This document shows, piece after piece, positions 1-64,000 of a stretch of 64,000 nt of DNA. The position numbers and the translations under genes were made by a program. Origin of the DNA: Prevotella sp. MGM1. GTDB taxonomy: Bacteria > Bacteroidota > Bacteroidia > Bacteroidales > Bacteroidaceae. The notes beneath the pieces were generated by a model. The model saw only the letters and a list, made by a program, of their open reading frames with translations. It was not told the origin of the DNA and did no database searches. Each line of letters starts with the position of its first letter. Within the stretch, counting starts at the first letter, position 1. The stretch spans positions 1 to 64,000 of the forward strand of contig NZ_BEWV01000059.1 of NCBI RefSeq assembly GCF_002933775.1. The letters run 5' to 3'.

Positions 1-1
1 T

Positions 2-2596
2 GACATACCTTATATCATAAAGCTCAGGAGCACGAGCGAGGCTTATAACGACCTGAAGGAGGGCAAGTCTGACCTTATGCTCGGCATGCGTACGAAATAT
101 CACTCGCAATTCGGAAAATACGGAAACTCGGTGGTGGCGCTTTTCACGCATGGCGTGGCGCACCCCAAGAAAGAGCCCGTGGATATCAACAGCCTTGAAG
201 ACCTCAAAGGGCACAAGGTGATAATGCAGAACAACAGCGTGAGCCATCGCATAGTGATGGAAGCCGGATTGGAGGATTGCGCCGTTCCGCATCACGACAT
301 AGAGAACGCCATAATAAAAGCGGCGGCGAAAGATAGCGGACAGGTACTGTGGAACTCGTTGTCGTTGAAGTTCACCCTCAGGCGCAACAATCTCGATAAT
401 TTCACGATCACGCCGATAGTGATGCCCAACGGAGAGTATCATTTCATGTCAAACGACGAGGATTTGCTGAGGCGTGTGGACAGCGTCTACGAGGCGATGG
501 TGTATGACGAGGAGTTGCAGCTCATAAGAAACAAGTGGTTTTATCCCGAGGTACAGTCGACCGGCATACCGTCTTTCGTATGGTATATAGCGTGGGCGCT
601 TGGCATAGTGGCGGTGTTATTGCTGGTATATAACCGCATATATCATTACCGTATGGGCAAGATCAAGCGGATAAGCAATATACAGAGCAAGAGATTGGCG
701 CTGTATCTTCATTCCGGAAAGATACAGATATGGACTTATGATGTGGATCGTGACGTGTTTGCCACCTTCACTAACGACGGAGACAAGGATGAGGAATACA
801 ACCGTCTATCCTTTTCCGTCTTTTTCAATGAGGAGGATTACAATAAGATATATGCGGCGATTGAGGATATAAAGACCGGCAATGAGGATGTGAAACCTGT
901 CCTCGTGAGATGCCATAAGCCTGGTACGCCGGACAATGAGCATTATTTTTATGTCAAGATATCAGTATTCCAAAGGGAAGGCAATTCGCCGTCGTTGCTG
1001 CTCGGCACGCAACAGAATGTCAACGCGGAGCAGGAGAGGCATATAAATATGCAAAACCTGTTGTTGAGAAACGACGTGGTGTTCAACTTTCTGAAAATGG
1101 ATATGGCGTATTTCGACAGCAACGGCATACTGACGGACATCAACGACAGTACTTGCGAGACGTTTAAGATCACCGACAAGCAGATGTTTCTCGATCGTAA
1201 GATACCTCTTACGTTTATTCCGGCATACGCTGAGATCGATATATACAATATGTCAAGTTTCCATGCCTCGTTGATTGTGAAGGGAAACAGAGGCATGGCA
1301 GACGCCGACAACGTGTTCGGCATAATACCTGAAAAAGTGGAATATTACGAGCACATGCTGACACCGATATTCAACAGCGAGCACGGTCTGACGGGAATAC
1401 TGTTTATCGGGCGAGACATCACATCTCAAGTGCGAAGCATACGTAACGAGCAGAAGAACGAAAAGTACATCATCGATCAGACGAAGAGGCGGAACGAATA
1501 TATCAAGAACATCAACAATGCGCTTGAAGTGAGCCGTATATGGCTGATAAGCTATTATCCGAAGACCAAGATAATGGAGGTGATGTACAATCTCGACGAG
1601 CCGCCGATGAGACTTTCGCAAATCAAATGCGCCATGTTGACGGATGAATGCGACAAGCATCGTGTGGCAAGCCTGATAAACAAGATGGACAAGTGCATGA
1701 CCGACAGGTTTGATATAAAGTTGAAAACAGTGTTCCATGATAAAGAAGGAAAAGATATTTATCTGCAATTCAACGGAATATCCATTCAGGATGAGAACGG
1801 AAATGTGGCTCATTACTTCGGCTTGGGACGTGACGTTAGCATGATAGAAGAGACTGACAGGCTACTGAAACAGGAGATGGACAAGGCACGTGAAGCCGAG
1901 ACGGTGAAGACGGCATTCATGAAAAACATCAGTTACGAGGTGCGTACACCGCTCAACTCTGTCGTGGGATTTGCCGAAATGTTCAACATTGAGCATTCAA
2001 AGGAAGACGAAGAGGTCTTCATGAGTGAGATAAGAAACAATTCGTCAGCGCTTCTAAAGCTTATCAACGACATATTGTTTCTGTCGAAACTCGATGCCAA
2101 TATGGTGGAAATAACCAAGTCTCCCACGGATTTCGCATGTGAGTTCATGGCATATTGCATCACCGGATGGAGCCATGAGCTGAAAGACGGGGTGGAGATG
2201 ATTGTTGACAGTCCCTATGAGCAGCTTGTGGTGGATATCGATTCGAACCATGTCGGGCAGGTGATTGAGATGCTGGCTACAAACAGTGCGCACTTCACGA
2301 GCAGCGGAATGCTGAGGGGAAGATACGGGTATTACCATGGTAATCTCGAAATCTGCCTTGAGGATACAGGGGCGGGCATAGAGAAGAAGAACCTTGATAC
2401 GATGTTCAACAATATGAATGTGGCGGAGAATATGGACCAGAGCGCCATCAGGCTGAGGATGCAGATATGCAAAAAACTTGTCGAGAAGATGGGGGGGAGC
2501 ATGGATGTGGACTCCGAACAAGGCAAAGGTGTGACTGTATGGATAAGGATTCCGTGCGAAGCGACAGTCGTAAAAAAGAAAGACATACGTATATAA
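2..2596 (+). CDS. SBP_bac_3/PAS sensor histidine kinase homologue, degenerate (5' end outside window)
   Basis: The frame is open to the left edge (codons from base 2), so the start lies outside the window; the ATG at 77 is internal. The visible part begins inside a periplasmic solute-binding domain of the SBP_bac_3 type, followed by one membrane segment (about 575-640), PAS-like regions, a HisKA-like segment and an ATPase-like domain. The H-box reads SYEVRTPLNS: the phosphoacceptor His is Tyr (codon TAC at 1934-1936). The N-box Asn (TNSAHFT) and G1 box (DTGAGI) remain, but the G2 glycines are gone (AIRLRM where GTGLGL is expected). From family knowledge such a protein should not autophosphorylate; I infer a pseudokinase that senses ligand and acts through a partner, most likely the intact kinase beginning 10 bases downstream. 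The long intact frame argues against simple decay. Confidence 0.85.
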   Translation, partial: DIPYIIKLRSTSEAYNDLKEGKSDLMLGMRTKYHSQFGKYGNSVVALFTHGVAHPKKEPVDINSLEDLKGHKVIMQNNSVSHRIVMEAGLEDCAVPHHDIENAIIKAAAKDSGQVLWNSLSLKFTLRRNNLDNFTITPIVMPNGEYHFMSNDEDLLRRVDSVYEAMVYDEELQLIRNKWFYPEVQSTGIPSFVWYIAWALGIVAVLLLVYNRIYHYRMGKIKRISNIQSKRLALYLHSGKIQIWTYDVDRDVFATFTNDGDKDEEYNRLSFSVFFNEEDYNKIYAAIEDIKTGNEDVKPVLVRCHKPGTPDNEHYFYVKISVFQREGNSPSLLLGTQQNVNAEQERHINMQNLLLRNDVVFNFLKMDMAYFDSNGILTDINDSTCETFKITDKQMFLDRKIPLTFIPAYAEIDIYNMSSFHASLIVKGNRGMADADNVFGIIPEKVEYYEHMLTPIFNSEHGLTGILFIGRDITSQVRSIRNEQKNEKYIIDQTKRRNEYIKNINNALEVSRIWLISYYPKTKIMEVMYNLDEPPMRLSQIKCAMLTDECDKHRVASLINKMDKCMTDRFDIKLKTVFHDKEGKDIYLQFNGISIQDENGNVAHYFGLGRDVSMIEETDRLLKQEMDKAREAETVKTAFMKNISYEVRTPLNSVVGFAEMFNIEHSKEDEEVFMSEIRNNSSALLKLINDILFLSKLDANMVEITKSPTDFACEFMAYCITGWSHELKDGVEMIVDSPYEQLVVDIDSNHVGQVIEMLATNSAHFTSSGMLRGRYGYYHGNLEICLEDTGAGIEKKNLDTMFNNMNVAENMDQSAIRLRMQICKKLVEKMGGSMDVDSEQGKGVTVWIRIPCEATVVKKKDIRI

Positions 2597-2606
2597 ATAA
2601 GCGTTT

Positions 2607-5423
2607 ATGGCAGGATTATCTTTAAACAGGATTGTAACTTTCATTACCGCAATGGTCGCGTTAATGACCATTGGTTCCGTACATGCTGCCAGGACGGGAT
2701 ATGCCGGTGATATGCCATATACGGCCGAGCGGCCGTTGAGAGTCGTTATAGACTGGGATTTCGCGCCGTTTGAATATATAGATGACGACGGTGAGCCGGC
2801 AGGATATAACATAGATGTGTTCAATAGGGTGCTCAAAGACTTGAAAATCCCGTATTTTTTCGTAATGCGGGAGCGTGAACAGGCTGTTGAGATGTTTGAG
2901 AAAGGCGAGGTGGATCTCATCATAGAGCCTTTGAATAACAGGAGCAAGCATTCCGCCGCTGTATATTACAGCCGTAAGACAATATATCCTTATAAGATAA
3001 AGATAGCCTACAAGCGCGGCACTCCGCCGTTGAGGAATATCAGACAGCTTGGCAAAGGCAGTCTGCTCGCAGTGAAAAGATATGACTATGCGGCTTTCAG
3101 GGTGTTGCGGCACAAGGATATAGACAAGAAGCAACTGCGCATAAACTCTCCGAGAACATGTCTGGCAAATATAGACAACGGTCTTTATCAGTACTTCATT
3201 TACAGTGAAGCGTCGATAAAGAACATGTTGAAAAAACTGAATATCGACAATATAGAGGTTACCGATATTGACATACCGACAGGTGATATGCGCTTTGTCG
3301 CCCATGACCAGCAGTTGATAAACATGCTTGACGACCAGTTCGCGCGTTTTGAGCAGTCGGGCATGAAGAAGCAATTGGTAAACAAATGGTTTCATCCTGA
3401 GAATGAAACGAGAAACGTTCCTAAAATAGTTCTTCTGGTGATAGTCATGGTCCTGGTGCTTCTGTCTGCCGTAATTATGGCAAACAGGTTGATAGCCAAT
3501 CAGATTAAATATGCCGTGCGACGTATATCTGAGAAGAACAAGCTGATGGAAGAGGCTCTGAAAATGAGCGGCAACAGCGTTGTTCAGTTGAGTATTACAG
3601 GTGAGAGGGTGGATAATCTGTATGGAAATCATCTGCCACCGGAGGGAATGACGGCTCAGCAGTATTATGATTTGATACATCCTGACAGCCAGAAAGCCAT
3701 GGCAGACTATACGGACCGTATAATAGCCGGTGACAGAGATACGGAGAAAGGACAAATATATACATGGAATGCGGGTACTCCCGACAATCCGCAATGGATA
3801 CAGCTATATAATCAATCCATAATAGAGAAGTGGAAAGACGGTAAGTCGCTGAACATAATCAGTACGCTGACAGACATAACCGATGAGCGTAAGAAAGACA
3901 AGCAGCATCAGATATTGGCAGATAAATATGCAAGTATATTCGACCTCTCGGTATTGGGATTGCTGCTATATGACAGTAAAGGCAGATTGGTAAACACCAA
4001 TAAACGGGTTCGTCAGATACTTAAATTCCGCTCTCAGGAAGATGACTTTTATTATAAAAGAAACATTTTGAACGCGCTTCTGGACGGAATGCACCTTTCA
4101 GGAGAAGGGATAGACAACATGGTGGTATGCTCAAAGATTTCCGTTCCGGAACGCGGTGTGTCAGAGTATGCCGAGATAAGGGTTTGCCCGATCAGGAATG
4201 CCGAAGGCTCTTTACGCCATATTCTTGTCGTTCTGCAACTGGTGACTAAAGAGCGCGAGATGTATTTGCAGCGAAAAGTCATCAATGACAATATACGTCG
4301 TGTAAATATGGAAACGGCCAGATACGAGCGAGACCTCCGTTACCTACTCACAGAGAGTAAGACTATGAACTGGCGCATGTCGTTGGCAACTTCTCACATC
4401 ACATATTTTAGAAATCAGCATACCGTAGACATCGAGATGAGCAGGGAGGAGTTCATAGGCAGGGTGGTGGGAGACACCAATAAGAAGACGGCCGCAGAGT
4501 TCCTTAATACCGCTGATGGGACTGTTTTGCCGAAGACAATAGTATTGCCGACCGTAGATCTCATTCACAAAGACGGCAAAGTGCGCTGGTATTCCATAAA
4601 CAGGCTGCCCGATTATGACGATAATAGTAATGTAATCGGACTTTTCGGACTTATCCGTGACATAACAGAACAGGAGGAAGCGCAGGAGAGACTGCGTTCG
4701 GAGATAATACGGGCAAATGACAGTGAGTTGCAGAAAAGCACCTTCCTGGCCAACATGAGCCATGAGATACGCACGCCGTTGAATGCCATTGTAGGTTTCT
4801 GCGACCTGTTGCCGTCGATGGACGGTCCGGAAGAGAAAGCCGAGTTGGTAAGGATAATACGTAAGAACTGCGATCTTCTCATACATCTGATAGATGATAT
4901 CCTGATGATATCGACAATGGATGCGGACGGTCCGAAGATAGAACCGAGAAAGATCGATTTCGCACTGGCATTCGAAGATATCTGTACCACACTCGAACTG
5001 CATGCCTCCGAGTCTTCCGCCCGGTTTATAAAAGACAATCCGTACCTGTCGTTCGTCACAGAACTGGATATCGAACGCATACAGCAGATTATCATCAACT
5101 TCACGACAAACGCCGTGAAGTTCACCGCCTGCGGACATATCAAGGTGGGCTACCGGAAGGAAGGTGAAGGGATATATATATATTGTGAAGATACCGGTAA
5201 GGGCATTCCAAAAGAAAAATGTAAGGATGTGTTCCGCCGGTTTGTGAAATTGAATGATTTTGTACAGGGTACCGGACTTGGTCTCAGCATCTGCAAGGCC
5301 ATTGCCGATGTGTGCGGAGGAGATATAGGTGTAGAGTCTGAACTTGATAAAGGCTCCACATTCTGGGTATGGATACCTTGTGTCGCGGAGAGTATAGTGC
5401 CGAGAGAGGCGGGAGAGTGTTAA
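2607..5423 (+). CDS. Membrane sensor histidine kinase with periplasmic SBP_bac_3 domain and PAS domains
   Basis: The 938-residue protein has an N-terminal signal or anchor (residues 1-28), a solute-binding-protein-type ligand domain (about 42-265), one membrane helix (about 274-294), PAS-type regions (about 310-430, 445-550 and 600-690), then HisKA with the canonical MSHEIRTPLN motif (His719) and a HATPase_c domain with N-box NFTTNAVKFT (Asn835), G1 DTGKGI and G2 GTGLGL. All catalytic boxes are intact, so it should autophosphorylate. It has no receiver or output domain; the AraC regulator 37 bases downstream is the nearest candidate output, although AraC proteins are not usual phosphorelay targets. 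It has the same architecture as the degenerate kinase just upstream and probably arose with it by duplication. The ligand is unknown; SBP_bac_3 domains usually bind amino acids or other small polar molecules. Confidence 0.9.
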   Translation: MAGLSLNRIVTFITAMVALMTIGSVHAARTGYAGDMPYTAERPLRVVIDWDFAPFEYIDDDGEPAGYNIDVFNRVLKDLKIPYFFVMREREQAVEMFEKGEVDLIIEPLNNRSKHSAAVYYSRKTIYPYKIKIAYKRGTPPLRNIRQLGKGSLLAVKRYDYAAFRVLRHKDIDKKQLRINSPRTCLANIDNGLYQYFIYSEASIKNMLKKLNIDNIEVTDIDIPTGDMRFVAHDQQLINMLDDQFARFEQSGMKKQLVNKWFHPENETRNVPKIVLLVIVMVLVLLSAVIMANRLIANQIKYAVRRISEKNKLMEEALKMSGNSVVQLSITGERVDNLYGNHLPPEGMTAQQYYDLIHPDSQKAMADYTDRIIAGDRDTEKGQIYTWNAGTPDNPQWIQLYNQSIIEKWKDGKSLNIISTLTDITDERKKDKQHQILADKYASIFDLSVLGLLLYDSKGRLVNTNKRVRQILKFRSQEDDFYYKRNILNALLDGMHLSGEGIDNMVVCSKISVPERGVSEYAEIRVCPIRNAEGSLRHILVVLQLVTKEREMYLQRKVINDNIRRVNMETARYERDLRYLLTESKTMNWRMSLATSHITYFRNQHTVDIEMSREEFIGRVVGDTNKKTAAEFLNTADGTVLPKTIVLPTVDLIHKDGKVRWYSINRLPDYDDNSNVIGLFGLIRDITEQEEAQERLRSEIIRANDSELQKSTFLANMSHEIRTPLNAIVGFCDLLPSMDGPEEKAELVRIIRKNCDLLIHLIDDILMISTMDADGPKIEPRKIDFALAFEDICTTLELHASESSARFIKDNPYLSFVTELDIERIQQIIINFTTNAVKFTACGHIKVGYRKEGEGIYIYCEDTGKGIPKEKCKDVFRRFVKLNDFVQGTGLGLSICKAIADVCGGDIGVESELDKGSTFWVWIPCVAESIVPREAGEC

Positions 5424-5460
5424 TATCCTATGGACAAAAAAACAATACAAATAAATTATT

Positions 5461-6333
5461 ATGCAGAAGAGTAAATATGTGTTAGCCAATGATAGAGACA
5501 AGCAGTGGGGACTGACGGTCAGCACTGTGGGATATGAAGAAATTCCTCCCGGTGCGGCTTATCCTACTCGCGGACATGCCGACGGATATTACTTCAAGGT
5601 AGAGGAGGGACGAAGGCTGAATGAGTATCAGTTGCTGTATATCGTTGAGGGCAGCGGAACTTTCCGGAGTGACCATATCGGCGAGACCGAACTGAAAGAG
5701 GGAGACATGTTTTTGCTTTTCCCCGGAGAGTGGCATACTTACCATCCGAGAGAAGACCGCGGATGGAAGAGCTACTGGATCGGATTTATGGGCAGAAACG
5801 TGGACGACAGGGTTACGGCCGGCTTCCTCAGTTCCGAAAAACCGATATATCATGTAGGTTTCTCGGCTGAGATAGTGCAGCTGTACAAGTCCGCTTTCAA
5901 TATCGCAGACAAAGAGCCGGCCAATTCACAGCAGATACTTGCCGGCATTGTCAATCACCTTATCGGAATGATGTACTCTCTCGAACGTAATATTGAACTT
6001 AACAGGACACCAAAGCGCATAGACATGATTAACCGCGGACGGCTGCGTATACGAGAGTCTCTCGAAACACCGTTGTCTATTCATCAGATTGCCGATGAGT
6101 TGGGGATGAGTTATTCCAATTTCAGAAAACTGTTCAAGGAATATACCGGTATCAGTCCGGCAAGCTATCAGCAGAGCCTCAAATTGCAGCGCGCAAAGGA
6201 GCTGCTCACCACCACCGACATGAGCATAAAGGAAATAGCCTATCGTCTCAGTTTCGATTCGCCTGATTATTTCTCGTCCAAGTTCAGGATGAAGACAGGG
6301 CGAAAACCAAGCGAGTTCAGGGAGAATTTATAA
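5461..6333 (+). CDS. AraC family transcriptional regulator with cupin sensor domain
   Basis: This 290-residue regulator has an N-terminal cupin-like AraC-binding domain (about 40-140, with LLYIVEGSGTF and a GDMFLLFPGEWH strand) and a C-terminal double helix-turn-helix of the AraC/XylS type (about 190-288), including the signature stretch SFDSPDYFSSKFRMKTGRKP. Proteins of this form bind a small ligand, often a sugar, and activate nearby catabolic genes. It follows the sensor kinase by 37 bases on the same strand and is closed by a strong terminator immediately after its stop, so the three genes may form one transcript. The target genes are not evident here; upstream genes outside the window are candidates. 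Confidence 0.9.
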   Translation: MQKSKYVLANDRDKQWGLTVSTVGYEEIPPGAAYPTRGHADGYYFKVEEGRRLNEYQLLYIVEGSGTFRSDHIGETELKEGDMFLLFPGEWHTYHPREDRGWKSYWIGFMGRNVDDRVTAGFLSSEKPIYHVGFSAEIVQLYKSAFNIADKEPANSQQILAGIVNHLIGMMYSLERNIELNRTPKRIDMINRGRLRIRESLETPLSIHQIADELGMSYSNFRKLFKEYTGISPASYQQSLKLQRAKELLTTTDMSIKEIAYRLSFDSPDYFSSKFRMKTGRKPSEFRENL

Positions 6334-6334
6334 T

Positions 6335-6382
6335 AAAAAACATCGGTGCGGTTTCCAATTGGAAACCGCACCGATGTTTTTT
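6335..6382. terminator. Perfect palindromic bidirectional terminator
   Basis: A 22-bp perfect inverted repeat (AAAAAACATCGGTGCGGTTT then CC) surrounds an AATT loop. With A-runs on one side and T-runs on the other it can terminate transcription in both directions. It begins immediately after the AraC gene and serves that gene. Confidence 0.9.
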
Positions 6383-6400
6383 ATGGAGTAGAGAAAGGCT

Positions 6401-6597
6401 CATTGGGGATTTAAGAAGGTTTATTGAGGGAATTAAGAAAGCTTATTGAGGAATTAAGGAGGGATATTGGGAGAGTTAATGAGTTAAGCCAATACTCTCA
6501 GGATTTGATTATTTCCTGTTTACCGTTTGTCTTGACTGCATTTGGCTTAACTCCTTAATTTCTTAACTCCTAAATGTTCTTCCTTGACTCCTCAATG
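6401..6597. repeat. Long imperfect inverted repeat with internal tandem units
   Basis: The left arm (about 6401-6492) holds three imperfect units of roughly 21 bp of the type AATTAAGAAAGCTTATTGAG. The right arm (6542-6597) is its imperfect reverse complement: GAGTTAAGCCAA at 6481-6492 pairs exactly with TTGGCTTAACTC at 6542-6553, and CATTGGGGA at 6401 pairs with TCCTCAATG at 6589-6597 with one mismatch. The loop is about 49 bases. It lies between the converging AraC and nhaD genes and contains no gene. Confidence 0.65.
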
Positions 6598-6602
6598 TTA
6601 TC

Positions 6603-7955
6603 TTAGAATAAAAACATCTTTTCCACCCAATAGACGATTATTCCCGCAAGGTATCCTATGAAAGCTATCCAGGTGATTTTCTTCATATACCATCCGAAGG
6701 TGATTTTTTCCAGTCCCATCACCACTACGCCGGCAGCCGAACCGATAATCAGCATCGAACCGCCGACACCGGCACAGTAAGCGAGAAGTTGCCAGAAAAC
6801 ACCGTCGACAGCCATGTCACCGGTAGCTTCCACCGGATACATGCCCATGCAACCGGCCACGAGAGGCACATTATCCACGATGCTTGACAGCACGCCGATG
6901 ATACCGGTCACCAGATAGTGATTGCCGTTGAACGCCACGTTGAGGCCTTCGCCAAGGCTTTCGAGCACGCCGATTGTTTCAAGACAGGCCACTGCCATAA
7001 GTATGCCGAGGAAAAAGAGAATCGTACCCATGTCTATCCGGGCGAGCATTTTTGTGATGCGCTTCTGCATGCCGTTGCCGTTTTCATCCTCGTTGTCGTG
7101 CGGCAGGCTGCTGTAGAAAATCTCGGTCACCGTCCATAGCACACCGAGCACGAGTAGTATGCCCATAAACGGGGGAAGGTGGGTTATCGACTTGAATATC
7201 GGCACGAAGATGAGTCCGCCCACGCCGAGGAAGAATATAGCCTTTCTCTGTCCTGCCGAGAGTATGTCATCTGATGTGTCGTCAGCCTCTTCCTCCACTT
7301 CGGCGAGGTCTCCTTTCAGCGACAGCGACAGTATATAAGCCGGAATCACCATTGATACGACAGACGGTATTATAATTTCCGTGATTACTCCCATTGCCGT
7401 TATCACGCCCTTGTTCCACAGCATGATGGTTGTCACGTCGCCGATAGGCGAGAATGCGCCTCCCGAGTTTGCCGCTATTATCACGAGTGCGGCATAGATC
7501 ATCCTGTCTTTCTTGTCGGCCACGAGCTTGCGCAGTATCATAATCATCACGATACTCGTAGTCAGGTTGTCGAGAATGGCCGAGAGTACGAATGTCATCA
7601 CGGCTATTCGCCATAGCAACGCTTTTTTTGTACGGGTTTTGAGCATGTCGCGCACGAAGTTGAATCCTCCGTTCTGGTCGACCAGTTCCACAATAGTCAT
7701 CGCTCCCATGAGGAAGAACAGCGTGGTGGCCGTGCTTCCCAGATGCTTCTCTATCACCTCGCTTACCGCCAGCGGAATGGAGTCTCCAACCGCGCCTGCG
7801 ATATAACTGCCCGGATCAAGCATGAACAGGGTCCAGCAAAATACGAACATCAGCAGGGCAATGGCAGCCTTGTTGATTTTTGTCAGGCTCTCTACGGCTA
7901 TGCACAAATATCCGATGACGAAGACCGTGACAATCGAAAGGGTTAATGTTGTCAT
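6603..7955 (-). CDS. nhaD: Sodium/proton antiporter NhaD
   Basis: This 450-residue polytopic membrane protein belongs to the ArsB/NhaD ion-transporter superfamily. NhaD-type residues are visible: the conserved LDNLTTSIVM stretch, the GGAFSPIGDVTTIMLW stretch and IVDNVPLVAGCMGMY near the C-terminal third. It is expected to exchange cytoplasmic Na+ (or Li+) for external protons in the inner membrane, supporting pH and salt balance. The ATG at 7955 follows an AT-rich leader with short tandem repeats. It is monocistronic, convergent with the AraC gene upstream in the window, and length fits the family. Confidence 0.93.
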   Translation of the reverse strand: MTTLTLSIVTVFVIGYLCIAVESLTKINKAAIALLMFVFCWTLFMLDPGSYIAGAVGDSIPLAVSEVIEKHLGSTATTLFFLMGAMTIVELVDQNGGFNFVRDMLKTRTKKALLWRIAVMTFVLSAILDNLTTSIVMIMILRKLVADKKDRMIYAALVIIAANSGGAFSPIGDVTTIMLWNKGVITAMGVITEIIIPSVVSMVIPAYILSLSLKGDLAEVEEEADDTSDDILSAGQRKAIFFLGVGGLIFVPIFKSITHLPPFMGILLVLGVLWTVTEIFYSSLPHDNEDENGNGMQKRITKMLARIDMGTILFFLGILMAVACLETIGVLESLGEGLNVAFNGNHYLVTGIIGVLSSIVDNVPLVAGCMGMYPVEATGDMAVDGVFWQLLAYCAGVGGSMLIIGSAAGVVVMGLEKITFGWYMKKITWIAFIGYLAGIIVYWVEKMFLF

Positions 7956-7965
7956 TTAATTTGAT

Positions 7966-7999
7966 TTTGTTTTTAAGTTTGTTTTTAAGTTTGTTTTTC
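7966..7999. repeat. Short tandem repeat in the nhaD leader
   Basis: Three near-identical T-rich units containing GTTTTTAAGTTT lie between the nhaD start codon and its promoter. On the transcribed strand they give A-rich repeats just upstream of the ATG; copy-number changes would alter leader length. Confidence 0.7.
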
Positions 8000-8004
8000 C
8001 ATTG

Positions 8005-8033
8005 CAAAGGTAATAATAAAATCGGTACGCAAG
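8005..8033 (-). promoter_or_regulatory. Bacteroidota-type promoter for nhaD
   Basis: On the minus strand TACCTTTG (8012-8005) matches the -7 consensus TAnnTTTG exactly, with a partial -33 element (TTGC) about 17 nt upstream. It lies 50 bp before the nhaD start. Confidence 0.6.
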
Positions 8034-8317
8034 AGCCGGCGGGTGTAAAATATTTACGTAATCGTTTTCTTTAATATTATTGGCGGACAGTTTCTGTCCT
8101 GTGTTCCGTTCCGCTTTTACTGCTTGTTCACGTTTGGCGGATATTCGGAATAATATTTACAAAAGGTCATTCATGTTTCGGTTATTTGAAAATTAAGATG
8201 CGGAGGCCGCAAATATCGCCGTATTTTAGTGTTTCGTGCAACGTGCTGTATATCAATATTATACGAGGGATGTTTGTTGTTTACGCTCCGGGCATTCCAC
8301 TTTTTGAAAGTCCAGGT

Positions 8318-8440
8318 TTGCGTTTAGTATACTGATTGCGTCGCGTTTAGTATCCCGTTGCTTTCCGTTTGGCCGCTAAACGGAAAGCAATCGGCAGCCG
8401 AACGGCTTCCATTTAGATGCCCGTTGCGGGAAATAGGGCG
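8318..8440. repeat. Dispersed intergenic repeat, copy A (AACGGGATAC family)
   Basis: The non-coding stretch from 8041 to 8457 contains two GCGTTTAGTATnC units, one as GCGTTTAGTATCCCGTTG (8343-8360), and a perfect 13-bp inverted repeat TTGCTTTCCGTTT / AAACGGAAAGCAA (8358-8390). Related sequence recurs near 31,840-31,950 and 52,120-52,235. I see no gene here. Confidence 0.65.
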
Positions 8441-8457
8441 GATTTCCGTTTTTCGAT

Positions 8458-8498
8458 AAAGGCGCTATCGCATTGTATATCGCAATGCGTAGCGCCTT
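8458..8498. terminator. Hairpin terminator downstream of radA
   Basis: AAGGCGCTATCGCATTG pairs with CAATGCG-TAGCGCCTT with one bulged base around a short loop. It sits 60 bp beyond the radA stop codon on the minus strand and closely resembles the hairpin at 47,075. Confidence 0.7.
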
Positions 8499-8560
8499 GA
8501 TTTTCTATTTCGACAAAAAATAAAGTGTTAAATCCGTGACTTTATTATTGCATTTTTTTA

Positions 8561-9952
8561 TCAGCCGAACAGTTCCCGCAGAGCCTCCTCCACCTTTCTT
8601 ACCGGATGAAGTTCTATGCCGAACTTTTTGTGTTTCAGTCCGGACATGTTGTATTTGGGGATGATGATATGTCCGAAACCGAGTTTCTCAGCCTCGGCGA
8701 TGCGCTGTTCTATGCGGTTGACGGGTCGCACCTCTCCGCTCAGTCCCACTTCGCCCGCCATGCACCATCCTGTCTCTATCGCCGTATCCACATTACTCGA
8801 CAGCACGGCGGCAATAACGCTGAGGTCCATTGCGAGGTCGGTCACTCTCAGGCCTCCGGCGATATTGATGAACACGTCTTTCTGCATAAGTTTGAAGCCG
8901 ACCCGCTTTTCAAGCACTGCGAGCAGCATGTTCAGCCGTCTCTGGTCGAATCCGGTGGCGCTGCGCTGCGGGGTGCCGTATGCCGCGCTCGACACCAGCG
9001 CCTGGGTTTCCACGAGAAACGGGCGTACACCCTCTATGGCAGAGCTTATCGCTATGCCGCTCAGTCCTTCGTGGTCTTGTGTGAGCAGTAGTTCCGAGGG
9101 GTTGCTCACCTGCCGCAGTCCACCGTGTCCCATCTCGTATATTCCGAGTTCCGACGTGCTGCCGAATCGGTTTTTGATGCTTCGCAATATCCGGTACATG
9201 TAGTGCTGGTCGCCTTCGAACTGTATCACCGTGTCTACTATGTGTTCAAGGATTTTCGGTCCGGCCAGTGTCCCTTCCTTGTTGATGTGTCCTATCAGTA
9301 TCACCGGGATACCGCTTGTCTTGGAGAAGCGCAGAAGCGCCGACGCACATTCGCGCACCTGGGTCACGCTGCCCGGACTTGTATCGGCCTCTTCGGTCGA
9401 TATGGTCTGGATGGAGTCTATTATCACAATTTCAGGCTTCACCTCTTTGATGTGCGCGAAGATGTTTTCGAGCGATGTCTCGCACAGTATCCTCATGTTC
9501 GCGTTGTCGGGATGTGCGATGCGCTCGGCGCGCATTTTCAGCTGGTGGGCACTCTCCTCACCGCTAACATACAGGATGTTACGTTCGGGCAGCCGCAGTA
9601 TCGTTTGCAGGGTGAGCGTGCTTTTGCCTATTCCCGGCTCTCCGCCGAGCAGCACTATCGAGCCTGGCACGAGTCCGCCTCCGAGCACCCTGTTCAGTTC
9701 CTCGTCGCGGGTGTCTATTCTCGGTTCGTCTTTTGAGCTTATTTCATTAAGAAACAGCGGACGGTTCTTGCCGCCGCCGACCGTACCACGTACTGATACC
9801 GCCGCCGACCGGGCAGCCATTGAGCCGGTATCGGCGGATATTTTTATTTCCTTAAACGTGTTCCAACGGCCGCAACTCGGGCATTTGCCTATCCATTTGG
9901 CCGATTCCTGCCCGCAGTGGTCGCACACGTATGCTGTCTTGTCTTTTGCCAT
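8561..9952 (-). CDS. radA: DNA repair protein RadA (Sms)
   Basis: RadA is a RecA-like ATPase that processes branched recombination intermediates. The 463-residue protein shows the N-terminal zinc finger (CDHCGQESAKWIGKCPSC), Walker A GGEPGIGKST, the RadA-specific KNRFG motif and a C-terminal Lon-like domain (about 300-460). I place the start at the ATG encoding MAKDKTAY at 9952, not the in-frame ATG at 9988, because the family begins just before the zinc finger and a promoter -7 element lies between the two. It is preceded on the same strand by the broken GH2 gene (52 bp away) and followed by a terminator hairpin. Confidence 0.95.
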   Translation of the reverse strand: MAKDKTAYVCDHCGQESAKWIGKCPSCGRWNTFKEIKISADTGSMAARSAAVSVRGTVGGGKNRPLFLNEISSKDEPRIDTRDEELNRVLGGGLVPGSIVLLGGEPGIGKSTLTLQTILRLPERNILYVSGEESAHQLKMRAERIAHPDNANMRILCETSLENIFAHIKEVKPEIVIIDSIQTISTEEADTSPGSVTQVRECASALLRFSKTSGIPVILIGHINKEGTLAGPKILEHIVDTVIQFEGDQHYMYRILRSIKNRFGSTSELGIYEMGHGGLRQVSNPSELLLTQDHEGLSGIAISSAIEGVRPFLVETQALVSSAAYGTPQRSATGFDQRRLNMLLAVLEKRVGFKLMQKDVFINIAGGLRVTDLAMDLSVIAAVLSSNVDTAIETGWCMAGEVGLSGEVRPVNRIEQRIAEAEKLGFGHIIIPKYNMSGLKHKKFGIELHPVRKVEEALRELFG

Positions 9953-9959
9953 AATGTCG

Positions 9960-9967
9960 CAAAAATA
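9960..9967 (-). promoter_or_regulatory. Possible radA promoter -7 element
   Basis: TATTTTTG on the minus strand matches TAnnTTTG and ends 8 bases before the chosen radA ATG; no clear -33 element is visible. If used, the transcript would have almost no leader. Confidence 0.35.
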
Positions 9968-10003
9968 CAAAATATTTTTGTCTAACATGCATTTTGCGGT
10001 ATT

Positions 10004-12142
10004 TTATTGCGCGCTTGTCTTTGTTTTGTAGATTTGTTTCAGGCTTCCCGCTTTTGCTTTCACAATCACGCGGCCGTCTGCCGTTTTGCTGCGCATTATG
10101 GCCTGCATGCGTCCTTGGAGCATAGGCTTTGTGTTCACGTCGAGGAACAGGTCGTCGGTGTAATGGTCGCCGTTGTCGATGGCAAGCAGGGTGGCCGCCC
10201 CTTCCGTTTCTATTGTCAGCGGCTCGTTGAAGCCGGGGACAGTGCGTCCTTTCCTGTCTACGGCCGTGATGTTGAGATATAGCAAGTCCATGCCGTCGGC
10301 TTTCCATGTGTCGGACTCAGGTTCTATCCGCAGTGCCACGGCTTCTCCGGCGGTCTCCATCTTATGGCGTGCTACGGTCTTTCCTGCCTCATCCCGTGCC
10401 ACGGCTTCAATCGTTCCACCCTCTCCGTAGCTCACGTCTTGCCACAGGATGGAGTTGCGCTGGTCTTTTCGTGTCCCGTTGTTGGTTTTTGTCCCGATGC
10501 TTTTCCCGTTGACAATCAGTTCCACAGTGTGTGCGTTGGTATATGTGACTACGTTCTGCGTGCTGCCATTTTCAAAGTTCCAGTGATCGAGGATAGACGG
10601 GCGTCCTACTATGACATCGTTCCAGCTTACGCTCTCTCCGCCTTTGCTGTCTATCACTCCGATGCGTACCAACGGCTCGTCGGGCATGAAAGCCGAGCGT
10701 ATGAGGTAGGCTTGCGGATACGGGCGCATGGTGTGCCCGAAGAAAGAGTAGTTCCATCCCTTTTTCGGCCATCCGTTGGATTCTCCCCAGTATTCGGCAG
10801 CCCCCCAGTAACATATTCCGACGTTACGTTCATGATTCATGTTGTAGTAGGGCTCAAGCATTTTTGAAGTCTCGGCCTCGCTTTGGAAGATTATCATGTC
10901 GGGCTTGTATTTGAGATAATCGGCGTATTTGTCAGACTGGTAGTTGAACGACGCTATCTCGGTGACGCAGCTCAGTTCCGGCGGCACGAGATAGTCGTTG
11001 AAGTCTTTGTCTTTTCTCGTTATCGCTCCGGCGCGGGCGGGAAACATGCCTACGGTGGTCGGTCGGGTGTTGTCGAACCTCTTCACCATTTGGTCGAATA
11101 TGCGGTATGTGGTCACTCCCCAGTCGTTCATGCCTGCAAAGCCCGCCCATCCCTCGCGTATTTGAAGTTCGTTTCCGAGACTCCACAGTATCACGCTCGG
11201 CCTGTTGCGGTCCCGCTTCACCCACTCGGGTATCAGTTTGTGCCATATATCGGTGAACGGTTGCCGTCCGCCCCAGTAGTCGCGGTCGCTCCATTTGTCT
11301 ATCAGCTCGTCGACAATGATGAGTCCTACACGGTCGGCTATCCGCACGAAATTCTCGCTGTATGGGTTGTGGGAGCAACGGATGGTGTTGTATCCGAATT
11401 CTTTAAGCCTCATCATCATCCGCTCGATGGCCTTGTCGTGGCTCGCCGCTCCGAGCGCTCCGAGATCGTGGTGACCGGAATTTCCTTTAAGGAAAAATTT
11501 TTCTCCGTTGAGTTTGAAACCGAATTCCGGTGAAAAATCAAGCTTGCGTATGCCGAATGACTCGTGAACGCTGTCAACGGCGATGCCGTTTGAGTAGACG
11601 ATGATTTCGGCATCGTATAAATAAGGCGTGTCGGGAGACCATAGTTTGGGGGCGGGAAGTTCCACGATGGGCATTTTCACTTCCGTGCACGACTGGTGGG
11701 TATGCTCAGGCATGCCGCTTTCCACGGTGCCGAGCGTGCGCCCGTCATTGTCTTTCACCCTCGCGAGTATTCTCACATTGTGTTTCTGCCATCCGTCAAC
11801 CTCTACCTGTATGCCGACGGTGGCATGCTCGCGGCTCACTTCCGGTGTGGTGATGAACACCCCGTGGCGGGCTATGTGTGTCGGGTTGGATACTTTGAGG
11901 AACACATCACGGAAAAGACCTCCACCCGTATACCACCGTGAGCCTTTTTTCGGGCCTGTCGATGCGTAAACGGCAATCACGTTGTCGCTGTCGAAACGTA
12001 AGTGGGGAGTGAGGTCGGCTTCAAGTCCTACATATCCGTAATCGGTCGATGCAATCTTATGTCCGTTCAGATATACGTCTCCCAGATATATTATTCCGCC
12101 GATGTCGAGTGTCACTCTCATGCCTTTCCATGAAGCGTCGTA
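10004..12142 (-). pseudogene. GH2 beta-galactosidase, C-terminal part (gene split by insertion)
   Basis: This is the larger, downstream half of a glycoside hydrolase family 2 enzyme; its first 117 codons lie at 16,337-16,687 on the same strand. The present half starts inside the sugar-binding jelly-roll domain (WKGMRVTLDIGGI, RWYTGGGLFRDV), then has the immunoglobulin-like domain, the TIM barrel with acid/base Glu in SLGNE and the probable nucleophile Glu in QSEAETSK, and C-terminal beta domains. Joining the halves at the TA dinucleotide restores an in-frame protein of about 829 residues, normal for the family. An open frame runs on into the element as far as a TTG at 12187, but this is fortuitous and would make a protein without signal peptide and jelly-roll start. 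The frame shows no further damage, so the break appears recent. Confidence 0.88.
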
Positions 12143-12150
12143 TAATCGCC

Positions 12151-12168
12151 AAAACGAAACGAGCAAAA
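12151..12168 (+). repeat. Left terminal inverted repeat core
   Basis: AAAACGAAACGAGCAAAA, 8 bases inside the left end; inverted match at 16,309-16,326. It is probably a recombinase-binding site. Confidence 0.75.
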
Positions 12169-12330
12169 GTTGGAGATACAACCGCAAATTTAGTTCACAA
12201 AATCAAGGCTATTTAAGTTGTTGAATTATAACCAATAAACCTATAAATTAGGCTTATTCGTGTTACTTGTGTAACAAAAAAATAAATACGCTGTAAATCA
12301 ATACATTATAAAAAATGAACCTATCAAATA

Positions 12331-12348
12331 AAAACGAAAAGAGCACGA
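12331..12348 (+). repeat. Internal copy of the terminal repeat
   Basis: AAAACGAAAAGAGCACGA matches the left core at 15 of 18 positions in direct orientation, 180 bp inside it. Multiple end-sites resemble the arrangement of transposase sites in Mu-type phages. Confidence 0.5.
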
Positions 12349-12375
12349 GTTTAGCGGCTCAAATGTTAAAAATCA

Positions 12376-12412
12376 CCAGCGGCGGCCACATCGTTAAATG
12401 TGCCGCCGCTGG
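12376..12412. terminator. Strong stem-loop near the left end of the element
   Basis: CCAGCGGCGGC and GCCGCCGCTGG form a perfect 11-bp GC-rich stem around a 15-base loop. It is about 220 bp beyond the capsid gene stop on that gene's strand and may terminate it, although the T-run is weak. The rest of 12,187-12,632 shows no convincing gene. Confidence 0.55.
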
Positions 12413-12632
12413 CTCGTCTGTATGTGTAGGATACGAAAAACCTAATCTATTGGCGTTTTTAAGTATGCCAAAAATGTATGGTAACAAATACCCATTTGGG
12501 GAACAACATAACGCCGCCAAACGGCCTTTAGGCTCTTTGATTGATTCCCACTTTCATAGTGCTTTGCGGCGATTGTTTGAGCCGCTTTCGCACGTGCTTT
12601 TGTGCTTGTGTGCATAGGCTCAATTTTAGCGG

Positions 12633-13511
12633 TTATTCGGTCACTATATCACTGACAATCGCGCCTATTCCTTTGCCACGGATAGGCAGAGCGACAAAGC
12701 GTTTGTCAAAGCCTACAATCGTGCCGCGCTCTTTGGGGTCGTCAACGCTGGCGTACATATAAATGTCGCCGTCCGCTTTCATTACCTCTTTTGCATAGAA
12801 CGCCACCGAGGCGAACTGGTCTGTTGCCGCGTCGGCAAAAGGCACTTTTGTAAGTTTGCCGCCGACTGTCTTGTATGTCGGCATCTGGGCGAACTGATAA
12901 CAGCCAAAGCCCGCGAACTTGTGTGGCTCGCCGTCCTTTATGCTGGTAAGGTCTTTGAACAGCTCAATATCTTCCAGCAGCAGGTCGGACACGTGCTTGG
13001 GGTGCAGAATTATGTAGCGGTCGGTCAAAGGTATTTCGGCCTCATCGAAACGCTCTTTAAGCGTCAGAATGTCCGCAAAGGTCATGCGGCGGCGGCCTTT
13101 GACAACCGCGCCCGTTGTGAGTATTACGGGGGTATCTGTTGTGTCGGTGTTGGGGGCGTAGGCGTGTGCGGCTTTCATCGCAACGCTCTTGCGCAATGTC
13201 GCGCGGTGCTGGCCGATTACGCTCTCCAGCTTGTTATAGCTGTATTCGATTGCGTCAGGACGGCGGACGAGGGTGTTTTCGGTCTCGAACTTGGCGAGGG
13301 GGATTTCGTTGTCCTCATCGTCACGCTCTACAACCTTAATAGGATAGGTTGTGTTGTCTATCAACACTTTAGGATCAATGCCCGCCGCGGGAACATGTAA
13401 GCGGTCATTTTCCACAAATTCGGAATAATTGACAACTTTCTGCAAAAAGCTGTCATCGGGGTAAAATCCCGATAGGATTTGATTAACCCATACTTGTTTG
13501 TTTAATGCCAT
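12633..13511 (-). CDS. Phage major capsid-like protein
   Basis: This 292-residue protein lacks a signal peptide and membrane segments and starts ALNKQVWVNQILSGFYPDD, typical of HK97-fold coat proteins in Bacteroidales phages. Other features are the stretch TFADILTLKERFDEA followed by YIILHPKHVSDLLLED, as in coat proteins that cross-reference capsomers, and a beta-rich C-terminal third ending GKGIGAIVSDI. Its gene follows the prohead protease by 29 bp, the order found in HK97-type head modules (protease, then capsid). It would assemble a shell after protease maturation. No portal, packaging or tail gene accompanies it. The assignment rests on overall pattern plus context, not on a diagnostic motif; an encapsulin-like cage cannot be excluded. 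Confidence 0.72.
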   Translation of the reverse strand: MALNKQVWVNQILSGFYPDDSFLQKVVNYSEFVENDRLHVPAAGIDPKVLIDNTTYPIKVVERDDEDNEIPLAKFETENTLVRRPDAIEYSYNKLESVIGQHRATLRKSVAMKAAHAYAPNTDTTDTPVILTTGAVVKGRRRMTFADILTLKERFDEAEIPLTDRYIILHPKHVSDLLLEDIELFKDLTSIKDGEPHKFAGFGCYQFAQMPTYKTVGGKLTKVPFADAATDQFASVAFYAKEVMKADGDIYMYASVDDPKERGTIVGFDKRFVALPIRGKGIGAIVSDIVTE

Positions 13512-13540
13512 TCAGCAAATTAAGTTATTTTTTGTTGTGT

Positions 13541-14674
13541 TTACTTGTTGTTTTTTCTCGCTTCCTTGCGCTGTCGTTCCTTTGCTTGCTCCAGCAATTC
13601 GCGGTACACTTCGGGGTGCTCGCGCAGATATTCGGGGTTGTTTCTCCTGTACCACTCCAACGAGTGCGCCGTCACTTCCTCGCCCTTTTCAGCCTTTAAC
13701 AAACGGGCGTATAATTCGGGGTCGTTCTCCAGCTCTTGAGGGGCAAACTTGCGGTAATCGTCAAGCGTCCATTGTGAGCGGTCGGAGTGTGCCGCGCCGC
13801 CCTTTATAAACTCCATCGGCTTCGGCATGGGGCGTAACGTGAAGAGCAGCTCGCCCAAAGCCTTAGCCCCGATTTTTGCGCCTAATCGCTCAAAAATAGC
13901 TGTTTCACAGCCTAATAACTTGCGTTTGTTTACCGCGTCATTGATTAACCGCGATATTTCGGGGGCTTGTGCTTTTCGCTGGCCGTTGATAAAGTCGCGG
14001 AACGCTCCACGATTGCCACGCGCCAACGCTATGAACGTGCCACGTTGCGCCCCGTCAATATATCCGTTTGTAATTGCTTCGTCAACGGCTTCCTCGGGCG
14101 TTCCTTTGCCCTCTAAAGCCATTTTGACGGCTTCGATAATATCTTTATCATCCGCGCCACTTTCAAGCCCTAAAAGCGCAATTAAAGCCGCTTTCAAATC
14201 TTCGGGCGTGTTGTCGTTCTCCAGCTCTTTGAGGTTGTAAGCATAACCACCAGAGCGGCGGCACAATTTGACCGCGTTCTTATTGCTGGGAATATCAACT
14301 ATTGAAACCTCAATTAAACGGCTTTTAACGATTGTCTGAACGCCGTTTAAATCCTCGATAGTTATTACTTCAATGCCGATAGATACAGAGCGCAAAAAGC
14401 CTTTTTCAACTTGCTTCTTGACTGTTGCGGCCAATTCGGTGCTATCATCGAAAACGGCATCACCAAGCAGGCGGTTGTCCTCCTTGCGAATATTCTCCCA
14501 ACGGCCTATGACGTTGCCGTCTCGGTTGTGCATATAGAGCATAACGGGGTTGCGCTCAAACGCGGTTGTGTCTATACCCTCGGTCAGAACCACATTGCCG
14601 TAACTATTTACGGACTCATCGCTCAACACAAAGGTTATAGGCTTGTTAGTGTCTTGTTTCTCGTTTTTATCCAT
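13541..14674 (-). CDS. HK97-type prohead protease with long C-terminal scaffold-like extension
   Basis: The N-terminal 170 residues follow the S78/HK97 prohead protease pattern: FVLSDESVNSYGNVVLTEG, NPVMLYMHNRDGNVIGRW (with the likely catalytic His in MHN) and LRSVSIGIEV followed by a VSIVDIPSN strand. The remaining ~205 residues are helical and charged, ending ERQRKEARKNNK; such fused regions often act as scaffolding delta domains. I set the start at the ATG at 14674 (MDKNEKQD), because an upstream ATG at 14731 would add residues on top of the promoter. The gene is transcribed from a divergent control region and leads into the capsid gene 29 bp downstream. Confidence 0.8.
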   Translation of the reverse strand: MDKNEKQDTNKPITFVLSDESVNSYGNVVLTEGIDTTAFERNPVMLYMHNRDGNVIGRWENIRKEDNRLLGDAVFDDSTELAATVKKQVEKGFLRSVSIGIEVITIEDLNGVQTIVKSRLIEVSIVDIPSNKNAVKLCRRSGGYAYNLKELENDNTPEDLKAALIALLGLESGADDKDIIEAVKMALEGKGTPEEAVDEAITNGYIDGAQRGTFIALARGNRGAFRDFINGQRKAQAPEISRLINDAVNKRKLLGCETAIFERLGAKIGAKALGELLFTLRPMPKPMEFIKGGAAHSDRSQWTLDDYRKFAPQELENDPELYARLLKAEKGEEVTAHSLEWYRRNNPEYLREHPEVYRELLEQAKERQRKEARKNNK

Positions 14675-14699
14675 TGTTGTTTGTCTTAACTTGTTGGTG

Positions 14700-14732
14700 C
14701 AAAGGTACGCTCGCGCCGTGGCGCGCTCCAAA
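14700..14732 (-). promoter_or_regulatory. Promoter for the protease-capsid operon
   Basis: On the minus strand TACCTTTG (14707-14700) is a perfect -7 element with TTTG (14732-14729) 21 nt upstream. The leader to the protease ATG is about 20 bases. Confidence 0.65.
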
Positions 14733-14773
14733 AAGAGTGCAAATCTTTTACACTCTTTTTGTGCAAATCTTTT
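14730..14773. promoter_or_regulatory. Operator-like repeats between divergent promoters
   Basis: A palindrome AAAAAGAGTG / CACTCTTTTT (about 14730-14759) overlaps the -33 region of the leftward promoter, and GTGCAAATCTTTT occurs twice in direct orientation (14737-14749 and 14761-14773). This arrangement fits a repressor site controlling the switch between the two transcription units; the HTH protein at 15,364 is the natural candidate. Confidence 0.5.
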
Positions 14774-14800
14774 GAATTAGCCAATTTTGCGCCGTGATAT

Positions 14801-14831
14801 TTTGCAGGGTCGGATTATTTGTTTACCTTTG
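14801..14831 (+). promoter_or_regulatory. Consensus Bacteroidota promoter for the rightward genes of the element
   Basis: TTTG (14801-14804), 19 nt, then TACCTTTG (14824-14831): both elements and the spacing match the consensus exactly. Confidence 0.8.
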
Positions 14832-14837
14832 CACTAT

Positions 14838-14969
14838 CCTAAAAATTACATGTATGAACCAAGTTAAACAATTTCCCCAAAGATATTTGCGACCTATGGT
14901 GCGGAGTGCGGAAACGCCCCGGCGCTTTTCATGTAATAGCGTAGGACACCTAAGGGTCGCTATTTTTTT
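14838..14969 (+). ncRNA. Structured leader or small RNA ending in an intrinsic terminator
   Basis: Transcription from the promoter at 14,801 would start near 14,838. At 14,937-14,969 the RNA can fold TAGCG-TAGG-ACA-CCTA-...-CGCTA followed by seven T, an intrinsic terminator. An alternative pairing, GCGACC (14,889-14,894) with GGTCGC (14,955-14,960), would disrupt it. The start-site sequence CCTAAAA(A)TTACATGTATGAAC occurs twice, at 14,838-14,859 before the terminator and 14,977-14,997 after it. Either a short RNA is made, or this is an attenuator for the downstream genes. The two start sites are in the same frame, so a 142-residue protein starting at 14,854 is also possible. Confidence 0.5.
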
Positions 14970-14991
14970 ACAACTTCCTAAAATTACATGT

Positions 14992-15282
14992 ATGAACAAT
15001 TCTAACGAAGCCAACGCGCCCGCATGGGTTGTGGCTTGCTTGCGCCGTAAGTTGCGCAACGCCCTACGCGAGCAGGACGAACTCCGCGCACGGCTGGCAG
15101 TCCGCGCCCGTCAAGTGGTAGAACTGAACCTCGAAAAGAGCCAAGCGGAGAGAGTGAGCGAGTTTTGGAAAAAACAAGCTAACGAATACTTTGAGGGGCA
15201 AATAGCCGCACACCGCACAATCGGCGGTTTGCGCTACCTGTTAGAGCAGGCAGGCGGAACAATCCCTGAACATCTGAAATAA
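14992..15282 (+). CDS. Small coiled-coil protein of the element
   Basis: The 96-residue product (MNNSNEANAP...) is not one I recognise. Its centre (about residues 15-60) is a charged, Leu/Arg/Glu-rich heptad-like stretch, LRRKLRNALREQDELRARLA, predicting a coiled coil. The frame is open upstream to a second possible start at 14,854, but the repeated initiation region and an intervening terminator favour the ATG at 14,992. It is the first gene of the rightward unit, 81 bp ahead of the HTH gene. It may be a regulatory or scaffold accessory protein; function unknown. Confidence 0.55.
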   Translation: MNNSNEANAPAWVVACLRRKLRNALREQDELRARLAVRARQVVELNLEKSQAERVSEFWKKQANEYFEGQIAAHRTIGGLRYLLEQAGGTIPEHLK

Positions 15283-15363
15283 ACTCACCACGCGGCGGCG
15301 ATTGCTTTCGGGCGATTGCCGCCGCTTATTACCCTATGAAGCCCCAAACAACTAAAATGCTGA

Positions 15364-15843
15364 ATGACAAACAAAGAGCGCATAATTGAGTTATCAAAAT
15401 GTTTAGATCCTATTGAAGTGGCCGAAATATGCAACGTTTCGGCTGGCTACGTTTATAGGGTATTGCGCGAACATAATCCCAAAACATTAACCCTAACAAA
15501 TTACCTTAACGCCCTGCAACAAGGAATAACCAACAAAGAAGATTTAGCGGCTCTATTCGGAGTCGCGCGAACTACAATTTTTAGATTTGAACAAAAGCAC
15601 ATGGCGAAAGAAACAGTCGGTCAAATTCTCTATATCCTGAACGGCGATATAGACGAAGCGAAAAAAGCACAAGCGTTAACCAACGAGGAAACAGCAGAAC
15701 TCCTTCAGCTTCCCACACTGCCAAAGGTAACACACGAATTGCGGCAAATGCTTAACAAGTTAGAGAAGCACAAAAATCTAACATCATTTCACACGGAACT
15801 ATACAACAAGATTGCGGCGGCACTTAAAGAATTGAATTGTTAA
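15364..15843 (+). CDS. Helix-turn-helix protein of the element
   Basis: The 159-residue protein shows two helix-turn-helix-like segments: DPIEVAEICNVSAGYVYRVL (about residues 15-34) and KEDLAALFGVARTTIFRFEQ (about 57-76). A third weaker one, TNEETAELLQLP, is near 107. The C-terminal 45 residues are helical. It is soluble and likely a DNA-binding regulator; I infer that it controls the divergent promoters at 14,700-14,831. It has no catalytic motifs of a transposase or recombinase. It could alternatively be the DNA-recognition subunit of the mobilising machinery, since it also resembles the multi-HTH N-termini of transposition proteins. Confidence 0.6.
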   Translation: MTNKERIIELSKCLDPIEVAEICNVSAGYVYRVLREHNPKTLTLTNYLNALQQGITNKEDLAALFGVARTTIFRFEQKHMAKETVGQILYILNGDIDEAKKAQALTNEETAELLQLPTLPKVTHELRQMLNKLEKHKNLTSFHTELYNKIAAALKELNC

Positions 15844-15860
15844 AATTCGATGCCGTTTTA

Positions 15861-16294
15861 GTTCAAAATGCAACATCGTTAGACTATCCAACTCTAAACA
15901 GAACGAAATGTGCATTATTTGAAAATCATTCTCTTTGAAAGTCAACGGATTAAATAATTTAATATATATCCAACTATCTGCAACATCGCAGATTTAGGCG
16001 TTGTTCAAAATGCAACATCGCCGATTTAGGCCGCTGGTTTGCTCCAGCCGTTAAAACGCCGTTTAATCATCATTCCAACGATTAAACGGCGTTTATATTT
16101 AATTGCACAATATCAGCCCATTAGCCACAAAGAAGCCGTTAAATCAGCCGTTAAAATTAAAGTAAAATTCAACTTGATTAAAGCCAAATTCAACTAAAAC
16201 ACAACCACCCCAGCCCCGAAATTAAACCTAAATTCAAGCAAATTAAACTTTTCCATATCAGCGACTTAACACCAATCCCCATCACATCAGCACG
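15861..16294. repeat. Non-coding right end of the element with short repeats
   Basis: TTCAAAATGCAACATCG occurs at about 15,862-15,878 and again near 16,004-16,020, and GCAACATCGCAGATTTAGG / GCAACATCGCCGATTTAGG form a second near-identical pair. Further right AAATTCAA is repeated three times (about 16,165, 16,186 and 16,230). No coding frame is convincing. The repeats may be binding sites for element proteins. Confidence 0.5.
16054..16094. terminator. Perfect 14-bp stem-loop after the HTH gene
   Basis: AAACGCCGTTTAAT and ATTAAACGGCGTTT pair perfectly around a 13-base loop and are followed by ATATTT. It probably terminates the rightward transcript. Confidence 0.7.
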
Positions 16295-16308
16295 TTATGT
16301 AACAAAGA

Positions 16309-16326
16309 TTGTGCTCGCTTCGTTTT
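16309..16326 (-). repeat. Right terminal inverted repeat core
   Basis: Read on the minus strand this is AAAACGAAGCGAGCACAA, 8 bases inside the right end and 16 of 18 identical to the left core. Confidence 0.75.
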
Positions 16327-16336
16327 TACCCCCATA

Positions 16337-16687
16337 GTCGGCACGGAAAGTCTTGCGGTACCATCCGTCGCACATAGGCTTGAAGCCACGCGCTCCGCCG
16401 GCATCTTTGCTCCACGGCTGCTCGAACTGAAAGTCGTGCGGCAGGTCGAGCGTGCGCCATGAACTGTCGTCAAGTGCCGGCGAGGCGAAGTCCGTATTTT
16501 TGTTCTCTGCCGTGACGAGCATGAATTTCCAATCGAAATCCAACAGTGTTTTCCGGTGTTCCGCAAACTCGGATAACGGCCTGTTTGTCTCGGCTTTCTT
16601 TGCTTTCACATCTTGGTACTGAGCCTGTGCCGTAAGGCTGCTTGTGAGCGATAAGGCAGTGAGGAAAGTAGTTAGAATTCTTTTCAT
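16337..16687 (-). pseudogene. GH2 beta-galactosidase, N-terminal part (gene split by insertion)
   Basis: This is the first 117 codons of the split GH2 gene: a signal peptide (MKRILTTFLTALSLTSSLTA, cleaved after AQA), a linker and the start of the GH2 jelly-roll domain with the hallmark WRTLDLPHDFQ and DGWYRKTF motifs. The reading frame continues past the junction into the element for 13 codons and ends at TAA (16,295-16,297), giving a 130-residue peptide without catalytic function. The rest of the enzyme is at 10,004-12,142. Confidence 0.88.
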
Positions 16688-17123
16688 TGCTTTTGGGTGA
16701 TTTGTTATTTACGGGTGGAAGGTATTTATTTCATCAGGACGAGCCCCCTGGTTCGTTTCATTGACAATCGGTATATCCGATCAAATATTGTGGTATCTGA
16801 AATCTATATATTATGATGTTTTCATTTACGGGCATTGCGGCCATGCATGATGCGGAGATGCACGACGCTGTTTTTTGCCAAACATACGTTTCATAGGCAC
16901 ATGGATATTGTTTAGTGCAAAAATAGCTGAAAGCGGGGATTTGCATGATGGATATTTGTACGGAAAATAGTATAATAGTACGAAAATATGTTTTAAAGAT
17001 TTATCCCTGTATATTTATGTTTGGGGCTTTATATCGGTTCTCGGGCTATATGCGTATTCGTGATATCGTTTTACTGTCATGTTTTTTTTATATTATTATG
17101 AGGATGTTTCAAAAATAAATTAA

Positions 17124-17131
17124 TACCTTTG
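17124..17131 (+). promoter_or_regulatory. Promoter -7 element before the structured RNA
   Basis: TACCTTTG matches TAnnTTTG; the -33 region is not clear. It lies just upstream of the RNA candidate and far from the next coding start. Confidence 0.5.
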
Positions 17132-17135
17132 CATC

Positions 17136-17472
17136 CGCTTTTGCCGCTTCATTCCGTATCGGATGAGAGTACAGGGTAAGGCAATGGTAGAAGTGCTACA
17201 TTATAGAAAAGTGTTTGCTGACGCTGTGTTTTGGAACTATTGAACGTAGGAAACTCAATAACACAAATAAAAGACATTGCAGAGGCGGATACTACGGGTA
17301 GGTATATCATACCACTCCGTTGGTGTGCCGGTGGCTAATCATAGTCATCATGCACACCATTAGGGGCGTATTATATATACCAATGGCGTGGGTATCGGTT
17401 CTGTTTGTTTCATTTGTGAGGTTTCCTACGGCCTAATAGTTCGGACAAGCAGAGGTAGGATACCCCGCTTTT
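17136..17472 (+). ncRNA. Long structured RNA, 6S-like candidate
   Basis: No credible gene lies between 16,688 and 17,552, but 17,233-17,443 folds as one long interrupted hairpin. Pairs: GAACTATT (17,234-17,241) with AATAGTTC (17,435-17,442); CGTAGGAAAC (17,245-17,254) with GTTTCCTACG (17,421-17,430); GATAC (17,288) with GTATC (17,392); GGTATAT (17,301) with ATATACC (17,375); GGTGTG (17,322) with CACACC (17,353). An extra 5' segment pairs TTGCC with GGCAA. It starts at a Bacteroidota -7 element and ends at a run of seven T (17,469-17,475). A rod with internal bulges suits 6S RNA, the sigma-holoenzyme mimic; the Bacteroidales-1 RNA family is the closest described candidate I can think of. tmRNA, RNase P and SRP hallmarks are absent. 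Confidence 0.55.
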
Positions 17473-17552
17473 TTTATGTGGCTGCGATATCAATACTTAT
17501 TACGTCCTGTTCGGGTATTCTAAGGGCGACATATTGAATGCAGAATGAACGT

Positions 17553-18995
17553 ATGCTTTTTAATTCTTTTGAGTTTATAGTATTTTTGCCGATAGTTTTT
17601 TATCTCTATTGGTTTGTGGCCAAAGAGCGGCGCTGGCAGAATATGCTTGTCGTCATTGCAAGTTATGTCTTTTATGGCTGGTGGAACTGGAAGCTGGTGT
17701 TTTTGATTGCATTTACTTCCGTTTGCAGTTATGTCAGCGGCCTGTTGATTGAGCGTTACGAGGGTCGGCGACAGTGGCAGCGGACGGTGAATGCGGCCAA
17801 TATGGTGCTTAATGTCGGAGTGCTCGTAGTGTTTAAGTACTACAATTTCTTCATGGAAAACATCGAAGAGCTGTCGGATGCGTTGGGTTGGCATTTTGAT
17901 TGGGTCACGATAAATGTCATTTTGCCTGTAGGTATCAGTTTCTATACGTTTCAGGCACTTAGTTATTCAATAGACGTATATAGGAAGAAAATGCCTGCCA
18001 CGCATGATCCGGTGGAGTTTTTTGCCTATATAAGTTTCTTCCCGCAGTTGGTGGCAGGCCCGATAGAAAGGGCGACCAATCTGTTGCCACAATTCCAACG
18101 GCCGCGCATGTTTGAATATGACAAGGCGGTAGACGGGTGCAGGCAGATGCTTTGGGGCTTTTTGAAAAAACTTGTCATAGCCGATAACTGTGCGGCTGAG
18201 GTTAATGCTTGTTGGGGCCAGTATGCCGAATTGCCTGGATTGACACTTTTTATACTTGGCGTGTTGTTCACGTTGCAGATTTACTGTGATTTCTCGGGAT
18301 ATTCGGATATAGCCATAGGTTGTGCAAGATTGTTCGGATTTAATCTGACACGCAATTTCGATTTTCCGTATTTCTCACGTAGTATCCCTGAGTTTTGGCG
18401 GCGCTGGCATATATCGCTTACCACATGGTTTCGCGATTACATATATTTTCCGTTAGGCGGGAGTAGATGTGAAAAGTGGAGAATAGTTCGTAATATATTT
18501 ATTGTCTGGGTTATAAGCGGATTATGGCACGGAGCTGATTGGACATTCGTTTGTTGGGGATTATACCATGCCGTGTTGCTTGTTGTTTATAATCTGCCTG
18601 GTGTCAATACGAAGTATGACAGCGCCATCGCTTGCGGCCGTTTTATTTCCGGAGCCAAAGTGGCTTTGCAAATGTTATTGACGTTTTTTCTGGTTGTTAT
18701 CGGATGGGTTCTTTTCCGTGCGGAAACCATTGGACAGGCAGTGGGATATTTGTCGGCGATGTTTACAAATCAGTTCTTCGACTCGTCAATGCTTTGCGGT
18801 ATGAAGTTTTTACGTTTTGGCCTCATTATCATTCTTGTCGAATGGTTTCAGCGTGATAAGCGTCATGTTTTACAGTTTTCCAATATGCGTCCTTTCAATT
18901 ATCGTTTTGTGCGTTGGACGGTATATTATATTTGTATATATGTGATAGCCAAATATGCCGGGGCGAGCCAAACATTTATCTATTTTCAATTTTAA
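17553..18995 (+). CDS. MBOAT family O-acyltransferase (AlgI-like)
   Basis: This 480-residue polytopic protein shows the membrane-bound O-acyltransferase pattern: LFNSFEFIVFLPIVFYLYW at the N-terminus, LPVGISFYTFQALSYSIDVY, DFSGYSDIAIG and FWRRWHISLTTWFRDYIYFP, and the catalytic His (His326) in GLWHGADWTF. AlgI-type members move an acetyl group across the inner membrane for O-acetylation of polysaccharide or peptidoglycan, working with a periplasmic SGNH-type partner; the next gene, 6 bases downstream, encodes such a protein. The ATG at 17,553 is chosen because family members start at MLF; an ATG at 17,538 would add five residues. The acceptor polymer is unknown. Confidence 0.9.
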   Translation: MLFNSFEFIVFLPIVFYLYWFVAKERRWQNMLVVIASYVFYGWWNWKLVFLIAFTSVCSYVSGLLIERYEGRRQWQRTVNAANMVLNVGVLVVFKYYNFFMENIEELSDALGWHFDWVTINVILPVGISFYTFQALSYSIDVYRKKMPATHDPVEFFAYISFFPQLVAGPIERATNLLPQFQRPRMFEYDKAVDGCRQMLWGFLKKLVIADNCAAEVNACWGQYAELPGLTLFILGVLFTLQIYCDFSGYSDIAIGCARLFGFNLTRNFDFPYFSRSIPEFWRRWHISLTTWFRDYIYFPLGGSRCEKWRIVRNIFIVWVISGLWHGADWTFVCWGLYHAVLLVVYNLPGVNTKYDSAIACGRFISGAKVALQMLLTFFLVVIGWVLFRAETIGQAVGYLSAMFTNQFFDSSMLCGMKFLRFGLIIILVEWFQRDKRHVLQFSNMRPFNYRFVRWTVYYICIYVIAKYAGASQTFIYFQF

Positions 18996-19001
18996 GTCAT
19001 T

Positions 19002-19919
19002 ATGAAGAAGTTTCTGAAATATTGTGCGTTATTTGTCTTGTTAATTGTTGTTATGGCAATTTCGGTGGAATTCATTTTGCGTCAAGTACCGAATACATAT
19101 AAGTATAAATATGAGTGGATGCAGGATAACGCGGAAGACGTTGAGGTACTGGTACTGGGTCCAAGTCATACGTACAATGGCATACGTCCGGAGTTTTTAG
19201 AAGGCAATGCTTTTTCTCTTGCCAATGTAGCCCAAGACTTTAAGCAGGATTTGGCCTTGTTGAAATATTGGGCAGACAGGTACAAAAGATTGAAAACTGT
19301 TATAGCTCCTGTTTCGTATATGTCGTGGTTTATTAACGGAATGGAATATGGTGCGGAGAAATACCGCTGCCGATATTACAAGATTTATATGGATTGCAGT
19401 CTTTATCCTGACTGGTCTTTGTATAATTTGGAAGTGTCGGACATTAGAAGTGCGAGTAAAAAGTTAGTAAGGTATTTCCGGAAAGAAGATGGTATAAGTT
19501 GTGATAAATACGGTTTTGGGACACATTTTGGTTCGCATGGTAAAAACATGGAAGCGTGGAATAAGGGTACGGATGCCGTATCTGCCGTGAAAAGGCACAC
19601 GGCAGACAGCTTTGAATTTATAGAAGCGAATTATGAGCGAATGAAGGAGATGGCAGAATTTTGTAAGAATCGTAATGTAAGGATGATATTGATAACCACT
19701 CCCTGTTGGAGCACGTACTATGATAATCTCGATGAAAAGCAGTTGGCAAAGATGTACGAATTAATCCATAGGTTACAAAAGGAATATGATCTGCCATACT
19801 TTGATTATCTGAAAGATTCACGTTTCGTGGCCGATGATTTTCATGATTGTGATCATTTGTCAGACATTGGTGCAGAGAAGTTTACGAAAATATTGAATAA
19901 GGATATTCAATCACGATAA
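19002..19919 (+). CDS. Membrane-anchored SGNH-like acetyl-transfer partner of the MBOAT protein
   Basis: The 305-residue protein has an N-terminal membrane anchor (residues 5-25) and a periplasmic domain of SGNH/GDSL type: VLVLGPSHTYNGI carries the nucleophile-like Ser (block I) and DFHDCDHLSDIGAEKF has the Asp-x-x-His pattern of block V. It follows the MBOAT gene by 6 bp, as AlgJ/AlgX- or PatB-like partners do, so I infer that it accepts the acyl group and transfers it to a surface polymer. Sequence identity to named partners cannot be judged here. It is followed by 288 bp without a gene. Confidence 0.75.
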   Translation: MKKFLKYCALFVLLIVVMAISVEFILRQVPNTYKYKYEWMQDNAEDVEVLVLGPSHTYNGIRPEFLEGNAFSLANVAQDFKQDLALLKYWADRYKRLKTVIAPVSYMSWFINGMEYGAEKYRCRYYKIYMDCSLYPDWSLYNLEVSDIRSASKKLVRYFRKEDGISCDKYGFGTHFGSHGKNMEAWNKGTDAVSAVKRHTADSFEFIEANYERMKEMAEFCKNRNVRMILITTPCWSTYYDNLDEKQLAKMYELIHRLQKEYDLPYFDYLKDSRFVADDFHDCDHLSDIGAEKFTKILNKDIQSR

Positions 19920-20083
19920 ATGGTTTGTTGGGAACATTGATATATTTGTGTTCATGATTTTAGATTTGCGTGACGCTGATGAATATCGAAAGATATTATA
20001 TGGCTTATGTTCGTGAATTCGGTTGTTTTCTGTTGTAATGTCTTTATTGACATGTTTATTTGCATTAATATTCTAAAAACAGG

Positions 20084-20113
20084 TTGGTTATTCATCTTTA
20101 TTTTGTAATTTTG
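20084..20113 (+). promoter_or_regulatory. Promoter for the lipoprotein-TPR operon
   Basis: TTGG (20,084-20,087), 18 nt, TAATTTTG (20,106-20,113): a good -7 element with a weak -33. Confidence 0.55.
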
Positions 20114-20151
20114 CATCGTGATAAAGGCTAATATCGCACATTAAACACTCG

Positions 20152-20194
20152 AAAGGGCGGCTCGTGTTTGTTTTAAATACGTTGACGCCCTTTT
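20152..20194 (+). promoter_or_regulatory. Leader hairpin with T-run, possible attenuator
   Basis: AAAGGGCG (20,152-20,159) pairs with CGCCCTTT (20,186-20,193), ending in TTTT. It lies in the untranslated leader 14 bp before the coding start, so it could terminate or block translation. Confidence 0.4.
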
Positions 20195-20207
20195 AAATTA
20201 GAATAGG

Positions 20208-21155
20208 ATGATGATGAAAAATATAGTCTGTTCTGTTATTTCGCTGTTGCTCATTATTGCCTGCGGACAGTCTTATGAGGAGCAAAAACGTATGTCAAGG
20301 GCTGAGCGTATACGTCTGGCACGCGAGGACTCGGCTGCGCTGAAAGTGGCAGTCATGCCTACGCTTGATTGCCTTCCTATGTATGTGGCACGGCAATACG
20401 GGCTGTATGAGCAGCTTGGTGTTGATGTGCGATTGAAGTATTATACGGCACAGATGGATTGTGACACCGCCATAGTAAACCGGAGAGTGGAAGGAACGGT
20501 GACCGATGTGGTGCGGGCACAACGTATTGCGGCAGCGGCAATGCCTTTGACTTATGTCGCCGCAACCGGGGCATACTGGCAGTTGATAAGCAACAAGAAC
20601 GCACGTATAAAGAATCTGAAGCAGTTTGATGATAAAATGATAGCCATGTCGCGCCTATCGGCAACCGATCTGTTGAGCGATTATGTTGCGGACAGTGTCG
20701 GGCTGAGCGACGAGCGTGTTTTCAAGGTGCAGATAAACGATGTCAATATACGCCTTAAGATGCTTGAGAACAACATGATGGATGCTTTATGGCTCGCGGA
20801 ACCGCAGGCAACGGCCGCACGAATGGCGAAGCATAGGGTTGTGCTCGACTCGCGCAAACTCGATATGTGGCTCGGGGTTATTGCTTTCAGAAAAGAACTA
20901 TTGGCAGATACGGCACGTAAAAAGCAGGTGGATGTGTTTGTTAAAGCATACAATATGGCATGTGATTCGATAAACAAGCATGGAATAAGGAAATATGATA
21001 AGCTTATATCGAAGTATTGCGGAGTATCCGGCGACGTGGTATTATCGATACCGGAAAATATAAAATACAATCACGCTGCCGCGCCACGTAACCGTGATAC
21101 GGAGATAGCGGATAAGTGGTTGAAAACGAAGGAGGAACACAATGGAAAGGAATAA
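20208..21155 (+). CDS. NMT1/SsuA-like substrate-binding lipoprotein
   Basis: The 315-residue protein has a lipoprotein signal with lipobox LLLIIACG (Cys near residue 19). The body resembles periplasmic binding proteins of the NMT1/SsuA class: LKVAVMPTLDCLPMYVARQYG (one residue spaced from the usual pattern), then a dipole-like DTAIVNRRVEGTVTD region and LWLAEPQATAARM. Such proteins capture nitrate, sulfonates, pyrimidine precursors or similar, but no ABC permease or ATPase lies nearby. Its last 14 bases overlap the next gene, implying coupled translation. It may sense or deliver a ligand at the inner or outer membrane. The substrate is unknown. Confidence 0.75.
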   Translation: MMMKNIVCSVISLLLIIACGQSYEEQKRMSRAERIRLAREDSAALKVAVMPTLDCLPMYVARQYGLYEQLGVDVRLKYYTAQMDCDTAIVNRRVEGTVTDVVRAQRIAAAAMPLTYVAATGAYWQLISNKNARIKNLKQFDDKMIAMSRLSATDLLSDYVADSVGLSDERVFKVQINDVNIRLKMLENNMMDALWLAEPQATAARMAKHRVVLDSRKLDMWLGVIAFRKELLADTARKKQVDVFVKAYNMACDSINKHGIRKYDKLISKYCGVSGDVVLSIPENIKYNHAAAPRNRDTEIADKWLKTKEEHNGKE

Positions 21156-23397
21156 GGAATTAGATGATATATTGGAATTGCTTGCCGGCCAAAGGCTTGG
21201 TTTGGCGATAGAGTATTTGGAGTCTTTCTTTTGCAAATATCCCGAACTCGGTTTTGCCGATGTGTTTGACGGAATAAAGAACGATTACCGTTTGATGGCC
21301 GATTATTGGGCGGGAGGTTATCGCGATCCTCAACTGGATGGGATATATCGCAGGCTTACACGGTATATGTACAGTCTTACGTCTAATGTGATGTTGCGAC
21401 ATATTATTGCACATGTTCCGTTTTTCTCGTCCTCTCATCGTGCGGTTGCGGCAAGTAGGCGCGACTGGACGGTCGCGGCGATACAGAGGGATTTGGAAGA
21501 GTTTGTGTCTGAGGTGGCAATGCTTCAATTTGAACCGGAGCATATAAAGAGGGAGAAAAAGGCTCGGATTTATGCCGGACATCAGTCTCTTATGTCGGAG
21601 CTGTTCAATAGAATATGGCTTTCGGAGCAGTGGACAGAGGAACAGTCGCACGCTTATGAGGAGCTGATGCTCTCGCCCACGGTGGATGTTAACGACAGGG
21701 CGTTGATGGTTTCAGCCGTGATGTTGTCGGCAATGAATGTCTTCGATGTCAATAAGCTCGGTCTCCTTATTAATGTATATCGCCGTAGCATGGATGATAA
21801 GGTCAGCCAGCGTGCCCTTGTCGGGTGGGTGTTTTCATTGGGAAAAGGAAAGGAACGTCTGTTTCCGGAAGAGAGGCAGATGGTGGAAGAGTTGTTGAAA
21901 TCAGAGAAAGTATGTGAGGAACTGACCGAATTGCAGATACAACTATTGTATTGCGTGAGTGCGGAAAGTGATAATAATACCATTCAGAAGGAGATAATTC
22001 CCGACTTGTTGAAAAACAATAATTTTCATATTACCCGCAATGGGATAGAGGAGCGGGACGAAGACCCGATGCAAGATATATTCCATCCGGAGGAATCGGA
22101 GAGTAATATGGAGAAGGTGGAGCAGAGTTTCCGGCGTATGGTGGATATGCAGAAAGCAGGTTCCGACATTTATTTCGGTGGTTTCTCTCAAATGAAGCGT
22201 TTCCCGTTTTTCGATAATATCAGCAATTGGTTTGTACCGTTCTATAAGGAGCATCCTGCGGTTGCGCCTGTTTGCGACAGTGGCAACAATGGGAAGCTTG
22301 TGCAGAAGATAATCGGTAGCGGTCCGTTCTGTGACAGCGATAAGTATTCTTTCGTGCTTGCTTTCACTCAGGTGATAGACCGCATACCGCAGAGTATGCG
22401 CGAAATGATTGGCAATGGCGAAGTGGCGGGTGTCGCGCGGATCATGGATATCGATAATCGGAGTGCGGCTTATATAAGAAGAATATACCTTCAGGATATT
22501 TATCGCTTCTTCCGTCTTTATCCTTCACGGACCCATTTCTACAATCCTTTCGATTATCGTAAGGGTGAAAAGTGGCATGCCGATTATATATTTTTTGCCC
22601 ACAGTATATTCAAGGGTACCGCCTTGTCTAAGAAAAACAGTGAGATCGTAACATTTTTGATGAAGCGGCGTATGTACGGTGAGGCGGCGGAAGTGTTGGA
22701 TTGCTATGCCGATAAGGATAAAGACTATCAGTACTATATGTTATGCGGCAATGTGTTGCTGCATAAAAAGAATGTTATTCTGCATGATTCTTTGTCGGGA
22801 TATACGGCTTCGGAGTGTTTTCGTAAGGCAATGGAATGTCGTCCGGATGACAAGCGGGCTTTAATGGGATATGCAAGGGCATGCTTTTATGAAGGGAATT
22901 ATGTCGAGGCATGTGATGCTTATGGAGAGTTGATGGAGAAAGAGCCTGATAAAAAGAGCTATCTGGTAGGTTACGGTGTGTGTCTTACCAATCTGGAGCG
23001 GTATGACGAGGCGTTAAAGGTGCTTTACAGGTTGGACTATGAGTATCCGGAAGATTATACGGTAAGGAGAGTTTTGGCGCGCGCTTTGGTCGGAGACGGA
23101 AAGTATGAGCAGGCCAAAAATATATATTTGAAGTTAAGCGGCGGTGACAATGACGATGCCGAAGATATTGTTAATTTCGGATTTTGCGAGTGGTTTGCCG
23201 GTAATAACCGTGAGGCCGCACGTCTTTTTGCACGCTATTTGAAAACGATATATCCCAACTCAACCACCGATTATTACCGTGAACGGGCTGAGGCGGAAAT
23301 AATAAGAAGTGAGCTTGGCTTTATTGAAAACCACGGTGTCGGTATGGTTGATATTCAGCTAATGCTTGATTTGATAAGCGTGGAAATTCTGCGATAG
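21142..23397 (+). CDS. Large TPR-repeat protein
   Basis: This 751-residue protein has no signal peptide or membrane segment. The N-terminal 500 residues are largely helical without a domain I recognise. The C-terminal third (about 535-725) holds several tetratricopeptide repeats: the ASECFRKAMECRPDDKRALM unit, the YVEACDAYGELMEKEPDKK unit and the YDEALKVLYRLDYEYPED unit. TPRs mediate protein contacts. The gene overlaps the upstream lipoprotein gene by 14 bp, so the two products probably work together. Its 3' end overlaps the converging acyltransferase gene by 43 bp. Related TPR proteins are common in Bacteroidales genomes but uncharacterised. Confidence 0.8.
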   Translation: MERNKELDDILELLAGQRLGLAIEYLESFFCKYPELGFADVFDGIKNDYRLMADYWAGGYRDPQLDGIYRRLTRYMYSLTSNVMLRHIIAHVPFFSSSHRAVAASRRDWTVAAIQRDLEEFVSEVAMLQFEPEHIKREKKARIYAGHQSLMSELFNRIWLSEQWTEEQSHAYEELMLSPTVDVNDRALMVSAVMLSAMNVFDVNKLGLLINVYRRSMDDKVSQRALVGWVFSLGKGKERLFPEERQMVEELLKSEKVCEELTELQIQLLYCVSAESDNNTIQKEIIPDLLKNNNFHITRNGIEERDEDPMQDIFHPEESESNMEKVEQSFRRMVDMQKAGSDIYFGGFSQMKRFPFFDNISNWFVPFYKEHPAVAPVCDSGNNGKLVQKIIGSGPFCDSDKYSFVLAFTQVIDRIPQSMREMIGNGEVAGVARIMDIDNRSAAYIRRIYLQDIYRFFRLYPSRTHFYNPFDYRKGEKWHADYIFFAHSIFKGTALSKKNSEIVTFLMKRRMYGEAAEVLDCYADKDKDYQYYMLCGNVLLHKKNVILHDSLSGYTASECFRKAMECRPDDKRALMGYARACFYEGNYVEACDAYGELMEKEPDKKSYLVGYGVCLTNLERYDEALKVLYRLDYEYPEDYTVRRVLARALVGDGKYEQAKNIYLKLSGGDNDDAEDIVNFGFCEWFAGNNREAARLFARYLKTIYPNSTTDYYRERAEAEIIRSELGFIENHGVGMVDIQLMLDLISVEILR

Positions 23398-24533
23398 GCC
23401 CATGTCCATGCCAATGGGATGCCTACGCCTGCCATTGAATATAGAATCCAGAAGTGATCCATATCCGAGTACTCGTGTATTACCATGTGGCAACCTATCT
23501 GTAAGTAATCCAAACCATAGTACCATATCTTTATCAGGCTCACAACCTTGTATGCCGCGATGTGGAACACGAATATGCACATTGTGTTATTGCCGCAGAA
23601 GACGAGGAAGTCTTTGACTCGGCCGTCATGTCTTGCAAACCAATCACTTATGTTGTATGTCATGAGGAAACCGCAAATGGCGGGCAAGGGTAGGGCGATG
23701 AAACCGTTGAAATCCATTCTCCATCCCATGCTTGACGGGGCAAAGCGTGAAAACAGGTAGACAACCGTTGCCGATACAATGGTCGCCAGCCACGTGACGC
23801 GGTATTTGTCTCTCAGTTGTCTGAATATAAATCCGCATCCGAAGAAGAATATTCCCATTATCTCGCGGTTGCCGCCTTGTATAAGGTTTATGATTTTCAG
23901 GCCTTCAAGGGTTTTCCATGATTGAACTACAAGAACTGTAACGCATATTATTACCGGTATTACAAGCGTGCGATAGACCTTTGGTTGTTCGTTTTCGATT
24001 ATATGGCCGGTGTTTTCATAATCTTTATTCCGTTTCTCTTTTGTCATGTATAGCCTGCCGATGAGGCTGTCTGTGATCTTGAACAGTACGAGATATGCTA
24101 TACTTGCAACGAATAATCCACGGAAAAACCAGAACGCACCGTTAAGAAACTGGTCGTATCCGCCCATCGCACAGACCATTGTCCACAGGTTCTGTTGTAT
24201 CTGGTGCCATGAGTAGGGGTGTGTCACTCCACCGGCGGCATTGCCGTATTGCTCGTTGAGTATTCCCGTTTTGAACATCAGGTTGTGTATGGCAAGAAAA
24301 AGGACAGACCATTTCAGAAACGGGATATACAGCCCTTTGACGCGCTTCTTCACAAATGTTGCCTCATCGTCAAGATATTTCAGGGAGAAGAAATATCCTG
24401 CCGCGATGAAGAACAGCGGCATGTGGAATTCATACAGAAAACTGCTCAGCGGACCGGGACAGTTGGCATGGCCGATAACCATCAGTATGATGCCGAATGC
24501 TTTGCAAATGGATATGGTCTCGTCTCTTTTCAT
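23355..24533 (-). CDS. Acyltransferase family 3 membrane protein
   Basis: The 392-residue protein is a polytopic membrane protein with the acyltransferase-3 pattern: KRDETISICKAFGIILMVIG followed by H and the motif FLYEFHMPLFFIAAGYFF near the N-terminus. About ten hydrophobic segments follow. Such enzymes O-acylate sugars of lipopolysaccharide, capsule or peptidoglycan at the inner membrane. It is the last gene of a minus-strand run (kdsA, kdsD, hybrid regulator, phospholipase D-like protein), 31 bp after the latter, which suggests envelope modification. Tail-to-tail overlap of 43 bp with the TPR gene is unusual but both frames are intact. Confidence 0.85.
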   Translation of the reverse strand: MKRDETISICKAFGIILMVIGHANCPGPLSSFLYEFHMPLFFIAAGYFFSLKYLDDEATFVKKRVKGLYIPFLKWSVLFLAIHNLMFKTGILNEQYGNAAGGVTHPYSWHQIQQNLWTMVCAMGGYDQFLNGAFWFFRGLFVASIAYLVLFKITDSLIGRLYMTKEKRNKDYENTGHIIENEQPKVYRTLVIPVIICVTVLVVQSWKTLEGLKIINLIQGGNREIMGIFFFGCGFIFRQLRDKYRVTWLATIVSATVVYLFSRFAPSSMGWRMDFNGFIALPLPAICGFLMTYNISDWFARHDGRVKDFLVFCGNNTMCIFVFHIAAYKVVSLIKIWYYGLDYLQIGCHMVIHEYSDMDHFWILYSMAGVGIPLAWTWAYRRISTLIKSSIS

Positions 24534-24564
24534 TCGGATATTGATTGCTGTGTTTTAATTATGA

Positions 24565-25824
24565 TTATAGGAAAGGAGTAAGCAGATGCGCGAACCATCC
24601 TACAAACTTTTTCCACGGTGTCCTGAACTCGTTCCATGTCTTTTCCGTCAGGTAGACACTTCTCTTTTTCTCGTTGTCAAACAGGTTGTCAAGTTCTTTT
24701 GTGGTGTTCCTGTCAATGATGACAGCATTCTCCTCGTAGTCCCAACTGAGGCTTCGGGCGTTCAGATTGGCGCTGCCAACGGTGCAGAAACGCCCGTCTA
24801 CCATTATTACCTTGGTATGATGAAATCCCGGTTGGAACAGCCATACATCCACTCCTTTCTTCATCAGTTTATGGACATTATAGAACACGCAGTCCGGAGT
24901 TAGCGGAATATCGCTTTTTGCCGATACGAGTATCTCTACTTTCACGCCCCGTTTCACAGCGTTTTTCAGTGCTTTTTTCAGTTTTCGGTTTAGTGTTAGG
25001 TAGGGGTTGATAAGTTTTATGGAATCTTTGGCACAGTCGATGGCGTTCACGTAGAAAGTCCTGATTATTTCGTTCGATGTTCTCGGCTCCCTGTTTATTA
25101 TTCCAACCGTCTTCTTTCCGGCTGTGGCGGTAGTGTCGGCGGCCAGCCCTTTGAATGTGATTGGTGCGTAAGTATTGAAATATTTTTGGTCCCAGATGTC
25201 CTGTCCGGTGACTTTTCGCCACATTTTCATGAATATCAGTTGCAACTGGCTTACAGCGCCGCCTTCTATCCGGCAGTGCATGTCGTGCCATTCGCCTACC
25301 TGTTCGGTGCCGTTTATGTAGTAATCGGCAACGTTCATTCCGCCCGTGTATGCTATATTACCGTCTATTACCACTATTTTACGGTGGTCTCTGTGAAAAA
25401 CATGGTTTATCCACGGGAAGCGTATGGGGTCGAACTCATATATCTCGATACCGTCTTCCCTTAAATTCTGTATGTGTTCCTTGAGTAACGGTTTGTTGTT
25501 GGAGTCATTGCCAAAGCCATCGAACAGCGCCCTGACCTCTACGCCTTCCTTTACTTTTTGTCTTAATATGTCGAAAAGCTCCGACGCGATTGAGTCGTTT
25601 CGGAAGTTGAAGTATTCAAGATGCACGCTGCTTTTGGCCTGTCTGATGGCTTTGAACATGTCGTTAAATTTGTCCTTGCCCGTTGTCAGAAGCGTTATGC
25701 TGTTGTCGTGTGTGAATGTTATCCCCTTTTTTTCCAATATATCAACTATCATCGAGTCGCTTGTTTGTGCGTTTGCCATGTTGCAACAGGCGAGCAACCC
25801 GATGATAAACATATAGTATCTCAT
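24565..25824 (-). CDS. Phospholipase D superfamily protein, cardiolipin synthase-like, with signal peptide
   Basis: The 419-residue protein contains two HxKxxxxD motifs: HRKIVVIDGNIAYTGGMN and HTKVIMVDGRFCTVGSAN, the catalytic pair of cardiolipin synthases and other phospholipase D enzymes. Cardiolipin synthase B/A condenses two phosphatidylglycerols. The usual pair of N-terminal membrane helices is missing; instead there is a cleavable signal peptide (MRYYMFIIGLLACCNMANA), so the enzyme is predicted to act in the periplasm or at the outer membrane. Its ATG overlaps the stop codon of the hybrid regulator gene (ATGA), indicating translational coupling, and the acyltransferase gene follows after 31 bp. 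Confidence 0.85.
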   Translation of the reverse strand: MRYYMFIIGLLACCNMANAQTSDSMIVDILEKKGITFTHDNSITLLTTGKDKFNDMFKAIRQAKSSVHLEYFNFRNDSIASELFDILRQKVKEGVEVRALFDGFGNDSNNKPLLKEHIQNLREDGIEIYEFDPIRFPWINHVFHRDHRKIVVIDGNIAYTGGMNVADYYINGTEQVGEWHDMHCRIEGGAVSQLQLIFMKMWRKVTGQDIWDQKYFNTYAPITFKGLAADTTATAGKKTVGIINREPRTSNEIIRTFYVNAIDCAKDSIKLINPYLTLNRKLKKALKNAVKRGVKVEILVSAKSDIPLTPDCVFYNVHKLMKKGVDVWLFQPGFHHTKVIMVDGRFCTVGSANLNARSLSWDYEENAVIIDRNTTKELDNLFDNEKKRSVYLTEKTWNEFRTPWKKFVGWFAHLLTPFL

Positions 25825-28800
25825 GCTTGTTCTCTGTGTTTTATTCTGTATTCAAGCGGCGACATGCCGTATTTTTCCTTAAATATGTAAGTAAAATTCT
25901 CTGGAGTCATAAATCCGAGGGTCGATGCCAGCTCTCCGACGTTTATATTGGTGCGTTCGAGCAATGTGCATGCGTGTTTCAGTCGCAACTCCCTTACCAG
26001 CTCTGCAGGTGTCTTGGATGTGATGCTTCTTATTTTATGGAAAAACGGTACCCGTCCCATTCCCATGGCCACGGCCATTTCTTCAAGGTTTATATGTCCT
26101 CTGCTCATGTTGTGAAGAACGTATTGTTCCACGTTTGCCATCAGTCGCCTGTCCATTAAACTGTTCATGGAGTAGTCGCCGATGGTCTCTCCATTCTTGT
26201 ATAAGGGCATATTGTTTGCCTTCTCGCCATTATCCTTGTTACGCTCTTGCGTATTTCCTGTATTGCCGGCATCATTATGATTTGCGGCGGATAATATTCT
26301 TTCCACGTCTTCATCCGATGTGATGCTCATCCCGTTGTCAGACATCATGACCGTGTTCATGCTTTCCAGCATAGGTATATCGTTACTGTTGCCGGTGATG
26401 TCCATTCCTTCTGCCGGTGCGAGTCCAAGCAACCGGTTAAACCTCATCGCCGCCTCCTGCATGTTGAACGGTTTCGCCAGATAGTCGTCGGCCGCCAACG
26501 TGATGTTCATGCTTTGCATGTCGGCCGGTGTCAGTACTCCGTCCGTCATGAGAACGAACTTTGTCTTTTCCGTCCTTGGATTTGTCTTTATTCTGTTGCA
26601 AAGCTCGCTTCCTGTCATTTCCTTCATGCCGTGCTTGCATACGATTATGTCTGCGGCGATGGCATTCATGTCTGCGGCGGCCGTTTCCATGCTGTTATAT
26701 GCCCTGATGTTGTATATATTGCGGAAGTGTGCCATGAAAAATCTCAAGAAATCATCGTTATCGTCTATTATGGCAATTGTGTATTGCATCGTAATGAGGT
26801 CTGTTCTCTTTGGTTTTATCTCGGCGGTCAGTATATCATCATTGCCATATTGTACCGACGCTATTTCTCCTTTGCTGTTAAATTGCAGTCTGTTGTCGGC
26901 GTTTTCAATGGCGCGTGCCTCTGGATTTTCGAGCGAGGTCTGCATTTCCGATATTCTCGTTATCACCTGCAATACTTGGAAATGAAGTGCGTTTATTTGC
27001 TCTTTTTCTTCCACAGTGCCTTCTTTCTCGGCCATATTGCCTATTATTGTGGTCATTCTCGACAGCGGCACGCGCAGTTCGTCGCTTGCGGCCTTTATCT
27101 CTTCCCGCTGAATCATCAGTTCCCTTATCACGGCTTTCTTTTTTGTCCATATATATGATATCTGTTTGGTGCCTATCATCCATATATATATAATGACGAT
27201 AAGTGAAACGGCATATAGCAGAATCATCCACCACGACATCCACCACGGGCGCATTATCTTTATTTCGAGAGTGCGTTCCCGGTCGCTCACGGTTCCGTCG
27301 GCACTTATTGCCTTGACGTGCAGTGTGTATGTACCGCTGGCAAGATCGGTGAACGTCACTCCATGCGTCAGCGGATCCCCGTTTTTCCAGTTGTCGTCCT
27401 TCCCTTCCATCCAGTACATGAAGAGTAGCCGTTCGCTCTGGTTGTAGTTTCCGGCCGCGAATTTGATGGTGAACGTATTCTGGTTGTCAGCCAGTTCTAT
27501 CCTGCTGCTTTCGTTGAGTGCTTGCGGCAGCGGAACATGCCCGCCATATTCATGTCCGGTAATTATCTCGGTGTCTCCGACAAAGAGTTGTGTAAGCATG
27601 ACGCGTGGCAGTGACGCCCTGTCATTCTTGACATTTTGTCTTATGCTGCTCACTCCATACAGACCGCCGAGCAATACGTTTCCGTCTTTCTTGGTATATA
27701 TGGCCCCGATGTTGAACTCGTTGCTTTGCAGTCCGTCCGATGTGTCATAGTTGTACAGTCCGTAGTTGAAAGAAGCCTCCTCGTGGTTTCTCTGCACCAC
27801 TACACGTGTCACTCCGTTGCTTGTCGTTATCCAGATGTTGTGGTTTTTGTCTTCCGTCAGTCCGCATACACAGTTGTTGGCAAGACCGTCTTTTTCCGTC
27901 AGATAGTCCAGCCTGTCTTTTTCCATGTCGAGTATGTTTACGCCCTCACGTGTTCCTATCCATACCAGTCCTCGCGAGTCTTCGATAACCTGTGTTATGT
28001 AGTTGTTGGTGAATTTTTGCATTCCGGTGGTTGTTCCGGTGAGTGCGCAGCGTTCGTTCGTAGACAGGTTTTGTATTATCAGACCCTCGTTTGTTCCGAT
28101 GAACATGTTATTCCCGTTTCCATAGAACAGGGCGGTGATGGTGTTTGTGCTCAGTTTCCCGTTCTCGCGGGTATATGTCGCGAATGTCTGCATCCTGGTG
28201 TTGAACACCTGCAATCCTCCTCTTGTCGCAATCCATAGGTTGCCCGACTTGTCGGTGCACAAGCCGTTGATGCGGTCGTCTATTAGCGTGTGCATGCTGT
28301 CTCTCGCCGCCGAGTATATCTTTGTGTCGCCGTCTTTGACGCGTGTCAGTCCGTTTCGTTTCGAGCCTATCCATAAACTGCCGTCCGGAGTTACCGCCAT
28401 TGCCGACACTTTTCGGCTGGCCAGCAGTCCGTCGTAGCCCACCACACCGTTGTCGCTCGTTCCATACCACACTTTTCCATCGGCATCTTGAGTGATAGCG
28501 GTGATGTCTCCATACAGTTCCGACTTGAATTTGTATATATTGTTTCCATAGAAAGCCAGTCCGGCCTTTTCCGTTCCCACCCACAGCAGGTCCGTATCGT
28601 CCACATACACGCTTTGTATGGCTGTTGTCTCGTTATAGTTGTCATGCTTGTTGGCGCTTTTCGGATTTACGAACTCCATCTCATGGTTGTTTACGTTCAT
28701 CCGTATCAGTCCGGCGGCATCGGTTCCTATCCATATATTGCCTTTCCTGTCGCCGGTTATCCCGTTCACAGCTCTGTCCACCTCAACCCCAGTCAGACCT

Positions 28801-29582
28801 ATGTTGTCGCCGATGGCGGTGTTCCATTTCTTTGTGTTTTTGTGGTATACCATCAGTGTCCCCTGTCCGTATAGCCATATATTGTCCATCTGGTCGGCAA
28901 AGGCTTTTAGTGTCGAGGAACTCCGCAGGCGGGCATCGGCCACCGTGCTTGTCTTCCATACGGTGCGTTGCTGCCGGGATATGTTGCAACATGCCAGTTT
29001 GCCGTCTTTGTATACGATTACCGCACCGTCGCGGCATTCGTTTATCGAGCAGATTTCCCCTTCCGGTATGCCGTGAGCGTCGTCAGAGTAGCCAAACTCG
29101 TAGAGCAGTTGTTGCTGCATGTTGTATGCCAGCACTCCCTTTTTGGGAACAGACATCCACAGGTTTTTATGGCTGTCTATATACACTATTTCCGGCATTT
29201 CGCTTATCCCCATCTTCACATATACTTGCCGCATGTCACGTTCGAAACTGTCCGACTGAGGGTGATATACGCACATGCCGGCCGGGGTCTGTATCCATAG
29301 GCATCCGTCGAGCGACTCCTGAATGCTCTTAATGTAACTGTCGGGCAGTGACGAACCGTCTTGCGAGTCAGACTGGTAGCTCTTGAACGTATAGCCGTCA
29401 TATCGGTAGAGACCGGCCGGGGTGCCGAGCCATACAAACCCGCGCGAGTCTTTCAATATACAGTTTATCTGGCTGCTGTTCAGGCCGTTTCTTGCGTCGA
29501 GCGTCTTGAACATGTATATTCCGGCTGCATATAGCGGGAGAAATGCCATTATGATGATCAGAACTTTCTTTAACGTCTTCAT
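25821..29582 (-). CDS. Hybrid two-component-like regulator with propeller sensor and AraC output, degenerate phosphorelay
   Basis: The 1253-residue protein has the layout of Bacteroidales hybrid regulators: N-terminal membrane helix, a double beta-propeller of Reg_prop repeats (GFVWLGTPAGLYRYDG, LLWVGTEKAGL, GLVWIGTREGVNILD and others), a Y_Y_Y domain (about 700-775), a membrane helix (about 782-802), a HisKA-like helix, a receiver (about 918-1040) and an AraC-type DNA-binding domain (about 1145-1250). Key residues are missing. The H-box reads ASDELRVPLS, with Asp834 in place of His; there is no ATPase domain between it and the receiver; and the receiver phospho-Asp position reads IIVCKHGMKEM (Lys983), although the acidic pair (IIDDND) and the Lys of LAKPF remain. 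It should therefore not be phosphorylated. I infer direct ligand-driven control of transcription through the membrane. It lies between kdsD and the phospholipase D gene. Confidence 0.88.
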   Translation of the reverse strand: MKTLKKVLIIIMAFLPLYAAGIYMFKTLDARNGLNSSQINCILKDSRGFVWLGTPAGLYRYDGYTFKSYQSDSQDGSSLPDSYIKSIQESLDGCLWIQTPAGMCVYHPQSDSFERDMRQVYVKMGISEMPEIVYIDSHKNLWMSVPKKGVLAYNMQQQLLYEFGYSDDAHGIPEGEICSINECRDGAVIVYKDGKLACCNISRQQRTVWKTSTVADARLRSSSTLKAFADQMDNIWLYGQGTLMVYHKNTKKWNTAIGDNIGLTGVEVDRAVNGITGDRKGNIWIGTDAAGLIRMNVNNHEMEFVNPKSANKHDNYNETTAIQSVYVDDTDLLWVGTEKAGLAFYGNNIYKFKSELYGDITAITQDADGKVWYGTSDNGVVGYDGLLASRKVSAMAVTPDGSLWIGSKRNGLTRVKDGDTKIYSAARDSMHTLIDDRINGLCTDKSGNLWIATRGGLQVFNTRMQTFATYTRENGKLSTNTITALFYGNGNNMFIGTNEGLIIQNLSTNERCALTGTTTGMQKFTNNYITQVIEDSRGLVWIGTREGVNILDMEKDRLDYLTEKDGLANNCVCGLTEDKNHNIWITTSNGVTRVVVQRNHEEASFNYGLYNYDTSDGLQSNEFNIGAIYTKKDGNVLLGGLYGVSSIRQNVKNDRASLPRVMLTQLFVGDTEIITGHEYGGHVPLPQALNESSRIELADNQNTFTIKFAAGNYNQSERLLFMYWMEGKDDNWKNGDPLTHGVTFTDLASGTYTLHVKAISADGTVSDRERTLEIKIMRPWWMSWWMILLYAVSLIVIIYIWMIGTKQISYIWTKKKAVIRELMIQREEIKAASDELRVPLSRMTTIIGNMAEKEGTVEEKEQINALHFQVLQVITRISEMQTSLENPEARAIENADNRLQFNSKGEIASVQYGNDDILTAEIKPKRTDLITMQYTIAIIDDNDDFLRFFMAHFRNIYNIRAYNSMETAAADMNAIAADIIVCKHGMKEMTGSELCNRIKTNPRTEKTKFVLMTDGVLTPADMQSMNITLAADDYLAKPFNMQEAAMRFNRLLGLAPAEGMDITGNSNDIPMLESMNTVMMSDNGMSITSDEDVERILSAANHNDAGNTGNTQERNKDNGEKANNMPLYKNGETIGDYSMNSLMDRRLMANVEQYVLHNMSRGHINLEEMAVAMGMGRVPFFHKIRSITSKTPAELVRELRLKHACTLLERTNINVGELASTLGFMTPENFTYIFKEKYGMSPLEYRIKHREQA

Positions 29583-29622
29583 GCCTTTTGTCTTGTGTTT
29601 CCGGATGCTTTGTAAAGCGTTT

Positions 29623-30570
29623 TTATATCATGCATGAGTAGTGGTCTACCACTCCGAGAAGTCTTGAGTTTTCATCTGTCACGAGTACTGAGTGAACCTT
29701 GTATTTGTTCATGATACTCTGTATGTCTGTGATTTTTGTTTGTGGAGAAACCGTTTTCGGTGTTGTCGTCATTATATCGGCCACTGTGCGGTCGAAGAAC
29801 TCGGCTTGCCATTTCTCCATTGCCCTTCTGATGTCGCCGTCGGTGATCAGTCCGCATACAGCCCCGTCTTTTTCCGCCACTCCGAGTCCGAGTTTGCCTT
29901 TGCTGACGAGGATGATGGCCTCGCCGAGATGCATCTCCGGTGTGATTACAGGCATGTTGTCTTTGTGCATCACGTCTTGTGCCGTTGTCAGCAGTCTCTT
30001 GCCCAACTCGCCGCCGGGGTGGAACTGTGCGAAGTCGTTCGGCTGGAAGTGCCGTTTCCGCATCAGGGCCACGGCCAGAGCGTCGCCCATTGCCAACATG
30101 GCTGTGGTGCTGCTTGTCGGCGCGAGGTTGAGTGGGCACGCCTCTTTCTTGACGCTTACGTTGAGATGGCAGTTGGAGTATTTGGCGAGCAGCGATTTGG
30201 GATTGCCGCTCATGCCCACAATCGGTATCTGCATGTGCAGCACCATGGGAATGAAGCGCAGCAGCTCGTCAGTATGTCCGGAGTTTGATATGGCCAATAC
30301 CACATCGTCTTTCGTCATCACACCGAGATCTCCGTGGAACACGTCGAGCGGATTGATGAAAAACGAGGGAGTGCCGGTGCTCGAAAGGGTGGCCGCTATT
30401 TTAGCTCCGATGTGTCCGCTTTTGCCCACACCGGTGATTATCACTTTTCCCCGGCAGTTGTACATCAGCTCAACGGCCATGTCGAGGTTCTCGTCCATCT
30501 TGGGTATTAGGTCGAGCAGAGCCTCGGCCTCGTCTTTTATGCACTGTATGGCGTGTTCTCTTGTAGTCAT
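29623..30570 (-). CDS. kdsD: Arabinose-5-phosphate isomerase (KdsD/KpsF/GutQ family)
   Basis: KdsD interconverts ribulose-5-phosphate and arabinose-5-phosphate, the first step of Kdo synthesis for lipopolysaccharide. The 315-residue protein has an N-terminal SIS domain (VIITGVGKSGHIGAKIAATL, AISNSGHTDEL, the STTAMLAMGDALAVALM region with the DFAQFHPGGELGKRL stretch) and two C-terminal CBS domains (about 200-315). The order and length are those of the family. It follows kdsA by 54 bp on the same strand, so two consecutive Kdo genes are coupled; the hybrid regulator gene begins 40 bp after it. Confidence 0.93.
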   Translation of the reverse strand: MTTREHAIQCIKDEAEALLDLIPKMDENLDMAVELMYNCRGKVIITGVGKSGHIGAKIAATLSSTGTPSFFINPLDVFHGDLGVMTKDDVVLAISNSGHTDELLRFIPMVLHMQIPIVGMSGNPKSLLAKYSNCHLNVSVKKEACPLNLAPTSSTTAMLAMGDALAVALMRKRHFQPNDFAQFHPGGELGKRLLTTAQDVMHKDNMPVITPEMHLGEAIILVSKGKLGLGVAEKDGAVCGLITDGDIRRAMEKWQAEFFDRTVADIMTTTPKTVSPQTKITDIQSIMNKYKVHSVLVTDENSRLLGVVDHYSCMI

Positions 30571-30624
30571 TTTTTTTGAATTTGTTTTTGTTTGCTGTTT
30601 TGTCCGTTGCCTGTGTGTCCGTGC

Positions 30625-31380
30625 TCACTCGGCCAGTCTCCTTACGAGATTTTCGAGCTTCGACAGCTCGAGCATGTTGGCTGCGTCGCTCAGTCCCTTG
30701 TCGGGGTCGGGGTGTACTTCAAAGAAATATCCCGTCGCTCCGAAGGCTTTGGCTGCCATTGCCATTTGCGGTACGAACCGTCTGTCGCCGCCGGTCTTGC
30801 CGTCGGCGCCGCCCGGACGCTGCACGCTGTGGGTGCAGTCCATTATCACTGTGGGCACTATGCCGAGCATGTCGTCGATGTTTCTGAAATCCACCACGAG
30901 GTTATTGTACCCGAACGTGTTGCCCCTTTCGGTAAGCCATACGTCTTTCGCCCCCGCGTCGCGCGCCTTTTCCACAGGATACCGCATGTCGTTGCCGCTT
31001 AAGAACTGTGCTTTCTTTATGTTGACCGTTAGCCCGGTGCGTGCAGCCGCAACGAGCAGGTCGGTCTGTCGGCACAGAAAAGCTGGTATCTGCAATACAT
31101 CGGCTACTTCTCCCGCAGCCTCGGCCTGGCAGCTTTCATGTATGTCCGTCAGTATTCTCAGCCCGTATCTGCTTTTTATGTCTGCCAGCATCTGCAAGCC
31201 TTTCTCGAGTCCCGGACCTCTGAATGAATGTATGGATGTTCGGTTGGCTTTGTCAAACGAAGCCTTGAAGATGATGTCAGTGCCAAGTGTATCGTTTATT
31301 CTCACAAGTTCTTGCGCCACTGTATTTAGAAGCTCGGCCGATTCTATTACACATGGGCCGGCGATTATCGTATTTCTCAT
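30625..31380 (-). CDS. kdsA: 3-deoxy-8-phosphooctulonate (Kdo-8-P) synthase
   Basis: KdsA condenses phosphoenolpyruvate with arabinose-5-phosphate to Kdo-8-phosphate in the cytoplasm. The 251-residue protein contains the expected motifs: IAGPCVIES, FKASFDKANRTS, RGPGLEKGLQ, DIHE, DVLQIPAFLCRQTDLL, FLSGNDM and DCTHSVQRPGG. Length is slightly short of the common 270-280, as in many Bacteroidota. It is the first gene of a five-gene minus-strand run ending at the acyltransferase, with a promoter-like element about 30 bp upstream of its start. Confidence 0.95.
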   Translation of the reverse strand: MRNTIIAGPCVIESAELLNTVAQELVRINDTLGTDIIFKASFDKANRTSIHSFRGPGLEKGLQMLADIKSRYGLRILTDIHESCQAEAAGEVADVLQIPAFLCRQTDLLVAAARTGLTVNIKKAQFLSGNDMRYPVEKARDAGAKDVWLTERGNTFGYNNLVVDFRNIDDMLGIVPTVIMDCTHSVQRPGGADGKTGGDRRFVPQMAMAAKAFGATGYFFEVHPDPDKGLSDAANMLELSKLENLVRRLAE

Positions 31381-31408
31381 AATTGTAAAAAGCGTTTTTA
31401 TCAGAATG

Positions 31409-31416
31409 CAAAGTTA
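31409..31416 (-). promoter_or_regulatory. kdsA promoter -7 element
   Basis: TAACTTTG on the minus strand matches TAnnTTTG, 28 bp before the kdsA ATG; the -33 region is poorly defined. Confidence 0.5.
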
Positions 31417-31794
31417 ATTAAAATTAATGTAACCCGTAAATAAAAACGCTGTAAATTTTGATGTTTTGCGGCAATATGTCCTTGTTAAAATGTTGTTTTG
31501 TCTTGTGGAAAGTATCGCTAAGTATATCGTGCTTATTGTTGTATCCGGTGATGTTTTTTGCTAAATTTGTATGGAATAAACCATCAAAAACAATAAAAGG
31601 CTATGATAAATATTTACAAAACAACTATTGCGGCGTTATCGGTTATATGCCGGAAATGTATATTTATGCACGGAGTCGCGCCTTTGATATTTGATAAAAG
31701 TGTGATTGTGCGCATCTTTACATAAATAATTAGGATTATTGATGGCGTCAACATGTCGCACGGATATGTGTGTTGTGATATGCACATGTATGTG

Positions 31795-31830
31795 AAAAAG
31801 GCTTCCGAAACTTGTATCGGAAGCCTTTTT
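31795..31830. terminator. Bidirectional terminator hairpin
   Basis: AAAAAGGCTTCCGA and TCGGAAGCCTTTTT pair perfectly around an 8-base loop. It stands alone inside the 839-bp gap between kdsA and the sugar kinase; short frames around it are not convincing genes. Confidence 0.8.
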
Positions 31831-31835
31831 TGTGT

Positions 31836-31945
31836 TGCAACGGGGTGCTTGTTGCGTTGTAACGGGATACTTGTCGCGTTGCGTTTAGACGCTAAATGCA
31901 AGCTAACCGGTATCCCGATGGAACGCAACCGGTATCCGGATGCGG
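31836..31945. repeat. Dispersed intergenic repeat, copy B (AACGGGATAC family)
   Basis: Contains GTAACGGGATACTTGTCGCG, GCGTTTAGACGCTAAATGCA and two ACCGGTATCC units in a 110-bp stretch. It resembles copies A and C in core motifs and order of inverted units. The gap holds no other recognisable feature apart from the terminator before it and the promoter after it. Confidence 0.6.
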
Positions 31946-32171
31946 AAAGCGTGGCGGTTTATGCTGTTGCAAGTTGTGGATTATCAAAAAACAAGGTGTT
32001 TTTCTCCGGTTTATGATGTGTCCCTGTATAAATATTCAAAAAAAGTGGCGAGTGTGTGCTTGTGATATTTATTTTACGTTTGGTGTATTCGGGAATAATC
32101 TCGGGCGGTGGCGTTGACAGGCTGTCCGCATATTATGAATGTTCTTTGTTGATTATCAAGTGGCATGTTTT

Positions 32172-32203
32172 TTTGAGGGAATAAGAATATTTTTGTACTT
32201 TTG
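32172..32203 (+). promoter_or_regulatory. Promoter for the sugar kinase gene
   Basis: TTTG (32,172-32,175), 20 nt, TACTTTTG (32,196-32,203): a near-consensus promoter, 16 bp ahead of the coding start. Confidence 0.7.
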
Positions 32204-32219
32204 CGGAAAAGTAAATATT

Positions 32220-33059
32220 ATGATACTCATTGCGGATAGCGGAAGCACCAAGACGGACTGGGTGCTTGCAGACGGTAGGCATGTGGTAAGGCAGGTGCTC
32301 ACGCAAGGCATAAATCCGTTTCATCAGGATAGGCTCACGGTGGAGAATATCGTTGTCGGTGAACTTCTGCCGAAGTTAGGCGCGGCAGACGTAAAGGCCG
32401 TGTATTACTATGGCAGCGGTTGTCGCGAGGAGTTTATTCCTATGATGGCCGATATTTTTACTGCAGCTTTTTCCGGAGCGGAACATGTGGAGGTAAATGG
32501 CGACCTGCTCGGAGCGGCAAGAGCCGTATGCGGTCGTGATGAGGGCATAGCATGTATTCTCGGCACGGGAGCCAACTCCGGTCTGTACGATGGTGTCCGC
32601 ATCACCGGAAACACCCCTCCGCTGGGTTATATTCTCGGCGATGAGGGTAGTGGGGCTGTGCTGGGTAGGATGTTTGTCAACGCTATTTTCAAAGGTGGGT
32701 TGCCCGAATCCCTGCGCGACGAGTATCTTTCGATCACAGGGCAGACCATGGCAGACATTATACGGCGTGTGTATCGTGAGCCGCTGGCAAACCGTTATCT
32801 GGCCTCAATGTCTTGCTTCATTGCCGGCAGGCTTGACGTGCCGTCGCTGCGTAGTATGGTGATAGAGAATTTCAGGTCGTTTTTCAGTCGCAACGTGGTG
32901 CAATATTGCCGTCCGGACCTTCCGGTCGGTGCCGTTGGCAGTATAGCGTATTATTTCAGAGCCGAGCTAGAAGAGGCGGCGGGGGTCGAAGGCTTCACTG
33001 TCGGGAAAGTGATGCGCAGTCCGTTGGAAGGTCTGGTGGCGTTTCACGGCGGGAAGTGA
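32220..33059 (+). CDS. BadF/BadG/BcrA/BcrD family sugar kinase (N-acetylglucosamine kinase-like)
   Basis: The 279-residue protein belongs to the actin-like ATPase (ASKHA) fold: phosphate-1 loop LIADSGSTKTDWVLADG, phosphate-2 loop CILGTGANSGLYDG and the nearby GDEGSG motif. Bacteroidales members are usually annotated as N-acetylglucosamine kinases or simply ATPases; they phosphorylate amino sugars in salvage. The ATG at 32,220 is favoured, because the promoter lies between it and an in-frame start at 32,139. It is monocistronic, with 255 bp to the nuo operon. Confidence 0.85.
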   Translation: MILIADSGSTKTDWVLADGRHVVRQVLTQGINPFHQDRLTVENIVVGELLPKLGAADVKAVYYYGSGCREEFIPMMADIFTAAFSGAEHVEVNGDLLGAARAVCGRDEGIACILGTGANSGLYDGVRITGNTPPLGYILGDEGSGAVLGRMFVNAIFKGGLPESLRDEYLSITGQTMADIIRRVYREPLANRYLASMSCFIAGRLDVPSLRSMVIENFRSFFSRNVVQYCRPDLPVGAVGSIAYYFRAELEEAAGVEGFTVGKVMRSPLEGLVAFHGGK

Positions 33060-33260
33060 CTTGCCGGTTTGATAAATGTGCCGTCTTGTGCGATATACGG
33101 TTTGTCGGCTCTTCTGTTTTGACTGTCGGAAAGAAAATATAGAGGTTGCCGATTTGTTAATATAATTGATGTTTGTTTTATAGTTGTCCTTAGATAAGTT
33201 TTATATTTATATATAGGTACAATTTTGTTGTTAATATTACACGATTTAAGATTTTTTTAT

Positions 33261-33268
33261 TATCTTTG
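33261..33268 (+). promoter_or_regulatory. nuo operon promoter -7 element
   Basis: TATCTTTG matches TAnnTTTG, 46 bp before nuoA in an AT-rich stretch; a clear -33 is not visible. Confidence 0.55.
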
Positions 33269-33314
33269 CACCCGCTTATTTCAAGCGTACAAATTTGTAA
33301 TATTATAATATTTT

Positions 33315-33665
33315 ATGTATTTTATTTTGTTACTTACCGTTTTGATAACGGCTATCGTACTGGTAGCGGCGGCTTATGTCATTGCCAAGCTGATCGGTCC
33401 GCGCTCGTATAACAAGGTAAAAGGAGAACCGTTTGAGTGTGGTATCCCCACGCACGGTTCGTCATGGATACCTATGCATGTGGGCTACTACCTGTTCGCT
33501 ATCTTGTTTCTCATGTTCGACGTGGAGACGGTGTTTCTCTATCCGTGGGCAGTGGTTGTTAAGGAGTTTGGTGCAATGGCGTTGCTGAGCATCGGATTTT
33601 TCCTTTTGGTACTTGTATTTGGCCTGGCTTACGCTTGGCGGAAAGGAGCGTTGGAATGGAAGTGA
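33315..33665 (+). CDS. nuoA: NADH-quinone oxidoreductase-like complex subunit A
   Basis: This 116-residue protein has three membrane helices and the NuoA signature KGEPFECGIPTHGS with an ILFLMFDVETVFLYPW helix. It is the first gene of the nuo operon and belongs to the membrane arm near the quinone site. Its 3' end overlaps the true nuoB start by 10 bp. The length is typical. Confidence 0.95.
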   Translation: MYFILLLTVLITAIVLVAAAYVIAKLIGPRSYNKVKGEPFECGIPTHGSSWIPMHVGYYLFAILFLMFDVETVFLYPWAVVVKEFGAMALLSIGFFLLVLVFGLAYAWRKGALEWK

Positions 33666-34273
33666 GAAAGCCGCGCATCAAGAGTATTCCTTACGAGGAA
33701 TTTAAGGACAATGAATCTCTCGAAAAGATAATCAACGAGCTTCACGAGGGAGGTGTGGATGTGTTTGTCGGTTCGCTCGATCAGGCCATCAACTGGGGGC
33801 GTAGCAACTCGTTATGGTCGCTGACCTTCGCCACGAGTTGTTGCGGTATCGAGTTCATGGCCGTGGGTTGCGCACGTTATGACTTTGCCCGTTTCGGTTT
33901 CGAGGTTACTCGTAACTCTCCGCGACAGGCCGACCTCATCATGTGCGCCGGTACCATCACTCACAAGATGGCTCCGGTCATGAAGCGCCTTTACGACGAG
34001 ATGGCCGAGCCTAAGTATGTCGTGGCTGTGGGCGGTTGCGCCATATCCGGCGGTCCGTTCAAGAGCAGCTATCATGTGGTTAAGGGTATAGAGGAAATAG
34101 TTCCGGTAGACGTGTTCGTGCCCGGCTGTCCGCCACGCCCCGAGGCCATACTTTACGGAATGATGCAGTTGCAGCGTAAGGTGAAGATAGAGAAATTCTT
34201 CGGTGGGCGCAATCATAAGGAAAAGAAGCCTATAGTGGTGACTGACGTGCCTGACAATAGCAATAACGACTAA
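33656..34273 (+). CDS. nuoB: NADH-quinone oxidoreductase-like complex subunit B
   Basis: NuoB carries the last iron-sulfur cluster (N2) before quinone. The 205-residue protein has the cluster cysteines in TFATSCCGIEFMAVG, CAGTITHKM and GGCAISGG...PGCPPRPE. The ATG at 33,656 is selected: an AGGAG ribosome-binding site lies 8 bases upstream and this start gives the common MEVRKPR start, whereas an upstream in-frame codon at 33,635 would lie deep inside nuoA. The gene overlaps nuoA by 10 bp. Confidence 0.95.
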   Translation: MEVRKPRIKSIPYEEFKDNESLEKIINELHEGGVDVFVGSLDQAINWGRSNSLWSLTFATSCCGIEFMAVGCARYDFARFGFEVTRNSPRQADLIMCAGTITHKMAPVMKRLYDEMAEPKYVVAVGGCAISGGPFKSSYHVVKGIEEIVPVDVFVPGCPPRPEAILYGMMQLQRKVKIEKFFGGRNHKEKKPIVVTDVPDNSNND

Positions 34274-34288
34274 GAAAGGGAGACGAAG

Positions 34289-35857
34289 ATGAAATTAGAA
34301 AACAGACAATTCGAATTGAACGCTTTTGCCTCCGAGATGGCAAAATTGAGGAATGATAAGCATTTCGACTTCCTTGTCACCATTGTCGGAGAAGACTTCG
34401 GCGAGGAAGGACTCGGGTGCGTTTATATATTGGAGAACACGAAGACTCACGAGCGCACGAGCGTTAAGGCAGTGAATGCCGACCGTAACGAGCCGTATAT
34501 ACCTACGGTGAGCCACCTGTGGAAAGGTGCCGAGATATTGGAGCGTGAGGTTTACGACTTTTTCGGCATCAAGTTTCTTGGCAACAAGGATATGCGCCGC
34601 ATATACCTGCGCTCGGATTTCAAGGGCTATCCTTTCCGTAAGGACTACGACATGAGTCCTGAGAACAACACGTATGTGCTTACGGATGACCCCGAAACGG
34701 AATGTACGTTCGAATACAGCCTTGATAAAGACGGAAAACTGGTGGCTGTGAAGCATCCGCTTTTCACCGATGACGACTATGTTATCAATATCGGCCCCCA
34801 GCATCCGGCAACCCACGGAGTGCTCCGCTTGCAGACGATACTCGACGGCGAGACAATCCGCAAGATATATCCGCACTGCGGATACATACACCGCGGAGTG
34901 GAAAAGATGTGCGAGAGTTATATATATCCGCAGACACTGGCACTCACAGACCGTCTGGATTATCTCAGTGCGATGATGAACCGCCATGCCCTCTGCTCCG
35001 TAGTAGAGGAGGCTATGGGAGTGGAGCTTACCGACCGCATCAAGTATATCCGTACAATCATGGACGAGCTTCAGCGTATTGACAGCCATTTGCTGTTTTA
35101 CAGCTGTTGCGCCCAAGACCTCGGTGCGCTTACCGCATTTATATATGGTATGCGCGAGCGTGAGCAAGTGCTCAACGTAATGGAGGAGACCACCGGAGGC
35201 CGGCTTATCCAGAACTATTACAGGATAGGCGGATGTCAGGCCGATATCGATCCCAATTTCGTGCAGAACGTCAAGAAACTCTGTGAGTATCTTAAGCCGA
35301 TGTTCAAGGAGTATCACGATATTTTCACAGGAAACATCATCTTGCAGAACCGTTTCAGGGGCGTAGGCAAGCTCACTCTGGAAGATGCCATAAGCTACGG
35401 ATGTACCGGAGGTACGGGACGTGCGGCAGGATGGCAAAACGATGTGCGCAAGCATCACCCCTATGCTATGTATGACAAGGTCGAGTTTGACGAGATAACA
35501 TATAATGCAGGCGACTGCTTCGACCGCTATATGGTACGTATGGACGAGATGGAGCAGAGCATACGCATAATAGAACAGCTCATCGACAACATTCCCGCCG
35601 GCGACTACTATGTTAAGCAGAAGCCGATAATACGTGTTCCGGAGGGACAGTGGTACACATCATGCGAGGGCAGCCGTGGAGAAATCGGCGTATATCTCGA
35701 TTCAAGGGGAGACAAGAGCCCTTATCGTCTGAAATTCCGTCCGATGGGATTGCCTCTCGTATCGGCGATGGATACCATGCTGCGCGGTGAGAAAATAGCC
35801 GACCTCATCTCTGTGGGCGCTACATTAGATTACGTAATTCCTGATATAGACAGATAA
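34289..35857 (+). CDS. nuoCD: Fused NADH-quinone oxidoreductase-like subunit C/D
   Basis: The 522-residue protein fuses NuoC (residues about 1-150, with YDFFGIKFLGNKDMRRIYLR) and NuoD (from about 165, NIGPQHPATHGVLRL, HCGYIHRGVEKMCE, DRLDYLSAMMN, GCTGGTGRAAGWQNDVRK). NuoD forms most of the quinone chamber. Fused CD is found in Bacteroidota and enterobacteria. The gene follows nuoB by 15 bp, with GGGAG ahead of the ATG. Confidence 0.95.
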   Translation: MKLENRQFELNAFASEMAKLRNDKHFDFLVTIVGEDFGEEGLGCVYILENTKTHERTSVKAVNADRNEPYIPTVSHLWKGAEILEREVYDFFGIKFLGNKDMRRIYLRSDFKGYPFRKDYDMSPENNTYVLTDDPETECTFEYSLDKDGKLVAVKHPLFTDDDYVINIGPQHPATHGVLRLQTILDGETIRKIYPHCGYIHRGVEKMCESYIYPQTLALTDRLDYLSAMMNRHALCSVVEEAMGVELTDRIKYIRTIMDELQRIDSHLLFYSCCAQDLGALTAFIYGMREREQVLNVMEETTGGRLIQNYYRIGGCQADIDPNFVQNVKKLCEYLKPMFKEYHDIFTGNIILQNRFRGVGKLTLEDAISYGCTGGTGRAAGWQNDVRKHHPYAMYDKVEFDEITYNAGDCFDRYMVRMDEMEQSIRIIEQLIDNIPAGDYYVKQKPIIRVPEGQWYTSCEGSRGEIGVYLDSRGDKSPYRLKFRPMGLPLVSAMDTMLRGEKIADLISVGATLDYVIPDIDR

Positions 35858-35862
35858 AGATT

Positions 35863-36951
35863 ATGTTTGATTTTAGTATAGTAACAACTTGGTTCGACGG
35901 TTTGTTGCGCAACACTTTGGGGTTGGGTGATTTCTTGTCGATACTTATCGAGTGCGTGCTCGTAGGTGTGCTGATACTTGCGGCTTACGCCATGCTTGCC
36001 ATCGTGCTGATATTCATGGAGCGCAAGGTCTGCGCTTACTTCCAGTGCCGTCTCGGTCCGATGCGTGTCGGTCCGTGGGGTGTGTTCCAGGTGTTTGCCG
36101 ACGTGTTGAAGATGCTTCAAAAAGAGATTTTCTTCGTGGATAAAGCTGACAAGCTGCTTTATCTTGTCGCACCGTTCCTTGTGCTCATCGCATCGGTGGG
36201 AACATTCTCGTTCATGCCTTGGAACAAGGGAGCCGGAATACTCGATTTCAACGTGGGGATATTCCTTCTCACGGCAATATCTGGCATCGGGGTCGTCGGT
36301 ATCTTCCTTGCCGGATGGGGTTCTAACAATAAGTATAGCGTGGTATCGGCCATGCGCGGTGCCGTTCAGATGATATCTTATGAGATGTCGCTATGCCTGT
36401 GCCTTATCGCAGCTGTGGTCCTTACCGGTACAATGCAGATAAGCGGAATTGTGGAGGCGCAGAAAGGTGCTTTCGGTTGGCTTGTGTTCCAGGGACATAT
36501 TCCTGCAATCATAGCTTTCATAGTATTTCTTATCGCCGGAAACGCCGAGGCGAACCGCGGTCCTTTCGACCTCGCTGAGGCCGAGAGCGAGCTTACCGCA
36601 GGCTATCATACCGAGTATTCGGGTATGGGATTCGGCTTCTTCTATCTTGCCGAGTACCTGAACATGTTTGTTATCGCGGGAGTTGCGGCGACAGTGTTCC
36701 TCGGCGGATGGATGCCTATACACATAGGTGTGTCCGGATTTGATGCGGTGATGGATTATATTCCCGGTATTGTGTGGTTCCTTGGTAAGACTTTTGCCCT
36801 TGTTTGGGTGCTTCTTTGGATTCGTTGGTCGTTCCCGCGTCTGCGTATAGACCAGATTCTTAAGCTTGAATGGAAGTATCTTATGCCGCTGTCTCTGTTG
36901 AACCTTGTTCTGATGACGGTAATAGTAGCCTTGGGATGGTATGTTAAGTAG
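35863..36951 (+). CDS. nuoH: NADH-quinone oxidoreductase-like complex subunit H
   Basis: A 362-residue protein with eight or so membrane helices. It shows the NuoH motifs MERKVCAYFQCRLGPMRVGP, EANRGPFDLAEAESELTAGY and the C-terminal FPRLRIDQILKLEWKYLMPL. It forms the link between the quinone site and the proton-pumping arm. Five bases separate it from nuoCD. Confidence 0.96.
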   Translation: MFDFSIVTTWFDGLLRNTLGLGDFLSILIECVLVGVLILAAYAMLAIVLIFMERKVCAYFQCRLGPMRVGPWGVFQVFADVLKMLQKEIFFVDKADKLLYLVAPFLVLIASVGTFSFMPWNKGAGILDFNVGIFLLTAISGIGVVGIFLAGWGSNNKYSVVSAMRGAVQMISYEMSLCLCLIAAVVLTGTMQISGIVEAQKGAFGWLVFQGHIPAIIAFIVFLIAGNAEANRGPFDLAEAESELTAGYHTEYSGMGFGFFYLAEYLNMFVIAGVAATVFLGGWMPIHIGVSGFDAVMDYIPGIVWFLGKTFALVWVLLWIRWSFPRLRIDQILKLEWKYLMPLSLLNLVLMTVIVALGWYVK

Positions 36952-36979
36952 TCTTAGGATGGTATATTAAGAATTGAAA

Positions 36980-37507
36980 ATGGAAAATAACAAATCATAT
37001 TTCGGAGAAGCAGTGCATGGCGTGAAGTCGCTGCTTACCGGTTTCCGCGTCACAATGAAGGAGTATTTCACTCCGAAAGTGACGGAACAATATCCGGAAA
37101 ACCGCAAGACAACACTGCATGTGGCGGCCCGTCATCGCGGCCGTTTGGTCATGCCTCATGATGCCGAAGGAAATCATAAGTGTATCGCTTGTACGTTGTG
37201 CGAGAAAGCATGTCCCAACGGTACTATTACGATTAAGTCGGAGATGAAGGAGACGGAGGACGGCAAGAAGAAGCGTGTGCTCGTGGATTATCAATATGAT
37301 ATGGGTGAGTGCATGTTCTGCCAGCTCTGTGTCAATGTGTGTCCGCAAGACGCGATAGAGTTCACCAATGATTTCGAGAACTCTACTTTCGACAGAGGAG
37401 CGCTTGTTCTTCATCTTGACAAAGAAGTGAAATACGAGTCTTCTCTGCCAAATATTCTTGATGGCGGCGCGCCGCAGGAAGTGGGTAAGTGGAATACAAA
37501 AAAGTAA
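36980..37507 (+). CDS. nuoI: NADH-quinone oxidoreductase-like complex subunit I (2x[4Fe-4S])
   Basis: This ferredoxin-type subunit has two cysteine clusters, CIACTLCEKACPN and CMFCQLCVNVCPQ, that hold N6a and N6b and pass electrons toward NuoB. The 175-residue protein is longer at its ends than a bare ferredoxin. The start at the ATG (MENNKSYF) at 36,980 is preferred to an upstream TTG. In complexes lacking NuoEFG, this is the likely docking point for the electron donor. Confidence 0.95.
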   Translation: MENNKSYFGEAVHGVKSLLTGFRVTMKEYFTPKVTEQYPENRKTTLHVAARHRGRLVMPHDAEGNHKCIACTLCEKACPNGTITIKSEMKETEDGKKKRVLVDYQYDMGECMFCQLCVNVCPQDAIEFTNDFENSTFDRGALVLHLDKEVKYESSLPNILDGGAPQEVGKWNTKK

Positions 37508-37521
37508 TAGGAGAATGATAA

Positions 37522-38043
37522 ATGGCTAATTTAATAATGTTTATAATTCTTGCCGCAGTCATCCTCGGCTCAGCCGTGATGTGTGTGGTGACTACACGGA
37601 TAATGAGAGCGGCCACATTCATGCTGTTCGTTCTCTTTGGAGTGGCGGGACTTTATTTCCTGCTTGACTATACGTATCTCGGTGCGGCCCAAATAAGTGT
37701 TTATGCAGGCGGCGTTACGATGATTTACATATTCGCCATCCAGCTCGTCAGCAAGCGTACGCTTCAAGGCCTCGTTGAGAGAATGAAAGGAAGCCGTGTC
37801 GTTTTCGGTGCGGTTATGTCGCTGGTAGGTTTTGCTTTGGTGTCTTTGGTGATGTTGAAGAATGAGCTTATCACGGTGGCTTGCGATGCGTCGGCAGGTG
37901 AGGTTCCGATGAGTACTATCGGACAGGCGTTGCTCGGCAGCGAGAAATATCAGTATGTGCTCCCGTTTGAGTTCATATCAGTATTTCTCCTTGCATGTAT
38001 TATCGGTGGAATTGTTGTTTCAAGAAAAGAAGAGGAGAAGTAA
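37522..38043 (+). CDS. nuoJ: NADH-quinone oxidoreductase-like complex subunit J
   Basis: The 173-residue membrane protein shows five hydrophobic helices and the NuoJ stretch YLGAAQISVYAGGVTMIYIF, the helix that carries the pi-bulge in related complexes. It precedes nuoK by 3 bp, the common order. The length is normal. Confidence 0.93.
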   Translation: MANLIMFIILAAVILGSAVMCVVTTRIMRAATFMLFVLFGVAGLYFLLDYTYLGAAQISVYAGGVTMIYIFAIQLVSKRTLQGLVERMKGSRVVFGAVMSLVGFALVSLVMLKNELITVACDASAGEVPMSTIGQALLGSEKYQYVLPFEFISVFLLACIIGGIVVSRKEEEK

Positions 38044-38046
38044 TAT

Positions 38047-38355
38047 ATGGTACAGGTAGAATATTATTTTGTGCTCAGTGCACTGTTGTTCTTTATCGGC
38101 GTGTTCGGCTTTGTCACCCGTCGCAATCTGATTGCCATGCTCATCTCTATCGAACTTGTGCTCAATGCCGTAGATATTAACTTTGCGGCGTTTAACCGCC
38201 TGCTCTTCCCCGGGCAGTTCGAAGGTTTCTTTATGACTCTGTTCTCAATCGGAGTGAGTGCCGCGGAAAGTGCGGTGGCTATCGCGATTATTATTAATGT
38301 TTACCGAAACTTCAACAGCGATCAGGTGAACAGTATTGAAAACATGAAATTTTAA
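38047..38355 (+). CDS. nuoK: NADH-quinone oxidoreductase-like complex subunit K
   Basis: The 102-residue protein has three membrane helices with the two conserved glutamates of NuoK, in LISIELVLNAVDINF and SAAESAVAIAIIIN. It belongs to the E-channel region of the membrane arm. Confidence 0.95.
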   Translation: MVQVEYYFVLSALLFFIGVFGFVTRRNLIAMLISIELVLNAVDINFAAFNRLLFPGQFEGFFMTLFSIGVSAAESAVAIAIIINVYRNFNSDQVNSIENMKF

Positions 38356-38363
38356 CGTGACTT

Positions 38364-40322
38364 ATGGATTATAGTTATGTATTTTTAATACTCCTTCTGC
38401 CGCTTCTCTCGTTCCTTGCGCTGGGACTTGCTGGCATGAAGTTGTCACATAAGGCGGCCGGACTTATCGGTACCACATCGTTGGGTATCGTCACGGTGCT
38501 TTCCTATTACACGGCGATATGCTACTTTACGGCCGATCGAGGTGCTGACGGTGCTTTCGCTACATTGGTGCCTTATAACTTCACATGGTTGCCGTTGGGT
38601 GACCTGAACTTTGATCTCGGTATCCTGCTCGATCCGATTTCGGTGGTGATGCTTATCGTAATATCGACTGTCAGTCTGATGGTTCACATCTATTCTTTCG
38701 GTTATATGCACGGAGAGAAAGGTTTCCAGCGTTATTACGCATACCTCAGTCTCTTCACGATGTCAATGCTCGGATTGGTTGTTGCCACCAATATATTCCA
38801 GATGTATTTGTTCTGGGAGCTTGTCGGAGTAAGCTCTTACCTGCTCATTGGTTTTTACTATCCTTTGCAGGCAGCGGTGTCAGCGTCAAAGAAAGCGTTT
38901 ATCGTAACTCGCTTTGCCGATATGTTCTTCTTGATAGGTATCTTGATATTCGGTTATTACACAGGCTCTTTCAGCTTCTCTTTTGCCGGAGATGTTGTGA
39001 TGGGTAGCGGTACGACTCCTTTTATTCCTGTCGATGTGGTTAAGGCGGTTGCCGCCGGCGGTTTCATTCTGCCCACGGCTCTTGTGCTGATGTTCATTGG
39101 CGGTGCGGGTAAGAGTGCCATGTTCCCATTGCATATCTGGTTGCCGGATGCCATGGAAGGCCCTACGCCTGTCAGTGCGCTTATCCATGCCGCTACTATG
39201 GTGGTTGCGGGCGTATTCCAGATCGCACGTCTTTTCCCATTGTGGATAGAGTATGCTCCGGGACAGATGAGCATTATAGTGTGGGTCGGTGTGTTCACAG
39301 CGTTCTATGCGGCGGCCGTCGCTTGTGCGCAGAGCGATATCAAGCGTGTGCTTGCGTTCTCCACGATTTCCCAGATAGCGTTTATGATGGTTTCGCTCGG
39401 TGTGTGTCTGCCCGGTCATGAGGCCGTGCTCGACAATCACACACAACTCGGTTATATGGCATCCATGTTCCATCTGTTCACTCATGCCATGTTCAAGGCA
39501 TGCTTGTTCCTTGGTGCCGGATGTATCATTCATGCCGTTCATTCCAACGAGATGTCAACAATGGGCGGTCTGCGCAAGTATATGCCGGTTACGCATGTCA
39601 CGTTCCTAATTTCCTGTCTTGCCATTTCCGGTATTCCTCCTTTCTCCGGATTTTTCTCAAAGGACGAGATTATCACCGCATGCTTCGCATATAGTCCCGT
39701 CGTTGGTTGGATAATGACAGGTATAGCGGCCATGACAGCTTTCTATATGTTCCGTCTTTATTACGGGATATTCTGGGGTACGGAGAATAAGGAACTCCAT
39801 GAGCATCACACTCCTCATGAGGCTCCGCTCACAATGACAGTTCCATTGATTATCCTTACCGTGATAACCGTTACTTGCGGTTGGGCACTCAACTTCGGCT
39901 CATTTATCAGCGCAAGCGGTCAGGACTATCAGATCCATCTTGACACACAGGTGGCAATAACATCATGTGTTATAGCGGTTATCAGCATCGCTCTTGCCAC
40001 ATATATATATAAAGGCGAGAAACAACCGATTGCCGATATGCTTTATAAGCGCTTCCCGACACTTCACCGTGCGGCATACAAGCGTTTCTATATGGATGAG
40101 ATATGGATGTTCATCACCCATAAGATAATCTTCCGTTGTGTGAGCACGCCTATCGCATGGTTCGACCGTCATGTTGTCGACGGAACGTTTGACTTCATGG
40201 CTTGGGGTGCGAATGAGGCCGGAGAGACCATCCGTCCGTGGCAGAGTGGCGACGTGCGGCGTTATGCCGTATGGTTCCTTACCGGCACTGTGGCATTAAC
40301 ATTAGTATTACTTTGCATATAA
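38364..40322 (+). CDS. nuoL: NADH-quinone oxidoreductase-like complex subunit L
   Basis: A 652-residue antiporter-like subunit with about 16 membrane helices and the lateral helix expected at the C-terminus. Motifs: LFWELVGVSSYLLIGFYY, GGAGKSAMFPLHIWLPDAMEGPTPVSALIHAATMV and SDIKRVLAFSTISQ carry the conserved Glu, Lys and His residues of the proton channel. It is the distal proton pump of the complex. It follows nuoK by 8 bp. Confidence 0.96.
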   Translation: MDYSYVFLILLLPLLSFLALGLAGMKLSHKAAGLIGTTSLGIVTVLSYYTAICYFTADRGADGAFATLVPYNFTWLPLGDLNFDLGILLDPISVVMLIVISTVSLMVHIYSFGYMHGEKGFQRYYAYLSLFTMSMLGLVVATNIFQMYLFWELVGVSSYLLIGFYYPLQAAVSASKKAFIVTRFADMFFLIGILIFGYYTGSFSFSFAGDVVMGSGTTPFIPVDVVKAVAAGGFILPTALVLMFIGGAGKSAMFPLHIWLPDAMEGPTPVSALIHAATMVVAGVFQIARLFPLWIEYAPGQMSIIVWVGVFTAFYAAAVACAQSDIKRVLAFSTISQIAFMMVSLGVCLPGHEAVLDNHTQLGYMASMFHLFTHAMFKACLFLGAGCIIHAVHSNEMSTMGGLRKYMPVTHVTFLISCLAISGIPPFSGFFSKDEIITACFAYSPVVGWIMTGIAAMTAFYMFRLYYGIFWGTENKELHEHHTPHEAPLTMTVPLIILTVITVTCGWALNFGSFISASGQDYQIHLDTQVAITSCVIAVISIALATYIYKGEKQPIADMLYKRFPTLHRAAYKRFYMDEIWMFITHKIIFRCVSTPIAWFDRHVVDGTFDFMAWGANEAGETIRPWQSGDVRRYAVWFLTGTVALTLVLLCI

Positions 40323-40331
40323 TTTAGAAAG

Positions 40332-41816
40332 ATGAGTATATTAAGTCTATTCGTTGTAATTCCCGTGCTTATGTTGCTCGGTCTTTGGATCGCCCGCAAT
40401 CTCAATCAAGTACGTGGCGTGATGGTGGCAGGCTCAACATGTTTGCTTGCCCTGTCCGTATGGCTGACAATCGCTTTCATTCAGGCACGTCAGGGAGGAA
40501 ATACCGATACGATGCTGTTTACTTACAGTACACCGTGGTTTGAGCCTCTCAATATAGCATACTCTGTCGGGGTCGATGGAATATCTGTTGTGATGTTGCT
40601 TCTTTCCAGCATCATCGTTTTCACGGGGACATTTGCCTCATGGCAGTTGAAGCCCATGACAAAAGAATATTTCCTGTGGTTCACCTTGCTTTCGACAGGT
40701 GTTTACGGTTTCTTTATCTGTACCGACATGTTCACCATGTTCATGTTCTATGAAGTAGCCCTTATACCTATGTATCTTTTGATAGGTGTGTGGGGTAGCG
40801 GCAACAAGGAATATGCGGCCATGAAACTGACACTGATGCTCATGGGAGGTTCTGCTCTGCTCATCCTCGGTATCCTTGGAATATACTATTACAGCGGCGC
40901 TACGACAATGGATGTGAATGAGATTGCCGCAATGCACAATATTCCTGTTGAGATACAGAAGATTTTCTTCCCGTTCATATTCATCGGTTTCGGTGTGCTC
41001 GGCGCACTTTTCCCGTTCCACACCTGGTCTCCCGACGGTCACGCTTCGGCGCCAACCGCTGTATCCATGCTCCATGCCGGAGTATTGATGAAGCTTGGAG
41101 GTTACGGCTGTTTCCGTGTGGCAATGTACCTGTTGCCCGATGCCGCTCAGGAGTTGGCGTGGATATTCCTTGTGCTTACTACCATCTCTGTCGTATATGG
41201 AGCGCTATCGGCTTGTGTGCAGACAGACTTGAAGTATATCAACGCATATTCTTCCGTTTCTCACTGCGGTCTTGTCCTTTTCGCTCTTCTTATGATGACG
41301 AAGACAGCATGCACAGGTGCTATCTTGCAGATGCTTTCTCATGGTTTGATGACGGCGCTTTTCTTTGCGCTCATCGGTATGATTTACGGTCGTACACATA
41401 CACGTGATATACGTAAACTCGGTGGCTTGATGAAGATAATGCCGTTCCTCAGTGTTGGTTATGTCATTGCCGGACTTGCCAATCTCGGTCTCCCGGGTTT
41501 CTCCGGTTTTGCTGCCGAGATGACAATTTTTGTCGGATCTTTCGAGAATGCCGACATATTCCATCGTACGGCAACGATCATTGCCTGTATGTCAATCGTC
41601 GTGACGGCGGTATACATTCTTCGCACAGTCGGCAAGATTTTGTTCGGCAAAGTGGCCGATCCACATTATCTTGAACTGACAGATGCGACATGGGATGAGC
41701 GTTTCTCCGTTTGCTGTCTGATATTCTGTGTTGCCGGTCTCGGCTCTATGCCGTTGTGGGTGAGCAATGTCATCAGTGATGGTGTGGCTCCGATTTTAAG
41801 TGTAATTAACTTCTAA
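40332..41816 (+). CDS. nuoM: NADH-quinone oxidoreductase-like complex subunit M
   Basis: The 494-residue antiporter-like subunit has about 14 helices. [18 protein letters not shown] holds the conserved Glu; [20 protein letters not shown] and [14 protein letters not shown] carry the channel Lys and His. It is one of three homologous proton pumps in the membrane arm. Nine bases separate it from nuoL. Confidence 0.96.
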
Positions 41817-41829
41817 AATATTGGTACAA

Positions 41830-43260
41830 ATGGATTACAGTCAATTTCTAAATATGTTTCCGGAAGCCACTTTGATGGCAATTCTGGTAATAGTATTCCT
41901 TACCGATTTCGCTTTTAACAACAGTGCGAAGAAGCACAATATGCTGTATGCCGTGACCGGTTTGCTCATGGCGGCCCAGATTGCCGCATGCGTTGTTGCC
42001 GAACCGGCCGAGGCTTTCGGCGGACTTTATGTCACGAGCAATGCCGTCAACGTGATGAAGATAATTCTAACAGCCGGTACGCTTATCGTAATAATAATGG
42101 CCCAGCCTTGGCTTCAACGTGCGGATGTCTCCAACAAGGAGGGAGAGTTTTACGAATTGGTCATATCAACCCTTCTCGGTATGTACATGATGATGTCTTC
42201 CGGACATTTTCTCATGTTCTTCCTCGGACTTGAAATGGCTTCCGTGCCCATGGCATGCCTTGTGGCTTTCGACAAGTTGCGTAAAAACTCGGCTGAAGGT
42301 GCGGCCAAGTTCATCCTCACAGCCACATTTTCAAGTGGTGTGATGCTATACGGAATATCGTTTATCTACGGTGCTGTCGGCACTCTTTATTTCGAAGATG
42401 TGGCCTCGCTGTTGTATATCTCGCCGATGACAATAATGGGACTTGTGTTCTTTTTCAGCGGTCTCGGTTTTAAGATATCGCTTGTTCCGTTCCACTTTTG
42501 GACCGCAGACACATATCAGGGCGCTCCGACAGCCGTTACCGGTTATCTCAGCGTTATATCGAAAGGTGCGGCTTCTTTTACCTTGATGACGATCTTGATG
42601 AAAGTCTTTGCGCCGATGGTAGAGTACTGGGAGTATCTTTTGTACATTGTCATCGTGCTAAGCATCACTATTGCCAACCTCTTTGCCATACGTCAGAAGG
42701 AATTGAAGCGCTTCATGGCTTTCAGCTCTATCTCTCAGGCCGGTTATATCATGCTTGCCGTGGTGGGCAACAGTGCCATGAGTGTATCTACTCTTACATA
42801 CTACGTACTTGTATATGTTGTTGCAAACATGAGTGTTTTCACCGTTATAAACATCGTTGAGCAGAAGTGTGGCGGAAAAACCAAGATGGATTGTTATGAC
42901 GGTTTTTATCAGACCAATCCCAAGTTGGCTCTTCTCATGACGCTGGCCCTGTTCTCTCTTGCCGGAATACCTCCTTTTGCCGGAATGTTCAGCAAGTTCT
43001 TTGTGTTCATGGCTGCCGCATCACAGGGTTCTTACTTTGCATACGGAGTAGTGTTCATAGCTTTGATAAATACGGTTGTCAGTCTTTACTACTACCTGCT
43101 TATTGTCAAGGCGATGTACATAAAGACATCGGACACTCCGCTGGAAACATTCAAGAGCGACTGCAATACCAGGCTTGCTCTTGCCTTATGCACGGCGGGT
43201 ATACTCGCCGTCGGAGTATTCAGTTGTGTTTACGACTGGATTGCCGCCGCGGCGAATTAA
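41830..43260 (+). CDS. nuoN: NADH-quinone oxidoreductase-like complex subunit N
   Basis: The last gene of the operon encodes a 476-residue antiporter-like subunit with 13-14 helices ([36 protein letters not shown] and [15 protein letters not shown]). I choose the ATG at 41,830; an in-frame TTG at 41,821 would add three residues. A strong terminator lies 13 bp after the stop. Confidence 0.95.
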
Positions 43261-43273
43261 TCCTGGATATATC

Positions 43274-43311
43274 AAAGAGTCGGACGAGCCTTGCGGCCTC
43301 CGACTCTTTTT
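43274..43311 (+). terminator. Terminator of the nuo operon
   Basis: AAAGAGTCGGA pairs with TCCGACTCTTT around a short GC-rich loop, followed by T-run. It lies 13 bp after nuoN. Confidence 0.85.
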
Positions 43312-43347
43312 GTTTCGATATTTACATGAAAAACCACGGTCTGTATA

Positions 43348-44886
43348 ATGAAGAATAATGGTGTCTTTGCCTTATACCCGTTCGTTCCTGTTGCCGTGAG
43401 TTTTGTTTCAGGGCTTGTAGCGGGTGATATTTCTTTTCCTTTTGTAGCTCTTTCCGTGTGGATTGCAGCCGCTTGTCTTTCTTTTCTTCTTTGTCTGCTT
43501 TCCGTTAGGCATCCTGTCGCTCAGAGTCTTTTCATCGTTTTGCTATTTTTCATGTTTGGCGGTGTCTGTATGATGATTGCTAAGCATAAACCTCGCGTGT
43601 CTCTTTCCGATGAAAAGTCAGTGTATGAGTCTGTGGTTGCGAGCGAACCTGTGGAGCGAGGCAAGACGTTGCGTTTTGAGGCCATAATCACTTCGGGGCG
43701 GTTGACAGGTAAGAAAATAGTGATTTCACTAATGAAAGATACTGTTGAGCGCCGTTACAGTGCGCTGTCGGTAAATGTCGGGTTTGTGTTTGCTTCGCGA
43801 TTGAAATTTCCGGCCAATTATTCCGGATCTCGTTTCGACTATGCGGCCTATTTGGAGCGTAACGGTGTGGACGCCACCGCTTTTGTCTATTATCGTGATT
43901 GGTGCCCGGCTCCGGTCGATATGGGCGGTCTGTCTGTTTTTCAGCGTGCCCGTCTTGCTTTTCTCAAATATCGGCATTCTCTTATTTCCGCTTATCGTGA
44001 ACTTGGATTGGACGGGCAGACCTTTGCCGTTGCCGCAGCGATGACACTCGGACATAAGTCTGAGCTATCCGCCGATATTCGAGATGCATATTCGGTTACG
44101 GGAGTATCCCATGTACTTGCCCTTTCGGGAATGCATCTCGGCATAATCTACATGCTTCTGACCCTGCTTTCTCTACGTCGTGGTCCGTCTTTGTTACGAG
44201 AGATATTGATTATTACGGCAGTCTGGTCATACGTTTTCATGGTCGGAATGCCGGTATCGGTAGTCCGTGCCGCAACCATGATCACTGTCTATTCCATTGT
44301 CGGACTTTCCGGTCGTGAACGGATGTCGGTCAATGTGCTTGCCTTTACAGCCATGCTGATGCTTACTGTCAATCCTCTGATTATATATGATGTAGGCTTT
44401 CAACTCTCGTTTGTTTCCCTTGCGGGCATCTTGGTTTTATGTCCGTTTGCTTCCCGCTTTGTCTCTTCTGAGTTTAGGATGAGCCATCCTGTAGCGACCG
44501 GAGTATGGCAGATTGTGGTAGTCTCTTTCGTGGCCCAGCTTGCCACAGCTCCGCTTGTGGCGTTCTATTTCGGGCGGTTACCGCTCGTCTCCCTCTTTGC
44601 CAATATCATTGCCGTTCCGGCCTTGACACTTATTCTTTACCTTTCCGTTGTCATGATATTCTCTTTTTTCATTCCGTCTGTCAGCGGTTTGTTCGCCTTT
44701 CTGCTTTCGATTGTCGTCTCATCGCTCAATCATGTCCTCGTTTTTCTCTCTTCGTTGCCGTTTGCCTCGGTTGAGGGCATATCGTTGACAGTGCCTCAGG
44801 TATGTGCCGTATATGTTTTCATTATTTCTCTGCTTGCCGTAATCAAGATATTGTTTAAAAAGTCTTTTACAGACCGTTTGTTTTAA
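43348..44886 (+). CDS. ComEC/Rec2 family DNA-channel membrane protein
   Basis: ComEC forms the inner-membrane channel for DNA uptake. The 512-residue protein has an N-terminal membrane pair, an OB-like domain (about 90-180, with the LKFPANYSGSRFDYAAYLERNGV segment), and the competence domain (from about 230), including VTGVSHVLALSGMHLGIIY, with about eight further helices. It lacks the C-terminal metallo-beta-lactamase domain found in Firmicutes ComEC, as do many short Bacteroidota homologues. No other competence gene is nearby. It could serve natural transformation, or another transport role. Confidence 0.85.
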   Translation: MKNNGVFALYPFVPVAVSFVSGLVAGDISFPFVALSVWIAAACLSFLLCLLSVRHPVAQSLFIVLLFFMFGGVCMMIAKHKPRVSLSDEKSVYESVVASEPVERGKTLRFEAIITSGRLTGKKIVISLMKDTVERRYSALSVNVGFVFASRLKFPANYSGSRFDYAAYLERNGVDATAFVYYRDWCPAPVDMGGLSVFQRARLAFLKYRHSLISAYRELGLDGQTFAVAAAMTLGHKSELSADIRDAYSVTGVSHVLALSGMHLGIIYMLLTLLSLRRGPSLLREILIITAVWSYVFMVGMPVSVVRAATMITVYSIVGLSGRERMSVNVLAFTAMLMLTVNPLIIYDVGFQLSFVSLAGILVLCPFASRFVSSEFRMSHPVATGVWQIVVVSFVAQLATAPLVAFYFGRLPLVSLFANIIAVPALTLILYLSVVMIFSFFIPSVSGLFAFLLSIVVSSLNHVLVFLSSLPFASVEGISLTVPQVCAVYVFIISLLAVIKILFKKSFTDRLF

Positions 44887-45481
44887 AATATCCACATGGC
44901 TAAATAGCAAAATTGAGAGTAATATGCTTAATAGACAGAAACGGTACGTCTGGTTTAATTGGCAGGAAAAATCCTGCGCATGCATATACTATGCCTTCTT
45001 GTAAGGTTTGATGAAATGCTGAAACAAATGCTTGCCAGCGGAAGACTTTAGGAGTATGCAGTAGAACTTTATTTGTAGTAATACAAGCGCAGACTCTTTA
45101 TTGGATGGGTGGTATCCCAAGTGTTGAAATATCCAAATACAAGGTAAAGTTAGTTCTTACTATCGTAGCAAAGACTCTTTTCTTATTTGTTTAAAGAACA
45201 TTTATAATAGTTATAGCTGAGATTACGCCCCCATGAAGCAAAGGAAAAAAGCAAGTGGTAAATTGTAAATGTTAAAAACTGACCGGTTTAATGAAAAAGT
45301 GGGTAGTATCATTGTTGGTATACTTTACTTTTGCTATATTTGCTTTACAAGTGATACAATTAAAGAAAAACAGCCAAGTCAGTTGTTGGCATCACATTGA
45401 GTTTTGTGAAGAAACAAAAAGACACGGTTAACATAATCTGAACCTTTCAAGCGTTAGCAATCAAATAAGTAAAATAGAATT
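44887..45481. other. 595-bp AT-rich gap, possible remnant region
   Basis: The stretch is visibly AT-richer than its neighbours and includes a possible short frame at 45,291. I see no tRNA, insertion sequence or terminator with certainty. It could be the edge of a transferred segment that also carries the TPR gene after it. Confidence 0.4.
45291..45431 (+). CDS. Possible small membrane protein
   Basis: ATG to TAA encodes 46 residues: a short basic start, a hydrophobic segment of about 19 residues (VVSLLVYFTFAIFALQVI) and a charged tail with two cysteines. It resembles a small single-pass peptide but I do not recognise it; chance open frame is quite possible in this AT-rich gap. Confidence 0.25.
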   Translation: MKKWVVSLLVYFTFAIFALQVIQLKKNSQVSCWHHIEFCEETKRHG

Positions 45482-46909
45482 ATGGACAAAGAACTAAAAC
45501 AGCAGATTGACAGTTGGACAAATGCCGACGAACATCAGAATGTAATTGATACATTAGAAAGAATTTCTCCTTCCAAAAGAAATTTTGAAGAAACCGGATT
45601 GTTGGCACGAGCTTACAATTATATTGGCAAGTATGAGACAGCATTAGCATTGCTCGAATCAACCCTGGACGAGGGTGCGCAAGACACCAATTGGAATTTT
45701 CGTATGGGCTACGCCCTCTACAACCTGGGCAGGATAAAGGAAGCACTGTCTTATTTCACAAAAGCCAATGAATTGACGCCTGATGATGAAGATACAATCG
45801 ATTTTATTCGTTGCTGCAATAAGGAAATGCCGTTCAAGAACCGTGTTGACGCTTTTTGGCAATGGTTTTTGCAGAATGAGGCGGAACTTTCGAGGATTGT
45901 AGAAAAGCGTAGCGAATATGACGCCGATGATATAATCAGATTTATTACCCAAGGTACTGATTTGATAACAGAAAATGTGTATTTCAATATTGGTGGCGGT
46001 TATGAATTTACATTTTCCATAGAAGGAAACAGCCATTTATTCTATCTCTATCCTTATCTTATATCCCGAATGCCTGAAAAGCTGAAAGGGAAGTGGCGGT
46101 TTTTCCCCTATAACCAAGGAACGGATAATTCTTTCGCTTTTCAGATGTACGGAGTTGAAGTTGACATGTCAGAAGTGCATGTGGCAGTCGGTTATTGTGA
46201 GGAGCAGAATGATTTTACCGTTTCGTTTTATGAGAAGAATTTGTGTGCATTGCCTGAAGACCAAAGTTACAATGCTTTCTACATTATGTTGGAAACGATG
46301 TTGGGTGAAGGGCTTTCTTACCAGTATATTTCAGAGGTTAAGCGTATGGATAAAACGGGAAAAGGAATGTTTCCCCTCCCGGCTCTCCGTAGATATATCA
46401 CAGAAACATTAAAAGATAATGGCAAGAAAGTGTTTGATAATCCGCAGGAAGTTTTTGCTTCTTATCGATTGGAACCACAGGAAAATGAAGAGTTGCGGTA
46501 TGATGTAGTTGCAGGAAGCACCTGTTTCTACGGATTGGTTTCTCAATATTACCAGAACGATACCGAATTATTCGATAATATGAACCAATTCGGAGCGCAG
46601 GCAGTATTTCTTGCTTTTCCATACGAAAGCAATGATGAGGAGCAAAAAGAAGTTATGAAGTTCCGGTATGATTTGGAAGACAGGATAGAAAGAGAAGTTC
46701 TAAAACCGGAAGGATTGGGACTTTTATTGGGAGGTGCAACGGGAACCGAATGCCATTATATGGACTTTCTATTGTATGATGTTCGTGCTTTTATGGAAAA
46801 GGTAGTACCGGTGTTGCATGAGTATCCGCAATATTCGTTTTATCTTTCCGATTTCCGCCAGCATTGCAGGCTAATAAAATTGTCTAAATCAGAAGAGGAT
46901 AATTGCTGA
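45482..46909 (+). CDS. TPR-containing protein of unknown function
   Basis: The 475-residue soluble protein has two or three tetratricopeptide units in residues 30-115 (YNYIGKYETALALLESTLDE, YALYNLGRIKEALSYFTKAN) followed by about 350 residues that I do not recognise, rich in aromatic and acidic residues (YLYPYLISRMPEKLKGKWRF). There is no signal peptide or catalytic motif I can name. The codons favour A/T (AAA, GAA, TAT), unlike the surrounding genes, which, with the AT-rich gap before it, suggests acquisition by transfer. Proteins with this outline occur in Bacteroidales near mobile DNA, where immunity or adaptor roles have been proposed; I make no claim. Confidence 0.7.
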   Translation: MDKELKQQIDSWTNADEHQNVIDTLERISPSKRNFEETGLLARAYNYIGKYETALALLESTLDEGAQDTNWNFRMGYALYNLGRIKEALSYFTKANELTPDDEDTIDFIRCCNKEMPFKNRVDAFWQWFLQNEAELSRIVEKRSEYDADDIIRFITQGTDLITENVYFNIGGGYEFTFSIEGNSHLFYLYPYLISRMPEKLKGKWRFFPYNQGTDNSFAFQMYGVEVDMSEVHVAVGYCEEQNDFTVSFYEKNLCALPEDQSYNAFYIMLETMLGEGLSYQYISEVKRMDKTGKGMFPLPALRRYITETLKDNGKKVFDNPQEVFASYRLEPQENEELRYDVVAGSTCFYGLVSQYYQNDTELFDNMNQFGAQAVFLAFPYESNDEEQKEVMKFRYDLEDRIEREVLKPEGLGLLLGGATGTECHYMDFLLYDVRAFMEKVVPVLHEYPQYSFYLSDFRQHCRLIKLSKSEEDNC

Positions 46910-47074
46910 CAAACGAAACTGCGAAATAGATCTTGAAGATAAGTATAGATGTAGTGTGGAGAACAGGCGGGAATATTGTTGGAGCCGGCAGGTATCCAAA
47001 TGCCGTTCGAAAGCTTGTCCAGTATGTTATAATAGATTTCTCATCACACGAAAATCGGGATTTCTCATTTTATG

Positions 47075-47123
47075 ATCAAGGCGCTGGCACATTCTTTCTT
47101 GCAATGTGCAGCGCCTTGATTGT
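47075..47123. terminator. Hairpin terminator, GGCGCT family
   Basis: ATCAAGGCGCTGGCACATT pairs with AATGTGC-AGCGCCTTGAT around a pyrimidine-rich loop. It is close in sequence to the hairpin at 8,458-8,498, ends the TPR gene region and faces the converging FKBP gene. The rest of 46,910-47,266 shows nothing else. Confidence 0.7.
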
Positions 47124-47266
47124 CATGTTTTACGAAAAAAAATGAAATCCTTTTTCCCTATTATATCGTCTTTACATGGTGCTTGTTTGGATTGTTTTTT
47201 CGTTAATGCGTCACGTGTATTTCGGAATAGCTTGCCGGGCTTATGCCGGCTGTCCGGCATCCAAGA

Positions 47267-47665
47267 TTATGAGATACCGATAAGCTCAATTTCGAATATG
47301 AGCGTGGAGCCGGCGGGTATTCCCGGCTGTGAGAATTTGCCATAACCCATTTCGGCAGGAATGTATACCTCCCATTTGTCGCCGACCACCATCTGCCGCA
47401 TAGCTGTTATCCAGCCCTTGATAAGGTCACTGAGTCTGAATGCAGGCGGGGTTCCTCCGAGGCTGCTGTCAAATTTCTTACCGTTGATGGTGCGTCCGGT
47501 GTAGTGCACCGTCACGATATTTTGTGGCGTAGGGTGTGTTCCAGTCGGGTCGCCGCTTGCCATCACCTTGTAGTATATGCCTTTGCCAAGAGCCTTCACA
47601 CCCTCTTCCTTTGCCTTTTCGGCCAGCCAGTTTTTATTGGCCGTCATGTATTCGCGCTTGTTCAT
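47267..47665 (-). CDS. FKBP-type peptidyl-prolyl cis-trans isomerase
   Basis: The 132-residue protein has the FKBP core (VTVHYTGRTINGKKFDSSLGG, LIKGWITAMRQMVVGDKWEVYIP, MGYGKFSQPGIPAGSTLIFEIEL), with the aromatic residues of the active pocket. It catalyses proline isomerisation during folding. It lacks a signal peptide and is one domain only, so probably cytoplasmic. It follows yjbQ by 10 bp on the same strand. Confidence 0.92.
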   Translation of the reverse strand: MNKREYMTANKNWLAEKAKEEGVKALGKGIYYKVMASGDPTGTHPTPQNIVTVHYTGRTINGKKFDSSLGGTPPAFRLSDLIKGWITAMRQMVVGDKWEVYIPAEMGYGKFSQPGIPAGSTLIFEIELIGIS

Positions 47666-47675
47666 GTCTTTGTCT

Positions 47676-48089
47676 TTATTCGTAAACGGTTGCTGTTATG
47701 CGTCTTTCTCCGCCATAATCGCGAAACTCGCATAGATAGATACCTTGCCATGTGCCGAGATTAAGTTTGCCGTCGGTTATCGGTATGTTGACGCTCACGC
47801 CGAAAAGACTGCTTTTAGCGTGTGCAGGCATGTCGTCCGCGCCTTCAAACGTATGGTCGTAATATGGTTCGTTTTCCTTTACCATGTGATTGAGTATTTT
47901 CTCCATATCACTTCTTACGTCGGGATCCGCGTTCTCGTTGATTGTCAGTGCGCACGATGTGTGTTTTACGAAGAGGTTGAGCAGTCCGGCTTTCGGCAGT
48001 GGGTGTGGCAGGTTTCTTATGATCTCTTGTGTCACGAGATGACATCCGCGCCGCTTTGCTGTGAGTCGGAATTCTGTTTGCCGTATCAT
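47676..48089 (-). CDS. yjbQ: YjbQ family protein (secondary thiamine-phosphate synthase family, UPF0047)
   Basis: The 137-residue protein matches the YjbQ family: NLFVKHTSCALTINENADPDVR, HAKSSLFGVSVNIPI and LGTWQGIYLCEFRD contain the conserved His and Glu residues of the metal-binding or active site. Members can have weak thiamine-phosphate synthase activity. FKBP follows after 10 bp, suggesting co-transcription. There is no thiamine gene nearby. Confidence 0.9.
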   Translation of the reverse strand: MIRQTEFRLTAKRRGCHLVTQEIIRNLPHPLPKAGLLNLFVKHTSCALTINENADPDVRSDMEKILNHMVKENEPYYDHTFEGADDMPAHAKSSLFGVSVNIPITDGKLNLGTWQGIYLCEFRDYGGERRITATVYE

Positions 48090-48197
48090 GATTTTTCGGG
48101 TGTTGATGTTTTGTTGTATGTTATTGTCTGTTATAGCCTGCGGATATTTGAGTTTGCAGGCGACGAGGAGAGTTTTCGTTTTATGTTCTGTGATTTT

Positions 48198-51047
48198 TTA
48201 TTTAAGCTCCTCTTTCAGGAAGCGTGGCGTATGTCCTTTCTTACTCTTCGCCACCACTTCCGGCGTGCCGGTCGTGAGCACAAGTCCGCCGCCTCGTCCG
48301 CCTTCCGGCCCCATGTCAATGATGTGGTCGGCGAGTTTTATCACGTCGAGGTTATGCTCTATTATCACCACGGTATTGCCCCTGTCCACGAGTTTGTTGA
48401 GTACTTCCATAAGTATTCTGATATCCTCAAAGTGCAGTCCGGTTGTCGGTTCATCGAGAATATACAGTGTCTTTCCTGTGTCTTTCTTGCTCAGTTCGGT
48501 GGCAAGTTTCACGCGTTGGCTCTCACCGCCCGACAGGGTTGTCGACGGTTGTCCGAGTTTTATGTATCCGAGACCGACATCCTGTATCGTCTTTATCTTG
48601 CGCAGTATGTCTGGCACGTTCTCGAAAAACTCCACAGCCTGGTTTATCGTCATGTCAAGTACATCGGCAATGCTTTTCCCCTTGTAGCGCACTTCAAGTG
48701 TCTCACGGTTGTATCGTTTGCCGTGGCACACCTCGCACGGAACCATTACATCCGGAAGGAAGTTCATTTCGATTGTCTTGTATCCGTTTCCACCACATGC
48801 CTCGCAACGTCCGCCTTTTACGTTGAATGAGAAACGGCCCGGTTTGTATCCCCTGATCTTGGCTTCCGGCAGATTGACAAACAGTGATCGTATGTCGCTG
48901 AACACCCCCGTATATGTTGCCGGGTTCGAGCGTGGGGTGCGTCCGAGCGGACTTTGGTCCACGTCTACAACCTTGTCTATGTTTTCCAGTCCTTCGATGC
49001 TCTTGTATGGCATGGGCTTTTTCAGCGAGCGATAGAAGTGCTGGCTCAGAATTGGCTGCAGAGTCTCGTTTATCAGGGTGGATTTTCCCGATCCGCTGAC
49101 ACCGGTCACGAGTATTAGTTTGCCCAATGGAAACTCCACATCAACGTTTTTCAGGTTGTTGCCGGAGGCTCCACGTATGATGATGCTCTTTCCGTTGCCT
49201 TCCCTTCGCTTTTCCGGTACTTCTATTTTGAGTTTGCCTCCGAGGTATCGGGCAGTGAGGGAGGGTAGTGGTGTAGTCTCCGATAGGTCGGTCATGTTCA
49301 GTATCTCTTCCGGTTTCCCTTGGAATACCACTTCGCCGCCCTTGCGTCCGGCCTTTGGTCCTATGTCAATGAGATAGTCTGCGCTCATCATCATGTCCTT
49401 GTCGTGCTCTACCACTATTACCGTGTTGCCTATGTCGCGCAGTTCTTTCAGTGATTTTATAAGCCGGTCGTTGTCCCGTTGGTGCAGTCCTATGCTCGGC
49501 TCATCGAGGATATACAGTACGTTCACGAGCTGAGAGCCTATCTGCGTGGCCAGTCTGATACGCTGGCTCTCTCCTCCCGATAGTGTCGCCGAGCGACGGT
49601 TGAGCGACAGATAGTCGAGACCTACTTCAAGCAGGAAGTCGATCCTTGTCTTGATCTCTTTCAATATCTCGACCGCAATCTGCCGCTGCTGGTTGTCAAG
49701 GTGCTCTTCCACCTGGTCGAGCCAGCGGCGCAGTTCGGCCATGTCCATCTCGGCAAGCTCCGCTATGTTCTTGTCCCATATCCTGTAAGACAGGGCTTCG
49801 CGGTTAAGTTTCCTGCCGTCGCATTCCGGACATGTGCACACTGCGAGAAACTGATCTGCCCATTTCTGCATCTTTGGAGAGTCGTCGCTGTCCATTACGC
49901 TTTTAAGATATTTCACTACGCCGTCGAACGCCACAAAATAGTCGCTCGACGTATGTACCAGCGATTTGTCTATTCTTATGTTTTCAAGCGAGCCGTACAG
50001 TATTTCGCTCAAGGCTTCGTCGGGAATATCGGCCACGACAGTCTTTATATCGCAGTCGTATTTACGCAGAATGGCGTCTATCTGCCAGAATATCATCTGG
50101 TTCTTGTATTTTCCCAACGGCACGATGGCTCCGGCGTGTATGCTTGTTTGGCGGTCGGGGATGACTTTTCCCAAATCTATCTCGTTGATGATGCCGAGTC
50201 CTTTGCAGCGTTGGCATGCGCCTTGGGGTGAGTTGAACGAGAAATTGTTTGGTGCAGGGTCGCTGTATGAAATTCCGGTTGTGGGGCACATCAGTCTTTT
50301 GGAGAAGTGCTTCACCGTCTCTGTTTCCTTGTCGAGAATCATTATAAGCCCTTCGCCCTGCTTCATTGCCGTGGCAACGCTCTTTTTCAGTCGCTCGTCG
50401 TCTTTCTCCCTGACCTGCAATTTATCTATTACCACTTCTATGTCGTGGTTCTTGTAGCGGTCGGTCTTCATGCCACGGGTTATCTCTTTCACCTCGCCGT
50501 CAACTCTTGCGTGCAGGTATCCCTTGCGACGCATGCTCTCAAACAGTTCCCTGTAATGTCCCTTGCGGCTGCGCACAAGGGGCGCCAGTATGAGTATCCG
50601 CTTGCCGTCGTAGTCCTGTTTTATCATTTCGAGCACCTTCTCTTCCGTATATTTCACCATCGGTTCGCCCGTGGCATAGCTGTAAGCACGTCCGGCTCTG
50701 GCGAAGAGCAGGCGCAGAAAGTCGTATATCTCTGTCGTGGTGCCCACAGTGGAACGTGGGTTCTTGTTGGTTGTCTTCTGCTCTATGCTTATCACCGGGC
50801 TTAGCCCCGTTATCTTGTCGACGTCAGGCCGTTCCATTCCTCCGAGGAAATTGCGTGCGTATGCCGAGAAAGTCTCTATATATCTACGTTGTCCTTCAGC
50901 GAAGATGGTGTCGAAAGCCAGCGACGATTTACCCGAGCCGGACAGTCCTGTGATTACGGTAAGACTGTTTCTCGGTATTTCAACGTCTATGTTTTTCAGA
51001 TTGTTGGCTCTCGCGCCCCATACGTTTATCTTCTCGTCTTCTTTCAT
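48198..51047 (-). CDS. uvrA: Excinuclease ABC subunit A
   Basis: UvrA recognises DNA lesions for nucleotide excision repair. The 949-residue protein has two ABC ATPase halves with Walker [11 protein letters not shown] and [10 protein letters not shown], signature LSGGESQR twice, Walker B LYILDEP(S/T), zinc-finger cysteines (CPECDGRKL in the first half; [10 protein letters not shown] and [10 protein letters not shown] in the second). Length and domain order are standard. It is monocistronic, 108 bp downstream of which is yjbQ. Confidence 0.97.
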
Positions 51048-51110
51048 TATGATATCAGTTACAATACATTGTCTTCATGCGTGAATGAAATCCGTGTAGT
51101 TATGAGGGTG

Positions 51111-51791
51111 CTATTCGCCCGAAAACCCTTCGGTATAGTCTCTGAGCAGGTTCACGTCGCGCTTGATGTTATATTCTGTGCCGTCCGCTCCCTTTGCTTT
51201 CACCAGAACGAAATACACTCCGGCTTTGACGGGCTTGCCGCCGTGCGTGCCGTCCCATCCTCCGTCTATGTCGCTCCACTCATACAGTTTCTGTCCCCAG
51301 CGGTTGAATATATACGCCTTGAACTCCACGATGCTTTTGTGGTTGTCTTTGGCCTTGTATATATCGTTGATGCCGTCGCCGTTCGGTGAGAATGCGTTAG
51401 GCATCTCGAGCAGGCTTGTGCTTATGCTTACCCTTATGGTTGATATGAGCTCCGGGTCGTTTCCGTCTCCGTACGACACGTAGAGTGATACGGCTGTGAC
51501 TCCCGACTCGCGAAATTCGAACTCGGTGTTCTCTTCATATCTTGTGATGTATGGATCGGTGTTTCCGTCTTTCACAAACTTCCATTCATACGACGGAACC
51601 GTTCCCTCGTCGATGTTCGAGGGATTGGCTTTGAATGTCACATTTAAAGGAGCCTGTGCGTCGTTTATGGTTTCGCTCTCTTCAAAGTCGTCCCCGTCTA
51701 CGGTGTAGTAGGCTTTCGGGTCAAAATCTGCCCATGCCGCGGCCGGCAACAGGAGTATCAGCGATAAAACAAAATAAAGTTTTATTTTCAT
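51111..51791 (-). CDS. Exported protein with PKD-like and CHU_C (gliding-motility C-terminal) domain
   Basis: The 226-residue protein has a signal peptide (MKIKLYFVLSLILLLPAAAW), a PKD-like beta domain (about 45-135) and a C-terminal CHU_C-like domain with the signature NAFSPNGDGINDIYK and IFNRWGQKLYEW, usually found at the end of Bacteroidota surface proteins exported by the type IX system. Here it is almost the whole protein rather than a tail, so the small protein is the signature domain itself. It may be a minimal secreted protein or a piece of a formerly longer one. The function is unknown. Confidence 0.85.
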   Translation of the reverse strand: MKIKLYFVLSLILLLPAAAWADFDPKAYYTVDGDDFEESETINDAQAPLNVTFKANPSNIDEGTVPSYEWKFVKDGNTDPYITRYEENTEFEFRESGVTAVSLYVSYGDGNDPELISTIRVSISTSLLEMPNAFSPNGDGINDIYKAKDNHKSIVEFKAYIFNRWGQKLYEWSDIDGGWDGTHGGKPVKAGVYFVLVKAKGADGTEYNIKRDVNLLRDYTEGFSGE

Positions 51792-52119
51792 ACGGTGAAT
51801 ATAAATTAATGTGCAAATTTAGCGAATAATGTTGATTTATCTGTTCTTTTCGTTGTTTTTGTTTGCTCGGGATTACTATTTTTGCGGTTTTTAGGGATGT
51901 CGCTTTTACCTACTGATTTTGTTTTGAGCATATCCGTGACACAGTTTACGGATATACGTGTGGCTGTCAAAAAATCGTACAACAAGCCTCTCATAGCTCG
52001 CTTGTTTCAAAAAAGACAATTGTCCGGTCCGAAATATCCGAGCATTTGGAGGTTTCTGTTAAGTCGTTGTATGTGAGGACGTTATCTTGCTCGTGCTGAA
52101 ATGAGGCCTTTCCGGAAAA

Positions 52120-52235
52120 CCCAAAACGATACCAAATGGCTTGCATTTGGCATCCCGTTGTAATGCGTTTGGCGGCGTTTCACAATGCAACGGGATACTA
52201 AACGCGTTCCAACGGGATACCGAATGCGGCGAAAA
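52120..52235. repeat. Dispersed intergenic repeat, copy C (AACGGGATAC family)
   Basis: AACGGGATAC occurs twice (about 52,189 and 52,211), and ATCCCGTTG (52,152-52,160) pairs with CAACGGGAT (52,188-52,196) across an intervening GCGTTTGGCGGCGTTT. It shares cores and inverted arrangement with copies A and B. Confidence 0.65.
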
Positions 52236-52401
52236 ACAGGTCTTACGGTTATAAAACGGTTTCTCGTCCATCGTTTCGTATCGTGTTGTGTATCGTTAAA
52301 TCGTTCTGGTTTGAAAATTTCGGCGGGTATAAAAATCAGCAAGTTTTCTTTACAAAAGGCAAGGCGTTATAATTGTGTGGGAATTAAAATAATACCTAAT
52401 C

Positions 52402-52432
52402 CTTGTCTTTTCAATATTTTTTAGTAATTTTG
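52402..52432 (+). promoter_or_regulatory. pyrG promoter
   Basis: CTTG (52,402-52,405), 19 nt, TAATTTTG (52,425-52,432): near-consensus, 52 bp before the GTG start. Confidence 0.7.
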
Positions 52433-52472
52433 CACCTTGTATAATTTGATTAATAGGAATTTGAAATCATAA

Positions 52473-54083
<1,611 letters not shown>

Positions 54084-54092
54084 AGACACAGG

Positions 54093-55982
54093 ATGAACAA
54101 GAACAATATCATAGGATTTGTGCTGATGGGATTGGTGCTGATAGGATTCAGCTGGTATAATCAACCCACGGAAGAGCAGATAGCCGCTCAGCGCAGGCAG
54201 GATTCAATATCCGCCGCAATGAAGAAAAAGGCTGAAGAGGACAGAAAGATAGCGGAGGTCACAGGCAAGGCACAGGCTCTCACAGCTGCCCAAAACGACA
54301 CCACGTCGCTTTTTTATCCGTCGTTGGTGGGTAAGAACGAGCAGGTGACACTGAAAAACAGTAAAATAGAACTGACTCTCGATACCAAGGGCGGTACGCT
54401 GAGTAAGGCAAAAATACTGAACTTCAAAGACCGTAGCGGAGCGAAAGACGTGACATTGTTTGACCGCGGCGATCAAAGCATGAATTTCATGATGGCCGGA
54501 AAGACGACGAACATCGTTACCGGTGACCTTTATTTCACGCCGTCAGACATAACAGACTCTACCGTCACCATGACCGCTCAGGCATCTAACGGAGGGGCGA
54601 TGATAATAAGATACGCCCTCGGCGCTGATTATATGCTCCGCATGTATGTTCAGGCAAAGGGATTGGCTGGTGTTTTCGCACCCAATTACAGGGAGATGGA
54701 CATAGAGTGGGGTGAGAAATGCCGCCAACAGGAGAAAGGGTTCACGTTTGAGAACCGTTATGCAACGCTTACATATAAAGAAAAAGGCGGCGGAACGGAC
54801 TATCTCAGCGAGACATCGGAGGAGATAGACGAGAAGATTGATGAGCCGCTCGACTGGGTGGCGTTCAAGAACCAGTTTTTCAGCGCGGTGCTTATAGCCC
54901 GTGACGATATTGCCGCCAATTCGCTACTTACGAGTATTCCGCAGGAAAAAGGCTCCGGATATCTGAAGCAATATAACGCTAAGCTGAAGACCGCTTTCGA
55001 CCCTACGGGTGCGAGGCCTACTGAGTTTGAAATGTTTATCGGTCCCAATGACTTCCGGTTATTGCAGGAAGTGGAAGAGGAGAGCACTTTCGGAAAAGAC
55101 CTTGAGTTGCAACAACTCGTATATCTGGGATGGCCTCTGTTCAGGATTATCAACCGTTGGTTCACTCTTTATGTTTTCGACTGGCTCACAGGCTTCGGCT
55201 TCAATATGGGTATCGTGCTCATATTGATAACCATGCTTCTCAAACTTCTAACTTACCCGATGGTGAAGAAGACATATCTGAACTCGGCGAAGATGCGTGT
55301 CCTTAAACCGAAACTCGACGAGGCGACCAAGCAATACGACAAACCAGAGGATCAGATGATGAAACAGCAGGCGATGATGGCTCTCTATTCGAAATACGGT
55401 GTGAGTCCGCTTTCGGGATGTTTGCCAATGCTTATTCAGATGCCTATCTGGATCGCCATGTTCAATTTTGTGCCTAATGCCATTCAGTTGCGCGGACATC
55501 GTTTTATGTGGATAGACGATCTGTCGACATACGATCCCATATTTGAGTGGAATACCAATATATGGCTTATCGGAGACCATATCAGTCTTACCTGTATCTT
55601 GTTCTGTCTGGCCAATATAGTATATTCCGTCATGACGATGCGCCAGCAGCGTGACCAGATGGTCGGCCAGCAAGCCGAGCAGATGAAGATGATGCAATGG
55701 ATGATGTATCTCATGCCTGTGATGTTCTTCTTCATGTTTAACGACTATTCCGCAGGCCTTAACTTCTATTACTTCATATCGTTGTTTTTCAGTGCGGCTA
55801 TCATGTGGGCTTTGCGCAAGACCACAAACGATGCCAGACTGTTGGAAATTCTTGAAGCGAAGTATAAGGAAAACCAGAATAACCCGAAAAAGACGAGCGG
55901 ACTGGCGGCACGTCTTGAAGCGATGCAGCGCCAGGCCGCTGAAATCCAGAAGATGCAGCAACAGCAGCGTAACAAGCGGTAA
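54093..55982 (+). CDS. yidC: Membrane protein insertase YidC
   Basis: YidC inserts proteins into the inner membrane. The 629-residue protein has an N-terminal membrane helix (residues 7-22), a large periplasmic domain (about 25-345) and the conserved 60-kDa inner-membrane domain with five helices, including the LGWPLFRIINRWFTLYVFDW segment, the YPMVKKTYLNSAKMRVLKPK groove helix and QMPIWIAMFNFVPN. The charged C-terminal tail (MQRQAAEIQKMQQQQRNKR) may aid ribosome contact. It is operonic with pyrG (9 bp). Confidence 0.97.
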   Translation: MNKNNIIGFVLMGLVLIGFSWYNQPTEEQIAAQRRQDSISAAMKKKAEEDRKIAEVTGKAQALTAAQNDTTSLFYPSLVGKNEQVTLKNSKIELTLDTKGGTLSKAKILNFKDRSGAKDVTLFDRGDQSMNFMMAGKTTNIVTGDLYFTPSDITDSTVTMTAQASNGGAMIIRYALGADYMLRMYVQAKGLAGVFAPNYREMDIEWGEKCRQQEKGFTFENRYATLTYKEKGGGTDYLSETSEEIDEKIDEPLDWVAFKNQFFSAVLIARDDIAANSLLTSIPQEKGSGYLKQYNAKLKTAFDPTGARPTEFEMFIGPNDFRLLQEVEEESTFGKDLELQQLVYLGWPLFRIINRWFTLYVFDWLTGFGFNMGIVLILITMLLKLLTYPMVKKTYLNSAKMRVLKPKLDEATKQYDKPEDQMMKQQAMMALYSKYGVSPLSGCLPMLIQMPIWIAMFNFVPNAIQLRGHRFMWIDDLSTYDPIFEWNTNIWLIGDHISLTCILFCLANIVYSVMTMRQQRDQMVGQQAEQMKMMQWMMYLMPVMFFFMFNDYSAGLNFYYFISLFFSAAIMWALRKTTNDARLLEILEAKYKENQNNPKKTSGLAARLEAMQRQAAEIQKMQQQQRNKR

Positions 55983-55994
55983 ACAGGTATCATG

Positions 55995-56036
55995 TGTTCC
56001 CTTTCCGGCTTTTTGCGGAAGGGAACACTTTATTAT
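55995..56036 (+). terminator. Terminator of pyrG-yidC
   Basis: GTGTTCCCTTTCCG pairs with CGGAAGGGAACAC around a T-rich loop, followed by TTTATT. It lies 12 bp after yidC. Confidence 0.8.
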
Positions 56037-56047
56037 AATAACGTGTA

Positions 56048-58213
56048 ATGAGAGTATTCGCAACCTTATTTGCAGCCGCGGTATTGATGGTACCGGCTGG
56101 CAATCTAAAAGCACAGGACGCCGTGAATATAGGCAAAAACAATATCACGCTGAAAAGCGACTTGATGACTCCCGAGGCTCTGTGGGCCATGGGACGCATC
56201 GGAGCGGCCGAGGCCTCACCGAACGGAAAAAAGATAGTATACCAGGTGGGATATTACAGTGTGGCGGAGAACAAGAGCCATCAGGTACTTTGTCTGATAG
56301 ATGCCAATGGCAAGAATAACAGGCAACTGACAACAGGCAGCGGAAACGAGACGGATGCTTCCTGGATAGAGAATGGCAAGCGCATAGCATTTCTGGCCGG
56401 AGGAAACATCTGGGCGATGAATGCCGACGGAACCGCACGCGTTCAACTGACAACCACCGGAGATATCGAGGGATATAAGTTCTCGCCAGACGGCAAGAAG
56501 GTAATACTTGTGAAGTCGATGCCGTTTAACGAGATCATAAAGAAAAATCCCGACGATCTTCCAAAGGCTTCCGGACGTCGCGTGACCGACCTGATGTATC
56601 GCCACTGGGATCATTATGTGGAGAGCATACAGCATCCTTATGTCGCCGATGTAACCGAAAATGGAATAACCGGAGGTGCGGATATATTGAATGGTGAGCC
56701 TTTCGAGTGTCCGATGGAGCCGTTCGGAGGGATGGAGCAGATTGCATGGAGCGTCGATTCGAAGTCTATAGCTTATACATGCCGCAAGAAAACGGGACGT
56801 GACTATGCGATATCCACCGATTCAGACATATACCTTTATAATGTAGAGACCGGCGCGACAAAGAACTTATGCAAGGAAGACGGATACGAACCGGTGGTCG
56901 TGGACGCGACCAAGACAATGAAGGCACAACGCGTCAACAGCGAGGAAAATCTCAAAAACAATCCCGGGTATGATACGAACCCACAGTTCTCGCCCGATGG
57001 TAAGTATGTTGCGTGGCAGAGTATGGCCCGCGACGGATATGAGGCAGACCGTAACCGGCTCTGTGTCTACGAACTGACTACCGGTGAAAAGACATACGTT
57101 ACGGAGTCTTTTGATTCCAATGTGGATGCGTTCTGTTGGAATAAAGACTCGAAGACCCTGTATTTCACGGGTGTATGGCATGGTTGCGTGAACATTTACC
57201 AGACCGGTCTGAATGGCGAGGTCAGTCAGTTGACGAATGACTGGGCAGACGTGGTGTCGCTCTCTATGGCTAACGACGGTGACAGATTGCTTGCTTTGCG
57301 GCAGAGCCTGTCAGCCCCGACTGATATATATATAGTCAATCCGCATAAGGAGAAAAAGAAAACGGAGATAAGGAGAATTACTTTCGAGAACAAACATATA
57401 ACAGAGCAGCTTGCGTTCGGCAAGGTGCAGCAGCGTTGGACGAAGACTACGGACGGCAAGGATATGCTTTACTGGATCGTATTGCCGGCTGACTTCGACC
57501 CTTCCAAGAAATATCCGACATTGCTTTTCTGTGAGGGAGGTCCTCAAAGTCCGGTCAGTCAGTTTTGGAGTTACAGGTGGAACTTCCAGATAATGGCTGC
57601 CAACGGCTATGTGATTATCGCTCCCAACCGCCGCGGACTACCGGGATTTGGCAGCGAGTGGAACGAACAGATAAGCGGAGACTGGACAGGGCAATGTATG
57701 AGCGACTATCTGTCGGCTATCGACGATGCTGCCGCCAATCTGCCGTTCGTGGATAAAGGGCGCATGGGAGCGGTTGGAGCAAGTTTCGGCGGATTCAGCG
57801 TCTATTATCTTGCCGGGCATCATGACAAACGTTTCAAGTGCTTCATATCGCATGACGGGGCTTTCAATCTTGAATCTATGTACACCGACACGGAGGAAGC
57901 ATGGTTCAGCAACTGGGAGTATGAGGATGCTTTCTGGAACAAGACACTGACCGATGCCGCCAGGCGGACATACGAAAACTCGCCGCATAAGTTTGTGGAT
58001 AAGTGGGACACGCCTATACTCTGTATCCATGGTGAGTTGGATTATCGCATCAACTACAATCAGGGCATGGGTGCTTTCAATGCCGCCCGTATGCGCGGTA
58101 TACCGGCCGAACTGCTTATATTCCCCGATGAGAACCACTGGGTATTGAAGCCCCAGAACGGAGTACTGTGGCAAAGGACATTCTTCAACTGGCTCGACCG
58201 TTGGCTTAAATAA
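56048..58213 (+). CDS. S9 family serine peptidase (prolyl oligopeptidase/dipeptidyl-peptidase-like)
   Basis: The 721-residue exported protein has a signal peptide (residues 1-22, MRVFATLFAAAVLMVPAGN), an N-terminal beta-propeller of WD40-like units (EASPNGKKIVY, GYKFSPDGKKVILV, NPQFSPDGKYVAWQS) and a C-terminal alpha/beta-hydrolase catalytic domain. The nucleophile is Ser579 in GASFGG; Asp in HGELDYRI and His in FPDENHWV complete the triad. Periodontal and gut Bacteroidales use such peptidases to trim peptides in the periplasm. It lies upstream of two transporters, including a peptide carrier at 62,170. Confidence 0.93.
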   Translation: MRVFATLFAAAVLMVPAGNLKAQDAVNIGKNNITLKSDLMTPEALWAMGRIGAAEASPNGKKIVYQVGYYSVAENKSHQVLCLIDANGKNNRQLTTGSGNETDASWIENGKRIAFLAGGNIWAMNADGTARVQLTTTGDIEGYKFSPDGKKVILVKSMPFNEIIKKNPDDLPKASGRRVTDLMYRHWDHYVESIQHPYVADVTENGITGGADILNGEPFECPMEPFGGMEQIAWSVDSKSIAYTCRKKTGRDYAISTDSDIYLYNVETGATKNLCKEDGYEPVVVDATKTMKAQRVNSEENLKNNPGYDTNPQFSPDGKYVAWQSMARDGYEADRNRLCVYELTTGEKTYVTESFDSNVDAFCWNKDSKTLYFTGVWHGCVNIYQTGLNGEVSQLTNDWADVVSLSMANDGDRLLALRQSLSAPTDIYIVNPHKEKKKTEIRRITFENKHITEQLAFGKVQQRWTKTTDGKDMLYWIVLPADFDPSKKYPTLLFCEGGPQSPVSQFWSYRWNFQIMAANGYVIIAPNRRGLPGFGSEWNEQISGDWTGQCMSDYLSAIDDAAANLPFVDKGRMGAVGASFGGFSVYYLAGHHDKRFKCFISHDGAFNLESMYTDTEEAWFSNWEYEDAFWNKTLTDAARRTYENSPHKFVDKWDTPILCIHGELDYRINYNQGMGAFNAARMRGIPAELLIFPDENHWVLKPQNGVLWQRTFFNWLDRWLK

Positions 58214-58308
58214 ATACGGATTATAATAAATACCGTTGTTGGCTTTTTAGTCTTACGGTATTAAAGTGCGAAAAAATATAGAAGTATATATAAAAACATA
58301 GTAGGAAA

Positions 58309-59964
58309 ATGACTGAAAACATTAAAACAACACTCAGAGACTCTGCCGCCATACGCTGGATGGTGCTCATGTTTCTTGCTTTTGCCATGTTTTGTTCATA
58401 CATATTCATGGACATTCTCTCTCCGATAAAAGACCTTATGCAGTCCACACGTGGCTGGGATTCCACAGCTTTCGGCACGATGCAAGGGTCGGAGACATTC
58501 CTTAACGTATTTGTTTTCTTCCTGATATTCGCCGGAATCATTCTCGACAAGATGGGAGTGCGCTTTACCGCCGTGTTGTCGGGACTGGTGATGCTCATCG
58601 GAGCCACCATAAACTGGTATGCGGTGACAGACAGTTTCATTGGAAGCGGTCTTGAAACATGGTTCAATAACAATCTTAATTATATTCCCGGATTTGACGA
58701 ACTCGGTATATCTCCGTTCTATCTCGGTATGCCGGCATCGGCAAAGTTTGCCGCCGTGGGCTTCATGGTATTCGGTTGCGGTTGTGAAATGGCCGGAATT
58801 ACGGTGTCGAGAGGTATCGTAAAATGGTTCAAGGGACGTGAAATGGCTCTCGCCATGGGTTCGGAAATGGCTCTTGCGCGTCTCGGTGTCGCTACATGTA
58901 TGATATTCTCACCAGTGTTTGCGAGACTCGGAGGCGATATCGATGTTTCCCGCAGTGTGGCTTTCGGAGTTGTTCTGCTGATGATAGCCCTCATAATGTT
59001 CATTGTTTATTTCTTCATGGACAAGAAACTCGATGCCCAAACCGGTGAGGCGGAAGAAAAAGACGATCCGTTCAAGGTCAGCGATCTCGGCAAAATATTG
59101 TCGAGCAGCGGCTTTTGGCTCGTAGCGTTGCTTTGCGTTCTCTATTACTCTGCAATCTTCCCGTTCCAGAAGTATGCGGTAAACATGCTTCAATGCAACC
59201 TTACGTTTACCGAGGTTGACCCTGAATCGTTCTGGGCCGGTACCGCGGTTACGGTGATACAATATGTTATAATGCTCATTGTGGCAGCGGCTTCTTTCGC
59301 AAGCAATTTCTCAAAGAGGAAAGAAATGAAATACGGGCTGCTTGTGGTAGCCGTTGCGGCGTTGGTCGTTTTCTGTTATATGGGCTATATGAGACAGAGT
59401 GCAGAAACCGTATTTGCCGTGTTCCCGATTCTTGCCGTGGGTATCACTCCTATTCTCGGAAACTATGTGGATCATAAGGGCAAGGCGGCTTCGATGCTTG
59501 TTCTCGGTTCAGTTTTGCTTATAGCATGCCACCTTACGTTTGCTTTTGTGCTTCCCATGCTCAAGGGTAGCGGCGTTGGCGGTATAATGATTTCATATCT
59601 TACAATTCTTGTTCTCGGTGCGTCATTCTCGCTTGTTCCGGCTTCTTTGTGGCCGAGTGTGCCAAAGTTGGTCGACGCAAAGATTATAGGTAGTGCCTAT
59701 GCGCTTATCTTCTGGATTCAGAATATCGGTCTTTGGCTCTTCCCGATGCTTATAGGTAAGGTACTCGACAGCACCAATCCTCAGCTTGTGTCTGACTTGC
59801 GGAACGGTGTGATTACTCCCGAGCAGGCAGCTGTGTCTTATGATTACACAGCGCCTTTGGTGATGCTGGCATGTCTCGGAGTGGCTGCTCTTGTGCTTGG
59901 CTTTATATTGAAAGCCGTGGATAAAAAGAAAGGACTCGGTCTTGAAGAGCCGAATATAAAATAA
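58309..59964 (+). CDS. MFS transporter
   Basis: The 551-residue protein has about 12-14 membrane helices, an MFS-like short loop with DKMGVRFTAVLSGLVM after helix 2 and RGIVKWFKGREMALAMG after helix 4. It resembles Bacteroidales carriers of the NarK/OFA-like type, but no substrate residue is telling. The peptidase upstream and the peptide carrier downstream hint at amino acids or peptides. It is followed by the LysM protein after 31 bp. Confidence 0.85.
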   Translation: MTENIKTTLRDSAAIRWMVLMFLAFAMFCSYIFMDILSPIKDLMQSTRGWDSTAFGTMQGSETFLNVFVFFLIFAGIILDKMGVRFTAVLSGLVMLIGATINWYAVTDSFIGSGLETWFNNNLNYIPGFDELGISPFYLGMPASAKFAAVGFMVFGCGCEMAGITVSRGIVKWFKGREMALAMGSEMALARLGVATCMIFSPVFARLGGDIDVSRSVAFGVVLLMIALIMFIVYFFMDKKLDAQTGEAEEKDDPFKVSDLGKILSSSGFWLVALLCVLYYSAIFPFQKYAVNMLQCNLTFTEVDPESFWAGTAVTVIQYVIMLIVAAASFASNFSKRKEMKYGLLVVAVAALVVFCYMGYMRQSAETVFAVFPILAVGITPILGNYVDHKGKAASMLVLGSVLLIACHLTFAFVLPMLKGSGVGGIMISYLTILVLGASFSLVPASLWPSVPKLVDAKIIGSAYALIFWIQNIGLWLFPMLIGKVLDSTNPQLVSDLRNGVITPEQAAVSYDYTAPLVMLACLGVAALVLGFILKAVDKKKGLGLEEPNIK

Positions 59965-59995
59965 CTGGTTGTTTGATACGGATAGGAAAAAGTGT

Positions 59996-61369
59996 ATGAA
60001 ACAAATCTTTAAATTTATATTGGTGTTTGTGCTGGTTGCTTTCCTTGCGGAGGAGGCAACCGCACAGACAACAAAATGGCGTGAAATACATAAGGTTAAG
60101 CGCAAGGAGACCATATTCGGCATTGCCCGTGATAATGGCCTTACGGTTGATGAGCTTATTGAGGCCAATCCCGAGATGACCAAGCCGGGCTATGAATTGA
60201 AGAAAGGAGATTTCATTTATATTCCTTTTCCGTCTAAGAACATAGACACGAATGCCGGTACGCAGACGGCATCGGCTGGTAATGCGCGTCAAGGTGCCGA
60301 TGTGGATATGCGTAAGCGGGAGATCCGTATAGGCGTGATGTTGCCTCTGCATGACTATAACGGCGACGGACGCCGGATGGTGGAATACTATCGTGGTGTT
60401 TTGATGGCATGCGACAGTCTGAAGAAAAATGGTATATCGGTGGATATTCACGCATGGAACGTGCCTGAAGACGCTGATATTAAAAAGACACTCAGGGATA
60501 AAAACGCGGCTCTTTGCGATCTGATAATAGGGCCGTTATATTCCAAACAGGTGAAACCGCTGTCTGATTTCGCCAAGGCCCATGATATAAAAGTGCTCAT
60601 ACCGTTTTCGATAAACACATCGGAACTGTATTCCAACAGAAATATTTTCCAGGTGTATCAAAGTCCGAACGATTATAATGAGGCGGTGATCAATCGTTTT
60701 CTCGATAAGTTTGAGGGATATAATACCGTCTTTATAGATTGTAACGATACGACAAGTAAAAAAGGAATATTCACTTTCGGATTGCGGAGAAGGATGGAAG
60801 CGATGGGCAGACCACACACTATCACAAACTTGAAGTCAGGTGAGCAGGCCTTTGCCAAGGCATTCAGTACGGTCATGCCAAATGTAGTTATACTCAATAC
60901 GGGGCGTTCTCCGGAATTAAATGTGGCTTTTGCGAAGATAAACAATCTCACGATGAAGAGCCCGAAGTATTCCGTTTCGATGTTCGGTTATACCGAGTGG
61001 ATGATGTATACTAAGTATAATCTCGACAATTTCTATAAATACGATACTTATATCCCGGCCAATTTCTATACAAATCCGTTGTCGGCTCAAACCGCGCGCA
61101 TAGAATTGAAGTATCGTTGGAATTTCCATGCGGACATGATGCAGGCTTTGCCGCGTTTCGCTATTACCGGCTTTGACCAGGCGTATTATTTCATCAAGGG
61201 CCTGCACTTGTACGGAAAGAGTTTCGTTGGCGCAAAAGGCGTTGTCGGCTATACTCCTATACAGACCCCGTTGAGTTTTGAACGAGTTGGAGACGGAGGT
61301 CATCAGAACCGTAGTATCTTGTTTGTCCATTATACCCTGGGGCATAAGATAGAGACCATATATTATTGA
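59996..61369 (+). CDS. LysM-domain periplasmic-binding-like protein
   Basis: The 457-residue exported protein has a signal peptide (MKQIFKFILVFVLVAFLAEE...), a LysM peptidoglycan-binding domain (about residues 30-75, HKVKRKETIFGIARDNGLTV) and a periplasmic-binding-protein-type-1 domain (Leu/Ile/Val-binding-like, about 110-440, IRIGVMLPLHDYNGDGRRMV). It could sense or anchor a ligand-binding domain at the wall. I use the ATG at 59,996 with AGGAAA upstream, not an upstream TTG. The next gene begins one base after its stop. Confidence 0.88.
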   Translation: MKQIFKFILVFVLVAFLAEEATAQTTKWREIHKVKRKETIFGIARDNGLTVDELIEANPEMTKPGYELKKGDFIYIPFPSKNIDTNAGTQTASAGNARQGADVDMRKREIRIGVMLPLHDYNGDGRRMVEYYRGVLMACDSLKKNGISVDIHAWNVPEDADIKKTLRDKNAALCDLIIGPLYSKQVKPLSDFAKAHDIKVLIPFSINTSELYSNRNIFQVYQSPNDYNEAVINRFLDKFEGYNTVFIDCNDTTSKKGIFTFGLRRRMEAMGRPHTITNLKSGEQAFAKAFSTVMPNVVILNTGRSPELNVAFAKINNLTMKSPKYSVSMFGYTEWMMYTKYNLDNFYKYDTYIPANFYTNPLSAQTARIELKYRWNFHADMMQALPRFAITGFDQAYYFIKGLHLYGKSFVGAKGVVGYTPIQTPLSFERVGDGGHQNRSILFVHYTLGHKIETIYY

Positions 61370-61370
61370 T

Positions 61371-62129
61371 ATGCGGAAAATTTTATTATCGATATCATTC
61401 CTTTTGCCAGCCGTTGCCGCCTTTTCGCAGGTCGGAGAGTACCGAAGTGAGTTGAGTGTGGGTGTCAACGGCGGTTATATAATGAGTAATGTAGGTTTCA
61501 ATCCGGATATTCCGCAGACAAATTTGGGTGGTGTGACAGGCGGACTTACCTTGCGATACACATGCGAGAAATACTTCAAGAGTATTTGTGCCCTTGTCGG
61601 TGAAGTGAACATATCGCAGGTAGGATGGAAAGAAGACATACAGACGGTGGATGATTTACCTGTAATAAATGAGTATACAGGCCTCCCTGAGACTTATCAA
61701 CGTCGCTTGACGTATATTCAGGTGCCGATGATGGCCCGCATGGGGTGGGGACGTGAACGGAAAGGACTGCAATTTTTCTTTCAGGCCGGACCGCAAGTAG
61801 GTTTTTTCCTTAACGATAAGGCAACGTCAAATTTTGATTATGACAAGCGGAACAAGGCCGATCGTGTAGGTGCCATGCGTGATGCCGCTCAGGATTCGCT
61901 TCCTATACAGCGTAAGTTTGATTATGGTATAGCCGCAGGTTTAGGACTTGAATACTCGCATCCTAAGTTCGGCCATATAATGCTTGAAGGGCGTTATTAT
62001 TATGGTTTGGGTGATATCTTCGACAATTCGAAGCGCGATTATTTCGGGCGTAGTAACCTTGGTAATATTGTTGTTAAGCTGACATACCTCTTTGACATAC
62101 GAAAATCCGATAATTCTAAAATTAAATAA
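61371..62129 (+). CDS. Outer-membrane beta-barrel protein (PorT-like family)
   Basis: The 252-residue protein has a signal peptide (MRKILLSISFLLPAVAAFSQ) and a barrel of alternating strands, such as LSVGVNGGYIMSNVGFNPD, LTLRYTCEKYFKSICALVGE and GLGLEYSHPKFGHIMLEGRY. The pattern is that of the outer-membrane-protein beta-barrel 2/PorT family of Bacteroidota. It starts one base after the LysM gene and is probably co-transcribed with it, so the two may form a cell-envelope module. Confidence 0.85.
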   Translation: MRKILLSISFLLPAVAAFSQVGEYRSELSVGVNGGYIMSNVGFNPDIPQTNLGGVTGGLTLRYTCEKYFKSICALVGEVNISQVGWKEDIQTVDDLPVINEYTGLPETYQRRLTYIQVPMMARMGWGRERKGLQFFFQAGPQVGFFLNDKATSNFDYDKRNKADRVGAMRDAAQDSLPIQRKFDYGIAAGLGLEYSHPKFGHIMLEGRYYYGLGDIFDNSKRDYFGRSNLGNIVVKLTYLFDIRKSDNSKIK

Positions 62130-62169
62130 CATAAAAGCTGTATACGTAACATTCTAAAAATAATAAACT

Positions 62170-63690
62170 ATGTTTGAAGGACAACCTAAAGGTCTTTATG
62201 CGTTGGCATTGGCCAACACCGGCGAGCGATTCGGTTATTACACCATGCTTGCCATCTTCGTACTGTTCTTGCAGGCCAATTTCGGATTTTCCGAGGGTGC
62301 GGCAGGAACTATTTACGGTGCTTTTTTGATGTTGGTCTATTTTTTGCCGCTTGTCGGTGGAATAATGGCCGATAAGTTCGGATTTGGCAAAATGGTTACG
62401 CTTGGCGTGCTCGTCATGTTTATCGGCTATCTGCTTCTCGCTTTACCGATGGGAACCGGTACTGTGGCACTTGTATGCATGTTCGGTGCTTTGGTGATGA
62501 TAGGCTTTGGTACCGGACTTTTCAAAGGAAACTTACAGGTCATGGTTGGTAATCTTTACGATGCTCCAGAGTATTCCTCAAAACGTGACGCCGCTTTCAG
62601 TATCTTCTATATGGCTATAAATATAGGTGCAATGTTTGCCCCGAGTGCGGCTATAAAGGTGATGGATTGGGCACAACAGAGTCTTGGTGTCAGTGAAGAA
62701 GAGTCATATCACTATGCTTTCGGTGTGGCATGTCTGTCACTGATAGTGTCAATGGCGATATATTATGGTTTCCGTAGTACATTCAGGCATGCTGAGATAA
62801 ATACTCCGAAGAGTGCTAAAAAGGATGCTGTTGCCGAGCAAAATGATAAATCCAGCGGTGTTTCCGATACCGAGCGTATCATAGCTCTGTGCCTCGTATA
62901 TGCGGTTGTGATATTCTTCTGGATGGCATTCCATCAGAACGGACTTACCCTTACATATTTTGCCCGAGACTATACGGCTACGTCATCTACCGGTGTTGAG
63001 AGCATGATGTTCGATGTGTGGAACCTCGTTCTTTGCATCTTCATCGTGTATGCCCTCTTTTCCATGTTCCAGTCGAAGACCGTTCGCGGCCGCAGTATAG
63101 CCGGTGCGGTAATAGCAGCCTCTTTGGCCGCGCTTTTCTATAAATATACGAATCTTCCGGCTTCAACCGAAGTTGCCGCACCGATATTCCAACAGTTCAA
63201 TCCTTGTTTCGTGATAGCGCTCACTCCGGTGTCTATTGCCATATTCGGCTGGTTGGCACGTAAGAACTGTGAGCCGTCCGCACCGCGCAAGATTGCTATC
63301 GGTATGCTTGTCGCTGCTTGCGGATTTATCATTATGACTATAGGTTCTTTGGGTCTTCTTGCTCCTGAGGCGCAGGCCGCTGCCGGTGATGCCGCGACCC
63401 GTGTGTCGCCGAATTGGTTGGTGTCAACCTATCTTGTGCTTACTTTCGGTGAGCTTCTGCTGTCTCCAATGGGAATATCGTTCGTCTCGAAAGTGGCTCC
63501 TGTGAAGTATAAGGGAATGATGATGGGAGGATGGTTTGTTGCCACTGCCATCGGAAATCAGCTCACGGCAGTTGCCGCATGGCTGTGGGGACTGCCGCTT
63601 TGGATGGTATGGGGCGTGCTTATAGTTCTCTGTCTCATTTCTGCCATCTTCATGTTCTCTATAATGAAACGTCTTGAACGTGTCTGCTGA
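62170..63690 (+). CDS. POT-family (PTR2) peptide:proton symporter
   Basis: The 506-residue protein has about 14 membrane helices and the proton-coupled oligopeptide carrier signature near the N-terminus, NTGERFGYYTMLAIFVLFLQ, with the ExxERF-like motif. Other features are GGIMADKFGFGKMV, FKGNLQVMVGNLYD and a C-terminal FGELLLSPMGISFVSKVAPV. It imports di- and tripeptides, which suits the upstream S9 peptidase. Its stop overlaps the next ATG by one base (TGATG). Confidence 0.93.
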   Translation: MFEGQPKGLYALALANTGERFGYYTMLAIFVLFLQANFGFSEGAAGTIYGAFLMLVYFLPLVGGIMADKFGFGKMVTLGVLVMFIGYLLLALPMGTGTVALVCMFGALVMIGFGTGLFKGNLQVMVGNLYDAPEYSSKRDAAFSIFYMAINIGAMFAPSAAIKVMDWAQQSLGVSEEESYHYAFGVACLSLIVSMAIYYGFRSTFRHAEINTPKSAKKDAVAEQNDKSSGVSDTERIIALCLVYAVVIFFWMAFHQNGLTLTYFARDYTATSSTGVESMMFDVWNLVLCIFIVYALFSMFQSKTVRGRSIAGAVIAASLAALFYKYTNLPASTEVAAPIFQQFNPCFVIALTPVSIAIFGWLARKNCEPSAPRKIAIGMLVAACGFIIMTIGSLGLLAPEAQAAAGDAATRVSPNWLVSTYLVLTFGELLLSPMGISFVSKVAPVKYKGMMMGGWFVATAIGNQLTAVAAWLWGLPLWMVWGVLIVLCLISAIFMFSIMKRLERVC

Positions 63691-64000
63691 TGGCATTTAG
63701 CCTTCTACTCGTATCATTCCTCACGTTTGTCGAGCTTAATTGTGAGAATCTTTTCGATTGTAAGCATGACAGCCTGAGGAATGATACCGAGTTTCTTCCC
63801 GATTCACCACGTCGATGGAAACCATGGCGCTATTGGAAGAAACTCAATAACATTGCGCAATGTATAATCGCCACCGGTGAGTATCAAGGTCGTTCGGGCA
63901 TACCTGATATTGTCGCTTTATGCGAGGTTGAGAATGACAGCGTGATGCGGGATCTAACCAAACGATCCCTTCTTAGAAATGCGGGATATGAGTATCTCAT
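63690..64000 (+). CDS. Endonuclease/exonuclease/phosphatase family protein (3' end outside window)
   Basis: The visible 103 codons start with an ATG that overlaps the peptide-carrier stop. They encode a hydrophobic start, then VELNCENLFDCKHD and LNNIAQCII...GIPDIVALCEVENDSV, matching the first catalytic strands of the EEP fold (Asn in NxENLF and Glu in LCEVEN for metal binding). The gene continues past the right edge. Such enzymes in Bacteroidales cleave phosphodiesters, often in nucleotide or nucleic acid turnover. Confidence 0.85.
   Translation, partial: MAFSLLLVSFLTFVELNCENLFDCKHDSLRNDTEFLPDSPRRWKPWRYWKKLNNIAQCIIATGEYQGRSGIPDIVALCEVENDSVMRDLTKRSLLRNAGYEYL

What the first reader, a model, noticed from the sequence alone, without database searches (positions are those of the whole stretch)
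25821..29582. Hybrid regulator without ATPase, phospho-His or phospho-Asp
Seen: no HATPase_c domain, Asp834 for His and Lys983 for the receiver Asp, but propeller, Y_Y_Y, receiver and AraC domains are all present. A membrane-spanning regulator would then transmit ligand binding directly to DNA binding with no phosphate chemistry, a different mode from classical hybrid two-component systems.
Basis: partly seen in the sequence, partly recalled or inferred. Interest (0 to 1): 0.75.

Follow-up and report, generated by a model that had tools for sequence, protein, structure and literature searches.

The report
Conserved phosphate-free membrane gene regulator
A bacterial membrane regulator whose relatives work by passing phosphate from a kinase part to a receiver part has lost the kinase engine and both phosphate sites, yet is kept in dozens of Prevotella relatives, which suggests that it switches genes without phosphate.

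Summary
Window 25821-29582(-) encodes an intact 1253-aa protein: apparent signal peptide, propeller, Y_Y_Y, one transmembrane helix, a DHp-like hairpin, a receiver fold and an AraC domain, with no HATPase_c. Asp834 sits at the phospho-His site and Lys983 at the phospho-Asp site. It is not a decaying gene: orthologues occur in 92 of 239 genus genomes (88 matched over nearly the whole length). In 77 distinct sequences position 834 is always acidic (55 D, 22 E) and 983 is Lys in 75 of 76; the one exception (Met) carries Lys at the neighbouring metal-binding position. dN/dS against an 84% relative is about 0.06. The gene lies in a kdsA-kdsD-REG-cls gene row; 14 of 14 inspected relatives without it have kdsD next to cls. 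Relatives in other genera show graded losses; by my reading of the trees the ATPase was lost at least three times. Best reading: a phosphorylation-free, membrane-bound one-component regulator derived from a hybrid two-component system, with Lys983 standing in for the pocket Mg2+. Ligand, targets and the switching step are not shown. New variant of a known kind: an HTCS lacking the His, and Asp-less receivers, are already published.

The parts
25821..29582 (-). REG: degenerate hybrid two-component regulator, 1253 aa
29517..29582 (-). apparent N-terminal signal peptide / first hydrophobic segment (about residues 1-22)
   Evidence: hydropathy peak at residue 7; sequence inspection; no signal-peptide program was run
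27450..29516 (-). periplasmic propeller region, residues 23-711
   Evidence: Reg_prop, 7 stretches; similarity to solved HTCS sensors 4a2l and 3v9f
27255..27449 (-). Y_Y_Y domain, residues 712-776
27171..27230 (-). transmembrane helix, about residues 785-804
   Evidence: hydropathy peak at residue 786
26880..27137 (-). pseudo-DHp (HisKA-like) helical hairpin, residues 816-901
   Evidence: AF2 helices at 817-852, 857-883 and 887-901; weak HisKA match in 14 of 58 members
27081..27083 (-). Asp834 codon, at the phospho-His site
   Evidence: alignment with HTCSs; D 55 / E 22 of 77
26427..26777 (-). pseudo-receiver domain, residues 936-1052
   Evidence: Response_reg; receiver fold in the AF2 model and its PDB matches
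26634..26636 (-). Lys983 codon, at the phospho-Asp site
26148..26426 (-). long, poorly conserved, probably disordered linker between receiver and DNA-binding domain, residues 1053-1145
   Evidence: lowest conservation of any region; pLDDT under 50 over 1056-1138; REC-HTH distance 113-204 aa in 19 REG rows against 42-85 in 24 HTCSs
25824..26147 (-). AraC-type DNA-binding domain, residues 1146-1253
   Evidence: HTH_18; most conserved region together with the sensor
30625..31380 (-). kdsA (KDO-8-phosphate synthase), first gene of the apparent operon
   Evidence: NCBIfam TIGR01362; synteny
29623..30570 (-). kdsD/kpsF (arabinose-5-phosphate isomerase)
   Evidence: NCBIfam TIGR00393; synteny
24565..25824 (-). 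cls-like phospholipase D / cardiolipin synthase with apparent signal peptide (by eye); start overlaps the REG stop by 4 bp
   Evidence: NCBIfam TIGR04265; overlap; spacing in relatives
23355..24533 (-). acyltransferase 3 family protein, last gene of the apparent operon
   Evidence: Pfam PF01757; found in 20 of 41 orthologous loci

Best explanation
REG is a conserved, phosphorylation-free, membrane-bound one-component transcription regulator descended from a hybrid two-component system. SHOWN: domain order; loss of HATPase; loss of phospho-His (always D/E) and phospho-Asp (Lys, once Met); conservation of the rest; gene row kdsA-kdsD-REG-cls. INFERRED: a ligand in the periplasm changes the propeller/Y_Y_Y dimer, the movement passes through the single TM helix into the pseudo-DHp hairpin (kept as dimer and signalling helix), and this changes the position or pairing of the two AraC domains. 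INFERRED: the receiver is a docking or dimerisation module with its pocket closed by the Lys983 ammonium group in place of Mg2+, so its state is not switched by phosphate.
For: 77 of 77 distinct sequences acidic at 834 and 75 of 76 Lys at 983; the same in the 47 loci found without peptide patterns. On a sensor-domain tree position 834 changes at least 10 times but only between D and E, position 983 changes once, the first pocket acid D940 never, K1037 never, T1013 once, while the second acid 941, the direct Mg2+ ligand of ordinary receivers (PMC12632262 section 7), changes 14 times among D/S/N/T/K: the pattern expected if a fixed Lys replaces the metal. The single 983 exception (L038, Met) has Lys at 941 instead, the place where the Asp-less receiver RitR carries its Lys (PMC4395418 passages). 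HATPase_c in none of 58 members. dN/dS 0.064 overall, 0.087 in the DHp part, 0.077 in the receiver. In the alpha3-beta4 loop the IP of the HTCS motif (IP in 23 of 24 HTCS rows) is lost: the Pro position is Lys in 72 of 76. Two other HTCSs in the same genome keep His and Asp, so the organism has the classical sites elsewhere. REG-cls spacing: ATGA overlap in 15 of 35 loci, within 54 bp in 33 of 35 (the in-frame ATG nearest to the stop was taken).
Against: No biochemistry, expression data, ligand or target exists. The AF2 model of the cytoplasmic part has pTM 0.35, so it says nothing about how the domains sit together. The long, weakly conserved REC-HTH linker argues against a rigid chain of coupling. 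The receiver keeps D940, T1013 and K1037, so some unknown ligand or modification of the pocket is possible. The Lys shift in L038 is a single case. A 2025 review says that the mechanisms which switch bacterial pseudo-receivers remain a mystery (PMC12632262 abstract).
Confidence: 0.66

Rival explanations
1. REG works only together with a partner: an ATP-binding propeller protein without H-box, receiver or DNA domain (the ~1040-aa paralogues), or an ordinary HTCS, forms mixed dimers with it and supplies an ATP-dependent or phosphate-dependent step.
For: Short propeller paralogues (ATPase-only, sensor-only or AraC-only tails) occur in 60 of 239 genus genomes by my sorting of the matches, and 55 of these 60 also have REG. 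The ATPase-only type has domains complementary to REG.
Against: 37 of 92 genomes with REG show none of them at the cut-off used, including this genome, where a search with an ATPase-only protein finds only REG and two ordinary HTCSs (assembly 92% complete). The short paralogues form their own clade beside ordinary HTCSs, and the co-occurrence was not corrected for relatedness. REG has no Asp to be phosphorylated.
Confidence: 0.13
2. REG binds DNA constitutively and is not ligand-gated; pocket Lys and the lost loop motif lock the output on, and control is by gene dosage or by anchoring DNA at the membrane.
For: Substitutions in the S/CHIP motif make B. theta HTCS DNA binding phosphorylation-independent (PMC11253607 passages); REG lacks the motif. 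AF2 gives no fixed arrangement.
Against: The sensor is about as conserved as the DNA domain (mean identity to the window 0.67 and 0.70 over 58 rows) and has dN/dS 0.048, hard to explain if no signal is read.
Confidence: 0.14
3. A decaying HTCS pseudogene.
For: Three catalytic features are missing. One of the 41 orthologous GTDB loci (L072) carries the gene as two pieces. Three of the 92 genus matches report a stop inside the match; in G007 it is the gene's own end (frame of 1257 aa covers residues 1-1251), the other two (G119, G188) were not read but likewise match to residue 1252.
Against: 88 of 92 genus matches run from within the first 21 residues to beyond residue 1249, replacement residues are fixed, dN/dS 0.064, kept gene neighbourhood.
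Confidence: 0.02
4. Phosphate chemistry is retained at another residue, for example a Ser/Thr/His in the receiver, linker or DHp part, by a separate kinase.
For: The genome has 22 HATPase_c matches; Ser/Thr phosphorylation and Lys acetylation of the Asp-less regulator GlnR are reported (PMC12632262 passage).
Against: The conserved neighbours tested include no kinase; no substitute acceptor was evident to me in the alignment, though I did not search for one systematically.
Confidence: 0.05

Closest known systems
Bacteroides hybrid two-component systems (HTCS; solved sensors 4a2l, 3v9f; B. theta BT4124 class)
   Same: Same propeller + Y_Y_Y sensor (4a2l E 2e-62), one TM helix, DHp-like hairpin, receiver fold, AraC domain, same order.
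   Different: No HATPase_c, no phospho-His, no phospho-Asp, loop motif lost, REC-HTH linker about twice as long, changed first recognition helix (GRVP in 71 of 76 REG sequences, mostly SRV in HTCSs).
BT4236, an HTCS with Gln in place of the phospho-His (PMC11253607 passage)
   Same: An HTCS without the phospho-His and with a non-consensus S/CHIP motif, suggested by its authors to be phosphorylation-independent.
   Different: The passage I read does not say that its ATPase domain or receiver Asp is missing; REG has lost all three, and the losses are fixed across dozens of species.
Asp-less or pseudo-receivers (ALR/PsR), e.g. RitR (PMC4395418 and PMC12632262, passages and sections)
   Same: Receiver fold without the phospho-Asp; first acid and pocket Lys kept, second acid free; a basic residue in the pocket proposed to replace the metal.
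   Different: Basic residues at the Asp are rare (Arg+Lys+His together 4% of ALRs, PMC4395418); here Lys is fixed in a family and the receiver sits in a membrane regulator with a pseudo-DHp.
Transmembrane transcription regulators / hybrid TTRs (PMC10269533, passages)
   Same: Membrane-bound one-chain regulators; that survey counts proteins with one or more core two-component domains as hybrid TTRs.
   Different: The passages I read do not describe a conserved family with this set of losses.

Membership tests
Hybrid two-component system (HTCS) | periplasmic Reg_prop propellers and Y_Y_Y domain | tested here: met
Hybrid two-component system (HTCS) | HisKA/DHp domain with phospho-acceptor His | tested here: not met
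   hairpin present, but D/E at the site in 77 of 77
Hybrid two-component system (HTCS) | HATPase_c catalytic domain | tested here: not met
   none of 58 members; none in REG at E up to 1
Hybrid two-component system (HTCS) | receiver with phospho-acceptor Asp | tested here: not met
   Lys in 75 of 76, Met in 1
Hybrid two-component system (HTCS) | C-terminal AraC/HTH_18 DNA-binding domain | tested here: met
   58 of 58
Hybrid two-component system (HTCS) | S/CHIP motif in the receiver alpha3-beta4 loop (typical, not universal) | tested here: not met
   window has EKTK; Pro position Lys in 72 of 76. In my 24 HTCS rows HIP is complete in 12 and IP is present in 23
Pseudo-receiver / Asp-less receiver | receiver fold without phospho-Asp | tested here: met
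Pseudo-receiver / Asp-less receiver | activity without Asp phosphorylation | not testable with these tools
   needs biochemistry
Pseudo-histidine kinase | HK-like protein lacking one or more catalytic functions | tested here: met
   no His, no ATPase, DHp-like hairpin kept
Transmembrane one-component regulator | sensor, membrane span and DNA-binding domain in one chain | tested here: met
Transmembrane one-component regulator | ligand directly controls DNA binding | not testable with these tools
   ligand and targets unknown

The most novel reading that the evidence does not exclude
A charge-swapped relic phosphorelay acts as the switch: the always-acidic residue at the former His (834) and the fixed Lys at the former Asp (983) pair across the DHp-receiver interface as a make-or-break salt bridge, so that ligand-driven movement of the DHp helices docks or releases the receiver and its AraC domain without phosphate.
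Probability: 0.15. Interest if true: 0.8.

Novelty: new variant of a known kind. Interest (0 to 1): 0.58.

Why it matters
It is a natural experiment in turning a phosphate-driven sensor into a phosphate-free one. A whole family with fixed replacement residues, graded relatives and ordinary HTCSs in the same genome makes two open questions testable: how pseudo-receivers are switched, and whether transmembrane signals in HTCSs need phosphate at all. The kept place beside the KDO and cardiolipin-synthase genes hints at an envelope-related role and not the usual glycan locus (inference).

Tried and rejected
Decaying gene: rejected on conservation, dN/dS and kept synteny. Obligate ATPase-only partner: considered because of the striking overlap (55 of 60 genomes), rejected as obligate because 37 of 92 REG genomes, including this one, show none at the cut-off. 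Autoregulation footprint: in the 400 bp upstream of kdsA I compared 40 REG-bearing sequences (39 loci and the window) with 15 REG-less loci. The most enriched 8-mers were A/T-rich (ATTTTTGC in 19 of 40 against 0 of 15; TGCAAAAA in 21 of 40 against 1 of 15); they were not tested further, and relatedness was not corrected for. In an alignment of 10 close upstream regions only a TAnnTTTG-like promoter element (name recalled) stood out. DHp-receiver docking by AF2: pTM 0.35, uninformative; no model coordinates were among the script files, so the Lys983 pocket contact could not be measured. Deep grouping: the quick tree joins REG, g2 and g8 (92, not starred) and REG+g2 (99, starred); the careful tree of 32 rows does not resolve g8, and a long-branch HTCS (L033) falls beside REG+g2, so I claim only REG as a clade and REG+g2 as likely. 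YN00 dN/dS failed for four of seven parts and dS for the HTH part could not be computed; dS is near saturation, so ratios are rough. Literature searches for an earlier description showed none in their listings, but only open-licence PMC papers are held.

Selections and limits: one search kept ORFs over 50% identity and over 900 aa (61, of which 57 distinct, plus the window = 58), which leaves out the split L072. Alignment A2 leaves out L059 (truncated contig) and L038 (the Met983 exception) and adds two g2 relatives, so the 58-member Pfam count does not include L038. The 77 sequences come; of the 92 REG genomes only 45 (the window's included) were read from their own loci. recruits by six exact peptides, one of which holds Lys983; a check found that none of the recruited sequences in my set carries that peptide, and the 47 loci found without peptides give the same result (one of the 47 repeats the L038 sequence). 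The HTCS comparison rows were picked for length over about 1250 aa. The 60 genomes with short paralogues are my sorting by open-frame length and score (G081 counted in spite of a 1377-aa frame because it matches at 63% to the query's end); one search scored three candidates a genome, and only the regions (16, of which L121 is an ordinary HTCS) were read.
Full report
WHAT IS THERE. Window 25821-29582, minus strand, is one intact 1253-aa frame. It carries an apparent signal peptide, propeller repeats, a Y_Y_Y domain, one TM helix (hydropathy peak at residue 786), a receiver and an AraC domain; HATPase_c and HisKA are not listed at E up to 1. Its sensor resembles solved HTCS sensors (4a2l, E 2e-62). 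An AF2 model of the cytoplasmic part gives a helical hairpin where the DHp should be, a receiver fold and the DNA domain, with a disordered linker; pTM is only 0.35. Foldseek matches receivers and AraC domains.

THE MISSING SITES. In an alignment with 14 full-length HTCSs the window has Asp834 for His and Lys983 for Asp, and all 14 keep both. Over 24 HTCS rows chosen for length, all 24 keep H and D, the TM-REC distance is 270-318 aa against 121-125 in 19 REG rows, and the REC-HTH distance is 42-85 against 113-204. The two other Y_Y_Y proteins found in this genome are HTCSs that keep both sites. HATPase_c matches none of the 58 members of the family alignment, HisKA 14 of 58 weakly, Response_reg and HTH_18 58 of 58 (the 58 include two g2 relatives and leave out L038 and L059).

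CONSERVATION. Orthologues occur in 92 of 239 genomes of the genus (88 of them matched over nearly the whole length, 4 over a part) and in 41 of the 72 loci found in GTDB contigs, all 41 from Prevotella, Xylanibacter or Prevotellaceae records. In 77 distinct sequences: 834 D 55, E 22; 983 K 75, M 1, gap 1; D940 76 of 76; T1013 75 of 76; K1037 76 of 76; 941 D 46, S 18, N 7, T 4, K 1. In the 47 loci found by whole-genome search without peptide patterns: 834 D 35, E 12; 983 K 46, M 1. On a tree of sensor domains the least numbers of changes are: 834, 10 (only D and E); 983, 1; 940, 0; 1037, 0; 1013, 1; 941, 14. In an ordinary receiver 941 is the acid that binds Mg2+ directly (PMC12632262 section 7). 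Its freedom, with the others fixed, fits a pocket closed by Lys and not by a metal. The one distinct exception to Lys983, L038, has Lys at 941; RitR, an Asp-less receiver, has Lys at that position and its authors suggest that it may replace the metal (PMC4395418 passages). One case is a hint, not proof. A free second acid is also common in pseudo-receivers at large (PMC12632262 section 7; PMC4395418), so that point alone does not single out Lys983. dN/dS against the 84% relative L037 is 0.064 over the gene (NG86; dS near saturation).

COUPLING. Most B. theta HTCSs are thought to hold the DNA domain down through an S/CHIP motif in the receiver (PMC11253607 passages). REG has EKTK there, with Lys at the Pro position in 72 of 76. 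Among my 24 HTCS rows HIP is complete in 12 and IP is present in 23, so the clear contrast is at IP. The first recognition helix begins GRVP in 71 of 76 REG sequences where most HTCS rows have SRV, so a conserved and different DNA target is likely (inference).

NEIGHBOURHOOD. kdsA, kdsD, REG, cls and, in 20 of 41 loci, an acyltransferase lie in a row; kdsD was found in 40, kdsA in 39 and cls in 39 of 41, the misses (L050, L059, L062, L100) lying where the held locus ends. The nearest in-frame ATG of cls overlaps the REG stop as ATGA in 15 of 35 loci and lies within 54 bp in 33 of 35. In 14 of 14 inspected genus genomes without REG, kdsD runs directly into cls (14 of the 18 found were fetched; in L179 cls lies in two frames). 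In genus g2 one relative (L191) is followed by a gene that reads like a sugar transporter (by eye) and then cls; four g2 genomes without a REG match have kdsA, kdsD, a gene of 489-496 aa that I did not identify, and cls; in g8 one relative (L192) sits beside cls. REG therefore looks like an old, patchily lost neighbour of cls; that is inference.

A LADDER OF LOSSES. Relatives in other genera show other stages, read by eye from the sequences and the alignment. Two from g2 lack the ATPase and have Q or E for His and E for Asp. One from g8 lacks DHp and ATPase but keeps the receiver Asp. Two others from g8 have a receiver with Ser for Asp. Two from g13 have neither DHp nor receiver. Within the window's genus a separate clade has propeller proteins with only an ATPase domain, only a tail, or only an AraC domain with a DHp remnant. 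Trees place g13 and the short-paralogue clade each among ordinary HTCSs, apart from REG. The ATPase was therefore lost at least three times by my reading of those trees; the deep position of g8 is unresolved.

PARTNERS. Short paralogues are in 60 of 239 genus genomes by my sorting; 55 of these have REG, 37 REG genomes have none, 5 have the paralogue alone, 142 neither (Fisher p 2e-23, not corrected for relatedness). This genome shows none (92% complete). They may interact where both occur, but REG seems not to depend on them in general.

HOW IT PROBABLY WORKS. Shown by sequence: canonical His-Asp phosphate transfer within REG is not possible. Inferred: ligand movement in the propeller dimer passes through the TM helix to the pseudo-DHp pair and changes how the two AraC domains meet DNA, while the receiver is a module whose pocket is closed by Lys983. 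The steady negative charge at 834 and the fixed Lys at 983 also allow a salt bridge across the old phosphotransfer face; I could not test this.

NOVELTY. Receivers lacking the Asp make up 2.0% and HisKA domains lacking the His 0.9% of those sampled in PMC12632262 (section 6), and a phosphorylation-independent HTCS (BT4236, Gln for His) has been suggested (PMC11253607). What I did not find in my searches (listings, with passages of five papers) is a conserved family that has lost ATPase, His and Asp together with fixed replacement residues. I rate it a new variant of a known kind.

Noticed in passing
L107, L108, L110, L111, L112, L113, L115-L120 (loci of unnamed genus genomes): Twelve propeller + Y_Y_Y + TM proteins of about 1020-1075 aa that end in an ATPase domain (HATPase_c confirmed by Pfam in the 4 of 12 scanned; the rest by eye) with no H-box, receiver or DNA domain; ATP-binding sensors without a phosphate acceptor.
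   Followed up: partly
L112:4019-6634, L114:349-2955, L117:1093-3699: Propeller + TM proteins of about 870 aa with only a short acidic EEAV-type tail, like the tail of the ATPase-only proteins; in L112 and L117 side by side with one.
   Followed up: partly
L193:5639-8923, L195:5369-8647, L106:642-3758, L109:725-3832: Propeller-TM-AraC proteins with no receiver and no DHp (L193, L195), or with a His-less DHp remnant and no receiver (L106, L109): simpler one-component descendants of HTCSs.
   Followed up: partly
L191:5921-12547, L231-L234: In genus g2 an extra gene (489-496 aa; sugar-transporter-like by eye in L191, not identified in the others) sits before cls, and REG stands beside it in L191; a possible target.
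   Followed up: no
window 8561-15843: Proteins resembling phage DnaB-like helicase, major head protein and head maturation protease (PHROGs, 4 of 6 proteins scanned matched): a small prophage or satellite-like element.
   Followed up: partly
window 77-6333: Two PAS histidine kinases in tandem (the second with a solute-binding domain) followed by a cupin-AraC regulator, all on the + strand.
   Followed up: partly
L072; L190: Two copies that look broken: REG in L072 is split into two frames, and the g2 relative in L190 (G327) has an in-frame TAG near its start; decay or assembly error.
   Followed up: no
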